A stretch of DNA of 58,272 nucleotides from an uncultured Rhizobiaceae group bacterium (GTDB lineage: Bacteria; Pseudomonadota; Alphaproteobacteria; Rhizobiales; Rhizobiaceae). The position numbers and the translations under genes were made by a program. Each line of letters opens with the position of its first letter. Within the stretch, counting starts at the first letter, position 1. Location: NCBI GenBank assembly GCA_938044775.1, contig CALIOE010000070.1:1-58272 (forward strand), read 5' to 3'. The notes under the pieces are model-generated. The model made no database searches. It saw only the letters and a program-made list of their open reading frames with translations, and had not been told where the DNA came from. This document shows positions 1 through 58,272 of the stretch, piece by piece.

Positions 1-1
1 C

Positions 2-538
2 AAAGGTGAAATAATCGACAAAGTCGTGGGTTTGGAGGTGGGTGCCGATGACTATATTTCCAAGCCTTTTCATGTGCGGGAAGTTCAGGCCCGGGTGCGT
101 TCGCTCTTAAGGCGAAGCGAATTTCGTTCACAAGAGCAAGGTGAACTTTCTGCAGTTGCTCTTGCCGATGACAGACCGGTCTATTCTTTCAATGGTTGGA
201 AGGCTTATCCGGACCTGTTTGAACTTAGGTCACCAGATGGCCAGATCTGCGATCTTACATCAACTGACTTTCGCTTGCTGATGCTCTTCCTCGGTGCCCC
301 AAAACGGGTGCTTTCCAGAGACAAGATCATGGGTGATCTCAATGGTGCAGGGTGGACCGCCTATGATCGGACGGTTGACAATCAGGTCGCTCGGCTAAGG
401 AAAAAGATTGAGGTCAATCCGTCATCCCCCAGAATCATCAAAACCGTTAGGGGTGTCGGCTATACCTTTGCTGCAGATGTCTGCAAATCCAACCCCGTCA
501 GTTCAGAAGGCGATGCAGGTTCTCGGCCAACTCACTGA
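2..538 (+). CDS. OmpR-family response regulator, C-terminal part (5' end outside window)
   Basis: The reading frame is open from the first bases of the window, so the start of the gene lies upstream. The visible part begins in the last third of a receiver domain: the segment VGADDYISKPF carries the conserved receiver lysine. After a linker comes a winged-helix DNA-binding domain of the OmpR/PhoB type, ending with the typical TVRGVGYTF strand. It should act as a cytoplasmic transcription factor phosphorylated by a histidine kinase. The phospho-acceptor aspartate is in the missing part. The last 41 bases overlap convergently with the 3' end of the FixL-like hybrid kinase. Whether that kinase is its partner is not shown; FixL normally pairs with a FixJ/LuxR-type regulator, which this is not. 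Confidence 0.9.
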   Translation, partial: KGEIIDKVVGLEVGADDYISKPFHVREVQARVRSLLRRSEFRSQEQGELSAVALADDRPVYSFNGWKAYPDLFELRSPDGQICDLTSTDFRLLMLFLGAPKRVLSRDKIMGDLNGAGWTAYDRTVDNQVARLRKKIEVNPSSPRIIKTVRGVGYTFAADVCKSNPVSSEGDAGSRPTH

Positions 539-2075
539 GTTGATAAGGTTTGCGGAGAAGCTTGAGTCGTTTGACTTGAAGCACATCTGCGTGGACCAGG
601 TCCTCTGCGTATCCCGATGTCAACAGAACGGGCAGATTGGGGAATTTCCGAGCCAGTATTTCGGCCAGTTCATAACCTGTTATTCCCCCAGGCATGATCA
701 GGTCCGTGAAAACCAGCTCAACATTTGAGTTACCGGCGAGCACATCCAGCGCTTGCTTGCCGTTGTCCGCGACCAATACCCTGTAATTTAGAAGTTCAAG
801 CCTTTGTGCGGTTAATTTCTGAACCCTTGGATCGTCCTCTACCGCGAGAACAAGTTGGCCATTGCCTCGATGCTCCGGGACAGCCGGTTCTGTTAGACGG
901 TTTTCAGCAACTTCACCGGTGTCGCGTTCTTTTGGTAGATATACATTCACCGTCGTTCCTACGCCGAGTTCGGAATAGACGGCTGCATGTCCGCCGGACT
1001 GTTTGGCAAATCCATAGACCATGGAAAGACCAAGACCCGTTCCCTTACCCGGGCTCTTGGTCGTGAAAAAGGGTTCAAAGACCCTGCGCGTCGTCATTTG
1101 ATCCATGCCGACGCCCGTATCAGAGACCGAAATGCACACATAGTCACCGACAGCCAGTCCCGTTTCCAGAGACATCGGCTCATCATCGATTGTTACATTG
1201 ATTGTTTCGACCACCACCCGTCCGCCGTCGGGCATGGCGTCTCGAGCATTGACTGCCAGATTGAGGAGGGCGCTGTTGATCTGACCTGGATCAACACGCG
1301 CAATCCATAAGTCGTCTGCAAGCCGGGTCTCGAAGACGACATCGCCGCCCAGTGAACGTGCCAACATGTTGCTGAGCTTTTCGACTTCAGCATTGATATC
1401 CACGCTTTCCGGCTGCAGGACGCTGCGTCGAGCAAAGGTGAGCAGTCGGTCAGTCAGGTCCGCTCCAATTGCCGCGGCCTCCTGCGCCTCCTTGAGCAGT
1501 TCGATGCTTGAACCTTGTTGAAGCTGGATCTCCAGCAGTTCCAAATTGCCGGTAATCACCGTCAAAAGGTTGTTAAAGTCATGAGCAATTCCACCAGTGA
1601 GTTGACCGATGGCTTCCATTTTTTGTGAAGCCATCAACGCGGCTTCAGCGCGTTTTCGATGACTGTAGTCATGGATGATACCCGTGAAAAAAGTCTCTCC
1701 ACTGACCATATATTCGCTGACCGACAGATGTATCGGAAAGACCGTGCCATCTTTGCGCTTACCCTCGACTTCACGGCCGATGCCAATGATTTTCTTTTCG
1801 CCAGTTGCTCGATAGCGCCTTATATAGTCATCGTGTTCGGACGCCCACGGCTCCGGCATAAGACACCGAATATTGCGTTTTGCGATATCCTGGAATGAAT
1901 AGCCGAACAACGTTTCCGCAGATCTGTTCATAGATTGAATGTTGCCATCGATATCGATCGTAATGATGGCATCTACAGCTGCATGAAGAAGTGCTTCCAA
2001 CTTTGCCACGTTATTTGTTCTGTCAGACGACGTTTGAATTTCTGACGAGTTTGGCATGGGACGAAAATCCATCAT
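498..2075 (-). CDS. FixL-like heme-PAS hybrid sensor histidine kinase
   Basis: This 525-residue protein has a PAS domain (about 30-140), a dimerisation/HisKA region with the H-box GGIAHDFNNLL (His165), a HATPase_c domain (N-box near Asn276, then DTGVGMD and GTGLGLS) and a C-terminal receiver with Asp458 in VFTDLIMPG and Lys in LRKPY. No membrane segment is seen. The PAS domain matches FixL at the heme-pocket positions: His81 (proximal ligand), Arg87, and Arg101 in GIGR twenty residues after the His, the same spacing as His200/Arg220 of Bradyrhizobium FixL. The second propionate contact (His214 there) is Lys95 here. It is therefore probably a cytoplasmic oxygen sensor. I chose the ATG at 2075; a TTG at 2129 would add 18 unlikely residues and run across an FNR box. 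No clear ribosome binding site is visible. Confidence 0.85.
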   Translation of the reverse strand: MMDFRPMPNSSEIQTSSDRTNNVAKLEALLHAAVDAIITIDIDGNIQSMNRSAETLFGYSFQDIAKRNIRCLMPEPWASEHDDYIRRYRATGEKKIIGIGREVEGKRKDGTVFPIHLSVSEYMVSGETFFTGIIHDYSHRKRAEAALMASQKMEAIGQLTGGIAHDFNNLLTVITGNLELLEIQLQQGSSIELLKEAQEAAAIGADLTDRLLTFARRSVLQPESVDINAEVEKLSNMLARSLGGDVVFETRLADDLWIARVDPGQINSALLNLAVNARDAMPDGGRVVVETINVTIDDEPMSLETGLAVGDYVCISVSDTGVGMDQMTTRRVFEPFFTTKSPGKGTGLGLSMVYGFAKQSGGHAAVYSELGVGTTVNVYLPKERDTGEVAENRLTEPAVPEHRGNGQLVLAVEDDPRVQKLTAQRLELLNYRVLVADNGKQALDVLAGNSNVELVFTDLIMPGGITGYELAEILARKFPNLPVLLTSGYAEDLVHADVLQVKRLKLLRKPYQLSELAENLHRLLN

Positions 2076-2076
2076 T

Positions 2077-2090
2077 TTGATCTGAATCAA
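2077..2090. promoter_or_regulatory. FNR/FixK-type box between kinase and BON gene
   Basis: The sequence TTGATCTGAATCAA is a perfect match to the FNR/FixK consensus TTGAT-N4-ATCAA. It lies 64 bases before the BON-protein ATG, a distance that fits an activating site near -40. It also directly abuts the chosen start of the kinase on the other strand, where it could instead repress. Confidence 0.75.
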
Positions 2091-2154
2091 AGTTTTCCGG
2101 CGGCACTTTGATAGCTGAAATGTCAGCAAACACCCAATTCTAATGGAGAACGCA

Positions 2155-2805
2155 ATGATTAACGATGCAAATCTGAAGCAGCTTGTTCTTGATGAGCTTA
2201 AGTGGGACCCTAAGGTTGATCATTCACATATTGGAGTAACAGCCCAAGAAGGTGCGGTAACTCTGACGGGACATGTGAGCAGCTACGCATCAAAATTTGC
2301 TGCGACAGATGCTGTGAAGCATGTGCGTGGCGTCAAGGCGATTGCAGACGAGATTGAAGTTAACCTGCCCACCGAGCTGCGGCATGATGACAGCGATATT
2401 GCGACAAGAATTGCCCATGTACTGGAGTGGAATGTGTCAATTCCGGGCAACACGGTAAAAGCATCAGTACGCAATGGCTTTGTAACGCTGAGCGGCCGCG
2501 TCGACCATCAATATCAACGCGAGCACATTGAAAAGCAGGTGCAACACGTCGGTTCTGTCACGGGAATTGCCAATCGCATAGCCCTGAAGAATGTCGCAAC
2601 GCCGGGCAATGTTCGCAAGAAGATTGAGGACGCTTTGCAGCGCAGCGCAGATCTTGAGGCAAAAAATGTCAGCGTGGACGTTGCTGGTGACACCGTGACG
2701 TTGAATGGCAAGGTGAAGGCCTATTATGAGCGGGAATTGGTTGAGCGTGCAGCGTGGACGGTACCAGGTGTGAAGCGTGTCGTAGACCACATCACGATAG
2801 CCTGA
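2155..2805 (+). CDS. triple BON-domain protein
   Basis: The 216-residue protein consists of three consecutive BON domains (about 4-70, 76-145 and 150-216). Each shows the pattern of an alpha helix followed by G-x-V-T-L-x-G-x-V and a closing V-x-x-V-x-x-x-I strand. BON domains are thought to bind phospholipid or polymer surfaces and occur in OsmY-like stress proteins. No signal peptide is visible, so a cytoplasmic or membrane-peripheral place is likely. An in-frame ATG twelve bases earlier exists, but a GGAG stands properly spaced before the ATG at 2155. Its promoter carries a perfect FNR box, so induction at low oxygen is expected. The exact function is unknown. Confidence 0.85.
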   Translation: MINDANLKQLVLDELKWDPKVDHSHIGVTAQEGAVTLTGHVSSYASKFAATDAVKHVRGVKAIADEIEVNLPTELRHDDSDIATRIAHVLEWNVSIPGNTVKASVRNGFVTLSGRVDHQYQREHIEKQVQHVGSVTGIANRIALKNVATPGNVRKKIEDALQRSADLEAKNVSVDVAGDTVTLNGKVKAYYERELVERAAWTVPGVKRVVDHITIA

Positions 2806-2900
2806 CGGCGGTATTCTTGCGGACTGGAGATTGGGGCATGACTAAGAACTGGTGGTCGTCGCAGGCGTGTTTCGATATCAGACATAATCGATCCGGCAAA

Positions 2901-2914
2901 TTGATCTCGCTCAA
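2901..2914 (+). promoter_or_regulatory. FNR/FixK-type box upstream of VIT-family gene
   Basis: TTGATCTCGCTCAA matches TTGAT-N4-ATCAA in nine of ten defined bases. It ends 54 bases before the ATG of the VIT-family gene. Confidence 0.65.
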
Positions 2915-2968
2915 CATGCCTCAATTTGCAGTGTTCAACCTCGCGAAAAGGCAAACGCGGAAGGTTGA

Positions 2969-3688
2969 ATGTTGGAACACGGTCACTCCGATGACGAGAT
3001 CCGGGCGCGGATCGGACAACCGATCGGCACCGAGCACCTGAAAGATTTCGTCTATGGCGGCATTGATGGTGCTGTAACCACATTTGCTATCGTGGCTGGT
3101 GTCCATGGTGCCAGCCTGTCCCATAGTGTCATCATTGCCCTGGGGATCGCAAATGTGCTGGCTGATGGTTTCTCGATGGCAGCCAGCAATTACTCGGGAA
3201 CAAAGGCGGAGTTGGACGACGTAGAGCGCATAAGAGCGATCGAACGCCGGCACATTCGAGAAGTGCCTGATGGAGAGCGGGCAGAAATCCGGCAAATACT
3301 TCAATTGAAAGGCTTTGGCGGCCAGACATTGGAACGCGCTGTTTCCTATATCACGCGTGATGAAAAAACCTGGATCAACATGATGCTGGTTGACGAGTAT
3401 GGCAAATCCCCCATCGACCCAAGACCTCTTCCCGCCGCCCTGGTAACCTTCATCGCATTTCTGATCTGCGGGTTCATCCCGCTTGTCCCCTTCCTTTTCG
3501 AAGTGACCAAACCATTCGAAGTCGCTGCCGTTGCCACCGCGATAGCCTTCTTTTCAATTGGCGTTCTCAAGAGCGCCTGGTCACTGCAACCCTGGTGGCG
3601 TTCGGGCTTAGAAACGCTGGCGATTGGCGCATCCGCTGCGTTCATCGCCTATGGTGCGGGATATCTCGTGAGCGAGCTGGTCGGTTGA
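2969..3688 (+). CDS. VIT1/CCC1-family transporter
   Basis: This 239-residue membrane protein matches the VIT1/CCC1 family, whose members move iron or manganese across membranes. The first membrane segment, LKDFVYGGIDGAVTTFAIVAG, has the family's conserved Asp-Gly pair. A second segment (about 50-70) includes the family's ADGFSMAASNY. A hydrophilic, Glu-rich helical domain (about 75-145) follows, corresponding to the cytosolic metal-binding domain, and then three membrane segments to the C-terminus. The start is supported by GGAAGG just upstream. The FNR box and the stress-gene neighbours suggest expression at low oxygen. Substrate specificity cannot be read from the sequence. Confidence 0.85.
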   Translation: MLEHGHSDDEIRARIGQPIGTEHLKDFVYGGIDGAVTTFAIVAGVHGASLSHSVIIALGIANVLADGFSMAASNYSGTKAELDDVERIRAIERRHIREVPDGERAEIRQILQLKGFGGQTLERAVSYITRDEKTWINMMLVDEYGKSPIDPRPLPAALVTFIAFLICGFIPLVPFLFEVTKPFEVAAVATAIAFFSIGVLKSAWSLQPWWRSGLETLAIGASAAFIAYGAGYLVSELVG

Positions 3689-3689
3689 A

Positions 3690-3703
3690 TTGACCCTGAT
3701 CAA
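3690..3703 (+). promoter_or_regulatory. FNR/FixK-type box upstream of host-attachment-family gene
   Basis: TTGACCCTGATCAA matches the FNR/FixK consensus TTGAY-N4-RTCAA. It lies immediately after the VIT-family stop codon and 55 bases before the next ATG. Confidence 0.65.
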
Positions 3704-3758
3704 TACGGGCGGTGCTGATCAACTGAAAATGTTTTCCAGAACCTGGAGGCCATGAAAA

Positions 3759-4196
3759 ATGAAACCGGTCCGAACATGGATATTGATCGCCAACAACGGA
3801 AAAGCGCGTATCGTCGAGAACGATGGGCCGGGAAAAGGCCTGTATCAGCCACGCGGTCTGGCACACACAAGCCCCGGTGGGGCCGACTTCGACGATCAAC
3901 CAGGGAGGGCATTCAGCAGCGTCGGTGAAGCGCGCAGCAAGATGGAGCAGCATCAAAGCGGAAGGCTGCAAAGCAATGCATTTGCCAGCGAGTTGGTTGA
4001 TGAGCTCATTTTGTCGAAGAGGAAAAAACAGTTTGACAGGCTGATCATTTGTGCACCTCCCACAATGCTCGGACGGGTCAGGGCGCTGCTTCCTGACGAT
4101 CTGAAATCAGACCTGATTGCCGAACTGCCCAAAGATCTCACCGGAATTCCGACTTCCAACCTGTCTAATCATTTCACAAATTTCCTGGCGGTTTGA
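3759..4196 (+). CDS. host attachment family protein (baeRF-like)
   Basis: The 145-residue protein belongs to the family named host attachment protein, first noted in plant-associated Agrobacterium and related to archaeal/bacterial eRF1-like (baeRF) domains. The N-terminus TWILIANNGKARIVEN and the central LIICAPPTMLGRVRALLP are typical of it. It is soluble, with no signal peptide. GGAGG stands upstream; an ATG seven bases earlier is out of frame. Members are often found next to universal stress proteins and Hsp20 in alphaproteobacteria, so a stress role (perhaps ribosome-related) is as plausible as attachment. Its stop codon overlaps the next FNR box. Confidence 0.85.
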   Translation: MKPVRTWILIANNGKARIVENDGPGKGLYQPRGLAHTSPGGADFDDQPGRAFSSVGEARSKMEQHQSGRLQSNAFASELVDELILSKRKKQFDRLIICAPPTMLGRVRALLPDDLKSDLIAELPKDLTGIPTSNLSNHFTNFLAV

Positions 4197-4206
4197 TTCA
4201 TCTCAA
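4193..4206 (+). promoter_or_regulatory. FNR/FixK-type box upstream of hsp20
   Basis: TTGATTCATCTCAA matches TTGAT-N4-ATCAA in nine of ten defined bases. It overlaps the stop codon of the preceding gene and lies 76 bases before the Hsp20 start. Confidence 0.6.
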
Positions 4207-4282
4207 TTTCAGAACGGACCGCGCCACTAATCTGATCGCACGGCAATTCAAGCCACAGCAAATTCAAACCAGATGGAGACTC

Positions 4283-4777
4283 ATGATGAAAACTTCACTA
4301 TTGCCCTCCGTTTTCGGAAATGGAGAGAAGACACCCCTCGCTTTCAGGTCGCTCCACAACGAGATCGACCGTGTGTTTAACGAGTTTCGCGACGTCTTTC
4401 CAAGTTTCAATACAGAAGATGAGTCGGTCGGAAATGGTCAGATTGTTCCGAAGATTGACGTCAGTGAGACTGGCAAGATCGTAAAAGTCGCAGCCGAACT
4501 CCCAGGTGTCGATGATGGGGATATCGATGTATCCGTTGCCGGAAATGTACTCACGCTGAAGGGTGAAAAAGCCACCAGCCGCGAAGAAAACGAGAAGGAC
4601 TTCAAACTGGTGGAACGATCCTATGGGAGCTTTTCCAGAACTCTTCCGTTCTCCTTCGAAATCGATCCAAAGAGCGTAAAGGCGGCATTCAAGAACGGTG
4701 TTCTTGAGATAGAGATCGAGAAGCCACCGGAAGTTGTCGAGAAAACCAAAAAAATTGAGATTTCAAAGGCGGCCTGA
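4283..4777 (+). CDS. small heat-shock protein, Hsp20 family
   Basis: The 164-residue protein has a short N-terminal arm and an alpha-crystallin domain from about residue 55 to 150. Visible hallmarks are VPKIDVSETGKIVKVAAELPGV, the LKGEK strand, the RSYGSFSRTLPF segment and the AxFKNGVLEIEIEKP end with a G-V-L motif; the tail carries the KKIEI oligomerisation sequence. It should act as an ATP-independent chaperone in the cytoplasm. Two adjacent ATGs (4283 and 4286) follow GGAG, and the second has the better spacing. An upstream extension is open but starts before the FNR box and is not credible. A short gene and a universal stress gene follow on the same strand. Confidence 0.93.
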   Translation: MMKTSLLPSVFGNGEKTPLAFRSLHNEIDRVFNEFRDVFPSFNTEDESVGNGQIVPKIDVSETGKIVKVAAELPGVDDGDIDVSVAGNVLTLKGEKATSREENEKDFKLVERSYGSFSRTLPFSFEIDPKSVKAAFKNGVLEIEIEKPPEVVEKTKKIEISKAA

Positions 4778-4793
4778 GCCCCCGCAACAATCA

Positions 4794-4843
4794 TGTGCCA
4801 CCGGGTATGCGAGATTGTGACCCCTCGTTGTTCCCGTGGCACA
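4794..4843 (+). repeat. inverted repeat before the DUF2892 gene
   Basis: TGTGCCAC at 4794-4801 is repeated inverted as GTGGCACA at 4836-4843, and GGG/CCC next to the inner ends could extend the stem with one bulge. The right arm ends only a few bases before the GGAG of the following gene. It could be an mRNA hairpin affecting translation or processing between hsp20 and the next gene. No T-tract follows, so it is not a classical terminator. Confidence 0.4.
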
Positions 4844-4853
4844 TCTGGAGAAA

Positions 4854-5060
4854 ATGATGACAAAAAATGTGGGTTCAGCAGACCGTGTCCTCCGGATAAT
4901 CTTCGGTTCGACTCTCTTGATCCTGGCAATTGTCAATCCGCAGGTTCCTTATTCCTACGGCGGTTTGGTCGGTGTTCTGCTTCTGGGTACCGGCCTGTTT
5001 GGCTGGTGTGGCCTTTACAGACTGCTCAGCTATTCGACACTCACAAAAACCGGCGCCTGA
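4854..5060 (+). CDS. small DUF2892 (YgaP-like) membrane protein
   Basis: The protein has about 68 residues and two hydrophobic segments separated by a short loop (VLRIIFGSTLLILAIV, then GLVGVLLLGTGLFGWCGLYRLL). The start NVGSADRVLRIIFG and the WCGLYRLLG-like end are typical of DUF2892, the membrane part of YgaP rhodanese proteins. GGAG precedes two tandem ATGs (4854 and 4857). Only two bases separate its stop from the next start, so it is almost certainly co-translated with the universal stress protein. Function is unknown; the lone Cys in the second segment is typical of the family. Confidence 0.8.
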   Translation: MMTKNVGSADRVLRIIFGSTLLILAIVNPQVPYSYGGLVGVLLLGTGLFGWCGLYRLLSYSTLTKTGA

Positions 5061-5062
5061 CC

Positions 5063-5905
5063 ATGACCTACAAGACCATACTCGTATGTCTGACAACGGA
5101 AGCCAGCGCCGACCGGCTGATGAATGCCGCTTGTATTCTGGCGCGAAAATCCAATGCGCATCTCATCGGTCTCCACACCCTGCAATCAGTGGAAGTGTAT
5201 CCTGGAATTGTCGTAGACATGCCGCGTCAGGCAACACTGGATTTTGATGAGTCGCAGACCCAGCAGGCAGACAATATCAAAAGCATATTCGAGAAGCATA
5301 CGGCAGCTGAGGATTTTGTCTCGGAATGGCGATTGGTGAAAGCGCAGTCGACTCACGTAGCTGACCGCTTGGTGGAACATGCTCATTGCGCCGATCTTGT
5401 GATTATGGGTCAGGCAGATCCAGAGCATGACAGATCGGATCAGGTTCATGCTCAAGAGGCAGTGATAAAGCGTTCCGGGCGGCCGGTTCTCGTGATGCCA
5501 ATGGTCGGAGATTTCGAATCCTTCGGCGAGCGCGTTCTCATGGGATGGAGCGCCACGCGCGAAGCCAGCCGGGCGATCCATGACGCAATTCCTCTTCTTT
5601 CAAGTGGGGCCGAAGCAACAGTATTGTGGGTGTCCCACTCCGACAAGGACGCTGCGTATCTGGAGAATACCGCCCACGCGGTGGCCAGCTGCCTGAACAG
5701 ACATGATGTAAAAGTGACGGTTGCGCACTGGCAAAATTCCGAAATTTCCGTCGGTGACGCCTTGCTGAACGAGGCCTTCGAGAGGGGAGTCGACATGATC
5801 GTCACCGGCGCGTTTGGACACTCAAAGTTCTATGATTTTGTTATCGGAGCGACAACGACCAACCTGCTGGAACACATGACTGTACCAGTCCTTTTCTCCC
5901 ACTAG
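5063..5905 (+). CDS. universal stress protein, two tandem Usp domains
   Basis: This 280-residue protein has two UspA-like domains (about 1-145 and 150-280). The first begins MTYKTILVCLTTEASADRL and holds DLVIMGQAD; the second ends DMIVTGAFGHSKFYDFVIGATTTNLL, a version of the ATP-binding G-x2-G-x9-G(S/T) signature. Tandem Usps of this length are common in alphaproteobacteria and act in the cytoplasm during starvation and anoxia. A longer upstream reading frame exists, but the ATG at 5063, two bases after the DUF2892 stop, is the coherent start. It probably shares the FNR-controlled hsp20 transcript. Confidence 0.92.
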   Translation: MTYKTILVCLTTEASADRLMNAACILARKSNAHLIGLHTLQSVEVYPGIVVDMPRQATLDFDESQTQQADNIKSIFEKHTAAEDFVSEWRLVKAQSTHVADRLVEHAHCADLVIMGQADPEHDRSDQVHAQEAVIKRSGRPVLVMPMVGDFESFGERVLMGWSATREASRAIHDAIPLLSSGAEATVLWVSHSDKDAAYLENTAHAVASCLNRHDVKVTVAHWQNSEISVGDALLNEAFERGVDMIVTGAFGHSKFYDFVIGATTTNLLEHMTVPVLFSH

Positions 5906-6047
5906 CTGCGCCTTTCAACGAAAAGGGACTTCACCTTTAGCTGTCACCAGTTGGCATTCTTGCCGACTTCACAGACACTATAGTTGATACCGCCAACCCG
6001 AGAACTCGCGGCCGGTCCGCGGTGCAACCGGACGATCGTTGGTTCTG

Positions 6048-6635
6048 TCAGATCCCGGCTCGCCCGAAGCGTGCCATCGTTTCAAGCCACTTTTCTCGCT
6101 GTTTGCCATCTTTCGCATCAACCGACCCGATCAGGCTGGTCCGGACGGGCTTGATGCCGCTGAACTTCAAAATGTTTCGTTCGAAGCTTCTCAGGCTGTG
6201 GGCGAAGTAGAACAGGTTGTAGAACAGCGCCGGCATTCCCATGGTCACGACCACCCGCGCAGTCTGCCCACCGACCCGGGCTTCCCATGCTTTGCCGCCG
6301 CGTACGACATTGAAGACGAAGCCGGACCTGAAAACCTGCTCAAGCCAGGCTTTCAGAAGGGCAGGCATCGTGCCGAGCCACAAGGGGTAAATGAAGACCA
6401 GGTGGTCTGCCTCCTCAACAACTTTTTGCGCATTGGTGACGAATGCCGGCAATTGATCGGTAGATTCCCATTCAGCCTTGGAGCGCAGGATCGGAAAGTC
6501 GGTCTCGCCCAGATTGATCATCGTCACGTCGTGACCCGCCGCGAGCGCAGCATTGGCATAGGCTTCAGCGAGCGCGTGACAATAGTGTCTGGTGCTGCCG
6601 TCGGGGTGAGCCTGGATGACCAGAATGTTCTTCAT
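6048..6635 (-). CDS. NAD(P)H:quinone oxidoreductase, flavodoxin-like
   Basis: The 195-residue protein fits the NQO/KefF/MdaB family. It starts MKNILVIQAHPDG, the usual first strand and phosphate-binding loop, and has the flavin-contact segment VFIYPLWLGTMPALLKAWLEQVF. Such enzymes reduce quinones by two electrons with NAD(P)H and FAD or FMN in the cytoplasm. Its ATG overlaps the stop of the upstream protease gene in an ATGA, so the two genes are translationally coupled. They share a divergent promoter containing an FNR box with the second universal stress gene. The physiological substrate is not known. Confidence 0.88.
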   Translation of the reverse strand: MKNILVIQAHPDGSTRHYCHALAEAYANAALAAGHDVTMINLGETDFPILRSKAEWESTDQLPAFVTNAQKVVEEADHLVFIYPLWLGTMPALLKAWLEQVFRSGFVFNVVRGGKAWEARVGGQTARVVVTMGMPALFYNLFYFAHSLRSFERNILKFSGIKPVRTSLIGSVDAKDGKQREKWLETMARFGRAGI

Positions 6636-7813
6636 GCGGAGATCTTTGCTCCCGAAGGGGCCAAGACTTCATTGTCCTGAATATCCAGGCCAAGACCATT
6701 TCGAATTGACAGATATGTCGTTAGATCTGCAAGCGCAACGACACCGAGTAAGACTCCGTTTTCAGCCACCATCAGTTTGCGAAGATCACCTTTCACCATC
6801 TTCGTGAAGACAGCCTCCATCGAAAGGTCAGGTGATACTGTGTTTTTCCCGCTGGAAGATTCATAGACATCACCCACTTTGGTTTGCGCCCTGTTTTCGC
6901 GTTCTATCTCCTGAAGAATTTGGGTCGAAACGAATCCCAGAACATGCTCCCCTTCGGTTACGGGCACGAAGGTGACGTTGTGCTTCAATATCACGTCCTC
7001 AATCACCTGTTGAACCGAGTCGTTGGGATCGGCTGTACGAACCGTCCTGGTCATCAGTGTGCGCACCGTCTGTCCCTTCAAAGCGTTGGAAATCAGAAGT
7101 TGCTGATAAGAACTGCGCGAAGCGTTGAGCACGAAAAACCCAATCAGTATTTGCCATAGCCCCCCTACCGCGCTTGCAGAGAAGAGCGAGAAAATACCGG
7201 ACACGATGAGCAAGAATCCGAACGCTGATCCAAATGAGCTGGCAACCAGTGTTGCCGAGACAAGGTCCTTTTTGAAGTGCCACAACATGGCTCGCAAAAT
7301 GCGCCCTCCATCCAGCGGGAATGCAGGAACCAGGTTGAATGCTGCGAGTACGAAATTGATGACAGCGAGATAAGTGAACATGGCAGCGAGCGGCTTTGAC
7401 GCCTGTATTCCCTCGATTGAAACAGCAGCGAGATAGAACAATCCGGCCAGCGCAAAACTCATCGCCGGCCCGGCGATCGCGATCCAGAACTCCGATTTCG
7501 GGCTTTTAGGTTCGTGTTCAAGTTCGGCGACGCCACCAAAAATGAAAAGTGTGATACTGCCGACCTTGAGCCCAAACTGCCTTGCTACCAGGGAATGTGA
7601 AAGCTCATGAAATATGAGAGAAGCAAACAGACCCAGCATAGATGCGGTGCCAAGCGCAATATACTCGTAGTTGGAATAGCCGGGCAAAATTTCCGGAAAG
7701 TAGGCGTTTGAAAGGCTCCAGATTATTAATGCCGCAATAAGCAGCCAACTCGGGTCTACCCGAATTTTGAAGCCGAACAGGTCGAACAGGTTGATCGCGT
7801 TTTTGAACATCAT
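6632..7813 (-). CDS. site-2 protease family zinc metalloprotease with CBS pair
   Basis: The 393-residue protein has about six membrane segments in its first 230 residues and two CBS domains in its C-terminal third. The zinc site is complete: FHELSHSLVARQFG supplies HExxH, and NLVPAFPLDGGRILRA supplies the distal Asp. It belongs to the SpoIVFB/Rip3-like branch of intramembrane proteases, in which CBS domains sense adenine nucleotides. A mycobacterial member (Rv2625c) lies in the hypoxic dormancy regulon beside Usp and Hsp20 genes, a striking parallel to this neighbourhood. Its substrate, perhaps an anti-sigma factor, is unknown. An FNR box lies 60 bases upstream. Confidence 0.9.
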   Translation of the reverse strand: MMFKNAINLFDLFGFKIRVDPSWLLIAALIIWSLSNAYFPEILPGYSNYEYIALGTASMLGLFASLIFHELSHSLVARQFGLKVGSITLFIFGGVAELEHEPKSPKSEFWIAIAGPAMSFALAGLFYLAAVSIEGIQASKPLAAMFTYLAVINFVLAAFNLVPAFPLDGGRILRAMLWHFKKDLVSATLVASSFGSAFGFLLIVSGIFSLFSASAVGGLWQILIGFFVLNASRSSYQQLLISNALKGQTVRTLMTRTVRTADPNDSVQQVIEDVILKHNVTFVPVTEGEHVLGFVSTQILQEIERENRAQTKVGDVYESSSGKNTVSPDLSMEAVFTKMVKGDLRKLMVAENGVLLGVVALADLTTYLSIRNGLGLDIQDNEVLAPSGAKISA

Positions 7814-7873
7814 GAGATATCGGCCAGTTGATGCGTCACGGCCAACAAGCTAGCGTCCTCGATTTTCTTTTGT

Positions 7874-7887
7874 TTGATCTGCCTCAA
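7874..7887. promoter_or_regulatory. FNR/FixK-type box in divergent promoter
   Basis: TTGATCTGCCTCAA matches TTGAT-N4-ATCAA in nine of ten defined bases. It lies 60 bases upstream of the metalloprotease start on one side and 75 bases upstream of the universal stress gene on the other, so it can serve both. Confidence 0.65.
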
Positions 7888-7962
7888 TTCCAGACGGAAC
7901 TCTGACCTTAGCCTGCTTTCATTGGGAACCGCACCCATAGCTCAAGCTGAGGAACAAAAATC

Positions 7963-8787
7963 ATGAAAACCCTTCTTGCGATCCATGACGTCGAGCAATC
8001 GACCGATGGCGTCAAACCGGTCATTGAGCTAGCCAAAAAGGCCGAAGCTCACCTTAATGTTTTGGTTTTTGGCGTTATCCAGGTTGTTCCCGTTGCGGCT
8101 GCACCGGGCGTACCTGCTTACTATTTCAGTAAGGAGAACGACGAACTTCTTCGGCAAGGTAAGGATCGAGTGCAGGAGATTGAACGCCTGCTTCAGGACG
8201 AAAACCTTTCGGCATCGGTTTCGCTTGAGTGCCGTGATGCGGCTCTGACGGAAGAGACAATTCTTCAATACGCCATGCTCGCCGACGCCACCGTGTTTCC
8301 CAATCAGGCCGTTTTAGCCACTGAGCGGAAAACCAGAGCCTTCAACGGCGCATTGCTAAATTCCGGCACACCCGTGATCATCATGGGAGCCAACAGCAAA
8401 AATCTTCCGAACGTCAAAAAGGCGATGTATGCCTGGAACGGTGAGCCAGAGGCCGCCAAGGCAATTCATCAGAGCCTTAGATGGCTGAGCGGCACCATCG
8501 ATGCCCATATAGTCATTGTGGATCCTGATGGAAACCAACAAGGACCAAATCCCGGCGATGATGCCGCTGCCTATCTGGCCCGTCAGAAATTTGCTGTCAC
8601 GGTTGATCGTATTCCAAGCGGCAATCGCGATGTCTCGGAAGTTCTGCTCGAACATGCGGCAGACATCGATGCTGATATCCTGGTGATGGGTGCTTACAGC
8701 CATTCGCGGTTACGGCAATGGCTGCTCGGAGGCACGACCCGCAGCATCCTGCAAACCGCCAAACTACCCGTTCTGATGGCCAACTAA
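7963..8787 (+). CDS. universal stress protein, two tandem Usp domains
   Basis: The 274-residue protein again has two Usp domains. The first starts MKTLLAIHDVEQS and contains the DATVFPNQ segment; the second ends ADILVMGAYSHSRLRQWLLGGTTRSILQTAKLPVLM, a full G-x2-G-x9-G(S/T) nucleotide-binding signature. It differs clearly from the paralogue at 5063, so it is not a recent duplicate. A membrane-protein gene follows after 20 bases. An FNR box lies upstream. Cytoplasmic stress role inferred from the family. Confidence 0.92.
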   Translation: MKTLLAIHDVEQSTDGVKPVIELAKKAEAHLNVLVFGVIQVVPVAAAPGVPAYYFSKENDELLRQGKDRVQEIERLLQDENLSASVSLECRDAALTEETILQYAMLADATVFPNQAVLATERKTRAFNGALLNSGTPVIIMGANSKNLPNVKKAMYAWNGEPEAAKAIHQSLRWLSGTIDAHIVIVDPDGNQQGPNPGDDAAAYLARQKFAVTVDRIPSGNRDVSEVLLEHAADIDADILVMGAYSHSRLRQWLLGGTTRSILQTAKLPVLMAN

Positions 8788-8807
8788 CGCATCGGAAACG
8801 AGGACTC

Positions 8808-9239
8808 ATGATCAACATGGTCAAAGCAGGAGTGCTCTACTTCTTTGCAGTCCTGCTTGCCGGTTCACTGCTTGGAACGGTCCGCGTCTTCTGGTTGGAG
8901 CCCCTAGCCGGAGAGATCGCTGCAACAGTTCTGGAATTGCCCTTCATTCTCACATTCTCCTGGATCGTCTGCACCAGGATTATCGAATGGTGTGCCATTC
9001 CTCAGCATTTCTTTCAAAGGCTTGGCATGGGAGTTTTGGCATTCGTGCTTTTGCTGATGAGTGAATATGGGCTGGCGCTGCTCATCTATGATCAAAGCCT
9101 GGACGTTTTTCAGCAAGAACTCCTGACGACAAACGGCACCATCGGTTTGATTGGGCAAGCCTTCTTTGCGTTCTTCCCCATCCTGGAGGTGAATGTCTCA
9201 TTGGTCCGGGGCGATCTCGCAGAACGCAACACACGCTAA
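8808..9239 (+). CDS. hypothetical four-helix membrane protein
   Basis: The 143-residue protein has four hydrophobic segments: residues about 6-24, 34-54, 64-84 and 104-122. The N-terminus lacks a cleavable signal. I do not recognise a family by name; small four-helix membrane proteins of this type often accompany stress genes in alphaproteobacteria. The start at 8808 follows GAGG; a longer frame from 8718 would run through the universal stress gene. It lies 20 bases after that gene, so co-transcription is likely. Its end overlaps convergently by four bases with the exporter adaptor gene. Confidence 0.75.
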   Translation: MINMVKAGVLYFFAVLLAGSLLGTVRVFWLEPLAGEIAATVLELPFILTFSWIVCTRIIEWCAIPQHFFQRLGMGVLAFVLLLMSEYGLALLIYDQSLDVFQQELLTTNGTIGLIGQAFFAFFPILEVNVSLVRGDLAERNTR

Positions 9240-10432
9240 CGAGCTTCAATAAGACTGCCGTCCTTCAGAACATCATTGGGATATAGAATCACGCTTTCAT
9301 CCCGATCCACACCGCTCAGAACTTGAGCTGTTTCATCATTCATCTGACCAAGTTTCAGACGGCGTGTCTGGGCAACTCCGTTCTCGACAGCAAAGGTTGC
9401 CCAGTCTCCATCTGAGCGAAACAAGGCTCCAATTGGAATCTGCAAGACCTCATTTTCCTTCCAGGTAACAAGATTGGTCACAACGCGATAGCCGTGCCCA
9501 AGAGCAGGCGGAGCGTCCTTCAGGTCGATCACAACATTAACGCGCTGCTCTTCGATGCCCAGAGACGATACTTTGGTGAATGCTGCGGGATCGACCCGGC
9601 GGACTGCGCCGGCGAGAATATTGGAACCTCCCCATTCTGAAAGTTGTACTTCGGCGCCGATCTCGATCTTTGCTGCGTCACTCGACAGCAGATCAACGAC
9701 AACCTCCAGCTCGCGGGGGTTGCCAATTTCTGCAATACGGGTTCCCGGAGATACCGGCTGTTCGCTGCGGGCAAGAACATTGAGAATCACGCCATTGATT
9801 GGGGCTGTGACATTCACACAGCACCCCTGCCGGTTCACTGGTTCATTCACGTCGGAGGGTTGCTGTATGCGTATTTCTGCACTGACCAGCTCTGCCTTTC
9901 GTAAATTGATAGCGGCTTCGGAGCTTTTCACCTGTGCCTTTTGTAATTCAAGTGCGTTGAATGCCTTTTCAAGCTGGCTGAGAGGCAGAATCTTACGCTT
10001 TGCAAGGGCCGATGCTCTGTCGAACTCCGACTGGGCGAGTTGTAGGGCCATCTTACTTCTCTCGAATTCAACCTGTGCAAGGGCGACGCCCGACTGAGCG
10101 GCCGTAACGGCGGATTGCAACTCCCTTCGGGTCCGGGTGTCGAGGAATGGAGGGCCCAGAGGGCGGATTGAAGCGACTATTGTCTCATTGGCCGTAACAT
10201 CGTCACCTTCATCGAGACTGATCCGGGCGAGATTTCCGGCCATGGGAGACGAGACGGTATAGACGTCGCGCACACGGGTTTCCCCCTCCTCCTTTATGGA
10301 AACCTGCATAGGGCCCGACGTGACCAGCGCCACATCCACACCGACGGGTCTTTCGCGCAATGCGTAGTAGAAGCCTCCAACGACCAGGACGAGGGCAACG
10401 AATCCAATCGTCCGCTTCAACCATTTCGGCAT
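9236..10432 (-). CDS. HlyD/MacA-type membrane fusion protein
   Basis: The 398-residue protein has one N-terminal membrane anchor (WLKRTIGFVALVLVVGGFYYA) and a periplasmic part. Residues about 60-110 and 215-245 form a lipoyl-like hairpin (SPMAGNLARISLDEGD; TAPINGVILNVLARSEQPVSPGT), with a long alpha-helical coiled-coil between them (about 105-190) and beta-barrel domains after it. It should link the inner-membrane ABC permease to an outer-membrane channel. No TolC-like gene is in the window. It starts six bases after the permease stop codon and is the last gene of the three-gene exporter operon. Confidence 0.9.
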   Translation of the reverse strand: MPKWLKRTIGFVALVLVVGGFYYALRERPVGVDVALVTSGPMQVSIKEEGETRVRDVYTVSSPMAGNLARISLDEGDDVTANETIVASIRPLGPPFLDTRTRRELQSAVTAAQSGVALAQVEFERSKMALQLAQSEFDRASALAKRKILPLSQLEKAFNALELQKAQVKSSEAAINLRKAELVSAEIRIQQPSDVNEPVNRQGCCVNVTAPINGVILNVLARSEQPVSPGTRIAEIGNPRELEVVVDLLSSDAAKIEIGAEVQLSEWGGSNILAGAVRRVDPAAFTKVSSLGIEEQRVNVVIDLKDAPPALGHGYRVVTNLVTWKENEVLQIPIGALFRSDGDWATFAVENGVAQTRRLKLGQMNDETAQVLSGVDRDESVILYPNDVLKDGSLIEAR

Positions 10433-10438
10433 GATTCA

Positions 10439-12802
10439 TTACTCCCTGGTTTTCAGAACCCGAATGAGGTCCAGTCGATCCACTCTGCGTCGGACAATCA
10501 GGGCCGACACAATCGCCGCGGCAAGGCTCACCAGGCTGGAAAGGGCCAGTGCGCGCGGGCTGACGACAAAGGGAATCCTGAAGAGGTCACTGGAAATTAG
10601 AGCGGTAACACCCCATGCAAAACCGTAGCCCAGGATCCATCCAAGCGGCTGGGCTGCCAGCACAATCACAGCAAGTTCGATCATGAGCACACTGGAGACT
10701 TCAGCGCGGGTAAAACCGAACACGCGGAGACTGGCCAGTTCCCGGGCTCGCTCGGAAAGCTGAATACGGGCTGAATTATAGATCACTCCAAAAGTGATGA
10801 TGACAGCAACCCCAACGTAGAGAGCTGTGTTCGTCGTGATGTTTTGTTCGACCGTGTTCTGGAACTGCCGCCGTGACAGATCCTGGAGAGCAATTCCGGC
10901 CATCGCCGGCGTTGCCTTTATGGCTTTGTAGATTGTGTCCAGACCGTTGGGATCGACTGTGACGCGTCCACCGGATATGCGCCGGCCGTCGCGTAGCATC
11001 CGGTTCAAAACACTCAGCCTGGTATAGGCGGTGAGGCCCACCAGTCCCTGTGACAGACCGACAACCGTCAGGATTTCCACACGCCGGTCTCGTTCGAGCA
11101 GTGTCACTCCGACGCGGTCTCCTATGCTCAGGTCAAGCTTGGAAGCCACATGTTCTGACAAAACGATTCCATTTGGGGGCGGATCCATTGGATGCATGTC
11201 CGCATCCAGAATCCGAGAAAGCTCCGCCCCAGGAGAGATGCCGACAATCGACATGCGTTGAGTGCGATGACCATTTACCAGATCGACGGGGGTCTGACGA
11301 AACGGCTCGGCTCGCAGAACCCCCGGCAGTTTCGCAATGGAAAACAGGCCGCCTGGAGCGGTGTCCTTCGCCAGTGTGATCGTTGCATCCTGTCGATCAG
11401 CGCGAAAGAAAATCGTATCAATCATCTCGTCGATCGCATCGTAAGAAAACAGCGACGTTATCAGAAGAGCGACCGACAGCGAGGTACCCAGAGTTGTGAG
11501 AAACGCACGCACGGGCCGTTGCACCAAGTGTCTGAATGCCATTATCGACAATTGAGAAAAGGCGCCAAGTCGCTGTAAATGCCCAACCAGCACATTGCGG
11601 TAATTGGCCGGCGCCGGCGGACGCATGGCCACTGCCGGCGGCAAAGCGATGACGGAAGATATTGCCTTTGCAGCACCCAGCAGAGCGGAGATGATCGTCA
11701 GGCCACCAGCAATGGCATACAGATCAATGCTTTGCCGGAAGATTAAAAACGGAAAGGAGAAAAAGCTCGCAAAGAGCCTGGTCAGGCCCCGCCCTGCCCA
11801 AAATCCGAACCCGGCTCCGATGGCCAATCCCACCAGAGCGATCACAAAGACAAGCTTTGCATAATGAGCTCCGATGGCCAGATTGCTGTAGCCGATTGCT
11901 TTCAAAAGCCCCACCTGCTCGCGTTCCAGCGCAACGAGCCGAGACAGGATCATGTTGACGAGAAAGGCCGCAACGAGCAGAAAAATGGGCGGAATAATCG
12001 ATGCCATGCCCCTTAACTGGGTCATTTCCGCATCAAGGAACGCGTGAGAGACGTGATCTTCCCGGGTGTGTGCACCTGCCCCGCCGTAAGGCTTCAGCAG
12101 CGCGTCCAGTTTGACGACAATATTGTCTGCGTTTGCGCTTCGCAAAGTTCCAAGACTGACATTGTTGAATGCCCCTTCCATGTCAAACAAGCCCTCCAAT
12201 ACGGACTCCGTCATGAAAAAGATCCCAAAGCGTCGTTCGTCGGGAACCATGTCTCCCGGACCAATTGAGTAGATGTATTCCGGTGATAGGACGATACCTG
12301 CAATTCGCAGTCGGACTTTGTGCCCGGCCATGATGACTTCAAAATGGTCACCGGGCCGGAATCCGTGCGCGTTTGCAAATCTCTCAACGACCGCCACTTC
12401 ATTGGGGCGCCCTGAAACCGGCAAACGACCGTGCCTGACATAGAGCTTGTTGACCCTTGCCTCTCTTAAATCCGGAATAGAAACTGCTATGCCAGATGCC
12501 GGTTCTCGTTGTCCTTCGATATCGAGCAGAACCGGTTTGACAATGCGCAGTTCGACCGAAGAGACACCCGATATCCTTTCGATATTGGCTTGCAGGCGGC
12601 GCGGTGCGCGATCCGCAGATGCGAAGACCGAGCCGAATCGATAGCGGTCGTAAAACGCAAACTGCGTTTCCTCCAGCGAGCGATAGGCACCGATAAAGGT
12701 GACAATGGTCCCAACACCGCATGCCATAACAAGTGCAATGGCCAGACCTTGAGCCCAAAGTCTGCCGAGATCGCGGATGAGCTTTTTGTCCAATGCACGC
12801 AT
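10439..12802 (-). CDS. ABC transporter permease, FtsX/MacB-like double-module
   Basis: The 787-residue protein has an N-terminal membrane helix, a large periplasmic domain, three helices near residues 270-380, a second module with its own helix and periplasmic domain (about 420-650), and three C-terminal helices. Both helix triplets match FtsX domains, as in large permeases of the LolCE/MacB superfamily. I chose the ATG at 12802, one base after the ATPase stop, because the protein then starts MRALDKKLIRDLGRLWAQG, the usual beginning; an ATG at 12856 would overlap the ATPase by 53 bases. With its neighbours it should form a tripartite exporter. The substrate is unknown. Confidence 0.9.
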   Translation of the reverse strand: MRALDKKLIRDLGRLWAQGLAIALVMACGVGTIVTFIGAYRSLEETQFAFYDRYRFGSVFASADRAPRRLQANIERISGVSSVELRIVKPVLLDIEGQREPASGIAVSIPDLREARVNKLYVRHGRLPVSGRPNEVAVVERFANAHGFRPGDHFEVIMAGHKVRLRIAGIVLSPEYIYSIGPGDMVPDERRFGIFFMTESVLEGLFDMEGAFNNVSLGTLRSANADNIVVKLDALLKPYGGAGAHTREDHVSHAFLDAEMTQLRGMASIIPPIFLLVAAFLVNMILSRLVALEREQVGLLKAIGYSNLAIGAHYAKLVFVIALVGLAIGAGFGFWAGRGLTRLFASFFSFPFLIFRQSIDLYAIAGGLTIISALLGAAKAISSVIALPPAVAMRPPAPANYRNVLVGHLQRLGAFSQLSIMAFRHLVQRPVRAFLTTLGTSLSVALLITSLFSYDAIDEMIDTIFFRADRQDATITLAKDTAPGGLFSIAKLPGVLRAEPFRQTPVDLVNGHRTQRMSIVGISPGAELSRILDADMHPMDPPPNGIVLSEHVASKLDLSIGDRVGVTLLERDRRVEILTVVGLSQGLVGLTAYTRLSVLNRMLRDGRRISGGRVTVDPNGLDTIYKAIKATPAMAGIALQDLSRRQFQNTVEQNITTNTALYVGVAVIITFGVIYNSARIQLSERARELASLRVFGFTRAEVSSVLMIELAVIVLAAQPLGWILGYGFAWGVTALISSDLFRIPFVVSPRALALSSLVSLAAAIVSALIVRRRVDRLDLIRVLKTRE

Positions 12803-12803
12803 C

Positions 12804-13511
12804 TTACCAAACCACTTCGGCCGGCGCGATTCGGTGCTCATTTGTTTGAACGTCAATGATCTTGCCGTCCCGAAATGACAAGACCCGATTGGCTATCGCC
12901 TGTATCCCTGCATTGTGCGTAATGACCGCTGTGGTGGTGCCAAGTTGCTGATTGATGTGGGAGAGTGCCTCCAACACAATCACGCCGGTTTTCGAGTCGA
13001 GGGCGCCTGTTGGTTCGTCGCACAGAAGGACTTTCGGCCGCTTTGCAATCGCCCGCGCGATGGCGACCCGTTGCTGCTCTCCGCCGGAGAGCTGAGCCGG
13101 AAAGTGGGTGGAGCGGTTGTCGAGGTCAACCATAGCCAGCGCTTCATCGGGAGACATCGGATCAACCGAAACCTCCGTGACCAGCGCAACATTTTCCCAG
13201 GCTGTGAGGCTGGGGATCAGATTGTAAAACTGAAACACGAAGCCGACGTGCTCTCTTCGGTATCGGGTGAGCTGACGCTCGCTCAGAGAGGTCAGTTCCA
13301 GATCTTCGTAGAACACGCGCCCGCTCGATGCCCTGTCCAGCCCACCCACGATGTTCAGGAAGGTTGACTTTCCACTGCCTGACGGACCCAGCAGAACGGT
13401 CATTTCACCCTCATTGAGGGCCATTGTCACACCATCGAGCGCCCGAACCTCGACATCGCCGCTGCCATAGATTTTGGTGAGGTCCTTTGTGCGGAAGACC
13501 GGCTTCGACAT
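12804..13511 (-). CDS. ABC transporter ATPase, MacB/LolD type
   Basis: The 235-residue nucleotide-binding protein shows Walker [10 protein letters not shown], the Q-loop in [21 protein letters not shown], the signature [16 protein letters not shown], Walker B VLLCDEP and the switch His in VITHNAG. This set is typical of the LolD/MacB/FtsE branch that powers FtsX-like permeases. The ATG at 13511 has GGAG nine bases upstream. A longer frame to 13577 would begin inside the FNR box and is rejected. It is the first gene of the exporter operon, and the FNR box suggests higher expression at low oxygen. Confidence 0.93.
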
Positions 13512-13563
13512 TGTTACGCGCTCCAGATTGCAATCGAAGTTGCCAGAGTGGCGCGCGGGACGA

Positions 13564-13577
13564 TTGATCCTGGTCAA
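13564..13577. promoter_or_regulatory. FNR/FixK-type box in divergent promoter of exporter and small secreted protein
   Basis: TTGATCCTGGTCAA fits TTGAT-N4-RTCAA, differing from ATCAA by one base. It lies 52 bases upstream of the exporter ATPase start and 60 bases upstream of the divergent small secreted protein. Confidence 0.65.
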
Positions 13578-13637
13578 TTTGCCGGGTCGGAACAGCAGTA
13601 GGATCGGGCCACATTGATATGCTGCGGAGTGGTGGCC

Positions 13638-13958
13638 GTGAAACTGCTTACGATAATGTCGCTGTGTCTGATGCTGGCATTTTCCTTTGCCTCATCCGGG
13701 CATTCGCAATCCAGCGACCCCGGGTGGTTGGATTCGCTGCGCTCTCAAATGGCATTTGATAAGGATTGTGAAGTTGCATACTTCCTCAACATTCGGGAGA
13801 GAGAAGAAGCTGTTGGCGTCTCCTATTCTGCACGCGTCCAGTGCGTTGATGGTCGGCAGTTTGATGCGAGGCGAGGCGCTGATGACACCAGTTTCACAAT
13901 CGAAACCTGTGGAGTTGCCGTATGTGGTTTGGACCGAGAGGTTTCGCCGAAAGCGTAA
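13638..13958 (+). CDS. small secreted protein of unknown function
   Basis: With the GTG start at 13638, supported by GGAG nine bases upstream, the product has 106 residues and begins with a clear signal peptide ([20 protein letters not shown]). The mature part of about 80 residues has four cysteines ([21 protein letters not shown]) that could form two disulfides in the periplasm. No family is recognised. An in-frame ATG at 13614 would spoil the signal peptide. The gene is divergent from the ABC exporter and shares its FNR box. Confidence 0.65.
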
Positions 13959-14114
13959 CCCGGGCACCAATCTCTGAGCGTGCCGTGAAACAGGCGTTGG
14001 TTGCGAACTGCATGTCTAATCGACGTGGGTGTCGAAAAATAAACCGGTCGCGACAATCCGGCATCGGCACTTGCGGGCTCTGTCCGGCCTTCAGATCATG
14101 CGCTCCCGGTCAGT

Positions 14115-16376
14115 CTACGCCACGATGCGGATTCGATCGCGTTTGGCCGTGCTGCCGTTCAGTTTTTGAATCAACGCCGGAACCTCTGAGGCGGGGACCG
14201 GGCGTGAATAGTGATATCCCTGGGCAATTTCACAACCCAGTGACTTCAGAAGATCGAGCTGTTCCAGTGTTTCAACGCCTTCAAGAACCAGCTTGAAGCC
14301 GAGTTTCTGACCCAGTTCAAGAAGCGACTGGATAATCGATTGATCGGCTTTGTCGTTGACCACCTCGTTGACAAACGATTTGTCAATCTTGACCGCCGAA
14401 CACGGCAGTTGCTTGACCTGCGTGATGGACGAAAACCCGGTGCCGAAATCGTCGAGTGCAATGTAACATCCGGCTCTCCGGAGGTGCTCCAGTTGATTGA
14501 TGAAGGCCTGGCTGTTTGAACCAAACATACACGTCTCGGTAACTTCGATAGCCAGGTTGTTTGGCTGAAGGCCACTACTGACAAGCTCGGAGATGATATT
14601 GAGTGCGAAACCAGGCTGTAACAGGTCGCCTTCGCCAACATTCAACCCAACGCTCTCGAAAGCGACCCCCGTTGATTTCCAGCGTTTCATATCCTCAACG
14701 ATCTTCTTGAACATCAACGAACCCACCATCGCACCAAGCTCGCGATCGCTGAGCATCTCTTCAAACACATAAGGGGTCAGAATTCCTCTCGAGGGGTGGT
14801 CCCACCTTGCGAGAGCCTCGAATCCTTCAACCTGTCCTGTCTTCATATTCACCAGGGGTTGGTAGAACGGTACGATCTGGGATCTCTCAAGCGCATCCCT
14901 GAACTCGTCGCGCAGATCGAGGCGTTCGTAGAATTCGATGCTCATCTGTGCGTCGTATTCTACCGTGTAACCGCCGCCGCCGGCTTTGGCTGCATGCAAT
15001 GCCATGTCGGCATTTCGCATCAGCTCTTCCAGGTTCCCGCCATCTCGCGGAAACCTGACGATGCCCGCAGAAATGTTTGTTTCGATGATTTGCCGGTTGT
15101 CGTCGATCGGAACCCGGACCGACTCCGGAATGTCGATGATCTCCGTGACCTCGATATCACCACGCGAGAAACCGCCAATGATCATTGCGAACTCATCGCC
15201 TCCCAACCGGGCAATCTGGGAACCTTCGGGAGCGATTTCTTTCAGTTTTTCCGCAAGGGCACAGATGACGAGATCACCAGCATCCTGGCTGTGGTAGTCA
15301 TTGACTTCCTTGAAGTTGTCGAGGTCGAACAGAAAGATCGCGGCTGACTTGTTTCTGGCAAGGCAGGATTGCAAGATCTTCGACGCCTTTCCGTGGAAGG
15401 CGTTGCGATTGCTGACGCCTGTCATGACGTCGTGGTTTGCCAGAAAATGTGCTTCCTGGTCGGCTTCCCGTTGTCTCGTTGATGTGCGCAGGTACTTTGT
15501 GGCTGGATAGGCAAATGCAATCAGCAGAATGAGCAGGACAATTGCTGCTCCGGCATACAATGTGGCCGCAAAGCGAACGCTCTCTTCCTCGAGATCGACC
15601 ATGACTCTCAAGATGTATGAGAGTTTACCACCGACAGTGACGGAGTGATAAACTTCGGCAAATGTGTGGGGCTGAGTTTGTATGTTCGAATTGTGGAGGA
15701 CAATGTCATGACTAAGGTTTTTGGCAATCTTCTGCAAAAACGCGCGGTCCAGAGCAAAACGATTGTCCGAGTCACCAAACAGACTTCGGGACTGGTGGAG
15801 ACCTGAACTCTCAAAAACGTGTTGAACAACCCCTTTGGGCGGCGCTTTCGTTGTGTTGTGCGTGCCTTTCAGATGCGGTTGGCCATGTGACCCGCCGTGA
15901 CCCGAATCTCCATGGCTATGCGTATGAACAAGATTGCCACCGCCGGCTGCACCTGACTGCTTTGCTGCATAAGTGCCCAGACTGATATCGCAGTAGCAAT
16001 CGGGGTTAATGACATCGACCTGGTAGATGTTGCCGACCGACAGCATCCCGTTGATCATGTTTGTGAACTCGACTGAACTTGGAGCTCTTTTTCCGTCTGA
16101 ACGGGAATCGGACTCGACGATATCTGCCAAAGTCGGTGTTCGGGCTTCAATATGGTGAGCCCAGTCCATTCCTGTTGAATGGGCGTGCTGCACCAACAGC
16201 GCTCTCACCGCATACTGGATTCCAAAATGGACCGAAAGGAGAAAGGCGATTGCTGCCAGGATCGCCGCAATCCAGGTGCCGCTGAATATTCTGGGTGTTG
16301 AGTCTTCCGAGGCAGCCAGAGAATTCGCCTGGTGACCGGCCATTGCTGGTTGATTGCGACGAAAAAGCTTTATCAC
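14115..16376 (-). CDS. membrane GGDEF-EAL protein with histidine-rich periplasmic loop
   Basis: The 753-residue protein has a membrane helix (about 35-60), a periplasmic domain (about 62-266), a second helix (about 270-292), a GGDEF domain (motif at 392-396) and an EAL domain (EALARW at 520; DDFGTGFSS intact). Both motifs are intact, so it may make and degrade cyclic di-GMP. The inhibitory RxxD site before GGDEF is absent. The periplasmic part has seven histidines between residues 151 and 173, plus a CYC motif at 128-130, which suggests metal sensing. The start is a GTG with AGGAG eight bases upstream. It stands alone, without obvious operon partners. Confidence 0.93.
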   Translation of the reverse strand: MIKLFRRNQPAMAGHQANSLAASEDSTPRIFSGTWIAAILAAIAFLLSVHFGIQYAVRALLVQHAHSTGMDWAHHIEARTPTLADIVESDSRSDGKRAPSSVEFTNMINGMLSVGNIYQVDVINPDCYCDISLGTYAAKQSGAAGGGNLVHTHSHGDSGHGGSHGQPHLKGTHNTTKAPPKGVVQHVFESSGLHQSRSLFGDSDNRFALDRAFLQKIAKNLSHDIVLHNSNIQTQPHTFAEVYHSVTVGGKLSYILRVMVDLEEESVRFAATLYAGAAIVLLILLIAFAYPATKYLRTSTRQREADQEAHFLANHDVMTGVSNRNAFHGKASKILQSCLARNKSAAIFLFDLDNFKEVNDYHSQDAGDLVICALAEKLKEIAPEGSQIARLGGDEFAMIIGGFSRGDIEVTEIIDIPESVRVPIDDNRQIIETNISAGIVRFPRDGGNLEELMRNADMALHAAKAGGGGYTVEYDAQMSIEFYERLDLRDEFRDALERSQIVPFYQPLVNMKTGQVEGFEALARWDHPSRGILTPYVFEEMLSDRELGAMVGSLMFKKIVEDMKRWKSTGVAFESVGLNVGEGDLLQPGFALNIISELVSSGLQPNNLAIEVTETCMFGSNSQAFINQLEHLRRAGCYIALDDFGTGFSSITQVKQLPCSAVKIDKSFVNEVVNDKADQSIIQSLLELGQKLGFKLVLEGVETLEQLDLLKSLGCEIAQGYHYSRPVPASEVPALIQKLNGSTAKRDRIRIVA

Positions 16377-16625
16377 GACAGACTCCTTGCTTGGGAGCCT
16401 AATGCTCCGACATCAAGAAATCATTTCCCGGCCGCGTAACAATTATCGATGAAGCTTAAAGATTTTCTTGCCGATCCAGTTAAACTTTTACGACCGATAC
16501 CGAAGGGCATTCCCCAAGGTATATCAAAAGCCTGAGCAGCCTTCGGCACAACGTCCGGATCGCGTTGCAGCAAGGCAGCATCTGTTGCATTCTTCCCCTC
16601 CAGCCTTTCCATTTCGGATAAGAAG

Positions 16626-17324
16626 ATGATTGAAGCCCCGCCAACGCTAACAGTCAAAGCGACGTTTCGGCGCCCGACAAAATCACAGATAGCGGCGTTT
16701 CAGGGCGTGCCGACCGGTTATGTCGTTGATGCGTTGTTTGGAGCAGGCGCCCTGTCATCGGGAATTCAGCCGATTGGAGGTGGGCGTGATTTGCGCTGCG
16801 TCGCGTCGGGTCCTGCCCTGACGGCCGATTGTGGTGCTGCCGATGTTCTCGCAACATTTGCCGCTCTCAAATTTGTTCAAAGCGGCGACGTGGTCATATC
16901 CGCCTTTGCCGGACATAGCGGTTGCGCAGCAGCAGGTGATCGTCTCATTGGCATGATGAAGAACAACGGAGCAGCCGGTTTTGTCACCGATGGCCCGGTC
17001 CGCGACTACCAGGGCATCATTCCTGTTGGTCTGCCGGTCTGGTGTACCGGTCTAACGCCTGCATCGCCTCACATGACCGGGCCTGGATCTGTCGGATTTC
17101 CGGTGCAGATCGGGGGGCAAGAGGTTGAGACTGGAGACATGATCGTTGCCGACCAGGATGGCGTCGTTGTGGTTCCCTTTGAGCGGCTCGACGAGGCGAT
17201 CCACAACCTGACCCGGATTACCGAAATGGAAAAGTCCCTGGACGCTGGTGTTGCAGCAGGATTGAAGGTTCCCGACTGGGTCGAAGAATATCTGGCAAGT
17301 GACAAGACGGTCCAAATCGACTGA
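16626..17324 (+). CDS. RraA / HMG-CHA aldolase family protein
   Basis: The 232-residue protein fits the RraA family, which includes 4-hydroxy-4-methyl-2-oxoglutarate/4-carboxy-4-hydroxy-2-oxoadipate aldolase of protocatechuate meta-cleavage and the RNase E inhibitor RraA. The family's catalytic motif is visible: GDRLIGMM, then about 15 residues later TDGPVRDYQGI with the conserved Arg-Asp, and a late DQDGVVVVP strand. It may therefore be a pyruvate-releasing aldolase; oxaloacetate decarboxylase activity is also common. No pathway partner is adjacent, so the substrate is open. It is cytoplasmic. Confidence 0.8.
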   Translation: MIEAPPTLTVKATFRRPTKSQIAAFQGVPTGYVVDALFGAGALSSGIQPIGGGRDLRCVASGPALTADCGAADVLATFAALKFVQSGDVVISAFAGHSGCAAAGDRLIGMMKNNGAAGFVTDGPVRDYQGIIPVGLPVWCTGLTPASPHMTGPGSVGFPVQIGGQEVETGDMIVADQDGVVVVPFERLDEAIHNLTRITEMEKSLDAGVAAGLKVPDWVEEYLASDKTVQID

Positions 17325-17361
17325 GAGAGCAGCACGCGAACGCCGACAGTTGTTTGTGAAA

Positions 17362-17730
17362 TCAGGAATTCCGCAGGAATGCCAGCGCCTGTTCTTCCTC
17401 GTCCAGGCCAAAGGCCCGGATCTCCAGACCAGGAATAAGCTTTCCCTCGATCTCGGATCCTGTCTTGATCCATCCGGCATCGGCCAAAACGGCAATCCTG
17501 TCGAACTTTCGGAGCAAACTGAGCAGGCCTGGCAGTTTCCTGAACTCCACAGCCAGTGCCGACAGTCCCGGAAACTGGAAGTTTCGAATCGTGTAGAGCA
17601 TTGTGCCATTTTCAATATTTTCGGAAAGACGGATTAATTCATCAAGACCGACAGCCATTGATTCGGATGTGATCTCGCCGTCGATATTGAGCGCGATCAT
17701 GTTGGGTTCTTTGGAGTCAATTGTCATCAT
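17362..17730 (-). CDS. SpoIIAA-like STAS-type protein
   Basis: The 122-residue protein resembles the SpoIIAA-like (DUF3478) family, small STAS-fold proteins often linked to membrane or stress functions. It has the order strand-helix-strand with GEITSESMAVGLDELIRL, a middle FDRIAVLADAGWIK and an end FGLDEEEQALAFLRN, which is the usual family ending. Two ATGs (17730, 17727) follow AAGGAG. It is single-copy here and convergent with the RraA gene. Its partner is unknown. Confidence 0.75.
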   Translation of the reverse strand: MMTIDSKEPNMIALNIDGEITSESMAVGLDELIRLSENIENGTMLYTIRNFQFPGLSALAVEFRKLPGLLSLLRKFDRIAVLADAGWIKTGSEIEGKLIPGLEIRAFGLDEEEQALAFLRNS

Positions 17731-18041
17731 AGGCTTGCTCCTTCTCTCTTTGATATAGGGGTTTGGAGCAGGTTTTGAATGGTTGCAGAGCGTATTTGTC
17801 GATTGAGATCACATGGTCAGATGATGACCAGAGCGACAGCGCGGCTGCCTGGCTGGTCGGTAATCAGCATCGGGAGATCTGACTGTGCTGCGCCGAAGAC
17901 GGGCGCGCCAGGCTTGTTGTCAAACTCTGTGCTGGTCAACAGCCGCTTCTGACCGGGTAAATTTGCCGTTACCGCTGGAGTTCTTTTACGAAAACTAACG
18001 AATTGCGTGAATAATTGTGCATCAAGTCGGAGGGCTGGAAG

Positions 18042-18722
18042 ATGCGAAAATCCGGAGCAATTCTCCTGATCGCCTGTGCAATACTGGCCATGTCCCTGTT
18101 GCCCGGCCGCATCCAGTACTGGGAAGCCGCCGAGGCGGATTATGCGATTGCTGCTGGGCGTGTTGCAGCCATCCAACCAGGTTCGCGTCAGGATCTTGAT
18201 CTTTCTGACCTGATTCACCTGAGTGCTCTGCCGGTTGAAATTTCAACCAAGTCAGACCTCACCCGATTAAACCTGTCCAATACCAATATTACAGATATCA
18301 GTTCACTTGCGGGCCTGAAGAAGCTTGGCGCGTTGTCTATGAACAACGTGCCAATTGTGGATTTGTCTCCCCTTTCCGGACTTCGCAGACTGGTTGACTT
18401 GAGCATATCCAGAACCTGGGTTTTTGATTTGGCACCGATTGCGGGCCTGTCGAGACTCGAGCAGCTCAACCTGAGTTACACGGCGGTGAAATCACTGGAA
18501 CCGCTTCTGCAGCTGCAGGAACTACAACAGCTCACGCTCTACAGCTCCTATGCCCATGATGGCTCGCAACAATATTTTGAGAAACTCGGACGCTCCGTAC
18601 ACCGGCTGAACAATGGCGTCGCTTACGAGCAGAATTATCGGCCTGACTGGCAGTACCGTCTGAAAATTCGCTATCAGCGGTTCAGACAGAGCTGGATGCT
18701 CAATCGGCCCGATATCACTTGA
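18042..18722 (+). CDS. exported leucine-rich-repeat protein
   Basis: The 226-residue protein has an N-terminal hydrophobic segment (about 5-22) that serves as signal peptide or anchor. It is followed by about four leucine-rich repeats of 22-23 residues (about 73-165) in the pattern LxxLxLSxTxIxDLxPLxGL, the internalin/SDS22 style. The C-terminal 60 residues are not repetitive. Such repeats bind proteins. The start ATG at 18042 lies behind GGAGG/GGAAG. No enzyme domain is seen, and neighbours give no hint of a partner. Periplasmic or membrane-anchored location is inferred. Confidence 0.75.
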   Translation: MRKSGAILLIACAILAMSLLPGRIQYWEAAEADYAIAAGRVAAIQPGSRQDLDLSDLIHLSALPVEISTKSDLTRLNLSNTNITDISSLAGLKKLGALSMNNVPIVDLSPLSGLRRLVDLSISRTWVFDLAPIAGLSRLEQLNLSYTAVKSLEPLLQLQELQQLTLYSSYAHDGSQQYFEKLGRSVHRLNNGVAYEQNYRPDWQYRLKIRYQRFRQSWMLNRPDIT

Positions 18723-18800
18723 AACTGCAACAACGTTGATGATCCGTGTTCGCTCCGGTTGTGGACATGAAAGCACGGCCGACTTTGCGATGAAGTGGTA

Positions 18801-19046
18801 TCACCGTTCATTGTCCTTCATGAACTCCAGGGTGCTTGCGCTGTGCATCTTCACGTGAAAATGGGCAGGGTCGCCGGTCAGCAGCTCGGCGAGATTGTCG
18901 ATTGCAAACGTCACCTCTGTGGCAGTTTTGTATTCGGGGCCACCAATTTTTGTGCCTCGGAGAACTGTGATCGCGCCTGCCCGGCCTTCCCGGAGCTGAT
19001 TTAACGCCAATTTCGTGTCGAGACTTCCGCGTCGCGCTTTTCCCAC
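18801..19046 (-). CDS. small hypothetical protein with recognisable promoter
   Basis: A GTG at 19046 preceded by GAGGGG opens an 81-residue frame. The predicted protein is soluble, with a basic N-terminus (KARRGSLDTKLALNQLREGR) and a C-terminal half reading TEVTFAIDNLAELLTGDPA. I recognise no family. Support comes from a sigma-70-like promoter 30 bases upstream (TTGCAA, 17 bases, TATCCT) whose -10 region overlaps a small palindrome. Codon use looks plausible, but the opposite strand also has an open frame, so I hold this at medium to low confidence. Confidence 0.42.
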   Translation of the reverse strand: MGKARRGSLDTKLALNQLREGRAGAITVLRGTKIGGPEYKTATEVTFAIDNLAELLTGDPAHFHVKMHSASTLEFMKDNER

Positions 19047-19074
19047 TGCCTGATTCCCCTCATGCTGACAAAAG

Positions 19075-19104
19075 TAGGATAATGTTCCTATTTTATTCTT
19101 GCAA
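19075..19104 (-). promoter_or_regulatory. sigma-70-like promoter with overlapping palindrome
   Basis: On the minus strand TTGCAA (19104-19099) and TATCCT (19081-19076) are separated by 17 bases. The palindrome TAGGA-N6-TCCTA (19075-19090) covers the -10 element and could be a repressor site. It would drive the small gene at 18801-19046. Confidence 0.4.
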
Positions 19105-19138
19105 GTGCCTTCTCTGATTAAGTGTCAAATCAAGAAAG

Positions 19139-19159
19139 CCCATCATCAGGAGTGATGGG
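19139..19159. repeat. short hairpin, 7-bp stem
   Basis: CCCATCA and TGATGGG pair around a 7-base loop. No T-tract follows on either strand. It sits in the intergenic stretch 19047-19294, in which I see no other element. Confidence 0.35.
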
Positions 19160-19294
19160 GCGCATGCAATTGGCCGCCGGCTCGGCCCGCAAAAACCGTC
19201 AATTTCGCGAGATTTCGAAATATGTGCGGTTGAACACATCAGTTGGATGATAAGCGTCGCACATTCTGTTCGTTAGCAGGGAGTGGAACAGAAA

Positions 19295-19426
19295 ATGACC
19301 ATTATCTTAGTCGTGGCTTCAGCCACCGTTGCATGTGTCGCCTTAGCGACTTTGATTGAGCAAAAGGACCGGCGCCGGACCGACGAGTCAGAAGCTTCCC
19401 GGATGGCGCGGCGTTACGAGCACTGA
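19295..19426 (+). CDS. 43-residue single-pass membrane peptide
   Basis: A short frame of 43 codons follows a good ribosome binding site (GGGAG ten bases upstream of the ATG). It encodes one hydrophobic segment (TIILVVASATVACVALATLI) and a charged tail rich in Arg, Lys, Asp and Glu, giving a typical small membrane protein with its tail in the cytoplasm. No family is recognised. It faces, tail to tail, another tiny membrane-protein gene at 19531-19680 of very similar layout. Confidence 0.5.
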   Translation: MTIILVVASATVACVALATLIEQKDRRRTDESEASRMARRYEH

Positions 19427-19479
19427 CCAGGGTGGATCAGACTCAATCAAAATGCCGCTCCAGGCACGGTGAGAACTAA

Positions 19480-19522
19480 CGGGCGCCGAAGATCTATCTG
19501 GCTAATCAGCAATTTGCGCCCG
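19480..19522. repeat. inverted repeat between two tail-to-tail small genes
   Basis: CGGGCGC (19480-19486) and GCGCCCG (19516-19522) form a perfect 7-bp stem with a 29-base loop, midway between the ends of the two small genes. It may act as a weak bidirectional terminator, but there is no T-run. Confidence 0.35.
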
Positions 19523-19530
19523 CATTGTTA

Positions 19531-19680
19531 CTAGTGCTCACTGTCATCAAGGATCGGAGCCATCCCGACGCGCTTCTCCGCTTCCTTTATGCTCAATCGG
19601 GTGTTTTCGACGAACATACGGAAAAGAAGAACCGCCAATGCTGACATAGAAATTGCGTAAACCACTGCGATTGCTGTCAT
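19531..19680 (-). CDS. 49-residue single-pass membrane peptide
   Basis: On the minus strand a strong GGGAGG lies six bases before an ATG that opens a 49-codon frame. The product has a hydrophobic N-terminal helix (AIAVVYAISMSALAVLLFRMF) and an amphipathic charged tail (VENTRLSIKEAEKRVG) ending in DDSEH. It resembles in layout, though not closely in sequence, the peptide encoded at 19295. No known family is recognised. An AT-rich stretch upstream (19690-19760) could hold its promoter. Confidence 0.5.
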   Translation of the reverse strand: MTAIAVVYAISMSALAVLLFRMFVENTRLSIKEAEKRVGMAPILDDSEH

Positions 19681-19771
19681 AATCAAGCCTCCCAAAGTAT
19701 TATGAACATACTCTAGTAACTATTCCGGAATAACCTTGCGTTAATATTTTCGGGTGGATTTATCCCGTTTT

Positions 19772-19984
19772 TCATTCGCTATTGATGAAAAATGAAGTGT
19801 TCTTCAGCCCGCACCCTTCGATCGTGAGATCGAAGCTGCGCCCGAGCATATCCACCTGGATGCGGCAGGCAGGAAAATACAGGTTTTGCGTTCCAGCACT
19901 ACGCTGCTGATGTCTCTGAAGAGCAACCTTGGGGAGAAGAAGCTCGAGCGACCCGCTGCTGAAGATGGCCAGTTGAGTTTTCAA
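19772..19984 (-). CDS. possible small gene after the dehalogenase
   Basis: A TTG-started frame of 70 residues begins 25 bases after the dehalogenase stop on the same strand. There is no good ribosome binding site and no recognised family. The predicted peptide is soluble with an alternating polar/apolar end (CRIQVDMLGRSFDLTIEGC). A 5-bp hairpin (ATCGC/GCGAT, 19993-20009) lies between the two genes. It may be real and co-transcribed or just open by chance. Confidence 0.25.
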   Translation of the reverse strand: MKTQLAIFSSGSLELLLPKVALQRHQQRSAGTQNLYFPACRIQVDMLGRSFDLTIEGCGLKNTSFFINSE

Positions 19985-20009
19985 TGTCGACTATCGCTTA
20001 TCATGCGAT

Positions 20010-23000
20010 CTAAAGATCAATGACAATGCGTCCGTCTTTTTGGCTGGCGCGGGACTGGCAGGTGATGATTTCCTGTGTCCGCTGCTTGTTGGACAGAACA
20101 AAGTCCCGGTGCTCGACATCGCCCTCCAACAGCCCGCATTTGCAAACCCCGCAGATGCCATCTGAACATTTGACATCGACCGGCACCCCGTTGGCAATAA
20201 GCACGTCAGACAAGGTCTCATCAGCCTCAACGCTGAGTTCCTTGCCGGACCGCGCCAGGGTGACCGTGAAGGCGTGGTTCACATAGTCAGGCTGATCGGG
20301 CACCGAGAAATATTCCAGATGCCGGGCTTCCTCCGGAAATCCGTGACGCTCCGCTGCCTGTATGACACCATCCATGAAACGGTCCGGCCCACAAGTATAG
20401 ACATGCCAGCCGGGCTCGTATCCTTTTAAAATTTCATCCAAATCGGCACGCGTTCCCTGATCGGAAAAATGACACGTCACGTGATCCGACCAGGGCATCG
20501 ACTGGAGATCGTCAACATATCCCGCGCCATCCCTTTCGCTGGCTGAGTAGTGCAACTCGAAGTCTCTGTTCAAAGCATGAAGTCGATGCGCGAAGGCAAT
20601 CATCGGTGTAATTCCAATGCCGCCACCCATCAGAAATGTCTTGGTCGCGTCTTCAACCAACTCGAAGTGGTTGATTGGCTTGGAGAGAAACACACGCCTT
20701 CCTTCGTTGAATATCCGATGCATCATTCTGGAGCCGCCGCGACCATCGTCTTCGCGCAAGACACCTATTTGATACTTGGCTGTATCCGCAGGATCTCCTG
20801 ACATGGAGTATTGGCGCAGGAATTCCGGCGTCACCACCACGTCCAGATGCCCGCCGGCAGTCCATTTGGGAAGCGGAGCACCATCCCAGGACGAAAACTC
20901 GTACTTCGTCACATAGGGCGTCATCGCTTCGACTTTGCTGATCCGCGCCATAACGACCGGAGCGTCCTTAAAATCGGGACGCGAGTGTGCAAGCTCCTTG
21001 GTCTCGCCACGCGCAAGCCGCGCTTTGTACTCCGATGCCGGGATCATGTTCTGATAGGCCTCGATGCCTGCTTCTCTGTCCATCGGAAATGGATAGGGCC
21101 AGGGCCAGGGCGCGAGATTGGCCGGATAGACGGCCAGAGTCTGATCCTTGTATTTGATATCGAGGTCGGGATCGAGTTCGCGGCGGTTGACCGGTGCTGC
21201 AGGCTCTTTGTAACCGCCGTCAGGTTTCAACTCGAGATCCCACCACCACTTCTTGGCATCATTGAGCCCGCCGTTCCCCAACTTGTCGTCGAGCCTGGCC
21301 AGCAGTGGTGCAGCCTTGGGCATGTTCATCGCTGCCCAGCGGAAGGGCTTCTCCTTGAATATGCCCTCGAGGTTCCAGGGGCACGTTTTCATGCAGCGGC
21401 CGCACATTGCGCCGCCTTCAGTCGTGATCCGGTAGGTTGTGCATTTCTGGCTATCGGACTTCCAGATCTCATAGCCATTGAACATGAGCTTGGGACCCGC
21501 GGTAATCGCCCCTGAAGGGCACTCGCGTGCGCACTTGTTACAACTTTCACAGAAATTCTGAAGTCCAAAGTCAATTGGCTTGTCATGGGCCAAAGGCATA
21601 TCGGTCGTCACAGCACCGGACTTGAGGCGTGGCCCCAGCAGCGGATTTAGGATTACCTCTCCGATGCGGCTGACTTCCCCCAAACCCGACAACAGCAACA
21701 ATGGCGGCTGAAGGACCTCACCGTCCATGACAGAGTGCGCCTTGGCCTTATAGCCGAGGTTTCGGATTTGCTTTGCAATGATTCCGCCCAGCAGCGAAAA
21801 CCGCAGATAGGCGCGCATGGATTGTGCGACAGCAATCCAGTCGTCGCCTGAGGCGCCTTCCATAGTCTCATAGCCCTGGTCGATGATCATCGAGATGGCG
21901 TTGTGATGGGGCGGATCTATCGGTGCGCCCGTGGCATCATGGCTGTACCAGGTCCAGTCCGGGCAACGCGAAATGCCAACGGCATCGATTCCCAGAAAAT
22001 AGCTCGCCGCCTTCACATTAGCTGAATTGCGTTCAGCATCCGTCGGCTTTTGAGCAACCTCACTGCTCTCGCCATCTTGCAACAGCACAAAGGCTCCCAG
22101 CATCCGGCGTTGTGCGAACGAATGGGCGCTCTTGCGCGCATACCACCCTCCGGATGCAGCTTCCTGCTGTTTTTTGCCAAGATCGCCAAATTGCGAACGC
22201 GCGAACATGTCAGTGCGTTTGGGTACGCGGGCCACACGTTCCTCATCAATATATGTTGTCGGCGTATCAACTCGTTTCAGTTTTTCAAACGGGTGAGCAC
22301 CATCAACGTAACGCCTGCGCGCATATGGATCGCGGTTTAGCGCGCCTTTTTGTGTGCCTTTGCCAATCCACCAGGATGGCAGGGTCGGTTGCTCGGAATG
22401 CGGTGCTAACGGCGCATCACAAGCCATTTGCATATTGGTCGTCACCGCAGCGAGGCCAAATCCCTTGATGCCAAAAGGTGCTTTGAGTGTATTTTCTTCC
22501 ACGGTGGTCAGGCCTGCAGCAACCGCCAGCTTGTTCAAATCCACATCTGAAGAACTGGCTGTATGCGCACGCGCCTGAAAACCCAATAAATGGAGGTAAC
22601 TTGATAGGATCACCGCCGTCTCGGTTGCGCGCAGAGCTGCGCGATGGTCTTGAACATTGATGATCCAATCAGCGCCGGCCTCATCCTGTTGCGGATTTCT
22701 GTTGTGCTCCACGAGGATTACGATGGCATGGGTGTGACCCTCGATAGAGCCGAGCGGCGCCTCAATGGATTCACGCAGACCGGCCATGATTTCATCAATG
22801 CCGGACGCCAGCGTCTTGGTTTGTTTCGTTCGAATATCATGGGCGAGACGGTCGATATCCGCGTTTCGCGTAGCTTCCGCCAACAAGGCCTCATCTGAGA
22901 TCTTGCAAATACCGATCATCGAGCTGTCCTGAAAATAGCCGAAAGCCTTCATATGATTGGCGCGTTCTTGTGGGTCTTCCGGTGCGCTTGCCGGTTCAGG

Positions 23001-23216
23001 ATTGACCAGGCCGTCCCGAATGGCGTCCATCATTGCCTGGTATTCGCCCATCGAATTGACCAGGGAATGGGGCGTTTCGAGATTGCGGAAATCAATGCCG
23101 GCGGCACTGGGAACAGACCCGAGATCGGGCATGTCCTCGGCGCGCGCGAGACGTTCCAGCGGATAGGGGCCCATGTGAAACGGGCGATCTTTTGTTGAGA
23201 AGAAGCGCAAACCCAT
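20010..23216 (-). CDS. cytoplasmic reductive dehalogenase fused to flavin/2Fe-2S reductase (BhbA type)
   Basis: This 1068-residue protein joins a cobalamin-dependent reductive dehalogenase (about 1-690) to a phthalate-dioxygenase-reductase-like module (about 750-1068). The dehalogenase part has two 4Fe-4S motifs: C556-x2-C559-x2-C562-x3-CP, then C592 with C605-x2-C608-x3-CP. Tyr449 in DQGYETMEG is the best candidate for the catalytic tyrosine. The reductase has a flavin motif RQYS (801), a nucleotide loop GGGIGITP (864) and a plant-type 2Fe-2S site (C1017, C1022, C1025, C1053). There is no Tat signal and no RdhB anchor gene, so it is the catabolic, self-sufficient class known from Comamonas BhbA (3,5-dibromo-4-hydroxybenzoate). 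It lies downstream of an ABC importer and aromatic dehydrogenase genes. The start matches the conserved MGLRFFSTKDRP beginning. Confidence 0.93.
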   Translation of the reverse strand: MGLRFFSTKDRPFHMGPYPLERLARAEDMPDLGSVPSAAGIDFRNLETPHSLVNSMGEYQAMMDAIRDGLVNPEPASAPEDPQERANHMKAFGYFQDSSMIGICKISDEALLAEATRNADIDRLAHDIRTKQTKTLASGIDEIMAGLRESIEAPLGSIEGHTHAIVILVEHNRNPQQDEAGADWIINVQDHRAALRATETAVILSSYLHLLGFQARAHTASSSDVDLNKLAVAAGLTTVEENTLKAPFGIKGFGLAAVTTNMQMACDAPLAPHSEQPTLPSWWIGKGTQKGALNRDPYARRRYVDGAHPFEKLKRVDTPTTYIDEERVARVPKRTDMFARSQFGDLGKKQQEAASGGWYARKSAHSFAQRRMLGAFVLLQDGESSEVAQKPTDAERNSANVKAASYFLGIDAVGISRCPDWTWYSHDATGAPIDPPHHNAISMIIDQGYETMEGASGDDWIAVAQSMRAYLRFSLLGGIIAKQIRNLGYKAKAHSVMDGEVLQPPLLLLSGLGEVSRIGEVILNPLLGPRLKSGAVTTDMPLAHDKPIDFGLQNFCESCNKCARECPSGAITAGPKLMFNGYEIWKSDSQKCTTYRITTEGGAMCGRCMKTCPWNLEGIFKEKPFRWAAMNMPKAAPLLARLDDKLGNGGLNDAKKWWWDLELKPDGGYKEPAAPVNRRELDPDLDIKYKDQTLAVYPANLAPWPWPYPFPMDREAGIEAYQNMIPASEYKARLARGETKELAHSRPDFKDAPVVMARISKVEAMTPYVTKYEFSSWDGAPLPKWTAGGHLDVVVTPEFLRQYSMSGDPADTAKYQIGVLREDDGRGGSRMMHRIFNEGRRVFLSKPINHFELVEDATKTFLMGGGIGITPMIAFAHRLHALNRDFELHYSASERDGAGYVDDLQSMPWSDHVTCHFSDQGTRADLDEILKGYEPGWHVYTCGPDRFMDGVIQAAERHGFPEEARHLEYFSVPDQPDYVNHAFTVTLARSGKELSVEADETLSDVLIANGVPVDVKCSDGICGVCKCGLLEGDVEHRDFVLSNKQRTQEIITCQSRASQKDGRIVIDL

Positions 23217-23248
23217 GATCTATTTCTGTCCAATAAACATCAACGGAA

Positions 23249-23271
23249 CGATCGCCTCGAATTTCCGATCG
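23249..23271. promoter_or_regulatory. paired CGATCG palindromes upstream of the dehalogenase
   Basis: Two copies of CGATCG (23249-23254 and 23266-23271) stand 11 bases apart, 33-55 bases before the dehalogenase start. The 199-base gap 23217-23415 is the only sizeable non-coding stretch between the operon and this gene, so it probably holds a promoter. This is a guess from position only. Confidence 0.25.
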
Positions 23272-23415
23272 GATTGCGACGACATTTGTTGTCACCGCTA
23301 ACTCGTTTCATTGCAACTAAGTGCCCAACGGTACGACCGAATCTTCATATTTGCCTGTGCTCATTCCGCCCCTGGGAAGATGCCATGACCTGCCCTCCCA
23401 CTCACTGGCGTCTGC

Positions 23416-25020
23416 TCACTTTTTCTTTGCAGGAGCCTCCGAGAGGCCGCTCATCCCGTCTTCGATATTCAGCCCCAATTCTTCGCCGATCTTTTTCAGT
23501 GCCGGCAGTTGAACGGCCATTTCCATAATGGAATCGAGTGCCTGATTGACAGGCGGTTTGCCGCCATCGCCACCGCTGCTGCCGCCACCGCCACCTCCAA
23601 GATGGTTGATGCGGATAGAGTCGATTTTTTCTGCCGGCTTGACCATCTGCTCGATGATTTTGGGCAACGCTTCGAGACGGGCGATATCCGCCTTCAGTGC
23701 GATAATTTCCTTGTTGAAAACGTTTTCCGCTTCGTTAAGTGCCTTCTGACCCTTGGCGCGTGTCTCCATGTCTTCTTTCATGGTTGCGATACGCAGTTTG
23801 GAAGCCTCGGCTTCGGCTTTGGCGTTTTGCAGGGTGCTCTTAGCCGCTTCAACGGCCACTTCGGCTTGCGCCTTGGCGCCCGCAATCAGCTTTTCGGTAG
23901 AAACCTCCGATTCCTGCTGAGCCTGCAAAAGAGCGATCTGCTTTTTGCGCTGCGCTTCAGCGAGCGCGCGAGCTGTGCCGATTTCTTCGGTCGCCTTCAC
24001 GGCTTCCGCCTTTGCCAGATCTGCCGCCGCGCGGGCTTTGCTTTCGTCTTGCGTCTTCTTGGAAACTGCTATGACTCGGTCCTGTTCGGCGATCTCGATT
24101 TCGGTGGTCTGATCAATTTCTGCCTGCCGGATCGTTTTTTCACGCTCGATATCGGCGGCGCGAATGTCACGCTCCATCATGATGCGAGATTCGTGAATGG
24201 CCTTTTCGCTGTCCGCTTTTCGTGCTGCGACTTCCGCAAGCTGAGCTGCGCGAAGACTTTCGACGGCTTCCGTCTGACGAATCTGCGCCTCCTCCTGTTC
24301 CAGATCGATTTCCAGCTTGCGCTTTGACGCTTCCATCGACGAACGGTGGACAGAGACTTCTGCGTCCGCATCGATCTCTGCTCTCTCCTTTTTCGACTTG
24401 GCAATTACTTCAGCGAGCTTACGCATACCAACGGCGTTAAAAGCATTGTTTTCGTCGAGCGCCGAGAAAGCTGTTTGGTCCAGGGCCGACAGCGATACGC
24501 TTTCCAAGGCCAGTCCGTTGCGCATGAGCGGCGTTGCGAGAAGCTCAGCAACTTCCGAGACGTAGACCGAGCGCTGCTCGTGCAATTCATCCATCGTCAT
24601 CCGCGCTGCGACCGACCGCAGCGCATCCACAAGCTTGCCCTCGATCAGTTCGCGTAAACGGTTGGCATCGAACGTGCGGTCGCCAAGCGTTTGCGACGCA
24701 CGGTCGACAGCTTCTTCTGTGGGATCGACAGAAACATAGAACTCTGCACCCACATCGACGCGCAACCGGTCTTTCGTGATGAGCGAGCTTTCGCCGGTCC
24801 GGCGCACTTCGAGTCGCAGAGTCTGCATGTTGACCCGCGACACATCATGAAAATAAGGAATCGCCAGCACGCTGCCATCAAGCGCAACCTTGCGCCCTCC
24901 TACCCCGGTTCTGATCAGGCTGATCTCACGAGTGGAACGCTGATTAAAATAGGCCGCCAGCACGACGACGATGGCAACGATGATTACCGCCACAATGAGG
25001 AAGGTGATTGCACCACTCAT
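23416..25020 (-). CDS. flotillin-like SPFH/band 7 protein
   Basis: The 534-residue protein has an N-terminal membrane helix (about 4-25), an SPFH/band 7 domain (about 30-200), a long Glu/Ala/Lys-rich coiled coil (about 200-440) and a glycine-rich linker (GGGGGGSSGGDGG, about 475-487) before a short C-terminal helix. This is the layout of bacterial flotillins (YuaG/FloT, YqiK), which form membrane microdomain scaffolds. Its ATG overlaps the stop of the dehydrogenase gene in an ATGA, so it is translationally coupled to a catabolic gene, which is unusual. No NfeD partner is nearby. It could anchor the transporter or the enzymes; this is inference. Confidence 0.9.
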   Translation of the reverse strand: MSGAITFLIVAVIIVAIVVVLAAYFNQRSTREISLIRTGVGGRKVALDGSVLAIPYFHDVSRVNMQTLRLEVRRTGESSLITKDRLRVDVGAEFYVSVDPTEEAVDRASQTLGDRTFDANRLRELIEGKLVDALRSVAARMTMDELHEQRSVYVSEVAELLATPLMRNGLALESVSLSALDQTAFSALDENNAFNAVGMRKLAEVIAKSKKERAEIDADAEVSVHRSSMEASKRKLEIDLEQEEAQIRQTEAVESLRAAQLAEVAARKADSEKAIHESRIMMERDIRAADIEREKTIRQAEIDQTTEIEIAEQDRVIAVSKKTQDESKARAAADLAKAEAVKATEEIGTARALAEAQRKKQIALLQAQQESEVSTEKLIAGAKAQAEVAVEAAKSTLQNAKAEAEASKLRIATMKEDMETRAKGQKALNEAENVFNKEIIALKADIARLEALPKIIEQMVKPAEKIDSIRINHLGGGGGGSSGGDGGKPPVNQALDSIMEMAVQLPALKKIGEELGLNIEDGMSGLSEAPAKKK

Positions 25021-25838
25021 GACTTTGTCTCCTCAAGCATGTTGTTTTTTATGTGCAGATAGGACGACATGCCACCATCTGCGGGAATGTTAGAACCGCG
25101 TATCCAGTGGGTCATGTCCGACAGCAAAAATGCGACGATGGGCGCGATGTCTTCGGGCACGCCAGGGCGGTCCATGGTCTTTCGATCTTCGGTAGCGCGC
25201 TCGCCCAGTGTTTCCAGAAAATCTTTCAGGATCGGCGTTTCGACCGGCCCTGGCGAAACTGTGTTCATGCGGATGTTTCGATCACGCCACGTCCAGCGAT
25301 TCATCATCGTCCAAACGACCAGTGCCTCCTTGGAGAAGAAGTAGCTGCGACCGCCCTCGTTAGAAATACTGTGCCGGATGAGAAAGTCTTCAATGTCTTC
25401 AAAGGCGAGATTTTCGCTCGCCTTGATGGCGGGGATTGAATTTTGCCATCCGAATCCGGCCAGTGAGGCAATGTTGACGATAGAAGCACCGTCATTCAGT
25501 TTCGGCACCATCAATTCAGTGTAGTACTTGAGACCAACCAGATTGACTGCAATGACGAGATGAGCCGGCGCCGTCGGCGGCAGGCCGGCGCTATTGACAA
25601 TGCCGTCGATGCGGGTGGGCATCGCCTGAACCAGGGCTTTGATGGTGCGACGGTCCGACATGTCTGCGATGTACAGTTCGTCGACATTTTCTTCGGTCTT
25701 GTGGACGTCAACGCCCAGAACATCGCCGCCGAGTTTCTTCACCAATCGCGCGACTTCCTTGCCGATACCGGAAGAGCAGCCGGTGACCACAATAGTCTTG
25801 TCAGCAAGCAATTTTCCATTGACCCAGGATTCATCCAT
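25017..25838 (-). CDS. SDR, coniferyl-alcohol-dehydrogenase-like
   Basis: The 273-residue short-chain dehydrogenase has the NAD-binding TGCSSGIG (19-26), NSAG (82-85), Ser125 and the catalytic pair Tyr166/Lys170 (YFFSK). The order of motifs and the wording YFFSKEALVVW, RMNTVSPGPVETPIL and IRGSNIPADGG resemble coniferyl-alcohol dehydrogenase (CalA) and related 3-alpha-hydroxysteroid-type SDRs. A role in oxidising an aromatic alcohol to its aldehyde with NAD is therefore likely. The ATG at 25838 has GAGGAAA upstream and lies 11 bases after the aldehyde dehydrogenase stop; a longer frame is not needed. It is coupled to the flotillin gene downstream. Confidence 0.88.
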   Translation of the reverse strand: MDESWVNGKLLADKTIVVTGCSSGIGKEVARLVKKLGGDVLGVDVHKTEENVDELYIADMSDRRTIKALVQAMPTRIDGIVNSAGLPPTAPAHLVIAVNLVGLKYYTELMVPKLNDGASIVNIASLAGFGWQNSIPAIKASENLAFEDIEDFLIRHSISNEGGRSYFFSKEALVVWTMMNRWTWRDRNIRMNTVSPGPVETPILKDFLETLGERATEDRKTMDRPGVPEDIAPIVAFLLSDMTHWIRGSNIPADGGMSSYLHIKNNMLEETKS

Positions 25839-25849
25839 CGTCGTTTCCT

Positions 25850-27313
25850 CTAGAAGGCGGGCGGAATTTTTTTGCCGCCCCGCTCCACTGTGATCCACCG
25901 AGTTTCAGTGAAATTTTCCATGCCCCAGCGTCCGCCGTAACGACCGACGCCGGAGGACTTCGCGCCGCCAAATGGGGCATTGGGTTCGTCATTGATGGGT
26001 GAACAATTGATGTGAGACATGCCGGTTTGCAGCCCTTCCGCGATAGCTAGCCCGCGCTGTTCGTTCGACGTGCAGACTCCGGACGAAAGGCCGTAGGGCG
26101 TGTCGTTGGCAATCGCGATCGCTTCAGCGTCCGTGCGAAACGGAATTACCGGAGCAACCGGTCCAAAGGTTTCGTTTTGGTAGACAAGCATATCGGGAGT
26201 CACGCCTGTCAGGATTGTTGCTTCCACATAGCGGCCATCCACCTTGCCACCGACTTCGGCTTTTGCGCCTTTTGCGAGGGCATCTTCGATCTGCTCTTTG
26301 ACCATCGCCGCCTGCTTGTCGTTGATCAGCGGGCCGATGACGTGGTCGTTGCTTTTCAGAGGATCGCCAACTTTCAGTTTCGAGGCACGTTCGCGAAATT
26401 TCCGCATAAAGGGTTCGTAGATTTTCTCGTGTACGAGCAGCTTTTCGACGCTCATGCAGATCTGGCCCTGATGCATGAAGGAGCCGAAATTGGCGAGCTG
26501 CGCCGCGTGGTCGAGATCGGCATCTTCGCAAATTATGAGCGCGTCCTTGCCGCCGAGTTCAATGCAGCATTTCTTCAGGTGAGCTCCGGCTTTAGCGGCG
26601 ATTGAGCGGCCAACGGCAGTTGATCCTGTGAAACAAATACCCTTGACCGCTGGGTTTTCGATCAGCTCGTCACCCACGGCTCCGACATTGTCGCGGGAGC
26701 ATGTCACTACATTGAACACCCCAGCAGGCAAGCCAACGGCATCGCAAACTTCAGCAAAGAACAGACCGCCGCAATACGGCGTTTCTTCCGAGGGTTTTAA
26801 TACAATCGTGTTGCCCGCAACGAGTGGAAAGGCGAACTGGCGGGCCGACAGAAGCGCCGGCACGTTCCATGGACTGATGACCGCAACCACACCCATGGGG
26901 CGGCGGATGGCGATCGACATTTTCCCGCTGGCGGATGGCAACACTTCGCCAATGTTGCCGTAGGCGGCACCGGCAGCGGATTTGAAAATTTCCTGCAATG
27001 CGTTGGCCTCATGGACACCTTTGCCGAACCAACCCCCGCCTTCACCCTGAACGGCCTTGATGAGATCGTCCCTTCGCCGCTCAATTTCAGCCGCGATCTT
27101 CAACATGTAGTCGACACGTTCGGTGAACGGCAAAGCAGCCCAGTCCGCAAAAGCAGAATGGGCACTTTCAATGGCCTTCTTTGTGTCACTCAAGTCGGCG
27201 TCGTCGACAGAAGCCCACAATGAACCGTCCGCCGGATTAAGACTTTCAAACTTGCGGGAAGCGCGTGTCCACCGACCGCCTGAGTAAAAGCCTTTTGGTT
27301 CGTAATATCCCAT
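25850..27313 (-). CDS. aldehyde dehydrogenase, vanillin/benzaldehyde type
   Basis: The 487-residue enzyme is a complete NAD(P)-dependent aldehyde dehydrogenase: SPWNVP (147-152), FTGSTAVG, the general-base Glu252 in CIELGGKD and the nucleophile Cys286 in GQICMS, then ETFGPVAPV. Overall it resembles vanillin and salicylaldehyde dehydrogenases more than betaine-aldehyde types. It would oxidise an aromatic aldehyde to the acid, the step following the neighbouring SDR. It starts directly at the end of livF with no spacer, so it is part of the same transcript as the ABC importer. Confidence 0.9.
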   Translation of the reverse strand: MGYYEPKGFYSGGRWTRASRKFESLNPADGSLWASVDDADLSDTKKAIESAHSAFADWAALPFTERVDYMLKIAAEIERRRDDLIKAVQGEGGGWFGKGVHEANALQEIFKSAAGAAYGNIGEVLPSASGKMSIAIRRPMGVVAVISPWNVPALLSARQFAFPLVAGNTIVLKPSEETPYCGGLFFAEVCDAVGLPAGVFNVVTCSRDNVGAVGDELIENPAVKGICFTGSTAVGRSIAAKAGAHLKKCCIELGGKDALIICEDADLDHAAQLANFGSFMHQGQICMSVEKLLVHEKIYEPFMRKFRERASKLKVGDPLKSNDHVIGPLINDKQAAMVKEQIEDALAKGAKAEVGGKVDGRYVEATILTGVTPDMLVYQNETFGPVAPVIPFRTDAEAIAIANDTPYGLSSGVCTSNEQRGLAIAEGLQTGMSHINCSPINDEPNAPFGGAKSSGVGRYGGRWGMENFTETRWITVERGGKKIPPAF

Positions 27314-28573
27314 CTACTTCTCCTTCACTCGCATCAGTTCGCCGCCAGGCGCGCGTCGATACACTTCGAGTTTCGTTCGGCGGAAGACCGGAATTTTTGG
27401 CAGGTTTTCATCGTCAACTACAGGGTGGATATTGATGTGGCCGTGGCTCGGTATTTCGTTGCTGGTGGAGTGTCTGGATTTTTGCGCCTCATTGGCTGCT
27501 GTTTCGAAGTCAGCAAGCAATTTTTGCACGTCGGAGTTGCCAGAGGGCATCGAAGTTCCGTGGATTGCACCTGTCGTGCTGGCCGCTGGCGTGTTGGATA
27601 GGCGGGGCGCCGAAGCACTGGATACGGAAACATGTTGCTTGACTGCAATGTCGGAAGCGCGATCGACCAGCGATCCGATATCGATGCCCGCCACTTGCTC
27701 ACGCACCCCGGAGAGCTCGCCGGCAGGAAGCGGCTGAATGTATCTTTGTGGTGACGCCGATGGCGGCGCGGTTTGTAGTGTGCGGTCTGCCTCATCGGGC
27801 GTGATGATATGCGTTTTGATCTTGGGTTTGCCGTGGGTATTTGTTGGTGAAGCCGCTCCTCGCGCACCGCCGAGATAAGCTGTTTGAACAGCGGGATCGT
27901 CCATCATATTCTTCGCGGTGTCTTCGCTGGTGATCGTGCCGTTTTCCAGCAAATAGGCCCGATCAGATATCGCAAGCGACTGCTTTGCGTTCTGCTCCAC
28001 CATCAAAACGCCGATGCCGGTATCGCGAATGTGCGAAAGGTTCTGAAACAATTCCTTGCACAGCAGGGGAGAAAGGCCAAGTGACGGCTCGTCGAGCATA
28101 AGTATCTTTGGATTGGCCATTATGGCACGGCCAATGGCCACCATCTGTTGCTCGCCTCCCGACATGGTTCTGGCCACCTGTCCTGCGCGTTCTTTCAGCT
28201 TTGGAAAAAGCTCGTAGACGCGGGAAAGGTTTTTCTCCTGATGCACCCGCGCTTCCGTCGCATGGGCACCGAGCATGAGGTTTTCGGCGACCGTTAAGTC
28301 ACCGAAAATTCCACGGCCTTCCGGCACGAAGGATATGCCACGCACGACGATCACCTCAGCCGGCAGCCCCGTCAGGTCCGCTCCGTCGAGCTGCACATTG
28401 CCCTGAACCTTGCCTTCGCTGGTGCCGGCAATCGCTTTCAGCAGTGAGCTCTTGCCGGCGCCATTTGCACCCAGAATGACGACGATTTCGCCTGCATCCA
28501 CACGTACTGCGGCATCTTCCAGGGCGCGGTGTGCGCCATATATGACCGATATGCCTGAGACGTCCAACATCAC
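27314..28573 (-). CDS. livF: branched-chain-type ABC importer ATPase LivF with long C-terminal extension
   Basis: Residues 1-238 form a complete LivF: Walker A GANGAGKSS, the motif SFVPEGRGIFGDLTVAENL, signature MSGGEQQMVAIGRAI, Walker B ILMLDEP and the closing TAYLGG. Normal LivF proteins end here. This one continues for about 180 residues (240-419) with a Pro/Ser/Thr-rich linker, a possible helix around DVQKLLADFETAANEAQ and a positively charged end (FRRTKLEVYRRAPGGELMRVKEK). No known domain is recognised in the extension. The start is GTG 28573 or ATG 28570, overlapping the livG stop. It powers the LivHM permease. Confidence 0.9.
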   Translation of the reverse strand: MMLDVSGISVIYGAHRALEDAAVRVDAGEIVVILGANGAGKSSLLKAIAGTSEGKVQGNVQLDGADLTGLPAEVIVVRGISFVPEGRGIFGDLTVAENLMLGAHATEARVHQEKNLSRVYELFPKLKERAGQVARTMSGGEQQMVAIGRAIMANPKILMLDEPSLGLSPLLCKELFQNLSHIRDTGIGVLMVEQNAKQSLAISDRAYLLENGTITSEDTAKNMMDDPAVQTAYLGGARGAASPTNTHGKPKIKTHIITPDEADRTLQTAPPSASPQRYIQPLPAGELSGVREQVAGIDIGSLVDRASDIAVKQHVSVSSASAPRLSNTPAASTTGAIHGTSMPSGNSDVQKLLADFETAANEAQKSRHSTSNEIPSHGHINIHPVVDDENLPKIPVFRRTKLEVYRRAPGGELMRVKEK

Positions 28574-29301
28574 TCGTCCCCCAGATAGGCTTGGATGACA
28601 TCCTTGTCCGACAGGACTTGGGACGGTGTGCCCTCAGCGATTTTCGTGCCGGAGTTCATAACCACACAACGGTCGCACAGAGAGCGGATGGCGTCCATGA
28701 CATGTTCAACGAGAATGATGGTGCGGCCTTCCTTGCGAAGCTGCGAAACCAGATCGATTCCGATTTGAAGCTCCGTCGGATTTAGGCCCGCAAGCCATTC
28801 ATCGAGTAACAACACCCGTGGTTCGCCAGCCAGCGCGCGGGCCAGTTCGAGGCGTTTTTGGTCGATATAGGTGAGCGTGGAAGTGGGCTGGTGCATCTGT
28901 TCGTCAAGTCCCAGACGTTCGAGCAGTTCTTCAGCCTGATGCCACGCCTGATGACCCCATTGGCGATGATGACCGAAAGCGGAGCCGGCCATGACGTTTT
29001 CGATGATCGACAATCCGGGCAGAATGCGCACAAGCTGGAAAGTCCGCGCCACGCCAGCACGGGATATCTGGTGAGCGGGCAGCGTCGACAGTCTGCGGCT
29101 CTGCATCGAGATCGTTCCACCGGTCACCTTCAACGCGCCGGAAATCAGGTTCATGATCGTCGTCTTACCGGATCCGTTTGGTCCAATCAGGCCGAGCACT
29201 TCATGCTCCTTGACGTCAAAACTGACATTGTTGACCGCCACCAGACCGCCGAAACGCTTCGTAACATCTTTGACCTGTAAAAGCGTCCGCCCCGTCGTCA
29301 T
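28570..29301 (-). CDS. livG: branched-chain-type ABC importer ATPase LivG
   Basis: The 243-residue ATPase has Walker A GPNGSGKTT, the LivG-specific GVARTFQLVRILPGLSIIENV, signature-region LTYIDQKRLELARALAGEP, Walker B VLLLDEW and a switch His in VEHVMD. The signature is YIDQKRLE rather than LSGGQ, as is common in LivG. Walker B ends in DEW instead of DEP, a mild variation. The ATG at 29301 overlaps the livM stop in ATGA; an upstream extension would overlap livM by 135 bases and is rejected. Together with LivF it energises import. Confidence 0.92.
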   Translation of the reverse strand: MTTGRTLLQVKDVTKRFGGLVAVNNVSFDVKEHEVLGLIGPNGSGKTTIMNLISGALKVTGGTISMQSRRLSTLPAHQISRAGVARTFQLVRILPGLSIIENVMAGSAFGHHRQWGHQAWHQAEELLERLGLDEQMHQPTSTLTYIDQKRLELARALAGEPRVLLLDEWLAGLNPTELQIGIDLVSQLRKEGRTIILVEHVMDAIRSLCDRCVVMNSGTKIAEGTPSQVLSDKDVIQAYLGDE

Positions 29302-30221
29302 GCTCGCATCCTTGACCAGTATTTCTCGATCAGGCCGGCAAAGCCATTGGGGATGAAATAGACAATCAACAGAAAGGCGATACCGAGGAACAGGGTTGTT
29401 GAATTGGGGAAGCTGATTGTGATCGCTTCCCAAATCAGCGTAAACGGAATGACACCGACAAGCGGCCCCCAGAGTCGGTGGGCGCCGCCCAGCAGTGCCA
29501 TAATCACGACAAGAAAGCTTAGTTCCGGCGAAAAAACCTGATTGGGCTCAATGTAGGAATAGCGTGGCGCAATGATGACACCGACAAGGGCGCCAAAGAA
29601 GCCGGTCGTGGTGAACAGGATGACCTTGGATAGTGCTGTGTTGATTCCCACATGCTTGGCCACTTCCTCATCGTTGCCGATGATTTTCAACGCGAAGCCC
29701 AACCGGTTGCGTGACAGCCACCAGCCGAAAAGAAAGATCGCAAGACAGACGGCAAGCAGCATCCAGTAAATATGATCTTCCGTGAAATCGGTGAGCACGT
29801 AGAGGCCGCGTGAGCCGAGAAAATTGTTCTGCACCCAGGACACGAGGTTGCGGATCATTTCCGCCAGGCCCAGCGTAAAAATCACGAAATAGACGCCGGA
29901 AAGACGCAGCGTCGCGAAGCCAATCAGCGCAGCCACGACGGCGGAAACGATCGGCGCGATGAACAACATCAACCAAAAAGACAATTGATAGTCACTCATG
30001 GCCGTGGCGACGAGGTATCCGCCAATGCCAAAGAACGCGCCACTTGCGAGAGATATGTAGTGGGTCGGGCCTGAAAAGAGTGCCCAGCTTGTTGCGAGCG
30101 CCGTATACATCGCGATCGTTACGGCAATCGACATCCAGTAGCCGTCCGCCACATACGGTACCAGTGCCGCCACAATAAATAAGACGGCCCCGACAACAGG
30201 CCCGACCCAGCGCGCTTCCAT
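29298..30221 (-). CDS. livM: branched-chain-type ABC importer permease LivM
   Basis: The 307-residue inner-membrane protein has about nine hydrophobic segments and the LivM hallmark between them: NEEVAKHVGINTALSKVILFTTTGFFGALVG, the loop that contacts LivG/F. It shares its first base with the end of livH, so the two are coupled. In this cluster the importer likely brings in an aromatic acid rather than an amino acid, since many Liv-type systems carry aromatic compounds. Confidence 0.93.
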   Translation of the reverse strand: MEARWVGPVVGAVLFIVAALVPYVADGYWMSIAVTIAMYTALATSWALFSGPTHYISLASGAFFGIGGYLVATAMSDYQLSFWLMLFIAPIVSAVVAALIGFATLRLSGVYFVIFTLGLAEMIRNLVSWVQNNFLGSRGLYVLTDFTEDHIYWMLLAVCLAIFLFGWWLSRNRLGFALKIIGNDEEVAKHVGINTALSKVILFTTTGFFGALVGVIIAPRYSYIEPNQVFSPELSFLVVIMALLGGAHRLWGPLVGVIPFTLIWEAITISFPNSTTLFLGIAFLLIVYFIPNGFAGLIEKYWSRMRA

Positions 30222-31084
30222 TACACTGACCTCCGCCCGAACAGACCCTGCGGCCTGAACAGGAGTACCAGCAGGAAGATGAAATAGGCAGCGACAAGAG
30301 TAAGACCTGGATCGACAAGCGTCGCGACTGCGGTTTCGACAATGCCCAGAATCAAGGCTGCGATGATCGCACCGCGAATATCACCCACGCCGCCCATTAT
30401 GACGATGATCAGGGCCTTCATCGTGAAGATCACGCCGATTGAAGCGTCGAGCGTTATGAAAGTGGAGATCAGAACACCGCCAGCGGTTGCGATGGCACCG
30501 CCCAGAGCAAAAGTCAGCGCGCTGACCCTATCGACATTGATACCCACAAGACGGGCGGATTCTGCATTCACCGCGACGGCACGAACCGCCGTCCCGCTGC
30601 GCGTATGTCTGAGCCAGAGGAACAGGCACGCGCCGATTACCACCGCAATCAGAAAAGCGACCAATCTGTTCTGGGCGACTGTCGTGCCAAGAATTTCGAT
30701 CGGATTGGCGAGGAAGGAATATGTGAAATAGGCACCATGTATCGACACCATGATGCCAACCAGAGCGAACGAAATGCCAAAGGTCGCGAGGATGGAGTCG
30801 ACTTCCAATTGTCCCTGACTCTTTGCCCGCCTGACGAGGGGACGCAGCAGAATCTTGTAAATCAGCCAATTGCCGAAAAACGACAGAGGCACCGCCACCA
30901 GCAAGGTGACCAGCGGCGAAATCTGATAGGCCGTGAAAGACCAGAACGCCGCCAGCGCTCCGAGCACAATCATCTCACCGTTGGCGAGATTCATGATGCG
31001 CGCGACGCCATATTGCAGGTTCAGCCCCATTGCGATCAGCGCATAGGTGCCGGCCAGCAGCAATCCGGAAACAAAAATATCCAT
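30221..31084 (-). CDS. livH: branched-chain-type ABC importer permease LivH
   Basis: The 287-residue permease has eight hydrophobic segments and typical LivH sequences: GLNLQYGVARIMNLANGEMIVLGA at the N-terminus and GTAVRAVAVNAESARLVGINVDRVSALTFALGGAIA in the EAA-like cytoplasmic loop. It follows the binding-protein gene after 58 bases and is the first of four tightly overlapping transporter genes. Confidence 0.93.
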   Translation of the reverse strand: MDIFVSGLLLAGTYALIAMGLNLQYGVARIMNLANGEMIVLGALAAFWSFTAYQISPLVTLLVAVPLSFFGNWLIYKILLRPLVRRAKSQGQLEVDSILATFGISFALVGIMVSIHGAYFTYSFLANPIEILGTTVAQNRLVAFLIAVVIGACLFLWLRHTRSGTAVRAVAVNAESARLVGINVDRVSALTFALGGAIATAGGVLISTFITLDASIGVIFTMKALIIVIMGGVGDIRGAIIAALILGIVETAVATLVDPGLTLVAAYFIFLLVLLFRPQGLFGRRSV

Positions 31085-31142
31085 GGGTTCTTACCGCTCA
31101 ATCGCAGGGCCGCTTTGGCCCCGCGATCAAGTACTCAGCCGT

Positions 31143-32354
31143 CTAGTTCCAGCCACCTTTTGCGATGACCGGGAGGGCACCGTCGACATTGACCGAAGAC
31201 ACGCCGTGGAACACACCGTCCTGCCATTGGCCAACTGTCCAGAACTTGTTCGAGAACTGGTTCTCGAATTTGATATCACCCATGATCGTGTCGAACGTAT
31301 TGTCCTTGATATACTGAGTAACCGCCTCCTTATCCAAGGAGCCGACACCTTCGATGGCCTGTTCGAGGATTTGCAGCGACACGTAGGTGTTGGCGGATGC
31401 CCAGTAGTCGGCGTCCTTACCCGTGATCTCTTTGTGCGCAGCGCGATAGGCCTGCATTTTGTCAGAACTCACATTAACACCACCGGCGCCGAGAACACCG
31501 TTGATCTTCGATCCGAACTTTCCGCCAAATGCCGGGAAGCAGGTAGCCACTGCCGAATAATAGGCTTTGACATCGAGGTTCTCGATGATGGCCTGTTCCG
31601 CGAGGGCAAACGTGTCCGGCGGATAAGACCAGGCAACAAATGCGTCAGGGTTGGAAGCCTTGGCTCCCTTCATGACAGGCGAAAGGTCCGGCGTGCCGAG
31701 CGGGTAAGACTTGTCATAGACAATCTCGAACCCCGCTTCCTTGAACAGCGGACGGGCCGCATCCGCCAGTTCAATGCCAAAAGCATCGGCCACGTTCACC
31801 ATTGCTATCTTGTTGCCGATCTTTCCGTCGTTTTTCATTTTGACAAGAATATCGCGAACACCTTCGGCAAAGGAAGTCGTCGTTCCCAGGGTGAAAAAGA
31901 GGTTCGGATAGCGTTGTGTCAGTTCTTCGATTTTGTCCGAAATGGCGCTGACTGCAATCTGCGGATATCCGTATTTTGCGTAGATCGGCGCGGCTGCAAT
32001 GTTGAAGCCGGTACCAAATGGCGCGACGATGAAGTCGACCTTATCCTGCGTTGCCAGACGCTGGACGGCCTTGATGTGCTCGGCCGGATTGGTCTTGTCG
32101 TCATATTCGATCAGTTCGATTTTCTTCTGACCGTCTTTAAGCTTGAGGCCGCCGCGGGCGTTCACCTGCTTCACCCACAATTCCACATTCGGCCACTGCG
32201 TTACAACGGCGCCGCCAGCCAGCGGCCCAGTCTTCGGCGCAACAGCGCCGATCTTCACCGTATCAGCCGCATGTGCGCCCAAAGTCATCGTCAAGCCTAC
32301 GGCGGCAGCCATTGCCGTCGATGCGCAGACTTTCAAGAGTGTTCTTCTTATCAT
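31143..32354 (-). CDS. periplasmic substrate-binding protein of Liv-type ABC importer
   Basis: The 403-residue protein begins with a signal peptide (MIRRTLLKVCASTAMAAAV..., cut after AHA) and then DTVKIGAVAPKTGPLAGGAV, the normal start of a type I periplasmic binding protein (Peripla_BP_6). GGGAG is well placed before the ATG at 32354; a longer frame to 32552 has no signal peptide at its start. It delivers the ligand to LivHM. Ligand type cannot be read directly, but the operon encodes aromatic alcohol and aldehyde dehydrogenases. Confidence 0.92.
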   Translation of the reverse strand: MIRRTLLKVCASTAMAAAVGLTMTLGAHAADTVKIGAVAPKTGPLAGGAVVTQWPNVELWVKQVNARGGLKLKDGQKKIELIEYDDKTNPAEHIKAVQRLATQDKVDFIVAPFGTGFNIAAAPIYAKYGYPQIAVSAISDKIEELTQRYPNLFFTLGTTTSFAEGVRDILVKMKNDGKIGNKIAMVNVADAFGIELADAARPLFKEAGFEIVYDKSYPLGTPDLSPVMKGAKASNPDAFVAWSYPPDTFALAEQAIIENLDVKAYYSAVATCFPAFGGKFGSKINGVLGAGGVNVSSDKMQAYRAAHKEITGKDADYWASANTYVSLQILEQAIEGVGSLDKEAVTQYIKDNTFDTIMGDIKFENQFSNKFWTVGQWQDGVFHGVSSVNVDGALPVIAKGGWN

Positions 32355-32701
32355 GGTGTTCTCCCTGAATTCATACTTTTGCAGCTCCTCCCACAGGGCC
32401 ACGAGGCGTAAAGCCTTGCATCTGAAAGGACATCTGACAATCAGCCGAATGAAATAAGTCGGGCAAGATCTGTGAGACAGCTGCGAGGCGTGACACGTGT
32501 GGTGCCACCTGCTGATTCTGTTCCAAAACTGGTCCATCCTGTTCTTGAGCAAATGGCGGAGAAGAAAGGCCAGATCCCGCGAACGATGGTGTTAAGCGGC
32601 AAGTCATTGGCAAGGCCCTTCACGACGAAAACATTTAGTCCCACGGGTTCGGTTGGCAGGTTAAGTTTTTGTCGTCGCCTGCCAGCGTCGCCAGACACCG
32701 G
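32355..32701. promoter_or_regulatory. 347-base non-coding stretch upstream of the importer operon
   Basis: I see no credible gene here. It should hold the promoter of the importer-dehydrogenase operon. The only structure noted is an 8-bp palindrome ACACGTGT (32493-32500), about 140 bases before the binding-protein start. No terminator with a T-run is evident for the gene at 32702. Confidence 0.35.
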
Positions 32702-33577
32702 TTATTGCAAGTAGGAGACCACCGCATCCTCATAAACACCCGATCCCATCGCATCTTCGGGGAAGATGTTGCGCTCAGAAATCCAGGCGAAAGAATCGTC
32801 GAAAACCTCTTTCGTATAGGGTTCGAAGACAATGCGCTCTCCTGGACCCCAGCGGCGGGTGTCGATCTCGGCGAGATACTTTTCGGGGAATTCATTGCGG
32901 TAGTGGTGGGTGTACAGCTCGGGCCGAAGATCGATATCGCGCTGTGCTTTTCTGAGCGCTCGGTAATATTTCTGCACATCTTCCGGATCTGCATCATGAT
33001 TGACCGATCCCGCGATCATGAATGTGGAGTCGATGATTTTGCGGAATCCCAGTTGCTCGGCGAAATAGTACGGCCCGCTGAAAAGAGCAGCGGCCTGCAC
33101 TTCGCCCTCGATCAAACGTTCCATGCGCCCGAACAACATGCCGTCGCCGAAAGCCAGATTTATCTGGTCGCCCGGCATGTATTGCTCCAGCACCTGGATC
33201 GTCGAGTAGTGGCTTCCCGACTGATAGCCGACGGATATCGGAACTCCGGCAAGGTCTTCCGGCGACTTGATGGGTGAGTCCGCGGGCACAAAAATTCCCG
33301 AAGGCGAGACAGAGTAGGCGTCCCCATACAGTTTGGCGTGACCCACCGAAGCTGCAACGTTTACCGTCCAGTGACACGCACAGTTGACGCTGGCTTCTCT
33401 GCCCTTCTCCAGGCTCTGGAAAGCACCAACCTTGTCTGCGGTTTTGTGATGCTGACCGTCGGTCGCGCGGATGAATTCCCTAAATTCATAGTCGAGCCCC
33501 TCTTGCGCGAAATAGTTTTTCTCTTCTGCCACCCATTCGTGCAGCCTGAAATGCGCTTCGATCAGAAATTTGCTCAT
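32702..33577 (-). CDS. NMT1/SsuA-like protein without signal peptide
   Basis: The 291-residue protein has the type II periplasmic-binding fold of the NMT1/THI5 and SsuA group: LHEWVAEEKNYFAQEGLDYEF at the start, PADSPIKSPEDLAGVPISVGYQSGSHYSTIQVLEQY in the middle and ERNIFPEDAMGSGVYEDAV at the end. There is no signal peptide or lipobox: the chain begins MSKFLIEAHFRLHEW. It may be a cytoplasmic ligand-binding protein or an enzyme; members of this superfamily include THI5 and 4,5-dihydroxyphthalate decarboxylase-like proteins. A cysteine/histidine cluster NCACHWTVN lies near residue 65. It is divergent from a LysR gene and shares strand with the importer operon. Confidence 0.75.
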   Translation of the reverse strand: MSKFLIEAHFRLHEWVAEEKNYFAQEGLDYEFREFIRATDGQHHKTADKVGAFQSLEKGREASVNCACHWTVNVAASVGHAKLYGDAYSVSPSGIFVPADSPIKSPEDLAGVPISVGYQSGSHYSTIQVLEQYMPGDQINLAFGDGMLFGRMERLIEGEVQAAALFSGPYYFAEQLGFRKIIDSTFMIAGSVNHDADPEDVQKYYRALRKAQRDIDLRPELYTHHYRNEFPEKYLAEIDTRRWGPGERIVFEPYTKEVFDDSFAWISERNIFPEDAMGSGVYEDAVVSYLQ

Positions 33578-33667
33578 GGGTCCCTCCGTTTGGTTTCCTC
33601 ACGGCCCGCCCTCCGGCAAAGGCTCTTGTGTGGCAGGCTCGCACTTTAGCATGCATAGACCAATCCC

Positions 33668-33698
33668 ATAACACTGATATATGTTATCGAACAATTCG
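33668..33698. promoter_or_regulatory. candidate LysR operator
   Basis: ATAACA-N8-TGTTAT (33668-33687) is a perfect 6-bp inverted repeat containing a T-N11-A core, the usual LysR-type site. A second small repeat, CGAA-N3-TTCG (33688-33698), adjoins it. Both lie between the divergent LysR and NMT1-like genes, close to the LysR start, as expected for autoregulation. Confidence 0.55.
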
Positions 33699-33725
33699 AT
33701 GACCATGAAATGATGAAGGCATAGC

Positions 33726-34634
33726 GTGATGAGAGATAAGCTGCGCGGAATCGATTTTGCGGCGCTGGAAACGTTGCAGCTGGTTTACCGGCGAAAGTCG
33801 TTCACTGCTGCAGCGGAGGAATTGAACATTAAGCAATCGTCCGTCAGTTACACGATAGAACGGCTGCGCAAGGCTTTCGCCGACCCACTGTTCGTTCGTC
33901 AGGGTAACGGAATATCCGCTACTGAACGGTGCATCGAGATAGTGGAGGCTGCCGAAAGCATTCTCGGCACGATCGAGCAAGCTGCTCTGCCATCACAATT
34001 CGATCCGCTATCAATTCAGGCCTCTGTAACGATCTCTGCGACATATCTGTCGCGTTCGATCCTAATGCCGCAATTCGTCCGTGAATTACGCGAGGAGGCG
34101 CCCGGCATTTCGATAGAGCTTATCACCGGCTTCACCGATGCCGGCGAACAACTGCTCGCTGGAAGAGCCGATCTTGCCCTGTCACCCGTTGCGATCGATG
34201 AGAGTGGAATACACGGGAAATTCCTGTTCGAGGATCCGTATTTTTGCCTTATGGATCGCAAAAACCAGTTGACGAGAAGCGAATTGACACCAGAGAGTTT
34301 TGCTGCCGCCTCGCACCTGATCATACATTACGGCCAGAAATGGAGACCGATTTACCGAAACGTCCTTCAAAGCCGCGGTCTGAAAATGCAGGTCACCATG
34401 AGCACCCCGGATCCCGAAGACGTTAAATTGTTCATCCCGGGGACGGATCTCGTCGTCGCCATGCCTTCAAGAATTGCTCAACAATTTGCGACCGGGTTGT
34501 ATATGTGTCCATGCCCGGTTCCTGCTATCGCTGAGCTTAACATGTATTGGCCCGCCAGACTTAACCAGTCCCCACTCCACACCTGGCTTCGCGACAAAGT
34601 CGTTCGGTTAGCAACAGAGCTGCCGGACATCTAG
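33726..34634 (+). CDS. LysR-family transcriptional regulator
   Basis: The 302-residue protein has an N-terminal winged helix-turn-helix (about 10-70: FAALETLQLVYRRKSFTAAAEELNIKQSSVSYTIERLRKAF) and a C-terminal effector-binding domain (about 95-295). It probably senses an aromatic ligand or metabolite and controls the divergent NMT1-like gene and perhaps the importer and dehalogenase genes. GAAGG precedes GTG 33726 and ATG 33729, either of which may be the start. No second regulator is present in the cluster. Confidence 0.9.
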   Translation: MMRDKLRGIDFAALETLQLVYRRKSFTAAAEELNIKQSSVSYTIERLRKAFADPLFVRQGNGISATERCIEIVEAAESILGTIEQAALPSQFDPLSIQASVTISATYLSRSILMPQFVRELREEAPGISIELITGFTDAGEQLLAGRADLALSPVAIDESGIHGKFLFEDPYFCLMDRKNQLTRSELTPESFAAASHLIIHYGQKWRPIYRNVLQSRGLKMQVTMSTPDPEDVKLFIPGTDLVVAMPSRIAQQFATGLYMCPCPVPAIAELNMYWPARLNQSPLHTWLRDKVVRLATELPDI

Positions 34635-34792
34635 TTTGGGGAGTTTCTGAAGCAGGCATTTGCACCCGCGATTTGACATTGCAGTGCGGCGAAAACGGGT
34701 TCTGGGTCATCCGGTTATCGGCGGTCGCAGGGCGTTCGGCGGACAAACTGCATTTGGAGCGATTGAATAAGGGACGAAGCTGCTAAGATAAT

Positions 34793-34869
<77 letters not shown>

Positions 34870-34980
34870 TTGAGGTCAGACATAAACGGGCTTTGGCCGT
34901 GCGGCAAGGGGTGATTTCCGGCGTCTGAGACTGTGATCAGTGCAAGGCTGAACACGACGCCAAATCCCTTCTGATCTCCG

Positions 34981-37269
34981 TCAACCGTAGGTGTGGACAG
35001 GCATTCCGGCCAGTGCTGCCATATTGATCAGGCCGCGCACTGTGATCGACGGCGTTACGATATGAGCCCGGTTGCCCATGCCCATGAGGATTGGGCCGAC
35101 TTCAATTCCTCCGGTCACCGATTTCAGGCTGTTCTTAACCCCGCCTGCCGTTTCGGCGTTGGAGAATACAAATGCGTTCGCCTTGCCGGTCAGGCGCGAC
35201 GACGGATACATGCGGTTGCGAATTTCCGGATCAAGTGCAGCGTCAACCGGCATTTCCCCTTCATAGACAAAGTCCAGATTCTGCGCATCGAGAATTGCCA
35301 GCGCGGCGCGCATGCGTTTCGCCGACTCAGTGTCCAGTGTGCCGAACTGCGAATTCGAACAAAGCGCTATGGCGGGCTCAATTCCGAACCGGCGAATATG
35401 CCGAGCAGTTGCGATCACGGTGTCGGCGACCTGCTGTGGTGTCGGCTCGGGGTGCACATAAGTGTCGGCTACAAATATCGGGCCGCTGTCGAGGATCAGC
35501 ATTGAAAGAGCGCCGATCGGCACGAGGTCTTCGGTCTGCAACATCTCGGTCACGTATCGCATGTGCCATAGATAGTTGCCGAAGGTCCCGCAAATCATAC
35601 TGTCGGCTTCACCACGATCCACCATGACGGCGGCGATCACCGTCGTGTTGGTGCGCAACACCGCCTGCGCCAGAGTGGGCGAGATGCCGCGTCGGCCCAT
35701 GCGCTCATGATAGGATTCCCAATAGACCCGGTAGCGTGCGTCCTGTTGCGGGTTGACGATTTCAAACTGGTTGGTGATGTCGATGGGTAAACCATGCTTA
35801 CGGCATCGGTGTTCGATTATTTCCGGGCGCCCGATGAGAATTGGCCGGTCTGATGTTTCCTCGATCATGGCCACAGCAGTGCGCAAAATCCGGTCGTCCT
35901 CACCCTCCGAGAATACAATGTTGCGCGGGTGATCGCTGGCCTGATCGAACACCGGCCGCATGACCATGGAAGACCGGTAAACCGATGCCTCGAGCTCTTT
36001 GACATAGGCTTCGATGTCGGGAAGCGGCCGCTGCGAAACGCCGGTTTCCATGCCGGCTTTCGCCACCGCGCCGGCCACAACCGCCAGCAACCGCGGGTCA
36101 AACGGCTTGGGGATCAGATATTCCGGTCCAAACTGGAGATTCTCGTCGCCATAGACTGCCGCTGTCTCGGCAAATGTGGTTTTGCGGGCCAGTGCTGCAA
36201 TACCTTCGACGCAGGCGACCTGCATTTCGTCGTTGATGATTGTTGCGCCCACGTCCAGGGCACCACGGAAGATAAACGGGAAGCACAAAACATTGTTGAC
36301 CTGGTTGGGATAGTCGGACCGGCCCGTGGCGACGATGGCGTCGGGCGCCACAGCAAAGACCGCTTCGGGCATGATTTCCGGAGTCGGATTGGCCAGCGCC
36401 AGAACGATCGGTTTCGGCGCCATTTCAGAGACCATTTCGGGGGTGAGCACACCTGGCCCTGAAAGGCCGAGAAACAAATCCGCTTCGCCGATAACATCGC
36501 CAAGGTCGGCCTTGGTGCCTGGCTGGGCAAAGGCTTTCTTCTGAGGCGTCATATCCTTTGTGCGGCCCTCGTAGACAAGTCCTTCTATGTCGCAGAGCCA
36601 GATGTTCCCGCGTTTGACACCGAGCTTGACCAGCATGTTGAGACAGGCAATGCCAGCGGCTCCGCCGCCGGTGGAGACAACCTTGATGTCTTCGAACTTC
36701 CGTTCTGTAAGCTGCAACGCATTGGTGACTGCCGCACCAACCACAATGGCCGTGCCGTGCTGATCGTCGTGGAACACCGGTATGTTCATACGCTCGCGGC
36801 AGATTTTCTCGACGATAAAGCAGTCAGGAGCCTTGATGTCTTCCAGATTGATCGCGCCGAAGGTTGGCTCCATGGCAATGACGTGTTCCGCCAGCTTAAC
36901 CGGATCGGTTTCGTCAAGCTCAATATCGAAGCAGTCAATGTGGGCGAACTGTTTAAACAGAACGGCCTTGCCTTCCATAATCGGCTTCGACGCCAACGGG
37001 CCAATATTGCCAAGACCCAGGGCGGCAGAACCATTGGTCACAACTGCAACCAGATTGCCGCGCGACGTATAGCGGAACGCATTCAGCGAATCTTCCTTGA
37101 TCGCCATACAGGCATCCGCCACGCCGGGTGAATAGGCTCGCGACAGATCGCGCGGATTGGCAAGCGGTTTGGTCGGCCGGATTTCAAGTTTCCCGGGTTT
37201 CGGGAATTCATGATAATCGAGCGCCGCGCTGCGCGTGGTTTCATCGTCGGATTTGGTCATGTGGTGCAT
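34981..37269 (-). CDS. maeB: NADP-type malic enzyme with phosphotransacetylase-like domain
   Basis: The 762-residue protein has a malic enzyme part (about 1-430) with the [19 protein letters not shown] start, [12 protein letters not shown] and the NAD(P)-binding [13 protein letters not shown], followed by a phosphotransacetylase-like domain (about 430-762). This two-domain size is standard for MaeB/Tme of proteobacteria, where the C-terminal domain is regulatory and binds acetyl-CoA. It converts malate to pyruvate and CO2 in the cytoplasm, which fits growth on aromatics and C2 compounds via acetyl-CoA and the glyoxylate route seen at the window end. ATG 37269 or 37260 may be the start. Confidence 0.95.
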
Positions 37270-37446
37270 TTCTGGTCATTTTACCTGATCCATGACCCTG
37301 CGACGGCCTGTTCCCACCAGTCAACAATTGCTTTGGTTCTTCGGCGCTATTGTCGGTGAATTAGCCCGGTGTCTTTGCATTTGCGGAGCGCGAAGCGGCG
37401 TTCCGGTTCCGCGGTCAGAGGCGCCTTGTGCCTCGTTCAAAACAAG

Positions 37447-38757
37447 TCAGGCTTTCGACCGCTTGTCGACCACCCGCACCGCCTTGCCTTCGCTGCGTGC
37501 AACGCCGCCCGCGCCGGCGACGCGTATATCCGCGCTTATGCCGATTACGCTCTTAATCTTTTTTGTCAGGTCGCGGGCAGCAGCCGCTTTGCTGTCATTA
37601 TCGCTGCTGTCTCGCGTGGCTTCCACATGAACGATCATGGCGTCCATGCGCCCCTTTGTTGTCAGTTCAATTTGAAAATGCGGGGCCAGCGCTTCGACCT
37701 TCAGCAACTGCTCTTCAATTTGAGTCGGGAACACGTTGACGCCGCGTAGAATAATCATGTCGTCTGAGCGACCGGTGATCTTTTCGATCCGCCGCATGGA
37801 ACGGGCCGTTCCGGGCAGCAGCCGCGTCAGATCCCGCGTGCGGTAGCGGACAATCGGGCATGCCTCCTTGGTGAGAGAGGTGAAAACCAGTTCTCCCTTC
37901 TCCCCATCTTCCACAACCTCACCGGTCTCCGGGTTTATGATTTCAGGGAAAAAGTGATCCTCCCAGATCACAGGTCCGTCCTTGGTTTCCACACACTCAT
38001 TGGCGACGCCGGGACCCATGACCTCCGACAGGCCGTAGATGTCGACGGCGTGCATGTCGAAGGCTTCTTCCACCTCGGTCCGCATCGCATTGGTCCACGG
38101 TTCGGCTCCGAAGATGCCCACCTCAAGAGAGCTGTCGCGTGGGTCGATACCCTGGGCGCGGAACTCATCAAGCACCGAGAGCATGTAGGACGGGGTGATC
38201 ATGATGGTGGAGGGTTTGAAGTCATCAATCAATGTGACCTGCCGCGTCGTCATCCCGCCGGAGACGGGAACAACGGTGCAGCCGAGTTTCTCGGCACCGT
38301 AATGGGCCCCAAGCCCGCCGGTAAAGAGGCCGTAGCCATAGGCGATATGAACCATGTCACCAGGTCTGGTGCCCGAGGCACGCATGGACCGGGCAACCAG
38401 GTCGCCCCAGACACCAATATCATTGGCCGTGTAACCAACAACTGTGGGCTTCCCCGTCGTGCCGGAAGAAGCGTGAATCCGTGCAACCCGCTCACGGGGG
38501 ACAGCAAACATGCCGAAGGGATATTGCGAACGCAGATCTTCTTTGACGGTGAAGGGAAACTTTGAAAGATCGGACAGAGTTCGCAGATCGTCGGGATGCA
38601 CACCCGCGGTGTCGAAGCTTGTTCGATAGTGGGGCACATTCTCGTAGGCATGGGAGAGGGACCACTTCATCCGCTCCAGTTGCAAGGCAGCTATCTCGTC
38701 GCGGGATGCAATTTCTATTGGGTCGAGCGCGGCCCGGTCTGGTGTCAGGTCTTTCAT
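37447..38757 (-). CDS. paaK: phenylacetate-CoA ligase
   Basis: The 436-residue protein is a full-length PaaK: RMKWSLSHAYENVPHYR at the start, the ATP-binding SSGTTGKPTVVGYT, YGLSEVMGPGVANEC and RTRDLTRLLPGTARSMRRIEKITGRSDDMIILRGVNVFPTQIE. It activates phenylacetate to phenylacetyl-CoA with ATP in the cytoplasm, the first step of the aerobic hybrid pathway. Its start overlaps the paaI stop in ATGA. Both genes are transcribed away from paaZ and from the proposed PaaX operator. Confidence 0.96.
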   Translation of the reverse strand: MKDLTPDRAALDPIEIASRDEIAALQLERMKWSLSHAYENVPHYRTSFDTAGVHPDDLRTLSDLSKFPFTVKEDLRSQYPFGMFAVPRERVARIHASSGTTGKPTVVGYTANDIGVWGDLVARSMRASGTRPGDMVHIAYGYGLFTGGLGAHYGAEKLGCTVVPVSGGMTTRQVTLIDDFKPSTIMITPSYMLSVLDEFRAQGIDPRDSSLEVGIFGAEPWTNAMRTEVEEAFDMHAVDIYGLSEVMGPGVANECVETKDGPVIWEDHFFPEIINPETGEVVEDGEKGELVFTSLTKEACPIVRYRTRDLTRLLPGTARSMRRIEKITGRSDDMIILRGVNVFPTQIEEQLLKVEALAPHFQIELTTKGRMDAMIVHVEATRDSSDNDSKAAAARDLTKKIKSVIGISADIRVAGAGGVARSEGKAVRVVDKRSKA

Positions 38758-39197
38758 GCGGCCCCCTCGTCAAACAACTGACCCTGGACAGTGCGCGAGC
38801 AACCGCGGAACAGAGCAATGGATTCGCCGTTTCCATTGGTCACCGTCACATCATAGATGCCCGAACGTCCGCTGCGGGAGACTTCGACCGCGGTGGCCGT
38901 CAGAGTGTCCTCCAGCTTTCCCGGTGCAACATAACTGATGGTGTTGTGCTGAGCGACTGCGCTTTGATTGTAGGTGTTGCAGGCAAAGGCAAAAGCAGTA
39001 TCAGCGAGCGTAAAAATATAGCCGCCGTGGCACATGCCATGTCCATTGCAATGGTGCTTTTCCACGGTGAAGGTGCACGTTGCCTCGCCCGGCGCAATCG
39101 CTTCAATCTCGATCCCGAGAAATTTGCTCGCCGCGTCTTCCTTCCACATGGCAGTGGCAGCCTTCTCAGCTCGCTGTTGCGGCGTTATTTCGCTCAT
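38754..39197 (-). CDS. paaI: hydroxyphenylacetyl-CoA thioesterase
   Basis: The 147-residue hotdog-fold protein has the PaaI hallmark HHCNGHGMCHGGYIFTLADTAFAFACNTYN, with the catalytic Asp in LADTAF. It hydrolyses stalled ring-hydroxylated and epoxide-derived CoA thioesters and protects the CoA pool. It is the first gene of the paaIK transcript, and its start codon lies two bases from the left half of the proposed PaaX operator, so binding there would block transcription. Confidence 0.95.
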   Translation of the reverse strand: MSEITPQQRAEKAATAMWKEDAASKFLGIEIEAIAPGEATCTFTVEKHHCNGHGMCHGGYIFTLADTAFAFACNTYNQSAVAQHNTISYVAPGKLEDTLTATAVEVSRSGRSGIYDVTVTNGNGESIALFRGCSRTVQGQLFDEGAA

Positions 39198-39199
39198 TA

Positions 39200-39237
39200 T
39201 GTTACATCGTTTTGTGCTTGCGAGAATTTATGTAACG
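39200..39237. promoter_or_regulatory. proposed PaaX operator, paaI-paaZ divergent promoter
   Basis: TGTTACA (39200-39206) and TGTAACG (39231-39237) are inverted half-sites separated by exactly 24 bases (31 between centres, about three helical turns). The same arrangement stands before paaA at 42186-42223. It lies between the divergent paaI and paaZ genes. Confidence 0.65.
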
Positions 39238-39289
39238 CTTACACGACGCGCGTAAGTGGTCAATACGGCCGAAAGCAATGGAGGATGGC

Positions 39290-41329
39290 ATGGGACTGAT
39301 TGACGTCAAGAGCTATGTTGCCGGCAACTGGGTTGGCGCGGCGGGTGATCCAGGTTCGGGTGCCCGAGACATCCATTGTGCGGTAACGGGAGAAAGGATC
39401 GCGGTCACTGGCAACGATGCTGTCGATCTGCAGGCCATGCTGGAACACGCCCGCATTGTTGGTGGACCGGCACTGCGCGCCATGACATTTCATGACAGGG
39501 CCCGGGCTTTGAAGGCGCTTGCCGGCCATCTGATGGATCACAAGGAAATGCTCTACGAGCTGTCATTCCTGGCCGGGTCTACCCGGGCCGATTCACAAAT
39601 TGATATCGACGGCGGCTTTGGCACATTAATGGTCTTCGCTTCAAAAGGCCGTCGCGAACTGCCCGATGCTCAAGTCTACCTGGATGGCGACCTGGAGATG
39701 CTTTCGCGCAGCGGGTCATTTGTCGGTCAACACATTTGCACACCAAAGCAGGGTGTCGCTCTGCACGTCAACGCGTTTAACTTCCCGGTTTGGGGCATGC
39801 TCGAAAAACTTGCGCCCTGTCTGCTGGCGGGCATGCCTGCAATCGTCAAACCGGCGACGGCAACATCGTATATCGCAGAAGCCTGTTTCCGCTTGATGAT
39901 CGAAAGCGGCACGTTTCCGTCGGGTTCTTTTCAACTTTTGACCGGAGGGGTCGGAGACGTATTCGAGCGGCTGACCAGTCAGGACATTGTCAGTTTCACG
40001 GGCTCGGCCGATACCGCGCTTAAGTTGCGCGCCAATCCTCACTTGCTGCGACATTCGATTCCCTTCGTTGCCGAGCAGGACAGTTTGAACGGGTCGGTTC
40101 TGGGACCTGATGTTACACCAGGGGCACCGGAATTTGATCTCTTTGTTAAAGAAGTCACCCGTGAAATGACCGCCAAAGCAGGACAGAAATGCACGGCCAT
40201 CCGACGCATCATGGTGCCTGAACTCATGCTTGAAACCGTCAGTGAGGCGATCGCCGCAAGACTGAATGACGTCCGCATCGGCGACCCCGCACTGGAGACG
40301 ACCCAGATGGGTGCACTGGTCTCCAGCAGTCAGCGTGCAGACGTGCTCGCAAAAATAGAAGCTTTGAAAGCCGAGGCAAAAGTCGTGACCGGTGATCAAG
40401 CGGTCGATGTGGACGGAGCTGACGCCAAAACCGGAGCCTTTTGCGCGCCGACTTTGCTTGTCTGCCCGGAACCCGACGGTTCCGACGTGGTGCACGGCAC
40501 CGAAGCTTTTGGCCCAGTATCCACCATCATGCCTTATCGTGATCTGGAACATGCCTGTACACTCCTGAACCGCGGCGGCGGCTCGCTGGTCGCGTCACTT
40601 GTGACCCATGACCCTGCCGTTGCGCGTATGGTGGCGGTCAACACAGCCGCCTGGCATGGTCGCCTCTACATCAATGACAGAACCTCCATGAAGGAGAGCA
40701 CCGGCCACGGTTCGCCGCTGCCACATATGGTGCACGGCGGACCGGGCAGGGCCGGCGGGGGCGAGGAGTTGGGAGGTGTCCGGGGTGTGATGCACTACAT
40801 GCAGCGCACTGCCGTTCAGGGCTCACCCGATATGATTGCTGCTGTGGGGGAGACCTGGATACCCGGCGCCGCGACCACGAGCCCTTCTGCCCATCCATTC
40901 ACACGAAAATTCGGCGAGCTCGAACTTGGCGAAACGATTGTAACGGCTTCGCGGACCATCACACTGGACGACATCGAACAGTTCGCCCATTTCACAGGAG
41001 ACACGTTTTATGCCCACATGGATGATGAGGCGGCAAAGGCCAATCCGTTTTTTCCCGGCCGTGTTGCCCATGGTTATTTGCTGTTAGCGTTTGCAGCAGG
41101 ACTGTTTGTCGAGCCGAATCCCGGCCCTGTTCTGGCCAATACCGGGCTGACCAATTTGAGTTTTCAGAAACCTGTCGCCGCAGATGACAGCATTCGTGTG
41201 ACACTGACAGTCAAACGCAAGACCCCGCGAACGGAAGACTACGGCGAAGTCCGCTGGCACGTAGCGCTGGCCAATCAGGATGACGAACCCGTCGCGAGTT
41301 ACGAACTTCACACGATGAATTCCTATTGA
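39290..41329 (+). CDS. paaZ: bifunctional oxepin-CoA hydrolase / 3-oxo-5,6-dehydrosuberyl-CoA semialdehyde dehydrogenase
   Basis: The 679-residue protein joins an aldehyde dehydrogenase (about 1-520; nucleophile Cys in GQKCTAIRR, Glu in VAEQDSLN) to a MaoC-type hydratase (about 540-679; [29 protein letters not shown] with the hot-dog Asp and His). This is the complete PaaZ. It opens the oxepin ring and oxidises the semialdehyde. GGAGG is six bases before the ATG at 39290; an ATG twelve bases earlier is inside that site. Its stop overlaps the paaX start in TGATG. Confidence 0.96.
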
Positions 41330-42180
41330 TGGACAACACCGCGAAAGAAATCGCAACCTGGTTGCGCCGCACCGGTCGTCTGCGCATATGGTCTTTGATC
41401 ATTACATTGTTTGGCGATGCGGTCGTACCGCGCGGCGGCCGGGTCGCGTCAGAAACCATTACCCAGCTCATGACCCATATGGGGGTCGAGCCGGGAGCCG
41501 TGCGCACGGCATTGTCACGGCTGACAAAAGACGGCTGGTTAGTGCGCGACAAAGAGGGCCGGAACACGTTCTACAGCCTTGCACCGGAACGATTGGTGGA
41601 GGTTGAGCGGGCGTCGAAACACATCTACCGACGCCCATCTCAGTCGGCACCCGACACGAACAGCTGGCATGTTGTAACGTTTCCCGCGCAAGGCCAGGAC
41701 GTTGTTGAAGCACTTTGTGTCAAGGCCGGAGGCGTACTTATTGATCGAAGGACGATGCTCGTCAGCCGTTTGTCCGGCGCGCTGAAACTTGAAATTGGTT
41801 CGCAGCGCGGGATGATCGTCTCGGGCGCGATCGGGTCCGTGCCCGATTGGCTGAGAGAAGCAGTCCAGCGTGAAGATTTTGGCGAAGAAGAACAGCTCTT
41901 GCGCGATGTTGTGTCCGTCCTGGCTGATGGTTCTGTACCAGAGCGAGGCCCCGCCTGCTCAATCGAGTGTGCTGCGACGCGTTGTCTTCTGGTGCATATC
42001 TGGCGGCGCATAACGCTGAACACACCTCCCCTGGTTCCGGAGCTCGAGGTCTGGCGGTCCATCGGTGAAATGCACGCCGATGTGGCGCAGGTTTATCGAC
42101 AATTGGAAGAGGATGCGGACAGCTGGTTTGATAAGGCGATTGGCCGAGGTCAGAATCGGGATTCGATGCGGCGGTTCTGA
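41329..42180 (+). CDS. paaX: phenylacetate degradation repressor PaaX
   Basis: The 283-residue protein has an N-terminal winged-helix domain with LIITLFGDAVVPRGG..., then GVEPGAVRTALSRLTKDGWLVRDKEGRNTFYSL, the typical PaaX start. The middle and C-terminal PaaX domains follow (LVHIWRRITLNTPPLVPEL near 220). It represses the pathway until phenylacetyl-CoA binds. The ATG at 41329 overlaps the paaZ stop; a TTG three bases earlier is less likely. Two copies of an identical bipartite palindrome in the cluster are the probable binding sites. Confidence 0.93.
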   Translation: MDNTAKEIATWLRRTGRLRIWSLIITLFGDAVVPRGGRVASETITQLMTHMGVEPGAVRTALSRLTKDGWLVRDKEGRNTFYSLAPERLVEVERASKHIYRRPSQSAPDTNSWHVVTFPAQGQDVVEALCVKAGGVLIDRRTMLVSRLSGALKLEIGSQRGMIVSGAIGSVPDWLREAVQREDFGEEEQLLRDVVSVLADGSVPERGPACSIECAATRCLLVHIWRRITLNTPPLVPELEVWRSIGEMHADVAQVYRQLEEDADSWFDKAIGRGQNRDSMRRF

Positions 42181-42185
42181 CAATA

Positions 42186-42223
42186 TGTTACAAAATTTGC
42201 ATTGAGCGCATAATATTGTAACA
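42186..42223 (+). promoter_or_regulatory. proposed PaaX operator upstream of paaA
   Basis: TGTTACA (42186-42192) and TGTAACA (42217-42223) are inverted half-sites 24 bases apart. The arms extend to 11 perfect base pairs (ATATGTTACAA at 42183 and TTGTAACATAT at 42216). It lies in the 75-base gap between paaX and paaA. Confidence 0.7.
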
Positions 42224-42255
42224 TATCAGGCGCTGCAGCAAGCGGGAGATCACCC

Positions 42256-43251
42256 ATGTATTCGCAAGGCCTGACAGGCGAGCAATCTGAACTGGAAGAA
42301 ACGCCCGAATTTCTGGCGGCGTTTCAGGCGCGCATCGACCGTGAGGAAAAGATCGAACCCAACGATCCGATGCCCGCGGCTTACCGCAAGACATTGATTC
42401 GACAGATTGGTCAGCATGCGCATTCTGAGATTGTCGGCATGTTACCGGAGGGAAACTGGATCACACGGGCGCCCAACCTGCGGCGCAAAGCGGCGCTGCT
42501 TGCGAAGGTGCAGGATGAAGGAGGGCACGGCCTGTATCTCTATGCCGCAGCCGAAACACTGGGGGTTTCGCGAGAGCAGATGACCGAAGAGCTTCTCTGC
42601 GGCAAAGCAAAATACTCCTCCATTTTCAATTACCCGACTCCGACCTGGGCCGACATAGGCCTGATCGGCTGGTTGGTGGATGGTGCTGCGATCATGAATC
42701 AGGTGCCGCTGTGTCGTTGTTCCTACGGCCCTTATTCGCGGGCCATGATCCGGGTCTGCAAAGAAGAGAGTTTTCATCAGCGCCAGGGCTACGAGATTGT
42801 CAGAACGCTGGCGGAAGGATCAGCCGAGCAAAAAGAGATGGCACAGGACGCGCTGAACCGCTGGTGGTGGCCGTCTTTGATGATGTTTGGTCCATCGGAC
42901 AGCGACAGCGTAAATTCTGATCAGTCCATGAAATGGAAAATCAAGCGCTTCACCAATGATGAGCTGCGCCAGAAATTTGTCGATGCGACGGTGGTCCAGG
43001 CCGAGAAAATCGGGCTCACAATTCCTGATCCTGACCTGAAGTGGAACGAGGAGCGGGAGCATTACGATTTTGGAGCCATTGACTGGGAAGAGTTCTGGCG
43101 TGTCGTCAAAGGTGGCGGTCCGATGAATCGCGACCGCATTGCCGCCCGGAAAAAAGCCTGGGACGAAGGTGCATGGGTGCGTGAAGCCGCGCTTGCCCAT
43201 GCCCGAAAGCGGCTTGAGCGAGAGGCTGCTGCAAAGGAGGCCGCAGAATGA
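42256..43251 (+). CDS. paaA: phenylacetyl-CoA epoxidase oxygenase subunit PaaA
   Basis: The 331-residue protein is a full-length PaaA, the catalytic di-iron subunit. The iron-ligand helices are visible in [14 protein letters not shown] (Glu), [13 protein letters not shown] (Glu-x2-His), [15 protein letters not shown] (Glu-x2-His) and the [10 protein letters not shown] region. With PaaB, C, D and E it epoxidises the ring of phenylacetyl-CoA using O2 and NADPH. It is the first gene of paaABCDE, behind the second operator palindrome. Confidence 0.96.
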
Positions 43252-43535
43252 CATTGACTCTGACCCCCCTCTGGGAAGTCTTTATCCGGCCGCGCAATGG
43301 GCTGAACCACAAGCATGTGGGTTCCCTGCACGCTGCCGATTCGGAGCTCGCCATGCAGGCGGCTCGCGATGTTTACACACGGCGTGAAGAGGGCAATTCC
43401 ATCTGGGTGGTGGCGTCTTCGGAGATTGTCGCTTCGGATCCGGACAAAGCCGGTGAGAATTTCGAACCGGCTGCCGACAAGGTCTACCGCCATCCCAGCT
43501 TTTACGACATCCCTGATGATGTGGGGCATATGTGA
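43248..43535 (+). CDS. paaB: phenylacetyl-CoA epoxidase subunit PaaB
   Basis: The 95-residue protein begins [42 protein letters not shown], the signature of PaaB, the small subunit that bridges the PaaAC heterodimers. Its ATG overlaps the paaA stop by four bases and its stop overlaps the paaC start, so translation is coupled throughout. Confidence 0.95.
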
Positions 43536-44293
43536 TGGCGTCGAATTCTGAGCTGATTGATGTTCTCGTCACGCTGGGCGACGACCACCTGATTCTTGGC
43601 CACCGCCTGTCGCAATGGTGCGGTCATGCGCCGATGCTTGAAGAAGATCTGTCGATGCCCAACATGGCACTGGATCTGATCGGCCAGGCGCGAAATCTCT
43701 ATTCCTACGCCGCGGACCTGGAGGGACGGGGCAGGACCGAAGACGACTTTGCCTATCTGCGGTCTGACCGGGAATATCGCAATTGCCTGATGGTTGAACG
43801 TCCAAACGGCGACTTTGCCCACACCATGTTGCGGCAATTATATTTCGCTGCGTTCATGAAGCCGTTCTGGGAACGCGTGGCTGCGGGGTCGGACGACAGG
43901 CTCGCGAGCTATGCCGCCAAAGCCGTCAAAGAAGTCTCCTATCATGTTCGTCACGCCGGTGAATGGGTTGTGCGTCTGGGAGACGGCACAGAACACAGTG
44001 CTGCACGGATGCGGGAGGCGGTTGACGCGCTGCACCCTTATACGGATGAGCTGTTTACAGTGACTCAGCCTATGCGAAAAGCAATAGAGAAAGGGATTAT
44101 TCCGGATCCGAAAGATATAAAGGATGACTGGATGGTGACGATCAACCTGGTGTTCAACCAGGCCTTTCTGGCGGTTCCCGAAGTCGCCTTTCCGCAGCAG
44201 GGCGGTCGCGAAGGATTGCATACTGAATCCCTCGGTCACCTGCTGAGTGAATTGCAATACATGCAGCGCGCCTATCCGGGTCTGTCATGGTAA
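43535..44293 (+). CDS. paaC: phenylacetyl-CoA epoxidase structural subunit PaaC
   Basis: The 252-residue protein has LGDDHLILGHRLSQWCGHAPMLEEDLSMPNMALDLIGQAR, typical of PaaC, the structural partner of PaaA that keeps the ferritin-like fold but lacks a working di-iron site. ATG 43535 overlaps the paaB stop in TGATG. The end overlaps paaD by seven bases. Confidence 0.95.
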   Translation: MASNSELIDVLVTLGDDHLILGHRLSQWCGHAPMLEEDLSMPNMALDLIGQARNLYSYAADLEGRGRTEDDFAYLRSDREYRNCLMVERPNGDFAHTMLRQLYFAAFMKPFWERVAAGSDDRLASYAAKAVKEVSYHVRHAGEWVVRLGDGTEHSAARMREAVDALHPYTDELFTVTQPMRKAIEKGIIPDPKDIKDDWMVTINLVFNQAFLAVPEVAFPQQGGREGLHTESLGHLLSELQYMQRAYPGLSW

Positions 44294-44793
44294 CGGCTCT
44301 CGACATCAACACCTCCCGGGAAAGGGCCCGGGCATGGGCTGCAGCCAGTGTCGTTCCGGATCCGGAAGTACCCTGCGTCAATGTGGAAGAACTTGGCATT
44401 TTGCGCAGCGTGGATGTGGTTGATGGCGTTGCGATTGCAAAAGTCACTCCGACCTATTCAGGTTGCCCTGCGGTGTTGGCAATCGAACTGGCCATCGAGG
44501 CCGCTTTGCTGGATGCGGGTTTTGAGGCCCGGATAGAACGGGTGTTCTCTCCGGCATGGACAACAGATTGGATAACCCCCCGGGGCCGGGAGAAACTCAA
44601 GGCCTACGGCATCGCGCCGCCCGTCGATGGCACGTCCTCCAGGATGGAGTTGTTTGGCGAGACCCGCGTATCGTGCCCACGCTGTGATTCACAACAGACC
44701 GAAAAACTGTCTGAATTTGGTTCCACGGCCTGCAAGGCACAGTTTCGTTGCCTCGATTGCGGTGAGCCTTTTGATTACTTCAAGTGTCTCTAG
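44287..44793 (+). CDS. paaD: phenylacetyl-CoA epoxidase assembly protein PaaD
   Basis: The 168-residue protein has an N-terminal MIP18/SufT-like domain (VTPTYSGCPAVLAIELAIEAALLDAGF, TTDWITPRGREKLKAYGIAPP) and a C-terminal zinc-ribbon with four cysteines (CPRC...CLDCGEPF). PaaD is thought to assist iron-sulfur or di-iron assembly of the epoxidase. It overlaps paaC and ends 13 bases before the chosen paaE start. Confidence 0.94.
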   Translation: MVTALDINTSRERARAWAAASVVPDPEVPCVNVEELGILRSVDVVDGVAIAKVTPTYSGCPAVLAIELAIEAALLDAGFEARIERVFSPAWTTDWITPRGREKLKAYGIAPPVDGTSSRMELFGETRVSCPRCDSQQTEKLSEFGSTACKAQFRCLDCGEPFDYFKCL

Positions 44794-44806
44794 TTCCGGT
44801 TTGAAC

Positions 44807-45877
44807 ATGGCCAAAATGCAGTTTCACCCTCTTCAGATCAGCCACATCCGCCCCCAGACCGCTGGTGGCATAGCCCTCAAGTTCGATGTACCGGAAGCTT
44901 TGCAAGCAGACTTTGCATTCGCGCCCGGTCAATACCTGACCCTACGATCGACGATAAACGGGCAGGACATCCGCCGTTCCTATTCCATCTGTTCGGCAGA
45001 AAACGACAACGGCCTGGAAGTCGGCATCAAGCGCGTTGATGGCGGGGTTTTCTCAAATCATGCATTCGGTCTGTCGGTTGGCGACACGCTTTCGGTCATG
45101 CCGCCACAGGGCCGTTTCACCGCCAGAATCGGCGGCACCCACAATTACCTGCTGCTGGCAGCCGGGTCCGGCATCACCCCGTGCCTGTCGATCGCAAAGT
45201 CGGTATTGGCGGGCGAACCCGACAGCAGCATCACACTGATCTACGGCAACAGTGCCACGGATAGTGTGATGTTTCGCGATGATATCGAGGCGCTGAAGGA
45301 CCGATATACCGAGCGCTTCACCCTTACCCATGTCATGAGCCGCGAGCATCAGGATGTGGAATGCCTGAACGGGCGCCTCGATGGCACCCGAATCATGGCG
45401 CTGCATGAGCGTGGTCTCGTGGATACAACCGCCTTTGACGATATCTATATCTGTGGTCCGCAGCCGATCATCGAGAGCTGCTCAGCTGCGCTCGGCGATC
45501 TGGGTATTGCCGATGACAAGATCCACTTTGAACTCTTCACACCTGCCGACGGAAAATCAACAGCAGCCCGGCAGACCGTTCCCGACGTTGTGTCGGGCGC
45601 CAGCGTCGAAATTATTCTTGACGGCACCCGGCGGACCATCAAGGTGGACGGCGCACAACAGACCGTTTTGAAAGCGGCGCAGAAGGCCGGTCTTGATCTG
45701 CCGTTTTCCTGCGCCGGAGGCATGTGTTGCACCTGCCGTTGCCGGATTGTATCGGGTGAAGCCGCGATGGATGTGAACTACTCCCTGCAGGACTGGGAGG
45801 TCGAGGCAGGATTTACACTGGCCTGCCAGACCCGGCCAAAGACAGACAAGCTGGTCATCGATTTTGATGCGCAATAG
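44807..45877 (+). CDS. paaE: phenylacetyl-CoA epoxidase reductase PaaE
   Basis: The 356-residue protein has an FAD-binding ferredoxin-reductase domain (RRSYSICS), an NADPH-binding domain (AAGSGITPCLSIAKSVL, YICGPQP) and a C-terminal plant-type 2Fe-2S domain with cysteines in FSCAGGMCCTCRCRIVSG and ACQTRP. It passes electrons from NADPH to PaaA. The start at 44807 (MAKMQFHPLQI) is chosen over a longer frame inside paaD; the ribosome binding site is weak, consistent with coupling to paaD. Confidence 0.95.
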   Translation: MAKMQFHPLQISHIRPQTAGGIALKFDVPEALQADFAFAPGQYLTLRSTINGQDIRRSYSICSAENDNGLEVGIKRVDGGVFSNHAFGLSVGDTLSVMPPQGRFTARIGGTHNYLLLAAGSGITPCLSIAKSVLAGEPDSSITLIYGNSATDSVMFRDDIEALKDRYTERFTLTHVMSREHQDVECLNGRLDGTRIMALHERGLVDTTAFDDIYICGPQPIIESCSAALGDLGIADDKIHFELFTPADGKSTAARQTVPDVVSGASVEIILDGTRRTIKVDGAQQTVLKAAQKAGLDLPFSCAGGMCCTCRCRIVSGEAAMDVNYSLQDWEVEAGFTLACQTRPKTDKLVIDFDAQ

Positions 45878-45975
45878 CAACACTGGCTTCACGCGCTGAC
45901 TGCTGGCTTCTTGACCCCGCCCACCGCGTAGCGCATCGGTTTTAGCGCCTTAGTGCCCCTGATTCGGAGCATCGC

Positions 45976-47598
45976 TTGAATCTGACATCGATCGCAGAAC
46001 GCGTTATCTTGCTTGAGGGCTGGCGTGCCGCTTTGCTTGCATTTGCAGCAGGGGCCGTTTCTTCATTTGCGCAGGCTCCCTATCACGCCTGGCCGATTCT
46101 CTTTGTAACCATGACTCTGTTTGTATGGCTTCTGGACGGGGCGGTTGCACCAAGCCGCGCGCGGGGCCTCGGTCGCTTCTGGCCCTCGTTTCGAACCGGT
46201 TGGCTGTTCGGATTTGGTTATTTCTGTTTCGGACTCTGGTGGATTGGGAACGCCTTTTTGGTGGATGCCGAAGAGTTCATCTGGCTGTTGCCCTTCGCGG
46301 TGACGATTTTGCCGGCCGGCATGGCCCTGTTTTGGGGGCTGGCCGCAGCACTGGCACGGCTCGCATGGCGTGATGGCTGGGTGCGATTGGTGGCCCTTGC
46401 TGCGACATTGACATTGGTTGAATGGCTGCGGGGAACCGTGTTTACGGGATTCCCGTGGAACACACTTGGGACGGCCTTCATGCCGACACCGGTGCTCATG
46501 CAGTCGGCTTCGATCATAGGCACTTACGGCGTGACGTTTTTTGCCGTGTTTGTTGCCGTTGCGCCTGCGGTGTTTGCGCCGGGTCAGGGTGCGCAGCCCC
46601 GCGGCATAAGGCCCGTTGTCGCGCTCGCCGCCCTCGTGCTTGCAATCCATACCGGCTTCGGTTTCTGGGTCCTTTCTCAGGCAGAAACAGAAACCGTCGC
46701 GGGCGTGAAGCTGCGCATCGTGCAGCCGGCAATCGATCAAACCAAGAAATGGGATCCGGAAAACGAACCGGAAATCATGCAGCGCTATTTCGACCTTTCG
46801 AATTCCAACACCGGACCGGACACCGCTTCCGCAGCCGCATTTACACACGTGTTCTGGCCGGAATCGGCTTTTCCCTTTATCCTCACACAGCGCCCCGATC
46901 AGCTCTCCAAAATTGCTGATCTGCTGCCGCAAAACACCAGCCTGATAACCGGCGCCATGCGCCTTGAGCCTGGGGTTCCAGGAGTGAGCCGACGAAAAAT
47001 ATTCAACGCGCTCATGGTCATCAATGGTGACGGCGAGATCGTGGCGGCGCGTGACAAGACTCAGCTTGTGCCTTTCGGGGAGTTCCTGCCGTTTCAAGGT
47101 ACGCTGGAAAGTCTGGGCTTTCAGCAGCTGACCCGACAACAGGGCGGATTTGCAATTGGCAGCAGCCGCAAACCCTTGTCTCTTCCCGGCGTGCCGGCGT
47201 TTCTGTCGCTCATTTGCTATGAAATCGTCTATCCCGGCACGGTGATACCACAAGACACAAAGCGGCCCGGATGGTTGGTCAATCTCACCAATGATGGCTG
47301 GTTTGGGATGACGGCCGGGCCCTATCAGCATGCCCACCAAACCCAGATAAGGGCCGCCGAAGAGGGATTGCCCATTGTCCGTGCGGCAAATACCGGCATC
47401 TCGATGGTTGTGGACACCTATGGCCGCATCCTTGATAGCCTGCCGCTCGGAGCACAGGGCGTTATTGACGCAGACTTGCCGGCCGCACGAAAGCCAACAT
47501 TTTATGCAACCATAGGTAATGTTCCGGTGGTGCTTTTTGTTTGCATGGTGTTTCTCATTTTGGTAGCCCTGCGCAACTTTAACACCAAGGGGTTGTAG
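45976..47598 (+). CDS. lnt: apolipoprotein N-acyltransferase
   Basis: The 540-residue inner-membrane enzyme has about six N-terminal membrane helices, a periplasmic nitrilase-like domain (about 230-490) and one C-terminal helix. The catalytic triad is visible as Glu in FWPESAFPF, Lys in AARDKTQLVPFGEFLPF and Cys in LSLICYEIVYPG. It adds the third acyl chain to lipoproteins. The start is a TTG at 45976 with GGAG six bases upstream. Gene order with the next three genes is typical of Hyphomicrobiales. Confidence 0.95.
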   Translation: MNLTSIAERVILLEGWRAALLAFAAGAVSSFAQAPYHAWPILFVTMTLFVWLLDGAVAPSRARGLGRFWPSFRTGWLFGFGYFCFGLWWIGNAFLVDAEEFIWLLPFAVTILPAGMALFWGLAAALARLAWRDGWVRLVALAATLTLVEWLRGTVFTGFPWNTLGTAFMPTPVLMQSASIIGTYGVTFFAVFVAVAPAVFAPGQGAQPRGIRPVVALAALVLAIHTGFGFWVLSQAETETVAGVKLRIVQPAIDQTKKWDPENEPEIMQRYFDLSNSNTGPDTASAAAFTHVFWPESAFPFILTQRPDQLSKIADLLPQNTSLITGAMRLEPGVPGVSRRKIFNALMVINGDGEIVAARDKTQLVPFGEFLPFQGTLESLGFQQLTRQQGGFAIGSSRKPLSLPGVPAFLSLICYEIVYPGTVIPQDTKRPGWLVNLTNDGWFGMTAGPYQHAHQTQIRAAEEGLPIVRAANTGISMVVDTYGRILDSLPLGAQGVIDADLPAARKPTFYATIGNVPVVLFVCMVFLILVALRNFNTKGL

Positions 47599-47643
47599 CG
47601 GCCGGCCCTCGGGTGTTTGTTAAATTCAAGGGAATATGGGGAT

Positions 47644-48063
47644 ATGGCTGAAAAGAAGAAACCGAATCCGATTGATATCCATGTTGGCAGCCGGGTAAAG
47701 CTGCGCCGTACAATGCAGGGTATGAGTCAGGAAAAACTGGGCGATGCGCTCGGCATCACATTCCAGCAAATTCAGAAATACGAAAAGGGCACCAATCGCA
47801 TCGGCGCCAGCCGCATGCAGCAGATTGCCGCTGCGCTGAAAGTCCCGGTGGCGTTCTTCTTTGACGATGCGCCAAAGGGATCGACACCCACCGGTGAAAC
47901 CACTGAGGTCGGTTCCACGTCCTACGTGGTCGACTTTCTTTCCAGCACTGAAGGCATCCAGTTGAACCGCGCCTTTGTGCGAATCAGCAATCCCGCAATT
48001 CGGCGCAAGATTGTGGACATGGTGAAAACTCTGGCCGATGAGGTCGGCAGTCCGGAGAGCTGA
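47644..48063 (+). CDS. XRE-family helix-turn-helix regulator
   Basis: The 139-residue protein has a Cro/CI-type helix-turn-helix (about 13-68: IHVGSRVKLRRTMQGMSQEKLGDALGITFQQIQKYEKGTNRIGASRMQQIAAAL). The C-terminal part is short and contains LNRAFVRISNPAIRRKIVDMVKTLADE, as in the HTH gene that commonly precedes metK in Hyphomicrobiales. ATG 47644 is chosen because the usual start MAEKKKPNPIDIHVG follows. Its targets are unknown. Confidence 0.9.
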   Translation: MAEKKKPNPIDIHVGSRVKLRRTMQGMSQEKLGDALGITFQQIQKYEKGTNRIGASRMQQIAAALKVPVAFFFDDAPKGSTPTGETTEVGSTSYVVDFLSSTEGIQLNRAFVRISNPAIRRKIVDMVKTLADEVGSPES

Positions 48064-48367
48064 GGGACCGACCAAACACTCCGCTGCGGCATGAGCCGGC
48101 GCACCGGTCCGGCAAGGCCATCGAACCTGGTATCGGCAGCGCCAGAGCCAATGCATAATTCTGCCCGAAAGTTGCCCTTTGAGCGCTGCATTCAAAACGC
48201 AGCCGCCCTCTCGGATACGATATAAGGACTTGTGCATATGCGCTTGACTCGCTTGGCCCGTTCAACGTAAGTCACGCGAGTCATTAAGGGCATATTTGCA
48301 CCCTGCTTGTTGCGCCCTGTTCTCCTGATGCGGCTACCGTTCCGTACAACTAAGCAAGGTCTTTCTT
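48064..48367 (+). promoter_or_regulatory. metK upstream region with 7-bp inverted repeat
   Basis: This 304-base gap has no gene. GACTCGC (48246-48252) and GCGAGTC (48276-48282) form a perfect 7-bp inverted repeat with a 23-base loop, about 85 bases before the metK ATG. It may be a regulator site or an RNA element. I could not fit it to the SAM-II or SAM/SAH riboswitch patterns. Nothing else stands out. Confidence 0.4.
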
Positions 48368-49552
48368 ATGCCACGCGCTAATTACACATTCACGTCCGAA
48401 TCCGTCTCTGAGGGCCATCCCGACAAGGTTTCAGACCGGATTTCCGATGAAATCGTAGACTTGTTCTTTGATCGCGCCATCAAGGACGGCATGGATCCGT
48501 GGCAAGTCCGAGTTGCGGCTGAAACACTCACAACGACAAACCGGGTGGTCATTGCCGGTGAGACGCGTGGTCCGGAATCCATTTCGAAAGACGAAATCGA
48601 GGAGGTGGCCCGGGCGGCCATCAAGGACATCGGCTACGAACAGGATGGATTTCACTGGAAGAATGCTCAGGTCGACGTGTTGCTGCATGAGCAATCGGCC
48701 CACATCGCACAGGGTGTCGATTCAGGTGCTAACAAAGACGAGGGCGCCGGCGATCAGGGCATCATGTTCGGCTACGCCTCGAAAGAAACCGATGCACTTA
48801 TGCCGGCGCCGATCCATTACAGCCACAAGATTCTCGAAGTGCTTGCTGCAAAGCGTAAGTCGGGCGAACTCGACCAATTGCTGCCTGATTCGAAAAGCCA
48901 GGTTTCTGTAGCCTATGAAAATGGCCAGCCGGTTCGAGCCACTTCGATCGTGCTTTCCACACAGCACAAAAACGAAAACCAGACCTCCAACATCGTTCGT
49001 GATATGGTCGAGCCAACGATCCGCGACGTCCTGCCGGACGGCTGGATCACGGACGAAACAGAATGGCACGTCAATCCGACGGGCACTTTTGTTATCGGCG
49101 GGCCCGATGGTGATGCCGGCCTGACCGGACGCAAGATCATCGTCGATACCTATGGCGGTGCAGCGCCGCACGGCGGAGGCGCGTTTTCGGGTAAAGACTC
49201 CACCAAGGTTGACCGCTCAGCGGCCTATGCCGCTCGCTACCTTGCCAAGAATATTGTGGCTGCCGGACTTGCTGACTGGGCGACCATTCAGCTGTCCTAT
49301 GCCATCGGCGTTTCGCAACCTCTGTCCATCTACGTGGACACCGGTGGTCAGGCCGATGAAGAGACCCTTGAACGCGCCATTGCCGAGACCATGGATTTGT
49401 CGCCGCACGGTATTCGAAAGCACCTCGACCTCAACAAACCGATCTATGCCCGCACCGCAGCTTATGGTCACTTTGGTCGTGAGCCCGACAGCGATGGCGG
49501 CTTCTCCTGGGAGAAGACAGATCTGGTCGACGCGCTGAAAGCTGCCGTCTGA
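48368..49552 (+). CDS. metK: S-adenosylmethionine synthetase
   Basis: The 394-residue protein is a standard Met[23 protein letters not shown] with the ATP-site His, [16 protein letters not shown], and [23 protein letters not shown] for the phosphate site. It makes SAM from methionine and ATP in the cytoplasm. trmB, which uses SAM, follows after ten bases. Confidence 0.97.
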
Positions 49553-49562
49553 CCGCTTCTCT

Positions 49563-50267
49563 ATGAGTGAGAATAAACCGCAAGGATCCAGAGCGACCGA
49601 AGCTTTTTTCGGCCGCCGCAAGGGTCAGCAATTGCACGGTCGCAAACAGCGTTTGATGGACGAATTGCTGCCGGTTCTTCGGCTTGACCCCCGATCCGAA
49701 CCGGTCAGCGACCTTTCCGAACTATTTTCTGGTCACCATGACCGGTTTCATCTCGAGATCGGATTTGGCGGCGGTGAGCACCTCGCCGGTCAGGCCGTCG
49801 CGCATCCCGATACGGGATATCTGGGGGTCGAGCCATTCATCAATGGCATGGCCAAAATGCTTGGTCAGATCGACGATCACAAATTGCAGAATGTGCGCTT
49901 ATACGATGATGACGCGACCCAGCTGCTCGACTGGCTTCCGGCCAATTCACTCGACCAGATTGATCTGCTCTATCCCGATCCATGGCCCAAGAAGCGGCAT
50001 TGGAAAAGGCGGTTTGTGGGGCAAAAAAATCTCAAACGTTTTGCCCGCGTGTTGAAGCCGGGAGGATGCTTCCGCTTTGCCTCCGACATCGATACCTATG
50101 TCAACTGGACCCTGCGTCATACCTGGCAGGGCGGCGATTTCCTGTGGCTTGCCGAGACGGCGGATGACTGGAGAATGCCGTGGTCGGGCTGGACACGGAC
50201 GCGCTATGAGGCAAAGGCTATTCGAGAGGGCCGCGCACCTGCTTATCTGCGATTTCGACTGTCCTGA
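49563..50267 (+). CDS. trmB: tRNA (guanine-N7-)-methyltransferase
   Basis: The 234-residue protein has the TrmB features [16 protein letters not shown] (SAM-binding motif I), [15 protein letters not shown] and [21 protein letters not shown]. It methylates G46 of tRNAs. It lies right behind metK and is probably co-transcribed. Confidence 0.96.
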
Positions 50268-50354
50268 AGGTTGCTGCTCATAAGCCCTTTTCAAATCAGC
50301 GGCAACTGTTGCACACTGTGTGCGGGACCCGGGGCACAGCGATAGGAGAATGGA

Positions 50355-50780
50355 ATGACCGTTTTGAGAATGCTGGAACAAAAGGGCCGGGATGTGTTTT
50401 CGGTCGAGCCGGACAATTCCGTGGAACAGGTTGCCAAGATACTAGCCCAAAAGAAAATCGGCGCGGCACTTGTTCTGGAGGGCGGCAAGGTGGCCGGTAT
50501 CCTTTCGGAACGTGATATTGTGCGCCACGTCGCAGCGCATGGAGCCATGGCGCTGGGCCAGCCGGTCTCAAAATGCATGACCAAAAACGTCGTTTCGTGC
50601 AGCGAGCATGATTCTGTCGACGATGTCATGGAGAAGATGACCCAGGGGCGGTTCCGACATATCCCGGTAATCGAAGGCGATGAACTGCGCGGGCTTCTCT
50701 CAATCGGCGATGTTGTTAAACGAAAGATTGAGCTTTCAGTGCGCGACGCCGAGGAATTGAAGCGCTATATAGCGGGCTAG
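50355..50780 (+). CDS. CBS-domain pair protein
   Basis: The 141-residue protein consists of two CBS domains (about 5-65 and 72-135), with [21 protein letters not shown] and [26 protein letters not shown]. Stand-alone CBS pairs bind adenine nucleotides and act as energy sensors on partner proteins. GGAG precedes the ATG. The partner is not evident; ppa follows after 50 bases. Confidence 0.9.
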
Positions 50781-50830
50781 ACCCTTCCGGGACTGGAATC
50801 CATTCCGGCAAAACCATCAGGAAATCATCC

Positions 50831-51361
50831 ATGCGCATGGAAGCGATCAGGATTGGCAACAATCCACCCAACGACATCAATGTCATTATCGAGGTGACTG
50901 TTGGCGGCGAGCCGATCAAATATGAGATGGATAAAGATTCCGGGGCACTGGTCGTTGACCGGTTTCTCTACACGCCGATGCGCTATCCGGGCAATTACGG
51001 TTTCGTGCCCCACACTCTTTCAGACGATGGTGACCCGCTGGATGTGCTTGTCGCCAATTCCCGCCCGCTCATTCCCGGCTCGATAATCAATTGCAAGCCG
51101 ATTGGCGTGCTGCTGATGAAGGACGAAGCAGGTATTGATGAGAAGATCGTTGCGGTGCCGTCTCCGGGTGTGTCACCGATGTACGACGATGTCACTGATA
51201 TTTCCGACTTGCCTGAGATTGTGGCCCAGAAAATCGCCCACTTTTTTGAGCATTACAAGGATCTTGAGGGCAGCAAATGGGCTAACCTTGATGGTTGGGG
51301 AGACTCAAAAAAGGCCCGCGATATCATTGCCAAAGCCATTGAAAACGGCGCAAGCGGCTGA
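50831..51361 (+). CDS. ppa: inorganic pyrophosphatase
   Basis: The 176-residue protein is a family I soluble pyrophosphatase: [52 protein letters not shown] with the metal-binding aspartates, and [17 protein letters not shown]. It hydrolyses pyrophosphate released by synthetases such as MetK and PaaK. ATG 50831 or 50837 may be the start. Confidence 0.97.
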
Positions 51362-51433
51362 TCGATTTTGCAGTTGCCCCGCCACGGATTTAGGCGCATC
51401 GTCGGCATTTGATCTCCATCTTGCGGCTCTGTC

Positions 51434-52816
51434 ATGACCTCTTCGTTTCCGGCGAGCGGGAAACCTTTTGCGACACATATACGGGCGACACTCGTGCTCG
51501 GAACGCCGCTGGTTCTTGCTCAACTGGCGCAAATGTCGATTGGCGTTACCGACACGATCATGCTGGGCTGGCTGGGGACAAAGGAGCTGGCGGCCGGAAC
51601 TCTCGCCTTCCAGACCTATTTCGTTTTCCTGATCTTCGGGCTCGGATTTGCCAGCGCTATGGTTCCGCTGATCGCCGGTGCTCTGGGAAAAGGTGACGAG
51701 CGTCAGGTTCGCCGCTCGGCCCGGATGGGATTATGGGGTCTCGCCGGTCTGGCCGTGGTCTTTATGGTACCGCTCTGGTTCACACGAGATATCCTGATCG
51801 CCTTTGGCCAATCGGCCGAACTCGCCCAACTGGCCGAACACTACATGCGCATTGCACAATGGTCACTCCTCCCCGCCCTGATGCTGGTTGGCCTGCGTTC
51901 ATTCCTGACAGCGGTGGAGCGTGCGCAGGAAGTTTTTTGGATAACCCTGTTTACGGCGGTTTTGAACGGCTTCCTGAACTATGCGCTGATCTTCGGGAAC
52001 TTTGGTGCTCCGCGCCTGGGTCTTGAAGGAGCCGCGATCGCAACCCTGATCGCCAACACGTTGGGCGCTCTGGTAACATTCATCTTCATTTCCCGGGATC
52101 GACGGTTGCGATCCTATGCTCTGTTCAACCGTGTGTGGCGTCCGGACTGGCCGGCGCTGCGCGAAGTCGTCCGCCTTGGCGTTCCGATCAGTCTGACCAT
52201 ATTTGCAGAAGTCGGCCTGTTTACCGCATCCTCCCTGATGATGGGCTGGATCAGCACGATTGCGCTGGCTGCTCACGGCATTGCCCTGCAGCTTGCGAGC
52301 CTCTCGTTCATGATCCCGTTGGGTTTGGCGCAGGCCGCCTCGGTTCGCGTGGGCAACGCTCATGGCCGTGAAAGCCCCAAGGATATCGGACTTGCCGGAA
52401 ATGCAGCCACAGGCCTCGCCCTGTGTTTCGCCATTGTGGCCGCTCTCTTGTTCTGGCTGGTGCCATCACCCCTGATCAGCCTGTTTCTGGATCACGAAAA
52501 TGCCGACGCCGGGTTGGTTTTGGCCTATGCAGTTCCCCTGATCTGGGTGGCTGCAGCCTTTCAGATTGTCGACGCCCTTCAGGTGGTGTCAGCCGGCAAT
52601 CTGCGGGGCTTAAAGGATACACAAAGGCCGATGGTTCTTGCCGCGATCAGCTACTGGCTGGTCGGCGTGCCCGCTGCCTATATTCTGGCTTTCCCGCTGG
52701 GTCTTGAAGGGCGGGGAATCTGGGGGGGACTTGCCATTGGCCTGGCAGTTGCCGCTCTGGCCCTCACCTGGCGGTTCCACAAACGCGATACGCTTGGGCT
52801 GACCGCATCCAGCTAG
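51434..52816 (+). CDS. MATE-family multidrug efflux protein
   Basis: The 460-residue membrane protein has twelve predicted helices and the MATE pattern of two similar halves: GTPLVLAQLAQMSIGVTDTIMLGWLGTKELAAG in the first, and LGVPISLTIFAEVGLFTASSLMMGWISTIALAAHGIALQLASL at the start of the second. It exports cationic drugs against sodium or protons. Ribosome binding site is weak. No regulator is adjacent. Confidence 0.92.
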   Translation: MTSSFPASGKPFATHIRATLVLGTPLVLAQLAQMSIGVTDTIMLGWLGTKELAAGTLAFQTYFVFLIFGLGFASAMVPLIAGALGKGDERQVRRSARMGLWGLAGLAVVFMVPLWFTRDILIAFGQSAELAQLAEHYMRIAQWSLLPALMLVGLRSFLTAVERAQEVFWITLFTAVLNGFLNYALIFGNFGAPRLGLEGAAIATLIANTLGALVTFIFISRDRRLRSYALFNRVWRPDWPALREVVRLGVPISLTIFAEVGLFTASSLMMGWISTIALAAHGIALQLASLSFMIPLGLAQAASVRVGNAHGRESPKDIGLAGNAATGLALCFAIVAALLFWLVPSPLISLFLDHENADAGLVLAYAVPLIWVAAAFQIVDALQVVSAGNLRGLKDTQRPMVLAAISYWLVGVPAAYILAFPLGLEGRGIWGGLAIGLAVAALALTWRFHKRDTLGLTASS

Positions 52817-52926
52817 CGTTTCCTTTGCTCACGAGAAAGTCACTACAAGTGCAACAAGTTGACTTTGTATCCCTCCTTTCGGGGCTTAGTCTCGCTGCAA
52901 CTTATGGAGGAGAGGAGTCCCAACCC

Positions 52927-53508
52927 ATGAAAAAAATACTCACAGCAGGCGCGTTCATGACCGCCTTCTTCGCATCCTCAGCTGCCCTGGCGGCGTGCGA
53001 GACCGATGTAAAGAAAGACGACATCACGGCTGAACAGGCGACCGAGTTGTACGAGTGCATTAAGGAAAAAATGCGCGAAGGTTATGGTTCAGCTGACGCA
53101 CCGTTTTCGAAGGAATATCAGGCCTGGAAGGTAACCGCTACAGCACCTGCGGCTCCCGGTGCCCATGGCAAACGCTTTTTGATTACCTATGCCAACGAGA
53201 CTGCGCATGGTGAATATGTAAAATTTTCCGAAGAGCGGGCTGATAACCCCATGCCCGTCGGCTCGATTCTCGCCAAGGAAAGCTTCGGTGTGACAAAAAA
53301 GGGTGCCGTGAAAGCCGGACCTTTGTTTGTTATGGAGAAAGTTGCAAAAGGCTCAGCAGATGAATTCGGCAACTGGGTTTATTCGGCGGTGCAACCCAAA
53401 GGCAAGGTCATGAAAATCAAGCAGGGTTTCTGCCATGGTTGCCACGCGGCCTTCGAAGATCAGGATGCGCTTGGTTACCCTGTTGAGGAAGTGCGCCTTA
53501 AACCGTAA
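52927..53508 (+). CDS. periplasmic cytochrome P460-family protein
   Basis: The 193-residue protein has a signal peptide (MKKILTAGAFMTAFFASSAALA) and a cytochrome P460 domain. It has one c-type heme site, C169-H-G-C172-H173, near the C-terminus, the usual place in P460 and cytochrome c'-beta. Such proteins handle NO, hydroxylamine or peroxide in the periplasm. I cannot tell from the sequence whether the P460 lysine cross-link forms. GGAGG lies upstream of ATG 52927. A strong terminator follows. Confidence 0.88.
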   Translation: MKKILTAGAFMTAFFASSAALAACETDVKKDDITAEQATELYECIKEKMREGYGSADAPFSKEYQAWKVTATAPAAPGAHGKRFLITYANETAHGEYVKFSEERADNPMPVGSILAKESFGVTKKGAVKAGPLFVMEKVAKGSADEFGNWVYSAVQPKGKVMKIKQGFCHGCHAAFEDQDALGYPVEEVRLKP

Positions 53509-53532
53509 GGTTCGATATGAGGGAATGAGCGG

Positions 53533-53563
53533 AAGGCCGGTGAAGATTTCACCGGCCTTTTTT
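53533..53563 (+). terminator. rho-independent terminator after cytochrome P460 gene
   Basis: A perfect 12-bp stem (AAGGCCGGTGAA with TTCACCGGCCTT) has a 3-base loop and runs into six T, 25 bases after the stop codon. Confidence 0.93.
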
Positions 53564-53636
53564 GTGGGCGCACGGATCCATCTTCTGTCGTTCCGGGTCT
53601 GTTGTGTTGTGGCGGGCAACGTTTCACAGTCCTGTC

Positions 53637-54434
53637 ATGTGCGAAAACACGCGAACTAAAACGCAGACCCAGTATGCTTCCGGAAAAAACCTCCATGCCA
53701 GAGGAAATTTTCATGCAACCTACAGCAACAAAAACTGGTTCAGATGGGTAGCCGACAGGCTCACACTGGCACCTGGTATGCGGCTTTTGGATGTCGGCTG
53801 CGGGGCAGGCTGGTTCTGGGCCAACATCGCCGGCTCATTGCCGAAAGGCCTGCATTTAACGCTTCTCGACCAGTCACCGGCCCTGCTCACAGAAGCCGGG
53901 AAGAATGTGCGGTCAACAGGGCGTTTTGCCGAAATTGATGTCATTGTTGGTGACGCAACCGAGCTGCCTTTCGATGCCGAGACCTTTGATGTCGTCACCG
54001 CCATGCACATGCTCTACCACGTGCCGGCGAAGTCGGTTGCAATGGAAGAAGCATTCCGCGTCTTGCGACCTGGAGGAACAGGCCATGTCACCACCAACAG
54101 TGAAGAGAATTTTCGCGCCGTGATGACGCTTGGCAACGCGGCATATGGAGGCCCCGACCTCGACCCGGCCGCGGTACTCTTCGGCCCCGAAGACGCAAGC
54201 AACCTGCTTCAGGATAGATTCACCGACATTGAAACCCGCGTCTATCAGGACACCTATGCCGTTGATCATGCGCCGGATGTCGTTGCCTATCTGACGTCCA
54301 TGCCGCCGGGAAATGAGGCGTCAGACGAACAGCTCGAGCAACTTCTTTACTTGACGGAAGCAGCAATTACCGCCGGAGGCGGCGTGCTCAATGTGCTTCG
54401 GGAATCGGTACTGGTGAGCGGTAAGTCCACATAA
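53637..54434 (+). CDS. class I SAM-dependent methyltransferase
   Basis: The 265-residue protein has a Rossmann methyltransferase domain (about 40-160): motif I MRLLDVGCGAGWFW, the acidic LLDQSPALL, VIVGDATELPFDAETFDVVTAMHMLYHV and VLRPGGTGHV. This is the Methyltransf_11 (UbiE/COQ5-like) group; the substrate is unknown. The start at 53637 is tentative; a longer frame would begin inside the terminator upstream. It is convergent with the FAH-family gene. Confidence 0.8.
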   Translation: MCENTRTKTQTQYASGKNLHARGNFHATYSNKNWFRWVADRLTLAPGMRLLDVGCGAGWFWANIAGSLPKGLHLTLLDQSPALLTEAGKNVRSTGRFAEIDVIVGDATELPFDAETFDVVTAMHMLYHVPAKSVAMEEAFRVLRPGGTGHVTTNSEENFRAVMTLGNAAYGGPDLDPAAVLFGPEDASNLLQDRFTDIETRVYQDTYAVDHAPDVVAYLTSMPPGNEASDEQLEQLLYLTEAAITAGGGVLNVLRESVLVSGKST

Positions 54435-54508
54435 GCCTTTGCCGGCCCAACATCACTCGCGGGCCGCCCGCCGCGGCCAGCGCCCGCGAGAGAGCTCTGA
54501 TCCTTGTT

Positions 54509-55354
54509 CTAAGCAGCAACCGTCTTTTGCTTCTGCACGCCCAATCCCTCGATGCCCAGTTCCATCTCATCTCCGGCTTTGAGGTATACCGGCACCGGTT
54601 TCATGCCCATGCCGACGCCGGGAGGCGTACCGGTGGATATTACATCACCGGGCTGCAGGCTCATGAACTGAGAGAGGTAGGCAACGATATGAGCGACGCC
54701 ATAGACCATGGTTCCGGTCGTGCCGTCCTGCATTCGTTTTCCATTGACGTCCAGATACATGGAAAGGCTTTGTGGGTCCGGTACGTCGTCTCGCGTCACC
54801 AGCCAGGGCCCCATGGGGCCAAATGTGTCGGCGGATTTTCCCTTCACCCATTGGCCTGAGCGCTTGTTTTGAAAGTCCCGCTCCGAGATATCGTTGATCA
54901 GGCAATAGCCGGCGACGTGGTCAAGTGCGTCTTTTTCTTCGATGTATTTTGTCGGCTTGCCAATGACGACGCCGAGTTCGACTTCCCAATCAGTGGCAGT
55001 GGATGTGCGCGGAATTTCCACGTTATCGTTCGGGCCGCAAATAGCCGAAGTTGCTTTGAAAAAGACGACGGGTTCCGGTGGGACCTCATGACCAGATTCT
55101 GCGGCATGATCTGAATAATTCAGCCCGATACAAATGAACTTCCCGACATCGCCGACACAGGGGCCGATGCGCGGGGCGCCGGCAACAGCGGGAAGCTCGG
55201 CCGGATCAAGGGCACCGAGCCTGGCCAGTTCGGCATCACCCAATACGGCGCCGTTTATGTCGGACACGTGGTCAGAAAGATCACGCAGGTTGCCGTCGGC
55301 GTCGAGCATGGCAGGCTTTTCGCTGCCTGCTTCGCCATAGCGTACAAGTTTCAT
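54509..55354 (-). CDS. fumarylacetoacetate hydrolase family protein
   Basis: The 281-residue enzyme has the FAH fold: KFICIGLNYSDHAAESG, the metal-binding DWEVELGVVIGKPTKYI with Glu-x-Glu, and STGTPPGVGMGMKP. This length and sequence match the group annotated as ureidoglycolate lyase or 2,4-diketo-3-deoxy-L-fuconate hydrolase. The ATG at 55354 has GGAGG upstream. The preceding SDR gene ends 34 bases earlier, so the two form an operon. A role after that dehydrogenase, splitting a diketo acid, is likely. Confidence 0.88.
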   Translation of the reverse strand: MKLVRYGEAGSEKPAMLDADGNLRDLSDHVSDINGAVLGDAELARLGALDPAELPAVAGAPRIGPCVGDVGKFICIGLNYSDHAAESGHEVPPEPVVFFKATSAICGPNDNVEIPRTSTATDWEVELGVVIGKPTKYIEEKDALDHVAGYCLINDISERDFQNKRSGQWVKGKSADTFGPMGPWLVTRDDVPDPQSLSMYLDVNGKRMQDGTTGTMVYGVAHIVAYLSQFMSLQPGDVISTGTPPGVGMGMKPVPVYLKAGDEMELGIEGLGVQKQKTVAA

Positions 55355-55388
55355 TGGGGGTCCTCCCGAAGTTCCAAAAAATTTCTGC

Positions 55389-56123
55389 CTAGAGCGCCCA
55401 ACCACCGTCAATACAGTGGGCCTGTCCGGTTGTGAATGAGCTTTCGTCACTGGCGAGATAGACAGCCAGAGATGCGATTTCCTCAGCAGTACCGAGCCTC
55501 AGCATGGGCTGGCGGGCGATAAAATCAGTCATCGCCTTATCAAAGTCGCCGGTGGCGCGGAGACGATCGTGAAGCGACGGGCTTTCGACGGTACCGGGAC
55601 AGATCGCGTTGCATCGAATGCCCTGGGTAACAAAATCGGCGGCAATGGATTTGGTCAGGCCCAGAACGGCAGCCTTTGACGCGCAATATACCGCGCGGTT
55701 CGGCACCCCTTTGATGGATGAGGCAACCGACGACATGTTGATAATCGAGCCGCCGCCGTTTTCCAGCATGGCGGGAACAACCAGCTTGCACATGCGATAC
55801 ATGGCCTTGGCATTCAGCTCAAAGGCGAAGTCCCAGTCTTCTTCGGTGCTCTCAAGAATGGAGCCGGCATGAACGAATCCGGCGAAATTGCACAAGACAT
55901 TGAGAGCCGGCAGCGCCTCGACGACAGCTTCGAGTTCCGGCTTGCTGGTCACGTCCAGCCGGATGGCATTGACGCCTTCGAGGGCCTCGAGTTCGGCCAG
56001 AGTGTCTTCGTTGATATCAGCGGCGTAAACATTGGCACCCTCGCGCACAAAAGCCTCTGCCGTTGCGCGGCCGATGCCCTGGCCTGCCGCTGTTACCAGC
56101 GCGGTTTTTCCTGCAAGTCTCAT
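55389..56123 (-). CDS. SDR, 2-keto-3-deoxy-L-fuconate-dehydrogenase-like
   Basis: The 244-residue SDR has TAAGQGIGRATAEAF, the cofactor Asp in YAADINED (NAD preference), CNFAG, Ser in NMSSVAS and YCASK with the catalytic Tyr and Lys. It resembles the BDH2/DHRS6 and 2-keto-3-deoxy-L-fuconate/rhamnonate 4-dehydrogenase group. Paired with the FAH-family hydrolase it fits the last two steps of non-phosphorylating L-fucose or L-rhamnose breakdown; other genes of such a route are not here. Confidence 0.82.
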   Translation of the reverse strand: MRLAGKTALVTAAGQGIGRATAEAFVREGANVYAADINEDTLAELEALEGVNAIRLDVTSKPELEAVVEALPALNVLCNFAGFVHAGSILESTEEDWDFAFELNAKAMYRMCKLVVPAMLENGGGSIINMSSVASSIKGVPNRAVYCASKAAVLGLTKSIAADFVTQGIRCNAICPGTVESPSLHDRLRATGDFDKAMTDFIARQPMLRLGTAEEIASLAVYLASDESSFTTGQAHCIDGGWAL

Positions 56124-56274
56124 GGGTGAAATTCGTCCGTAAAATTGCCAAAATCTATTGGGAACGAAAATGAGTTTTTAAGGGCACCGGAGTCAATCGA
56201 TTTGATGACTTACGGTCTGAAAAAAGGCCCGCATTGCTCAATAGGGAAAAGAATCTGAAAAAAGAAGACGGAGC

Positions 56275-56303
56275 AAAAAAGGGCGGCCCACCGGACCGCC
56301 CTT
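56275..56303 (-). terminator. rho-independent terminator after aceA
   Basis: On the minus strand AAGGGCGG pairs with CCGCCCTT around a 9-base loop and is followed by a T-run, 25 bases after the isocitrate lyase stop codon. Confidence 0.88.
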
Positions 56304-56327
56304 GGTAATTGTCACAGTCGGTGGCGT

Positions 56328-57926
56328 TTAGGCAGCCTCGAACTGGTTCATGGTGTTGTCCTTACCGGACGCTTTCAAGGCGGCCTCACCTGCGAAGAAT
56401 TCTTTATGGTCGTCACCGATGTCCGAGCCGGCCATGTTCTGGTGTTTTACGCAGGCGATGCCTTCGCGGATTTCCTTGCGCTGGACACCGGCAACATAAC
56501 CGAGCATGCCCTGATCTCCGAAATATTCTTTCGCCAGGTTGTCTGTCGACAGGGCAGCGGTGTGATAGGTCGGCAAGGTGATCAGGTGGTGGAAAATGCC
56601 GGCACGTTTAGAGCCATCGGCCTGGAACGTGCGGATTTTTTCGTCGGCCTCTGTCGCCAGTTCCGTTTCATCGTAGTCTGTGCTCATCAACCGGTCGCGG
56701 TCATAATCGGAAACGTCTTTGCCCTCTTCCGCCCAGGCATCGAAGATCTGTTGGCGGAAATTGAGTGTCCAGTTGAAGGACGGCGAATTGTTGTAAACCA
56801 GCTTGGCATTGGGAATAACCTCACGAACCCGATCCACCATACTGGCGATCTGTTCGACATGCGGCTTCTCAGTTTCGATCCAAAGCAGGTCGGCGCCGTT
56901 CTGCAGCGACGTGATTGAGTCCAGCACGCAACGGTCCGCGCCGGTTCCTTCGCGGAACTGAAACAGGTTTGATGCAAGGCGTTTGGGCCGCAGGAGTTTG
57001 CCACCCCGGTTGATGACAACGTCTCCGTTGTTCAGGTCTTCGGGCGAAACGTCTTCGCAATCGAGGAATGAATTATACTGGTCGCCGAGGTCACCGGGTT
57101 CTTTGGAAACCGCGATCTGTTTCGTCAGACCGGCACCGAGGCTATCTGTGCGGGTGACAACGATGCCGTTCTCAATGCCCATTTCCAGGAAGGCGTAGCG
57201 GCAGGCGCGGATTTTGGCCAGGAAGTCCTCGTGAGGGACCGTGACCTTGCCGTCCTGATGGCCGCATTGCTTTTCGTCGGAGACCTGGTTTTCGATCTGC
57301 AGGGCGCAGGCGCCGGCCTCAATCATTTTCTTGGCCAGCAGATAGGTCGCTTCGGCATTGCCGAACCCGGCATCAATATCAGCGATGATCGGCACGACAT
57401 GTGTTTCATGATTGTCGATTTCCTTTTGAACGGCTGCAGCCGTAACCTCGTCGCCGGCATCCTTGGCTTCGTCCAGCTGCCGGAACAGGTTGCCGAGTTC
57501 GCGGGCATCCGCCTGACGCAGGAACGTGTAGATTTCCTCTATCAGGGCAGGGACGGATGTTTTCTCGTGCATCGACTGGTCGGGCAGCGGGCCAAATTCA
57601 GACCGCAGCGCAGCGACCATCCATCCGGACAGGTAGATGTAGCGTCCTTTGGTGGTGCCGAAGTGTTTTTTGATGGAGATCATCTTTTGCTGCCCGACAA
57701 AACCGTGCCAACAGCCCAGCGACTGCGTGTATTTGGCCGGATCCTTGTCGTAGGCATCCATGTCGGCGCGCACGATATCGGCTGTGTACTGGGCGATTTC
57801 GAGGCCGGTGCGAAACCGATTCTGGGCGCGCATACGGGCCACGGATTCCGGATTGATGGCGTTCCATGAGCTGCCGTTTTCTTTGACCAGGCTGGAAACA
57901 GCCTCAATGTCCTGCGAATATGTCAT
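56328..57926 (-). CDS. aceA: isocitrate lyase, long form
   Basis: The 532-residue enzyme shows the isocitrate lyase core: IIADIDAGFGN, then QIENQVSDEKQCGHQDGK with catalytic Cys221 (the KKCGH signature here reads KQCGH), ENGIVVTRTDS, and LLWIETEKP. Its length fits the ~530-residue subgroup rather than the ~430-residue form. It splits isocitrate to succinate and glyoxylate for growth on acetyl-CoA, which the phenylacetate pathway yields. GGAG lies eight bases before ATG 57926. Confidence 0.96.
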   Translation of the reverse strand: MTYSQDIEAVSSLVKENGSSWNAINPESVARMRAQNRFRTGLEIAQYTADIVRADMDAYDKDPAKYTQSLGCWHGFVGQQKMISIKKHFGTTKGRYIYLSGWMVAALRSEFGPLPDQSMHEKTSVPALIEEIYTFLRQADARELGNLFRQLDEAKDAGDEVTAAAVQKEIDNHETHVVPIIADIDAGFGNAEATYLLAKKMIEAGACALQIENQVSDEKQCGHQDGKVTVPHEDFLAKIRACRYAFLEMGIENGIVVTRTDSLGAGLTKQIAVSKEPGDLGDQYNSFLDCEDVSPEDLNNGDVVINRGGKLLRPKRLASNLFQFREGTGADRCVLDSITSLQNGADLLWIETEKPHVEQIASMVDRVREVIPNAKLVYNNSPSFNWTLNFRQQIFDAWAEEGKDVSDYDRDRLMSTDYDETELATEADEKIRTFQADGSKRAGIFHHLITLPTYHTAALSTDNLAKEYFGDQGMLGYVAGVQRKEIREGIACVKHQNMAGSDIGDDHKEFFAGEAALKASGKDNTMNQFEAA

Positions 57927-58272
57927 CTTCATCTCCTTCGTAAGGGTCACGATCTGTAAAATCTGTCACAAAACAGATTTGAGAGGATTGTTCGGTGCTG
58001 ATTGTCTCTGCTTCCCGACGATGAAGACGGTATTACGCCCCAAATTCGCTTTTGCGGCCCATAATTGCTCAGATGCGGCCAAATTCGAGTCAATTTGTGC
58101 CGCAGGCATTTTTCGCCAGATGTAAAGTTGTAAAATTTTTTACACGGTTGAGACACTGAACGCCGGGTGAGATATCCAGGCACGAAAGATGCCTGACATC
58201 GTCATTGATCCCGACTCTCCCTCATCTTGGAGTTCGGATTCCAGATATCCCCGGACATGTTGACATGCTGGC
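57927..58272. promoter_or_regulatory. aceA upstream region with interrupted inverted repeat
   Basis: No gene is visible in these 346 bases. TGCGGC-CAAATT (58074-58085) is mirrored by AATTTG-T-GCCGCA (58092-58104). Extra copies of CAAATTCG and TGCGGC stand at 58041-58058. A second small hairpin, CAGGCA-N7-TGCCTG, lies at 58177-58195. These are likely operator elements of a glyoxylate-bypass regulator, which is not in the window. Confidence 0.45.

Follow-up and report, generated by a model that had tools for sequence, protein, structure and literature searches.

A putative aromatic uptake and oxidation operon adjoining a catabolic reductive dehalogenase gene in a Rhizobiaceae bacterium: a possible route for halogenated hydroxybenzyl compounds

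Proposed pathway

The window analysed here, a 58,272-nucleotide stretch of DNA from an uncultured Rhizobiaceae bacterium, carries an operon apparently devoted to uptake and oxidation of an aromatic compound, next to a gene encoding a self-sufficient reductive dehalogenase (RdhA). We propose that these are two adjoining units and that RdhA debrominates the acid formed by the operon, with PobA acting thereafter, a reading to which we give a little less than an even chance. We infer every substrate named below, the halogenated nature of the imported compound and the cooperation of the two units in this bacterium. The LivKHMGF ABC transporter would import a halogenated 4-hydroxybenzyl alcohol or aldehyde, the short-chain dehydrogenase (SDR) would oxidise the aryl alcohol to the aldehyde, and the aldehyde dehydrogenase (ALDH) would convert the aldehyde to a 4-hydroxybenzoate or a near analogue. 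A cytoplasmic, NADPH-driven RdhA would then strip ortho bromine or iodine from 3-halo- or 3,5-dihalo-4-hydroxybenzoate, PobA (contig C8) would hydroxylate the 4-hydroxybenzoate, and ring cleavage would fall to an enzyme of the protocatechuate 4,5-dioxygenase type (contig C16).

In the literature, no assignment was found for the steps that precede dehalogenation by fused catabolic RdhAs. If true, the proposal names testable genes upstream (Liv binding protein, SDR, ALDH and a sulfatase-family enzyme) and downstream (PobA), and ties a fused catabolic RdhA to algal bromophenols. Reported algal compounds include 3,5-dibromo-4-hydroxybenzaldehyde as well as sulfates of bromophenols (PMC3148503 and PMC9322897).

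Organization of the region

The preliminary description had named ten genes between positions 20010 and 34634, and their families and order were borne out: all ten lie on the minus strand, with families matched by Pfam and NCBIfam profiles. The span holds for these ten, but it also takes in a divergent LysR gene that had been left unlisted (Table 1). The region consists of three adjoining parts rather than one conserved unit, namely the NMT1-like gene/LysR pair, the Liv-ALDH-SDR-flotillin operon, and rdhA. From LivH through flotillin the genes overlap or abut with zero gaps; LivK and LivH are spaced by 58 bp, and NMT1 and LivK by 290 bp or more, according to where LivK is taken to start. The gap between flotillin and rdhA contained no consensus match resembling a terminator or promoter.

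Table 1. Features of the analysed region (positions in the window)
Feature	Position	Strand	Description
rdhA	20010..23216	-	self-sufficient catabolic reductive dehalogenase of 1068 aa; reductase and 2Fe-2S domains at the C-terminus
flotillin-rdhA gap	23217..23415	-	199 bp
flotillin	23416..25020	-	SPFH and Flot domains; one N-terminal hydrophobic segment; closes the Liv operon
SDR	25017..25898	-	coniferyl-alcohol dehydrogenase subfamily; putative aryl-alcohol oxidation
ALDH	25850..27313	-	kin of salicylaldehyde, 4-hydroxybenzaldehyde and vanillin dehydrogenases
LivF ATPase	27314..28573	-	long low-complexity C-terminal tail
LivG ATPase	28570..29433	-	ORF overlaps livM; true start probably internal
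LivM permease	29298..30221	-	BPD_transp_2
LivH permease	30221..31084	-	BPD_transp_2
LivK solute-binding protein	31143..32354	-	apparent signal peptide
NMT1/THI5-like protein	32702..33577	-	no evident signal peptide; separate module
LysR-type regulator	33726..34634	+	divergent from NMT1-like gene

The match of the first gene product to the NMT1/THI5 family is weak (27.4 bits, cut-off 20.5). The protein gave no significant match against the PDB, and its AlphaFold model, built from 5 sequences, had a mean pLDDT of 39.7. The NMT1-LysR pair is kept in one of four other NMT1 loci, that of the same-genus genome G007, where it is separate from the other parts; the three parts lie there far apart, at 2.57, 3.98 and 4.14 Mb.

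Putative uptake and oxidation genes

The Liv uptake set is complete, with a solute-binding protein (LivK; Peripla_BP_6, 167.5 bits), two permeases and two ATPases (LivG and LivF, both ABC_tran matches). Liv-type (HAAT) aromatic transporters such as Rhodopseudomonas RPA0668 (PDB 4evq, 4-hydroxybenzoate) have the same five components, and the LivK model (75.6) matches such a fold, although it resembles amino-acid binders and 4-hydroxybenzoate binders alike, without favouring either; the operon in the window differs in adding ALDH, SDR and flotillin genes and in its long-tailed LivF. The ALDH (Aldedh, 512.8 bits) had been called vanillin-type, in agreement with its best solved relatives, which include the three dehydrogenases given in Table 1. 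The coniferyl-alcohol-type label of the SDR likewise stands, the protein scoring 283 bits against a cut-off of 242 for coniferyl-alcohol dehydrogenase (NF009092). The flotillin gene product, with Flot and Band_7 domains, holds the same operon position in 10 of the 40 relatives and, among the seven SDR loci from other families, in three.

The reductive dehalogenase

RdhA matched TIGR02486 (207.6 bits, cut-off 160.35) as well as Fer2 and reductase N-domain (DmmA-like N) profiles, and matched the structures of NpRdhA from Nitratireductor pacificus (PDB 4ras, 6zxu) with E about 1e-166. Its C-terminal part (aa 758-1068), a phthalate-dioxygenase-reductase-like domain with 2Fe-2S, matched PDB 2pia; NpRdhA has no such fused reductase. 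The cysteines of CESCNKCARECP and CGRCMKTCP were 100% conserved in an alignment of 109 RdhA sequences. In the same alignment S466, Y470, K532 and R596 were invariant (109/109), and these correspond to the substrate and proton-donor residues S422, Y426, K488 and R552 of NpRdhA (PMC7565698); the two enzymes are alike in catalytic domain and substrate contacts. Judged by eye, there is no TAT signal, the N-terminus MGLRFFSTKDRPFH aligning with the start of NpRdhA, and the protein would be cytoplasmic.

As far as the accessible text of PMC10463259 describes them, JtRdhA of Jhaorihella thermophila and BhbA of Comamonas sp. 7D-2 resemble the window RdhA in being catabolic RdhAs fused to a phthalate-dioxygenase-reductase-like domain, and the ortho-halogenated 4-hydroxybenzoates that they use are proposed substrates here. 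The same text has JtRdhA debrominating 3-halo- and 3,5-dihalo-4-hydroxybenzoates and using 3-bromo-4-hydroxyphenylacetate as fast as the dibromo-4-hydroxybenzoate (PMC10463259). The gene for BhbA belongs to a plasmid cluster for bromoxynil breakdown, whereas the rdhA in the window lies beside the Liv-ALDH-SDR-flotillin operon; a bromoxynil-type bhb cluster would also hold downstream 4-hydroxybenzoate genes, and no pobA-like match was found in the window.

Ros_A3X954 of Roseobacter sp. MED193, a marine heterotroph, is a 2,6-dibromophenol debrominase according to the available part of PMC13101508 and, like the window RdhA, a catabolic RDase without a TAT signal. It was considered as the closest characterised enzyme and rejected because its reported 4Fe-4S motif CDICTKCADACP is absent from the fused RdhA of MED193 (L047; identity to the window RdhA about 70%); the two MED193 enzymes are apparently different proteins.

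Among Rhodobacterales and their relatives, fused RdhAs of the catabolic type are widespread, one scan yielding 237 encoding stretches, from which 80 rdhA loci were kept. In the tree, Planktotalea-like sequences from Rhodobacterales form the sister group of the window RdhA, in conflict with its genus, and rdhA has therefore probably moved horizontally. A tRNA-Arg was considered as an insertion site and set aside, eight relative loci having shown no tRNA.

Downstream genes

The genome of this bacterium encodes PobA (605 bits, cut-off 538.7) on contig C8, not on the contig of rdhA. It also encodes a class III extradiol dioxygenase beta subunit (467 bits, cut-off 317) and HpaD (435 bits, cut-off 316). 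For pcaH (TIGR02422) there were two matches, both below the cut-off.

Linkage and co-occurrence with rdhA

The preliminary description had proposed an uptake-oxidation-dehalogenation system, with co-conservation of the genes with rdhA as one test of it. The fetched Liv-ALDH loci, 40 in number and in three cases too short to span the operon in full, all lacked rdhA, as did the seven SDR loci from other families (0/47 in all); conversely, none of the 80 named rdhA loci contained the Liv operon, 66 of them having at least 3 kb upstream. Co-conservation therefore fails for the gene neighbourhood, but not for genomes: a catabolic RdhA was found in 12 of the 12 genomes where the SDR was found. The base rate, counted irrespective of the SDR and for the family rather than the class, was 41 of 394 genomes. 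In the seven SDR genomes of other families every key residue of RdhA that the sequence covers is intact, and the flotillin form without SDR was accompanied by a catabolic RdhA in one of six. Genomes with SDR-less Liv-ALDH operons mostly have no RdhA (12/36 positive), and the transporter ligand therefore need not be halogenated. The wider co-occurrence of Liv-ALDH and rdhA (16 genomes observed, 4.2 expected) was dropped as proof, since stratification by the sulfatase-family gene took away its significance, leaving 14 against 11.0 expected (p=0.10) and 2 against 0.5 (p=0.07).

The proposed system is partly supported, not as a conserved linked cluster but by the SDR/RdhA association of genomes and by direct linkage elsewhere of rdhA with pobA, with a sulfatase-family gene and with a related SDR. 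Recurrent neighbours of rdhA are few, the most frequent other gene clusters occurring in 11 of the 80 loci. In seven loci, spread over at least four branches of the tree, the 4-hydroxybenzoate hydroxylase gene pobA is the immediate 3' neighbour of rdhA, and in four a sulfatase-family gene lies directly 5'. A Nitratireductor operon (L057) has the order sulfatase-SDR-rdhA-pobA, the SDR there being the related one. Two loci (L005 and L014), both in the sister clade of the window RdhA, have an ALDH remnant 5' of rdhA. The SDR-bearing operon could be a dedicated front end, for uptake and side-chain oxidation of halogenated hydroxybenzyl alcohols and aldehydes, that is partnered with fused or unfused catabolic RdhAs across alphaproteobacterial families. 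Joined to PobA downstream and to a sulfatase-TRAP-SDR branch acting on sulfated bromophenols, it would form an aerobic route for bromophenols of algae that has not been described, a wider view that is conceivable, although we lean against it.

Alternative explanations

The Liv operon could import ordinary branched-chain amino acids or urea, with the ALDH and SDR as housekeeping detoxifiers. The family names would fit, and Leu/Ile/Val-binding proteins are the best solved sequence relatives of LivK. However, identity is only about 20%, and the acidic residues that hold the amino group look unconserved in LivK alignments. Of 40 loci, 38 also have ALDH genes adjoining the Liv genes, a count partly by construction as the loci were fetched by ALDH. 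We regard this explanation as very improbable. It is less far-fetched, though still unlikely, that the main substrate of RdhA in this genome is halogenated 4-hydroxyphenylacetate, such as might come from bromotyrosine, and that the enzyme is tied to nearby paa genes and HpaD instead of the Liv operon. In four same-genus genomes (G001, G002, G006 and G009) rdhA follows paaK-selO, in the window some 14-16 kb separate rdhA from paaK and a paaZ-like gene, and both HpaD in this genome and the activity of JtRdhA on the brominated 4-hydroxyphenylacetate would be consistent with such a role. Against it, PaaK and PaaZ act on phenylacetate and are not known to act on its 4-hydroxy form, and the direct 3' neighbour in the seven loci above is pobA, not a hydroxyphenylacetate gene.

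A chance juxtaposition has to be taken more seriously, doubtful as we hold it to be: the operon would act on an aromatic aldehyde or alcohol, of lignin type or from algae, that carries no halogen, and rdhA would have landed downstream of the operon, working alone on halophenolic acids that enter by other uptake routes. The scarcity of recurrent rdhA neighbours, the conflict of the RdhA tree with the genus, the separation of the modules in G007 and the frequency of Liv-ALDH operons without RdhA all speak for it. The uptake-oxidation and debromination proposal is favoured over chance by the unbroken association of SDR and RdhA in genomes and by the SDR-rdhA-pobA arrangement in Nitratireductor.

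Gene content and layout of the region

Profile searches upheld the gene reading of the preliminary description, all ten named genes being present on the minus strand in the order claimed. The SDR was identified as coniferyl-alcohol dehydrogenase (283 bits against a cut-off of 242) and RdhA scored 207.6 bits against 160.35; the nearest solved structures to the ALDH were dehydrogenases acting on salicylaldehyde, 4-hydroxybenzaldehyde and vanillin, together with a few ALDHs lacking a specific name. The genes from LivH to flotillin are tightly packed, with zero gaps or overlaps, and the LivK-LivH, flotillin-rdhA and NMT1-LivK spacings are 58 bp, 199 bp and at least 290 bp, respectively. Since the flotillin-rdhA gap held no terminator-like or promoter-like consensus match, transcription could possibly read through flotillin into rdhA.

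Coordinates of features in the window and at compared loci
Feature	Position	Strand	Remark
Scant clear coding	17730-20010		~2.3 kb
Leucine-rich-repeat ORF	18015-18722		exception within the preceding stretch
LivF	27314-28573		low-complexity C-terminal tail
LysR regulator	33726-34634	+	divergent from NMT1-like gene
tRNA-Arg (ccg)	34793-34869		between LysR and malic-enzyme genes
Malic enzyme-phosphotransacetylase-like fusion, phenylacetate-CoA-ligase-like gene, ALDH-MaoC fusion	34981-41329		in this order
rdhA; ALDH; NMT1-like gene	3.98; 2.57; 4.14 Mb		same-genus genome G007
Sulfatase-SDR-rdhA-pobA	L057:333-7237		Nitratireductor MAG
Sulfatase-family gene	5' of rdhA, L045	same as rdhA	186 bp
Sulfatase-family gene	5' of rdhA, L073	same as rdhA	30 bp
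Sulfatase-family gene	5' of rdhA, L057	same as rdhA	ahead of SDR
Sulfatase-family gene	5' of rdhA, G011	same as rdhA	1.5 kb, opposite-strand gene intervening
ALDH remnant	L005:9012-9950		directly 5' of rdhA, middle missing
ALDH remnant	L014		just 5' of rdhA, ~last 62 aa, with stop
Sulfatase-family gene of the window's own genome with its neighbouring second gene set	L255:7538-19922		contig C29, adjoins regulator gene

Proposed uptake components

By sequence and fold, the neighbours of LivK include leucine binders and binders of 4-hydroxybenzoate or p-coumarate. The acidic residues holding the amino group in leucine-binding proteins, at what we take to be their positions, appear unconserved in the LivK alignment, which hints weakly that amino acids may not be the ligand. 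The NMT1-like protein has no evident signal peptide and its gene adjoins a TRAP solute-binding gene in G007, so its proposed place in the uptake system is unsupported. The LivF tail recurs in homologues from L114-L195; the homologous ORFs (31/31 compared) measure 367-643 aa, some lengths depending on start choice, and their tails vary in sequence and are often Lys-rich.

Conservation of the neighbourhood

Searching for the same gene set elsewhere did not bear out a single linked uptake-oxidation-dehalogenation system. Among 40 fetched ALDH loci (L114-L117, L138, L161-L195; L138, L180 and L182 too short at one end), LivKHMGF-ALDH recurred with all five Liv genes in 37, flotillin in 10 and SDR in 4, and rdhA in none. 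The SDR was found in seven further genomes of the class sample: with Liv, ALDH and flotillin (L280, L281), with ALDH, flotillin and part of Liv on a short contig (L282), with Liv (L283, L285 and, on a short contig, L284) and without Liv (L286); rdhA lay beside it in 0/7. Conversely, the Liv operon was absent from all 80 named rdhA loci, where upstream sequence extended at least 3 kb in 66 and at least 9 kb in 58; the nearest case, L076, has LivG-, LivF- and ALDH-like genes (40-54% identity) ~7-10 kb away from rdhA. Of 15 genomes sampled from the genus, 14 carried rdhA (the G009 copy being a contig-end fragment showing no catalytic residues), 5 the NMT1-like gene and 3 a close ALDH. The NMT1-LysR pair was kept only in G007 (1/4 other NMT1 loci).

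RdhA and its phylogeny

The catalytic part of RdhA matched NpRdhA (PDB 4ras, 6zxu) and aa 758-1068 matched phthalate dioxygenase reductase (2pia). Residues S466, Y470, K532 and R596, invariant across the 109 distinct sequences of the tree set, are equivalent to NpRdhA S422, Y426, K488 and R552, whose roles are described in PMC7565698. With NADPH, JtRdhA, of the same fusion type, debrominates 3,5-dibromo-4-hydroxybenzoate and 3-bromo-4-hydroxyphenylacetate, and 3-bromo-4-hydroxybenzoate at half the rate, according to PMC10463259.

In the tree (FastTree, midpoint root), the sister clade comprised Planktotalea, Octadecabacter, Planktomarina and one alphaproteobacterial MAG (support 0.997), nested together with the window RdhA in a larger, mostly Rhodobacterales clade. 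Genus mates G008, G011 and G013 branched just outside that clade and the remaining ones far off. This placement suggests that rdhA has moved horizontally, in either direction.

Genes accompanying rdhA in other genomes

The pobA gene (4-hydroxybenzoate 3-monooxygenase) lies directly 3' of rdhA in seven loci on at least four tree branches (L005 Planktotalea frisia, L010, L057 and same-genus G002, G004, G006, G010), four of the seven exceeding the NCBIfam cut-off and three being named by similarity. Four same-genus genomes have a paaK-selO-rdhA run (L123, L126, L127, L301), with pobA next in L123 and L127. A sulfatase-family gene precedes rdhA in four loci on four tree branches, and the L057 cluster is a candidate sulfated-bromophenol pathway. 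Its SDR best matched the coniferyl-alcohol dehydrogenase NCBI subfamily, under the cut-off (229 vs 242 bits), with 39% identity to the window SDR; a subfamily SDR also lies ~1.2 kb 5' of rdhA in L044 (G353; 247 bits) and G389. The rdhA-associated sulfatase-family proteins fell under NCBIfam named cut-offs, though L045, L073 and L121 pass Pfam Sulfatase. Near the sulfatase-family gene of L260 lie a subfamily SDR (244.5 bits) and genes for a TAXI-TRAP binding protein and for a TRAP permease of the fused kind.

The window's own genome has PobA on contig C8 (605 bits vs cut-off 538.7) and HpaD on C164 (435 vs 316). Its contig C16 encodes the beta subunit of a class III extradiol dioxygenase, closely resembling protocatechuate 4,5-dioxygenase (467 vs 317); pcaH over its cut-off was not found in this genome.

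The linkage of rdhA to pobA, the sulfatase-family gene, SDR and ALDH remnants elsewhere supports the chemical logic of oxidation followed by dehalogenation, by way of neighbourhoods that lack the Liv operon. The idea that alcohol and aldehyde oxidation feeds RdhA is independently backed, and of the functions considered it is the likeliest, if slightly short of an even chance. Under the terms used, open-access literature yielded no paper tying a reductive dehalogenase to sulfatase and bromophenol, none joining one with benzyl alcohol and aldehyde dehydrogenases and none on an aerobic cytoplasmic reductive dehalogenase in Roseobacter; for flotillin with Liv and ALDH, only papers unrelated by title were found.

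Co-occurrence across genomes

Among 394 family genomes, Liv-ALDH (E<=1e-190) occurred in 40, rdhA (E<=1e-120) in 41 and both in 16, against 4.2 expected. The sulfatase-family gene, present in 67, occurred in 32/41 rdhA genomes (7.0 expected), having been picked for adjoining rdhA in L057. On stratification by this gene, the Liv-ALDH/rdhA excess fell to 14 vs 11.0 expected (p=0.10) and 2 vs 0.5 (p=0.07); therefore, a shared lifestyle may explain the association.

The SDR behaves differently from Liv-ALDH. RdhA was present in 12/12 genomes where the SDR was found, these representing seven genera, with three from one genus with near-universal rdhA and three from another. Five (G000, the window's own, G007, G009, G077, G260) came through Liv loci, the route by which the SDR was located in the family, and seven (G425, G503, G609, G618, G703, G711, G781) through the class search (E<=1e-85). 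By comparison, rdhA occurred in 12/36 of all Liv-ALDH genomes without SDR and in 1/6 with the flotillin form without SDR (G217 yes; G015, G033, G158, G325, G376 no). The nearest background frequencies of rdhA are 41/394 in the family and 2/24 in other families of the order (E<=1e-100). The seven class-search RdhAs are apparently unfused (best open frames 580-767 aa), with key residues intact except in the G609 copy, which ends at a contig end; of two typed, one scored 162.9, over the RDH cut-off of 160.35, and the other 150.9, under it.

On C29 of the window's own genome, a second set beside the sulfatase-family gene comprises a putative binding protein, an iron-type alcohol dehydrogenase and ALDH-like, LivH-like and LivG-like genes.
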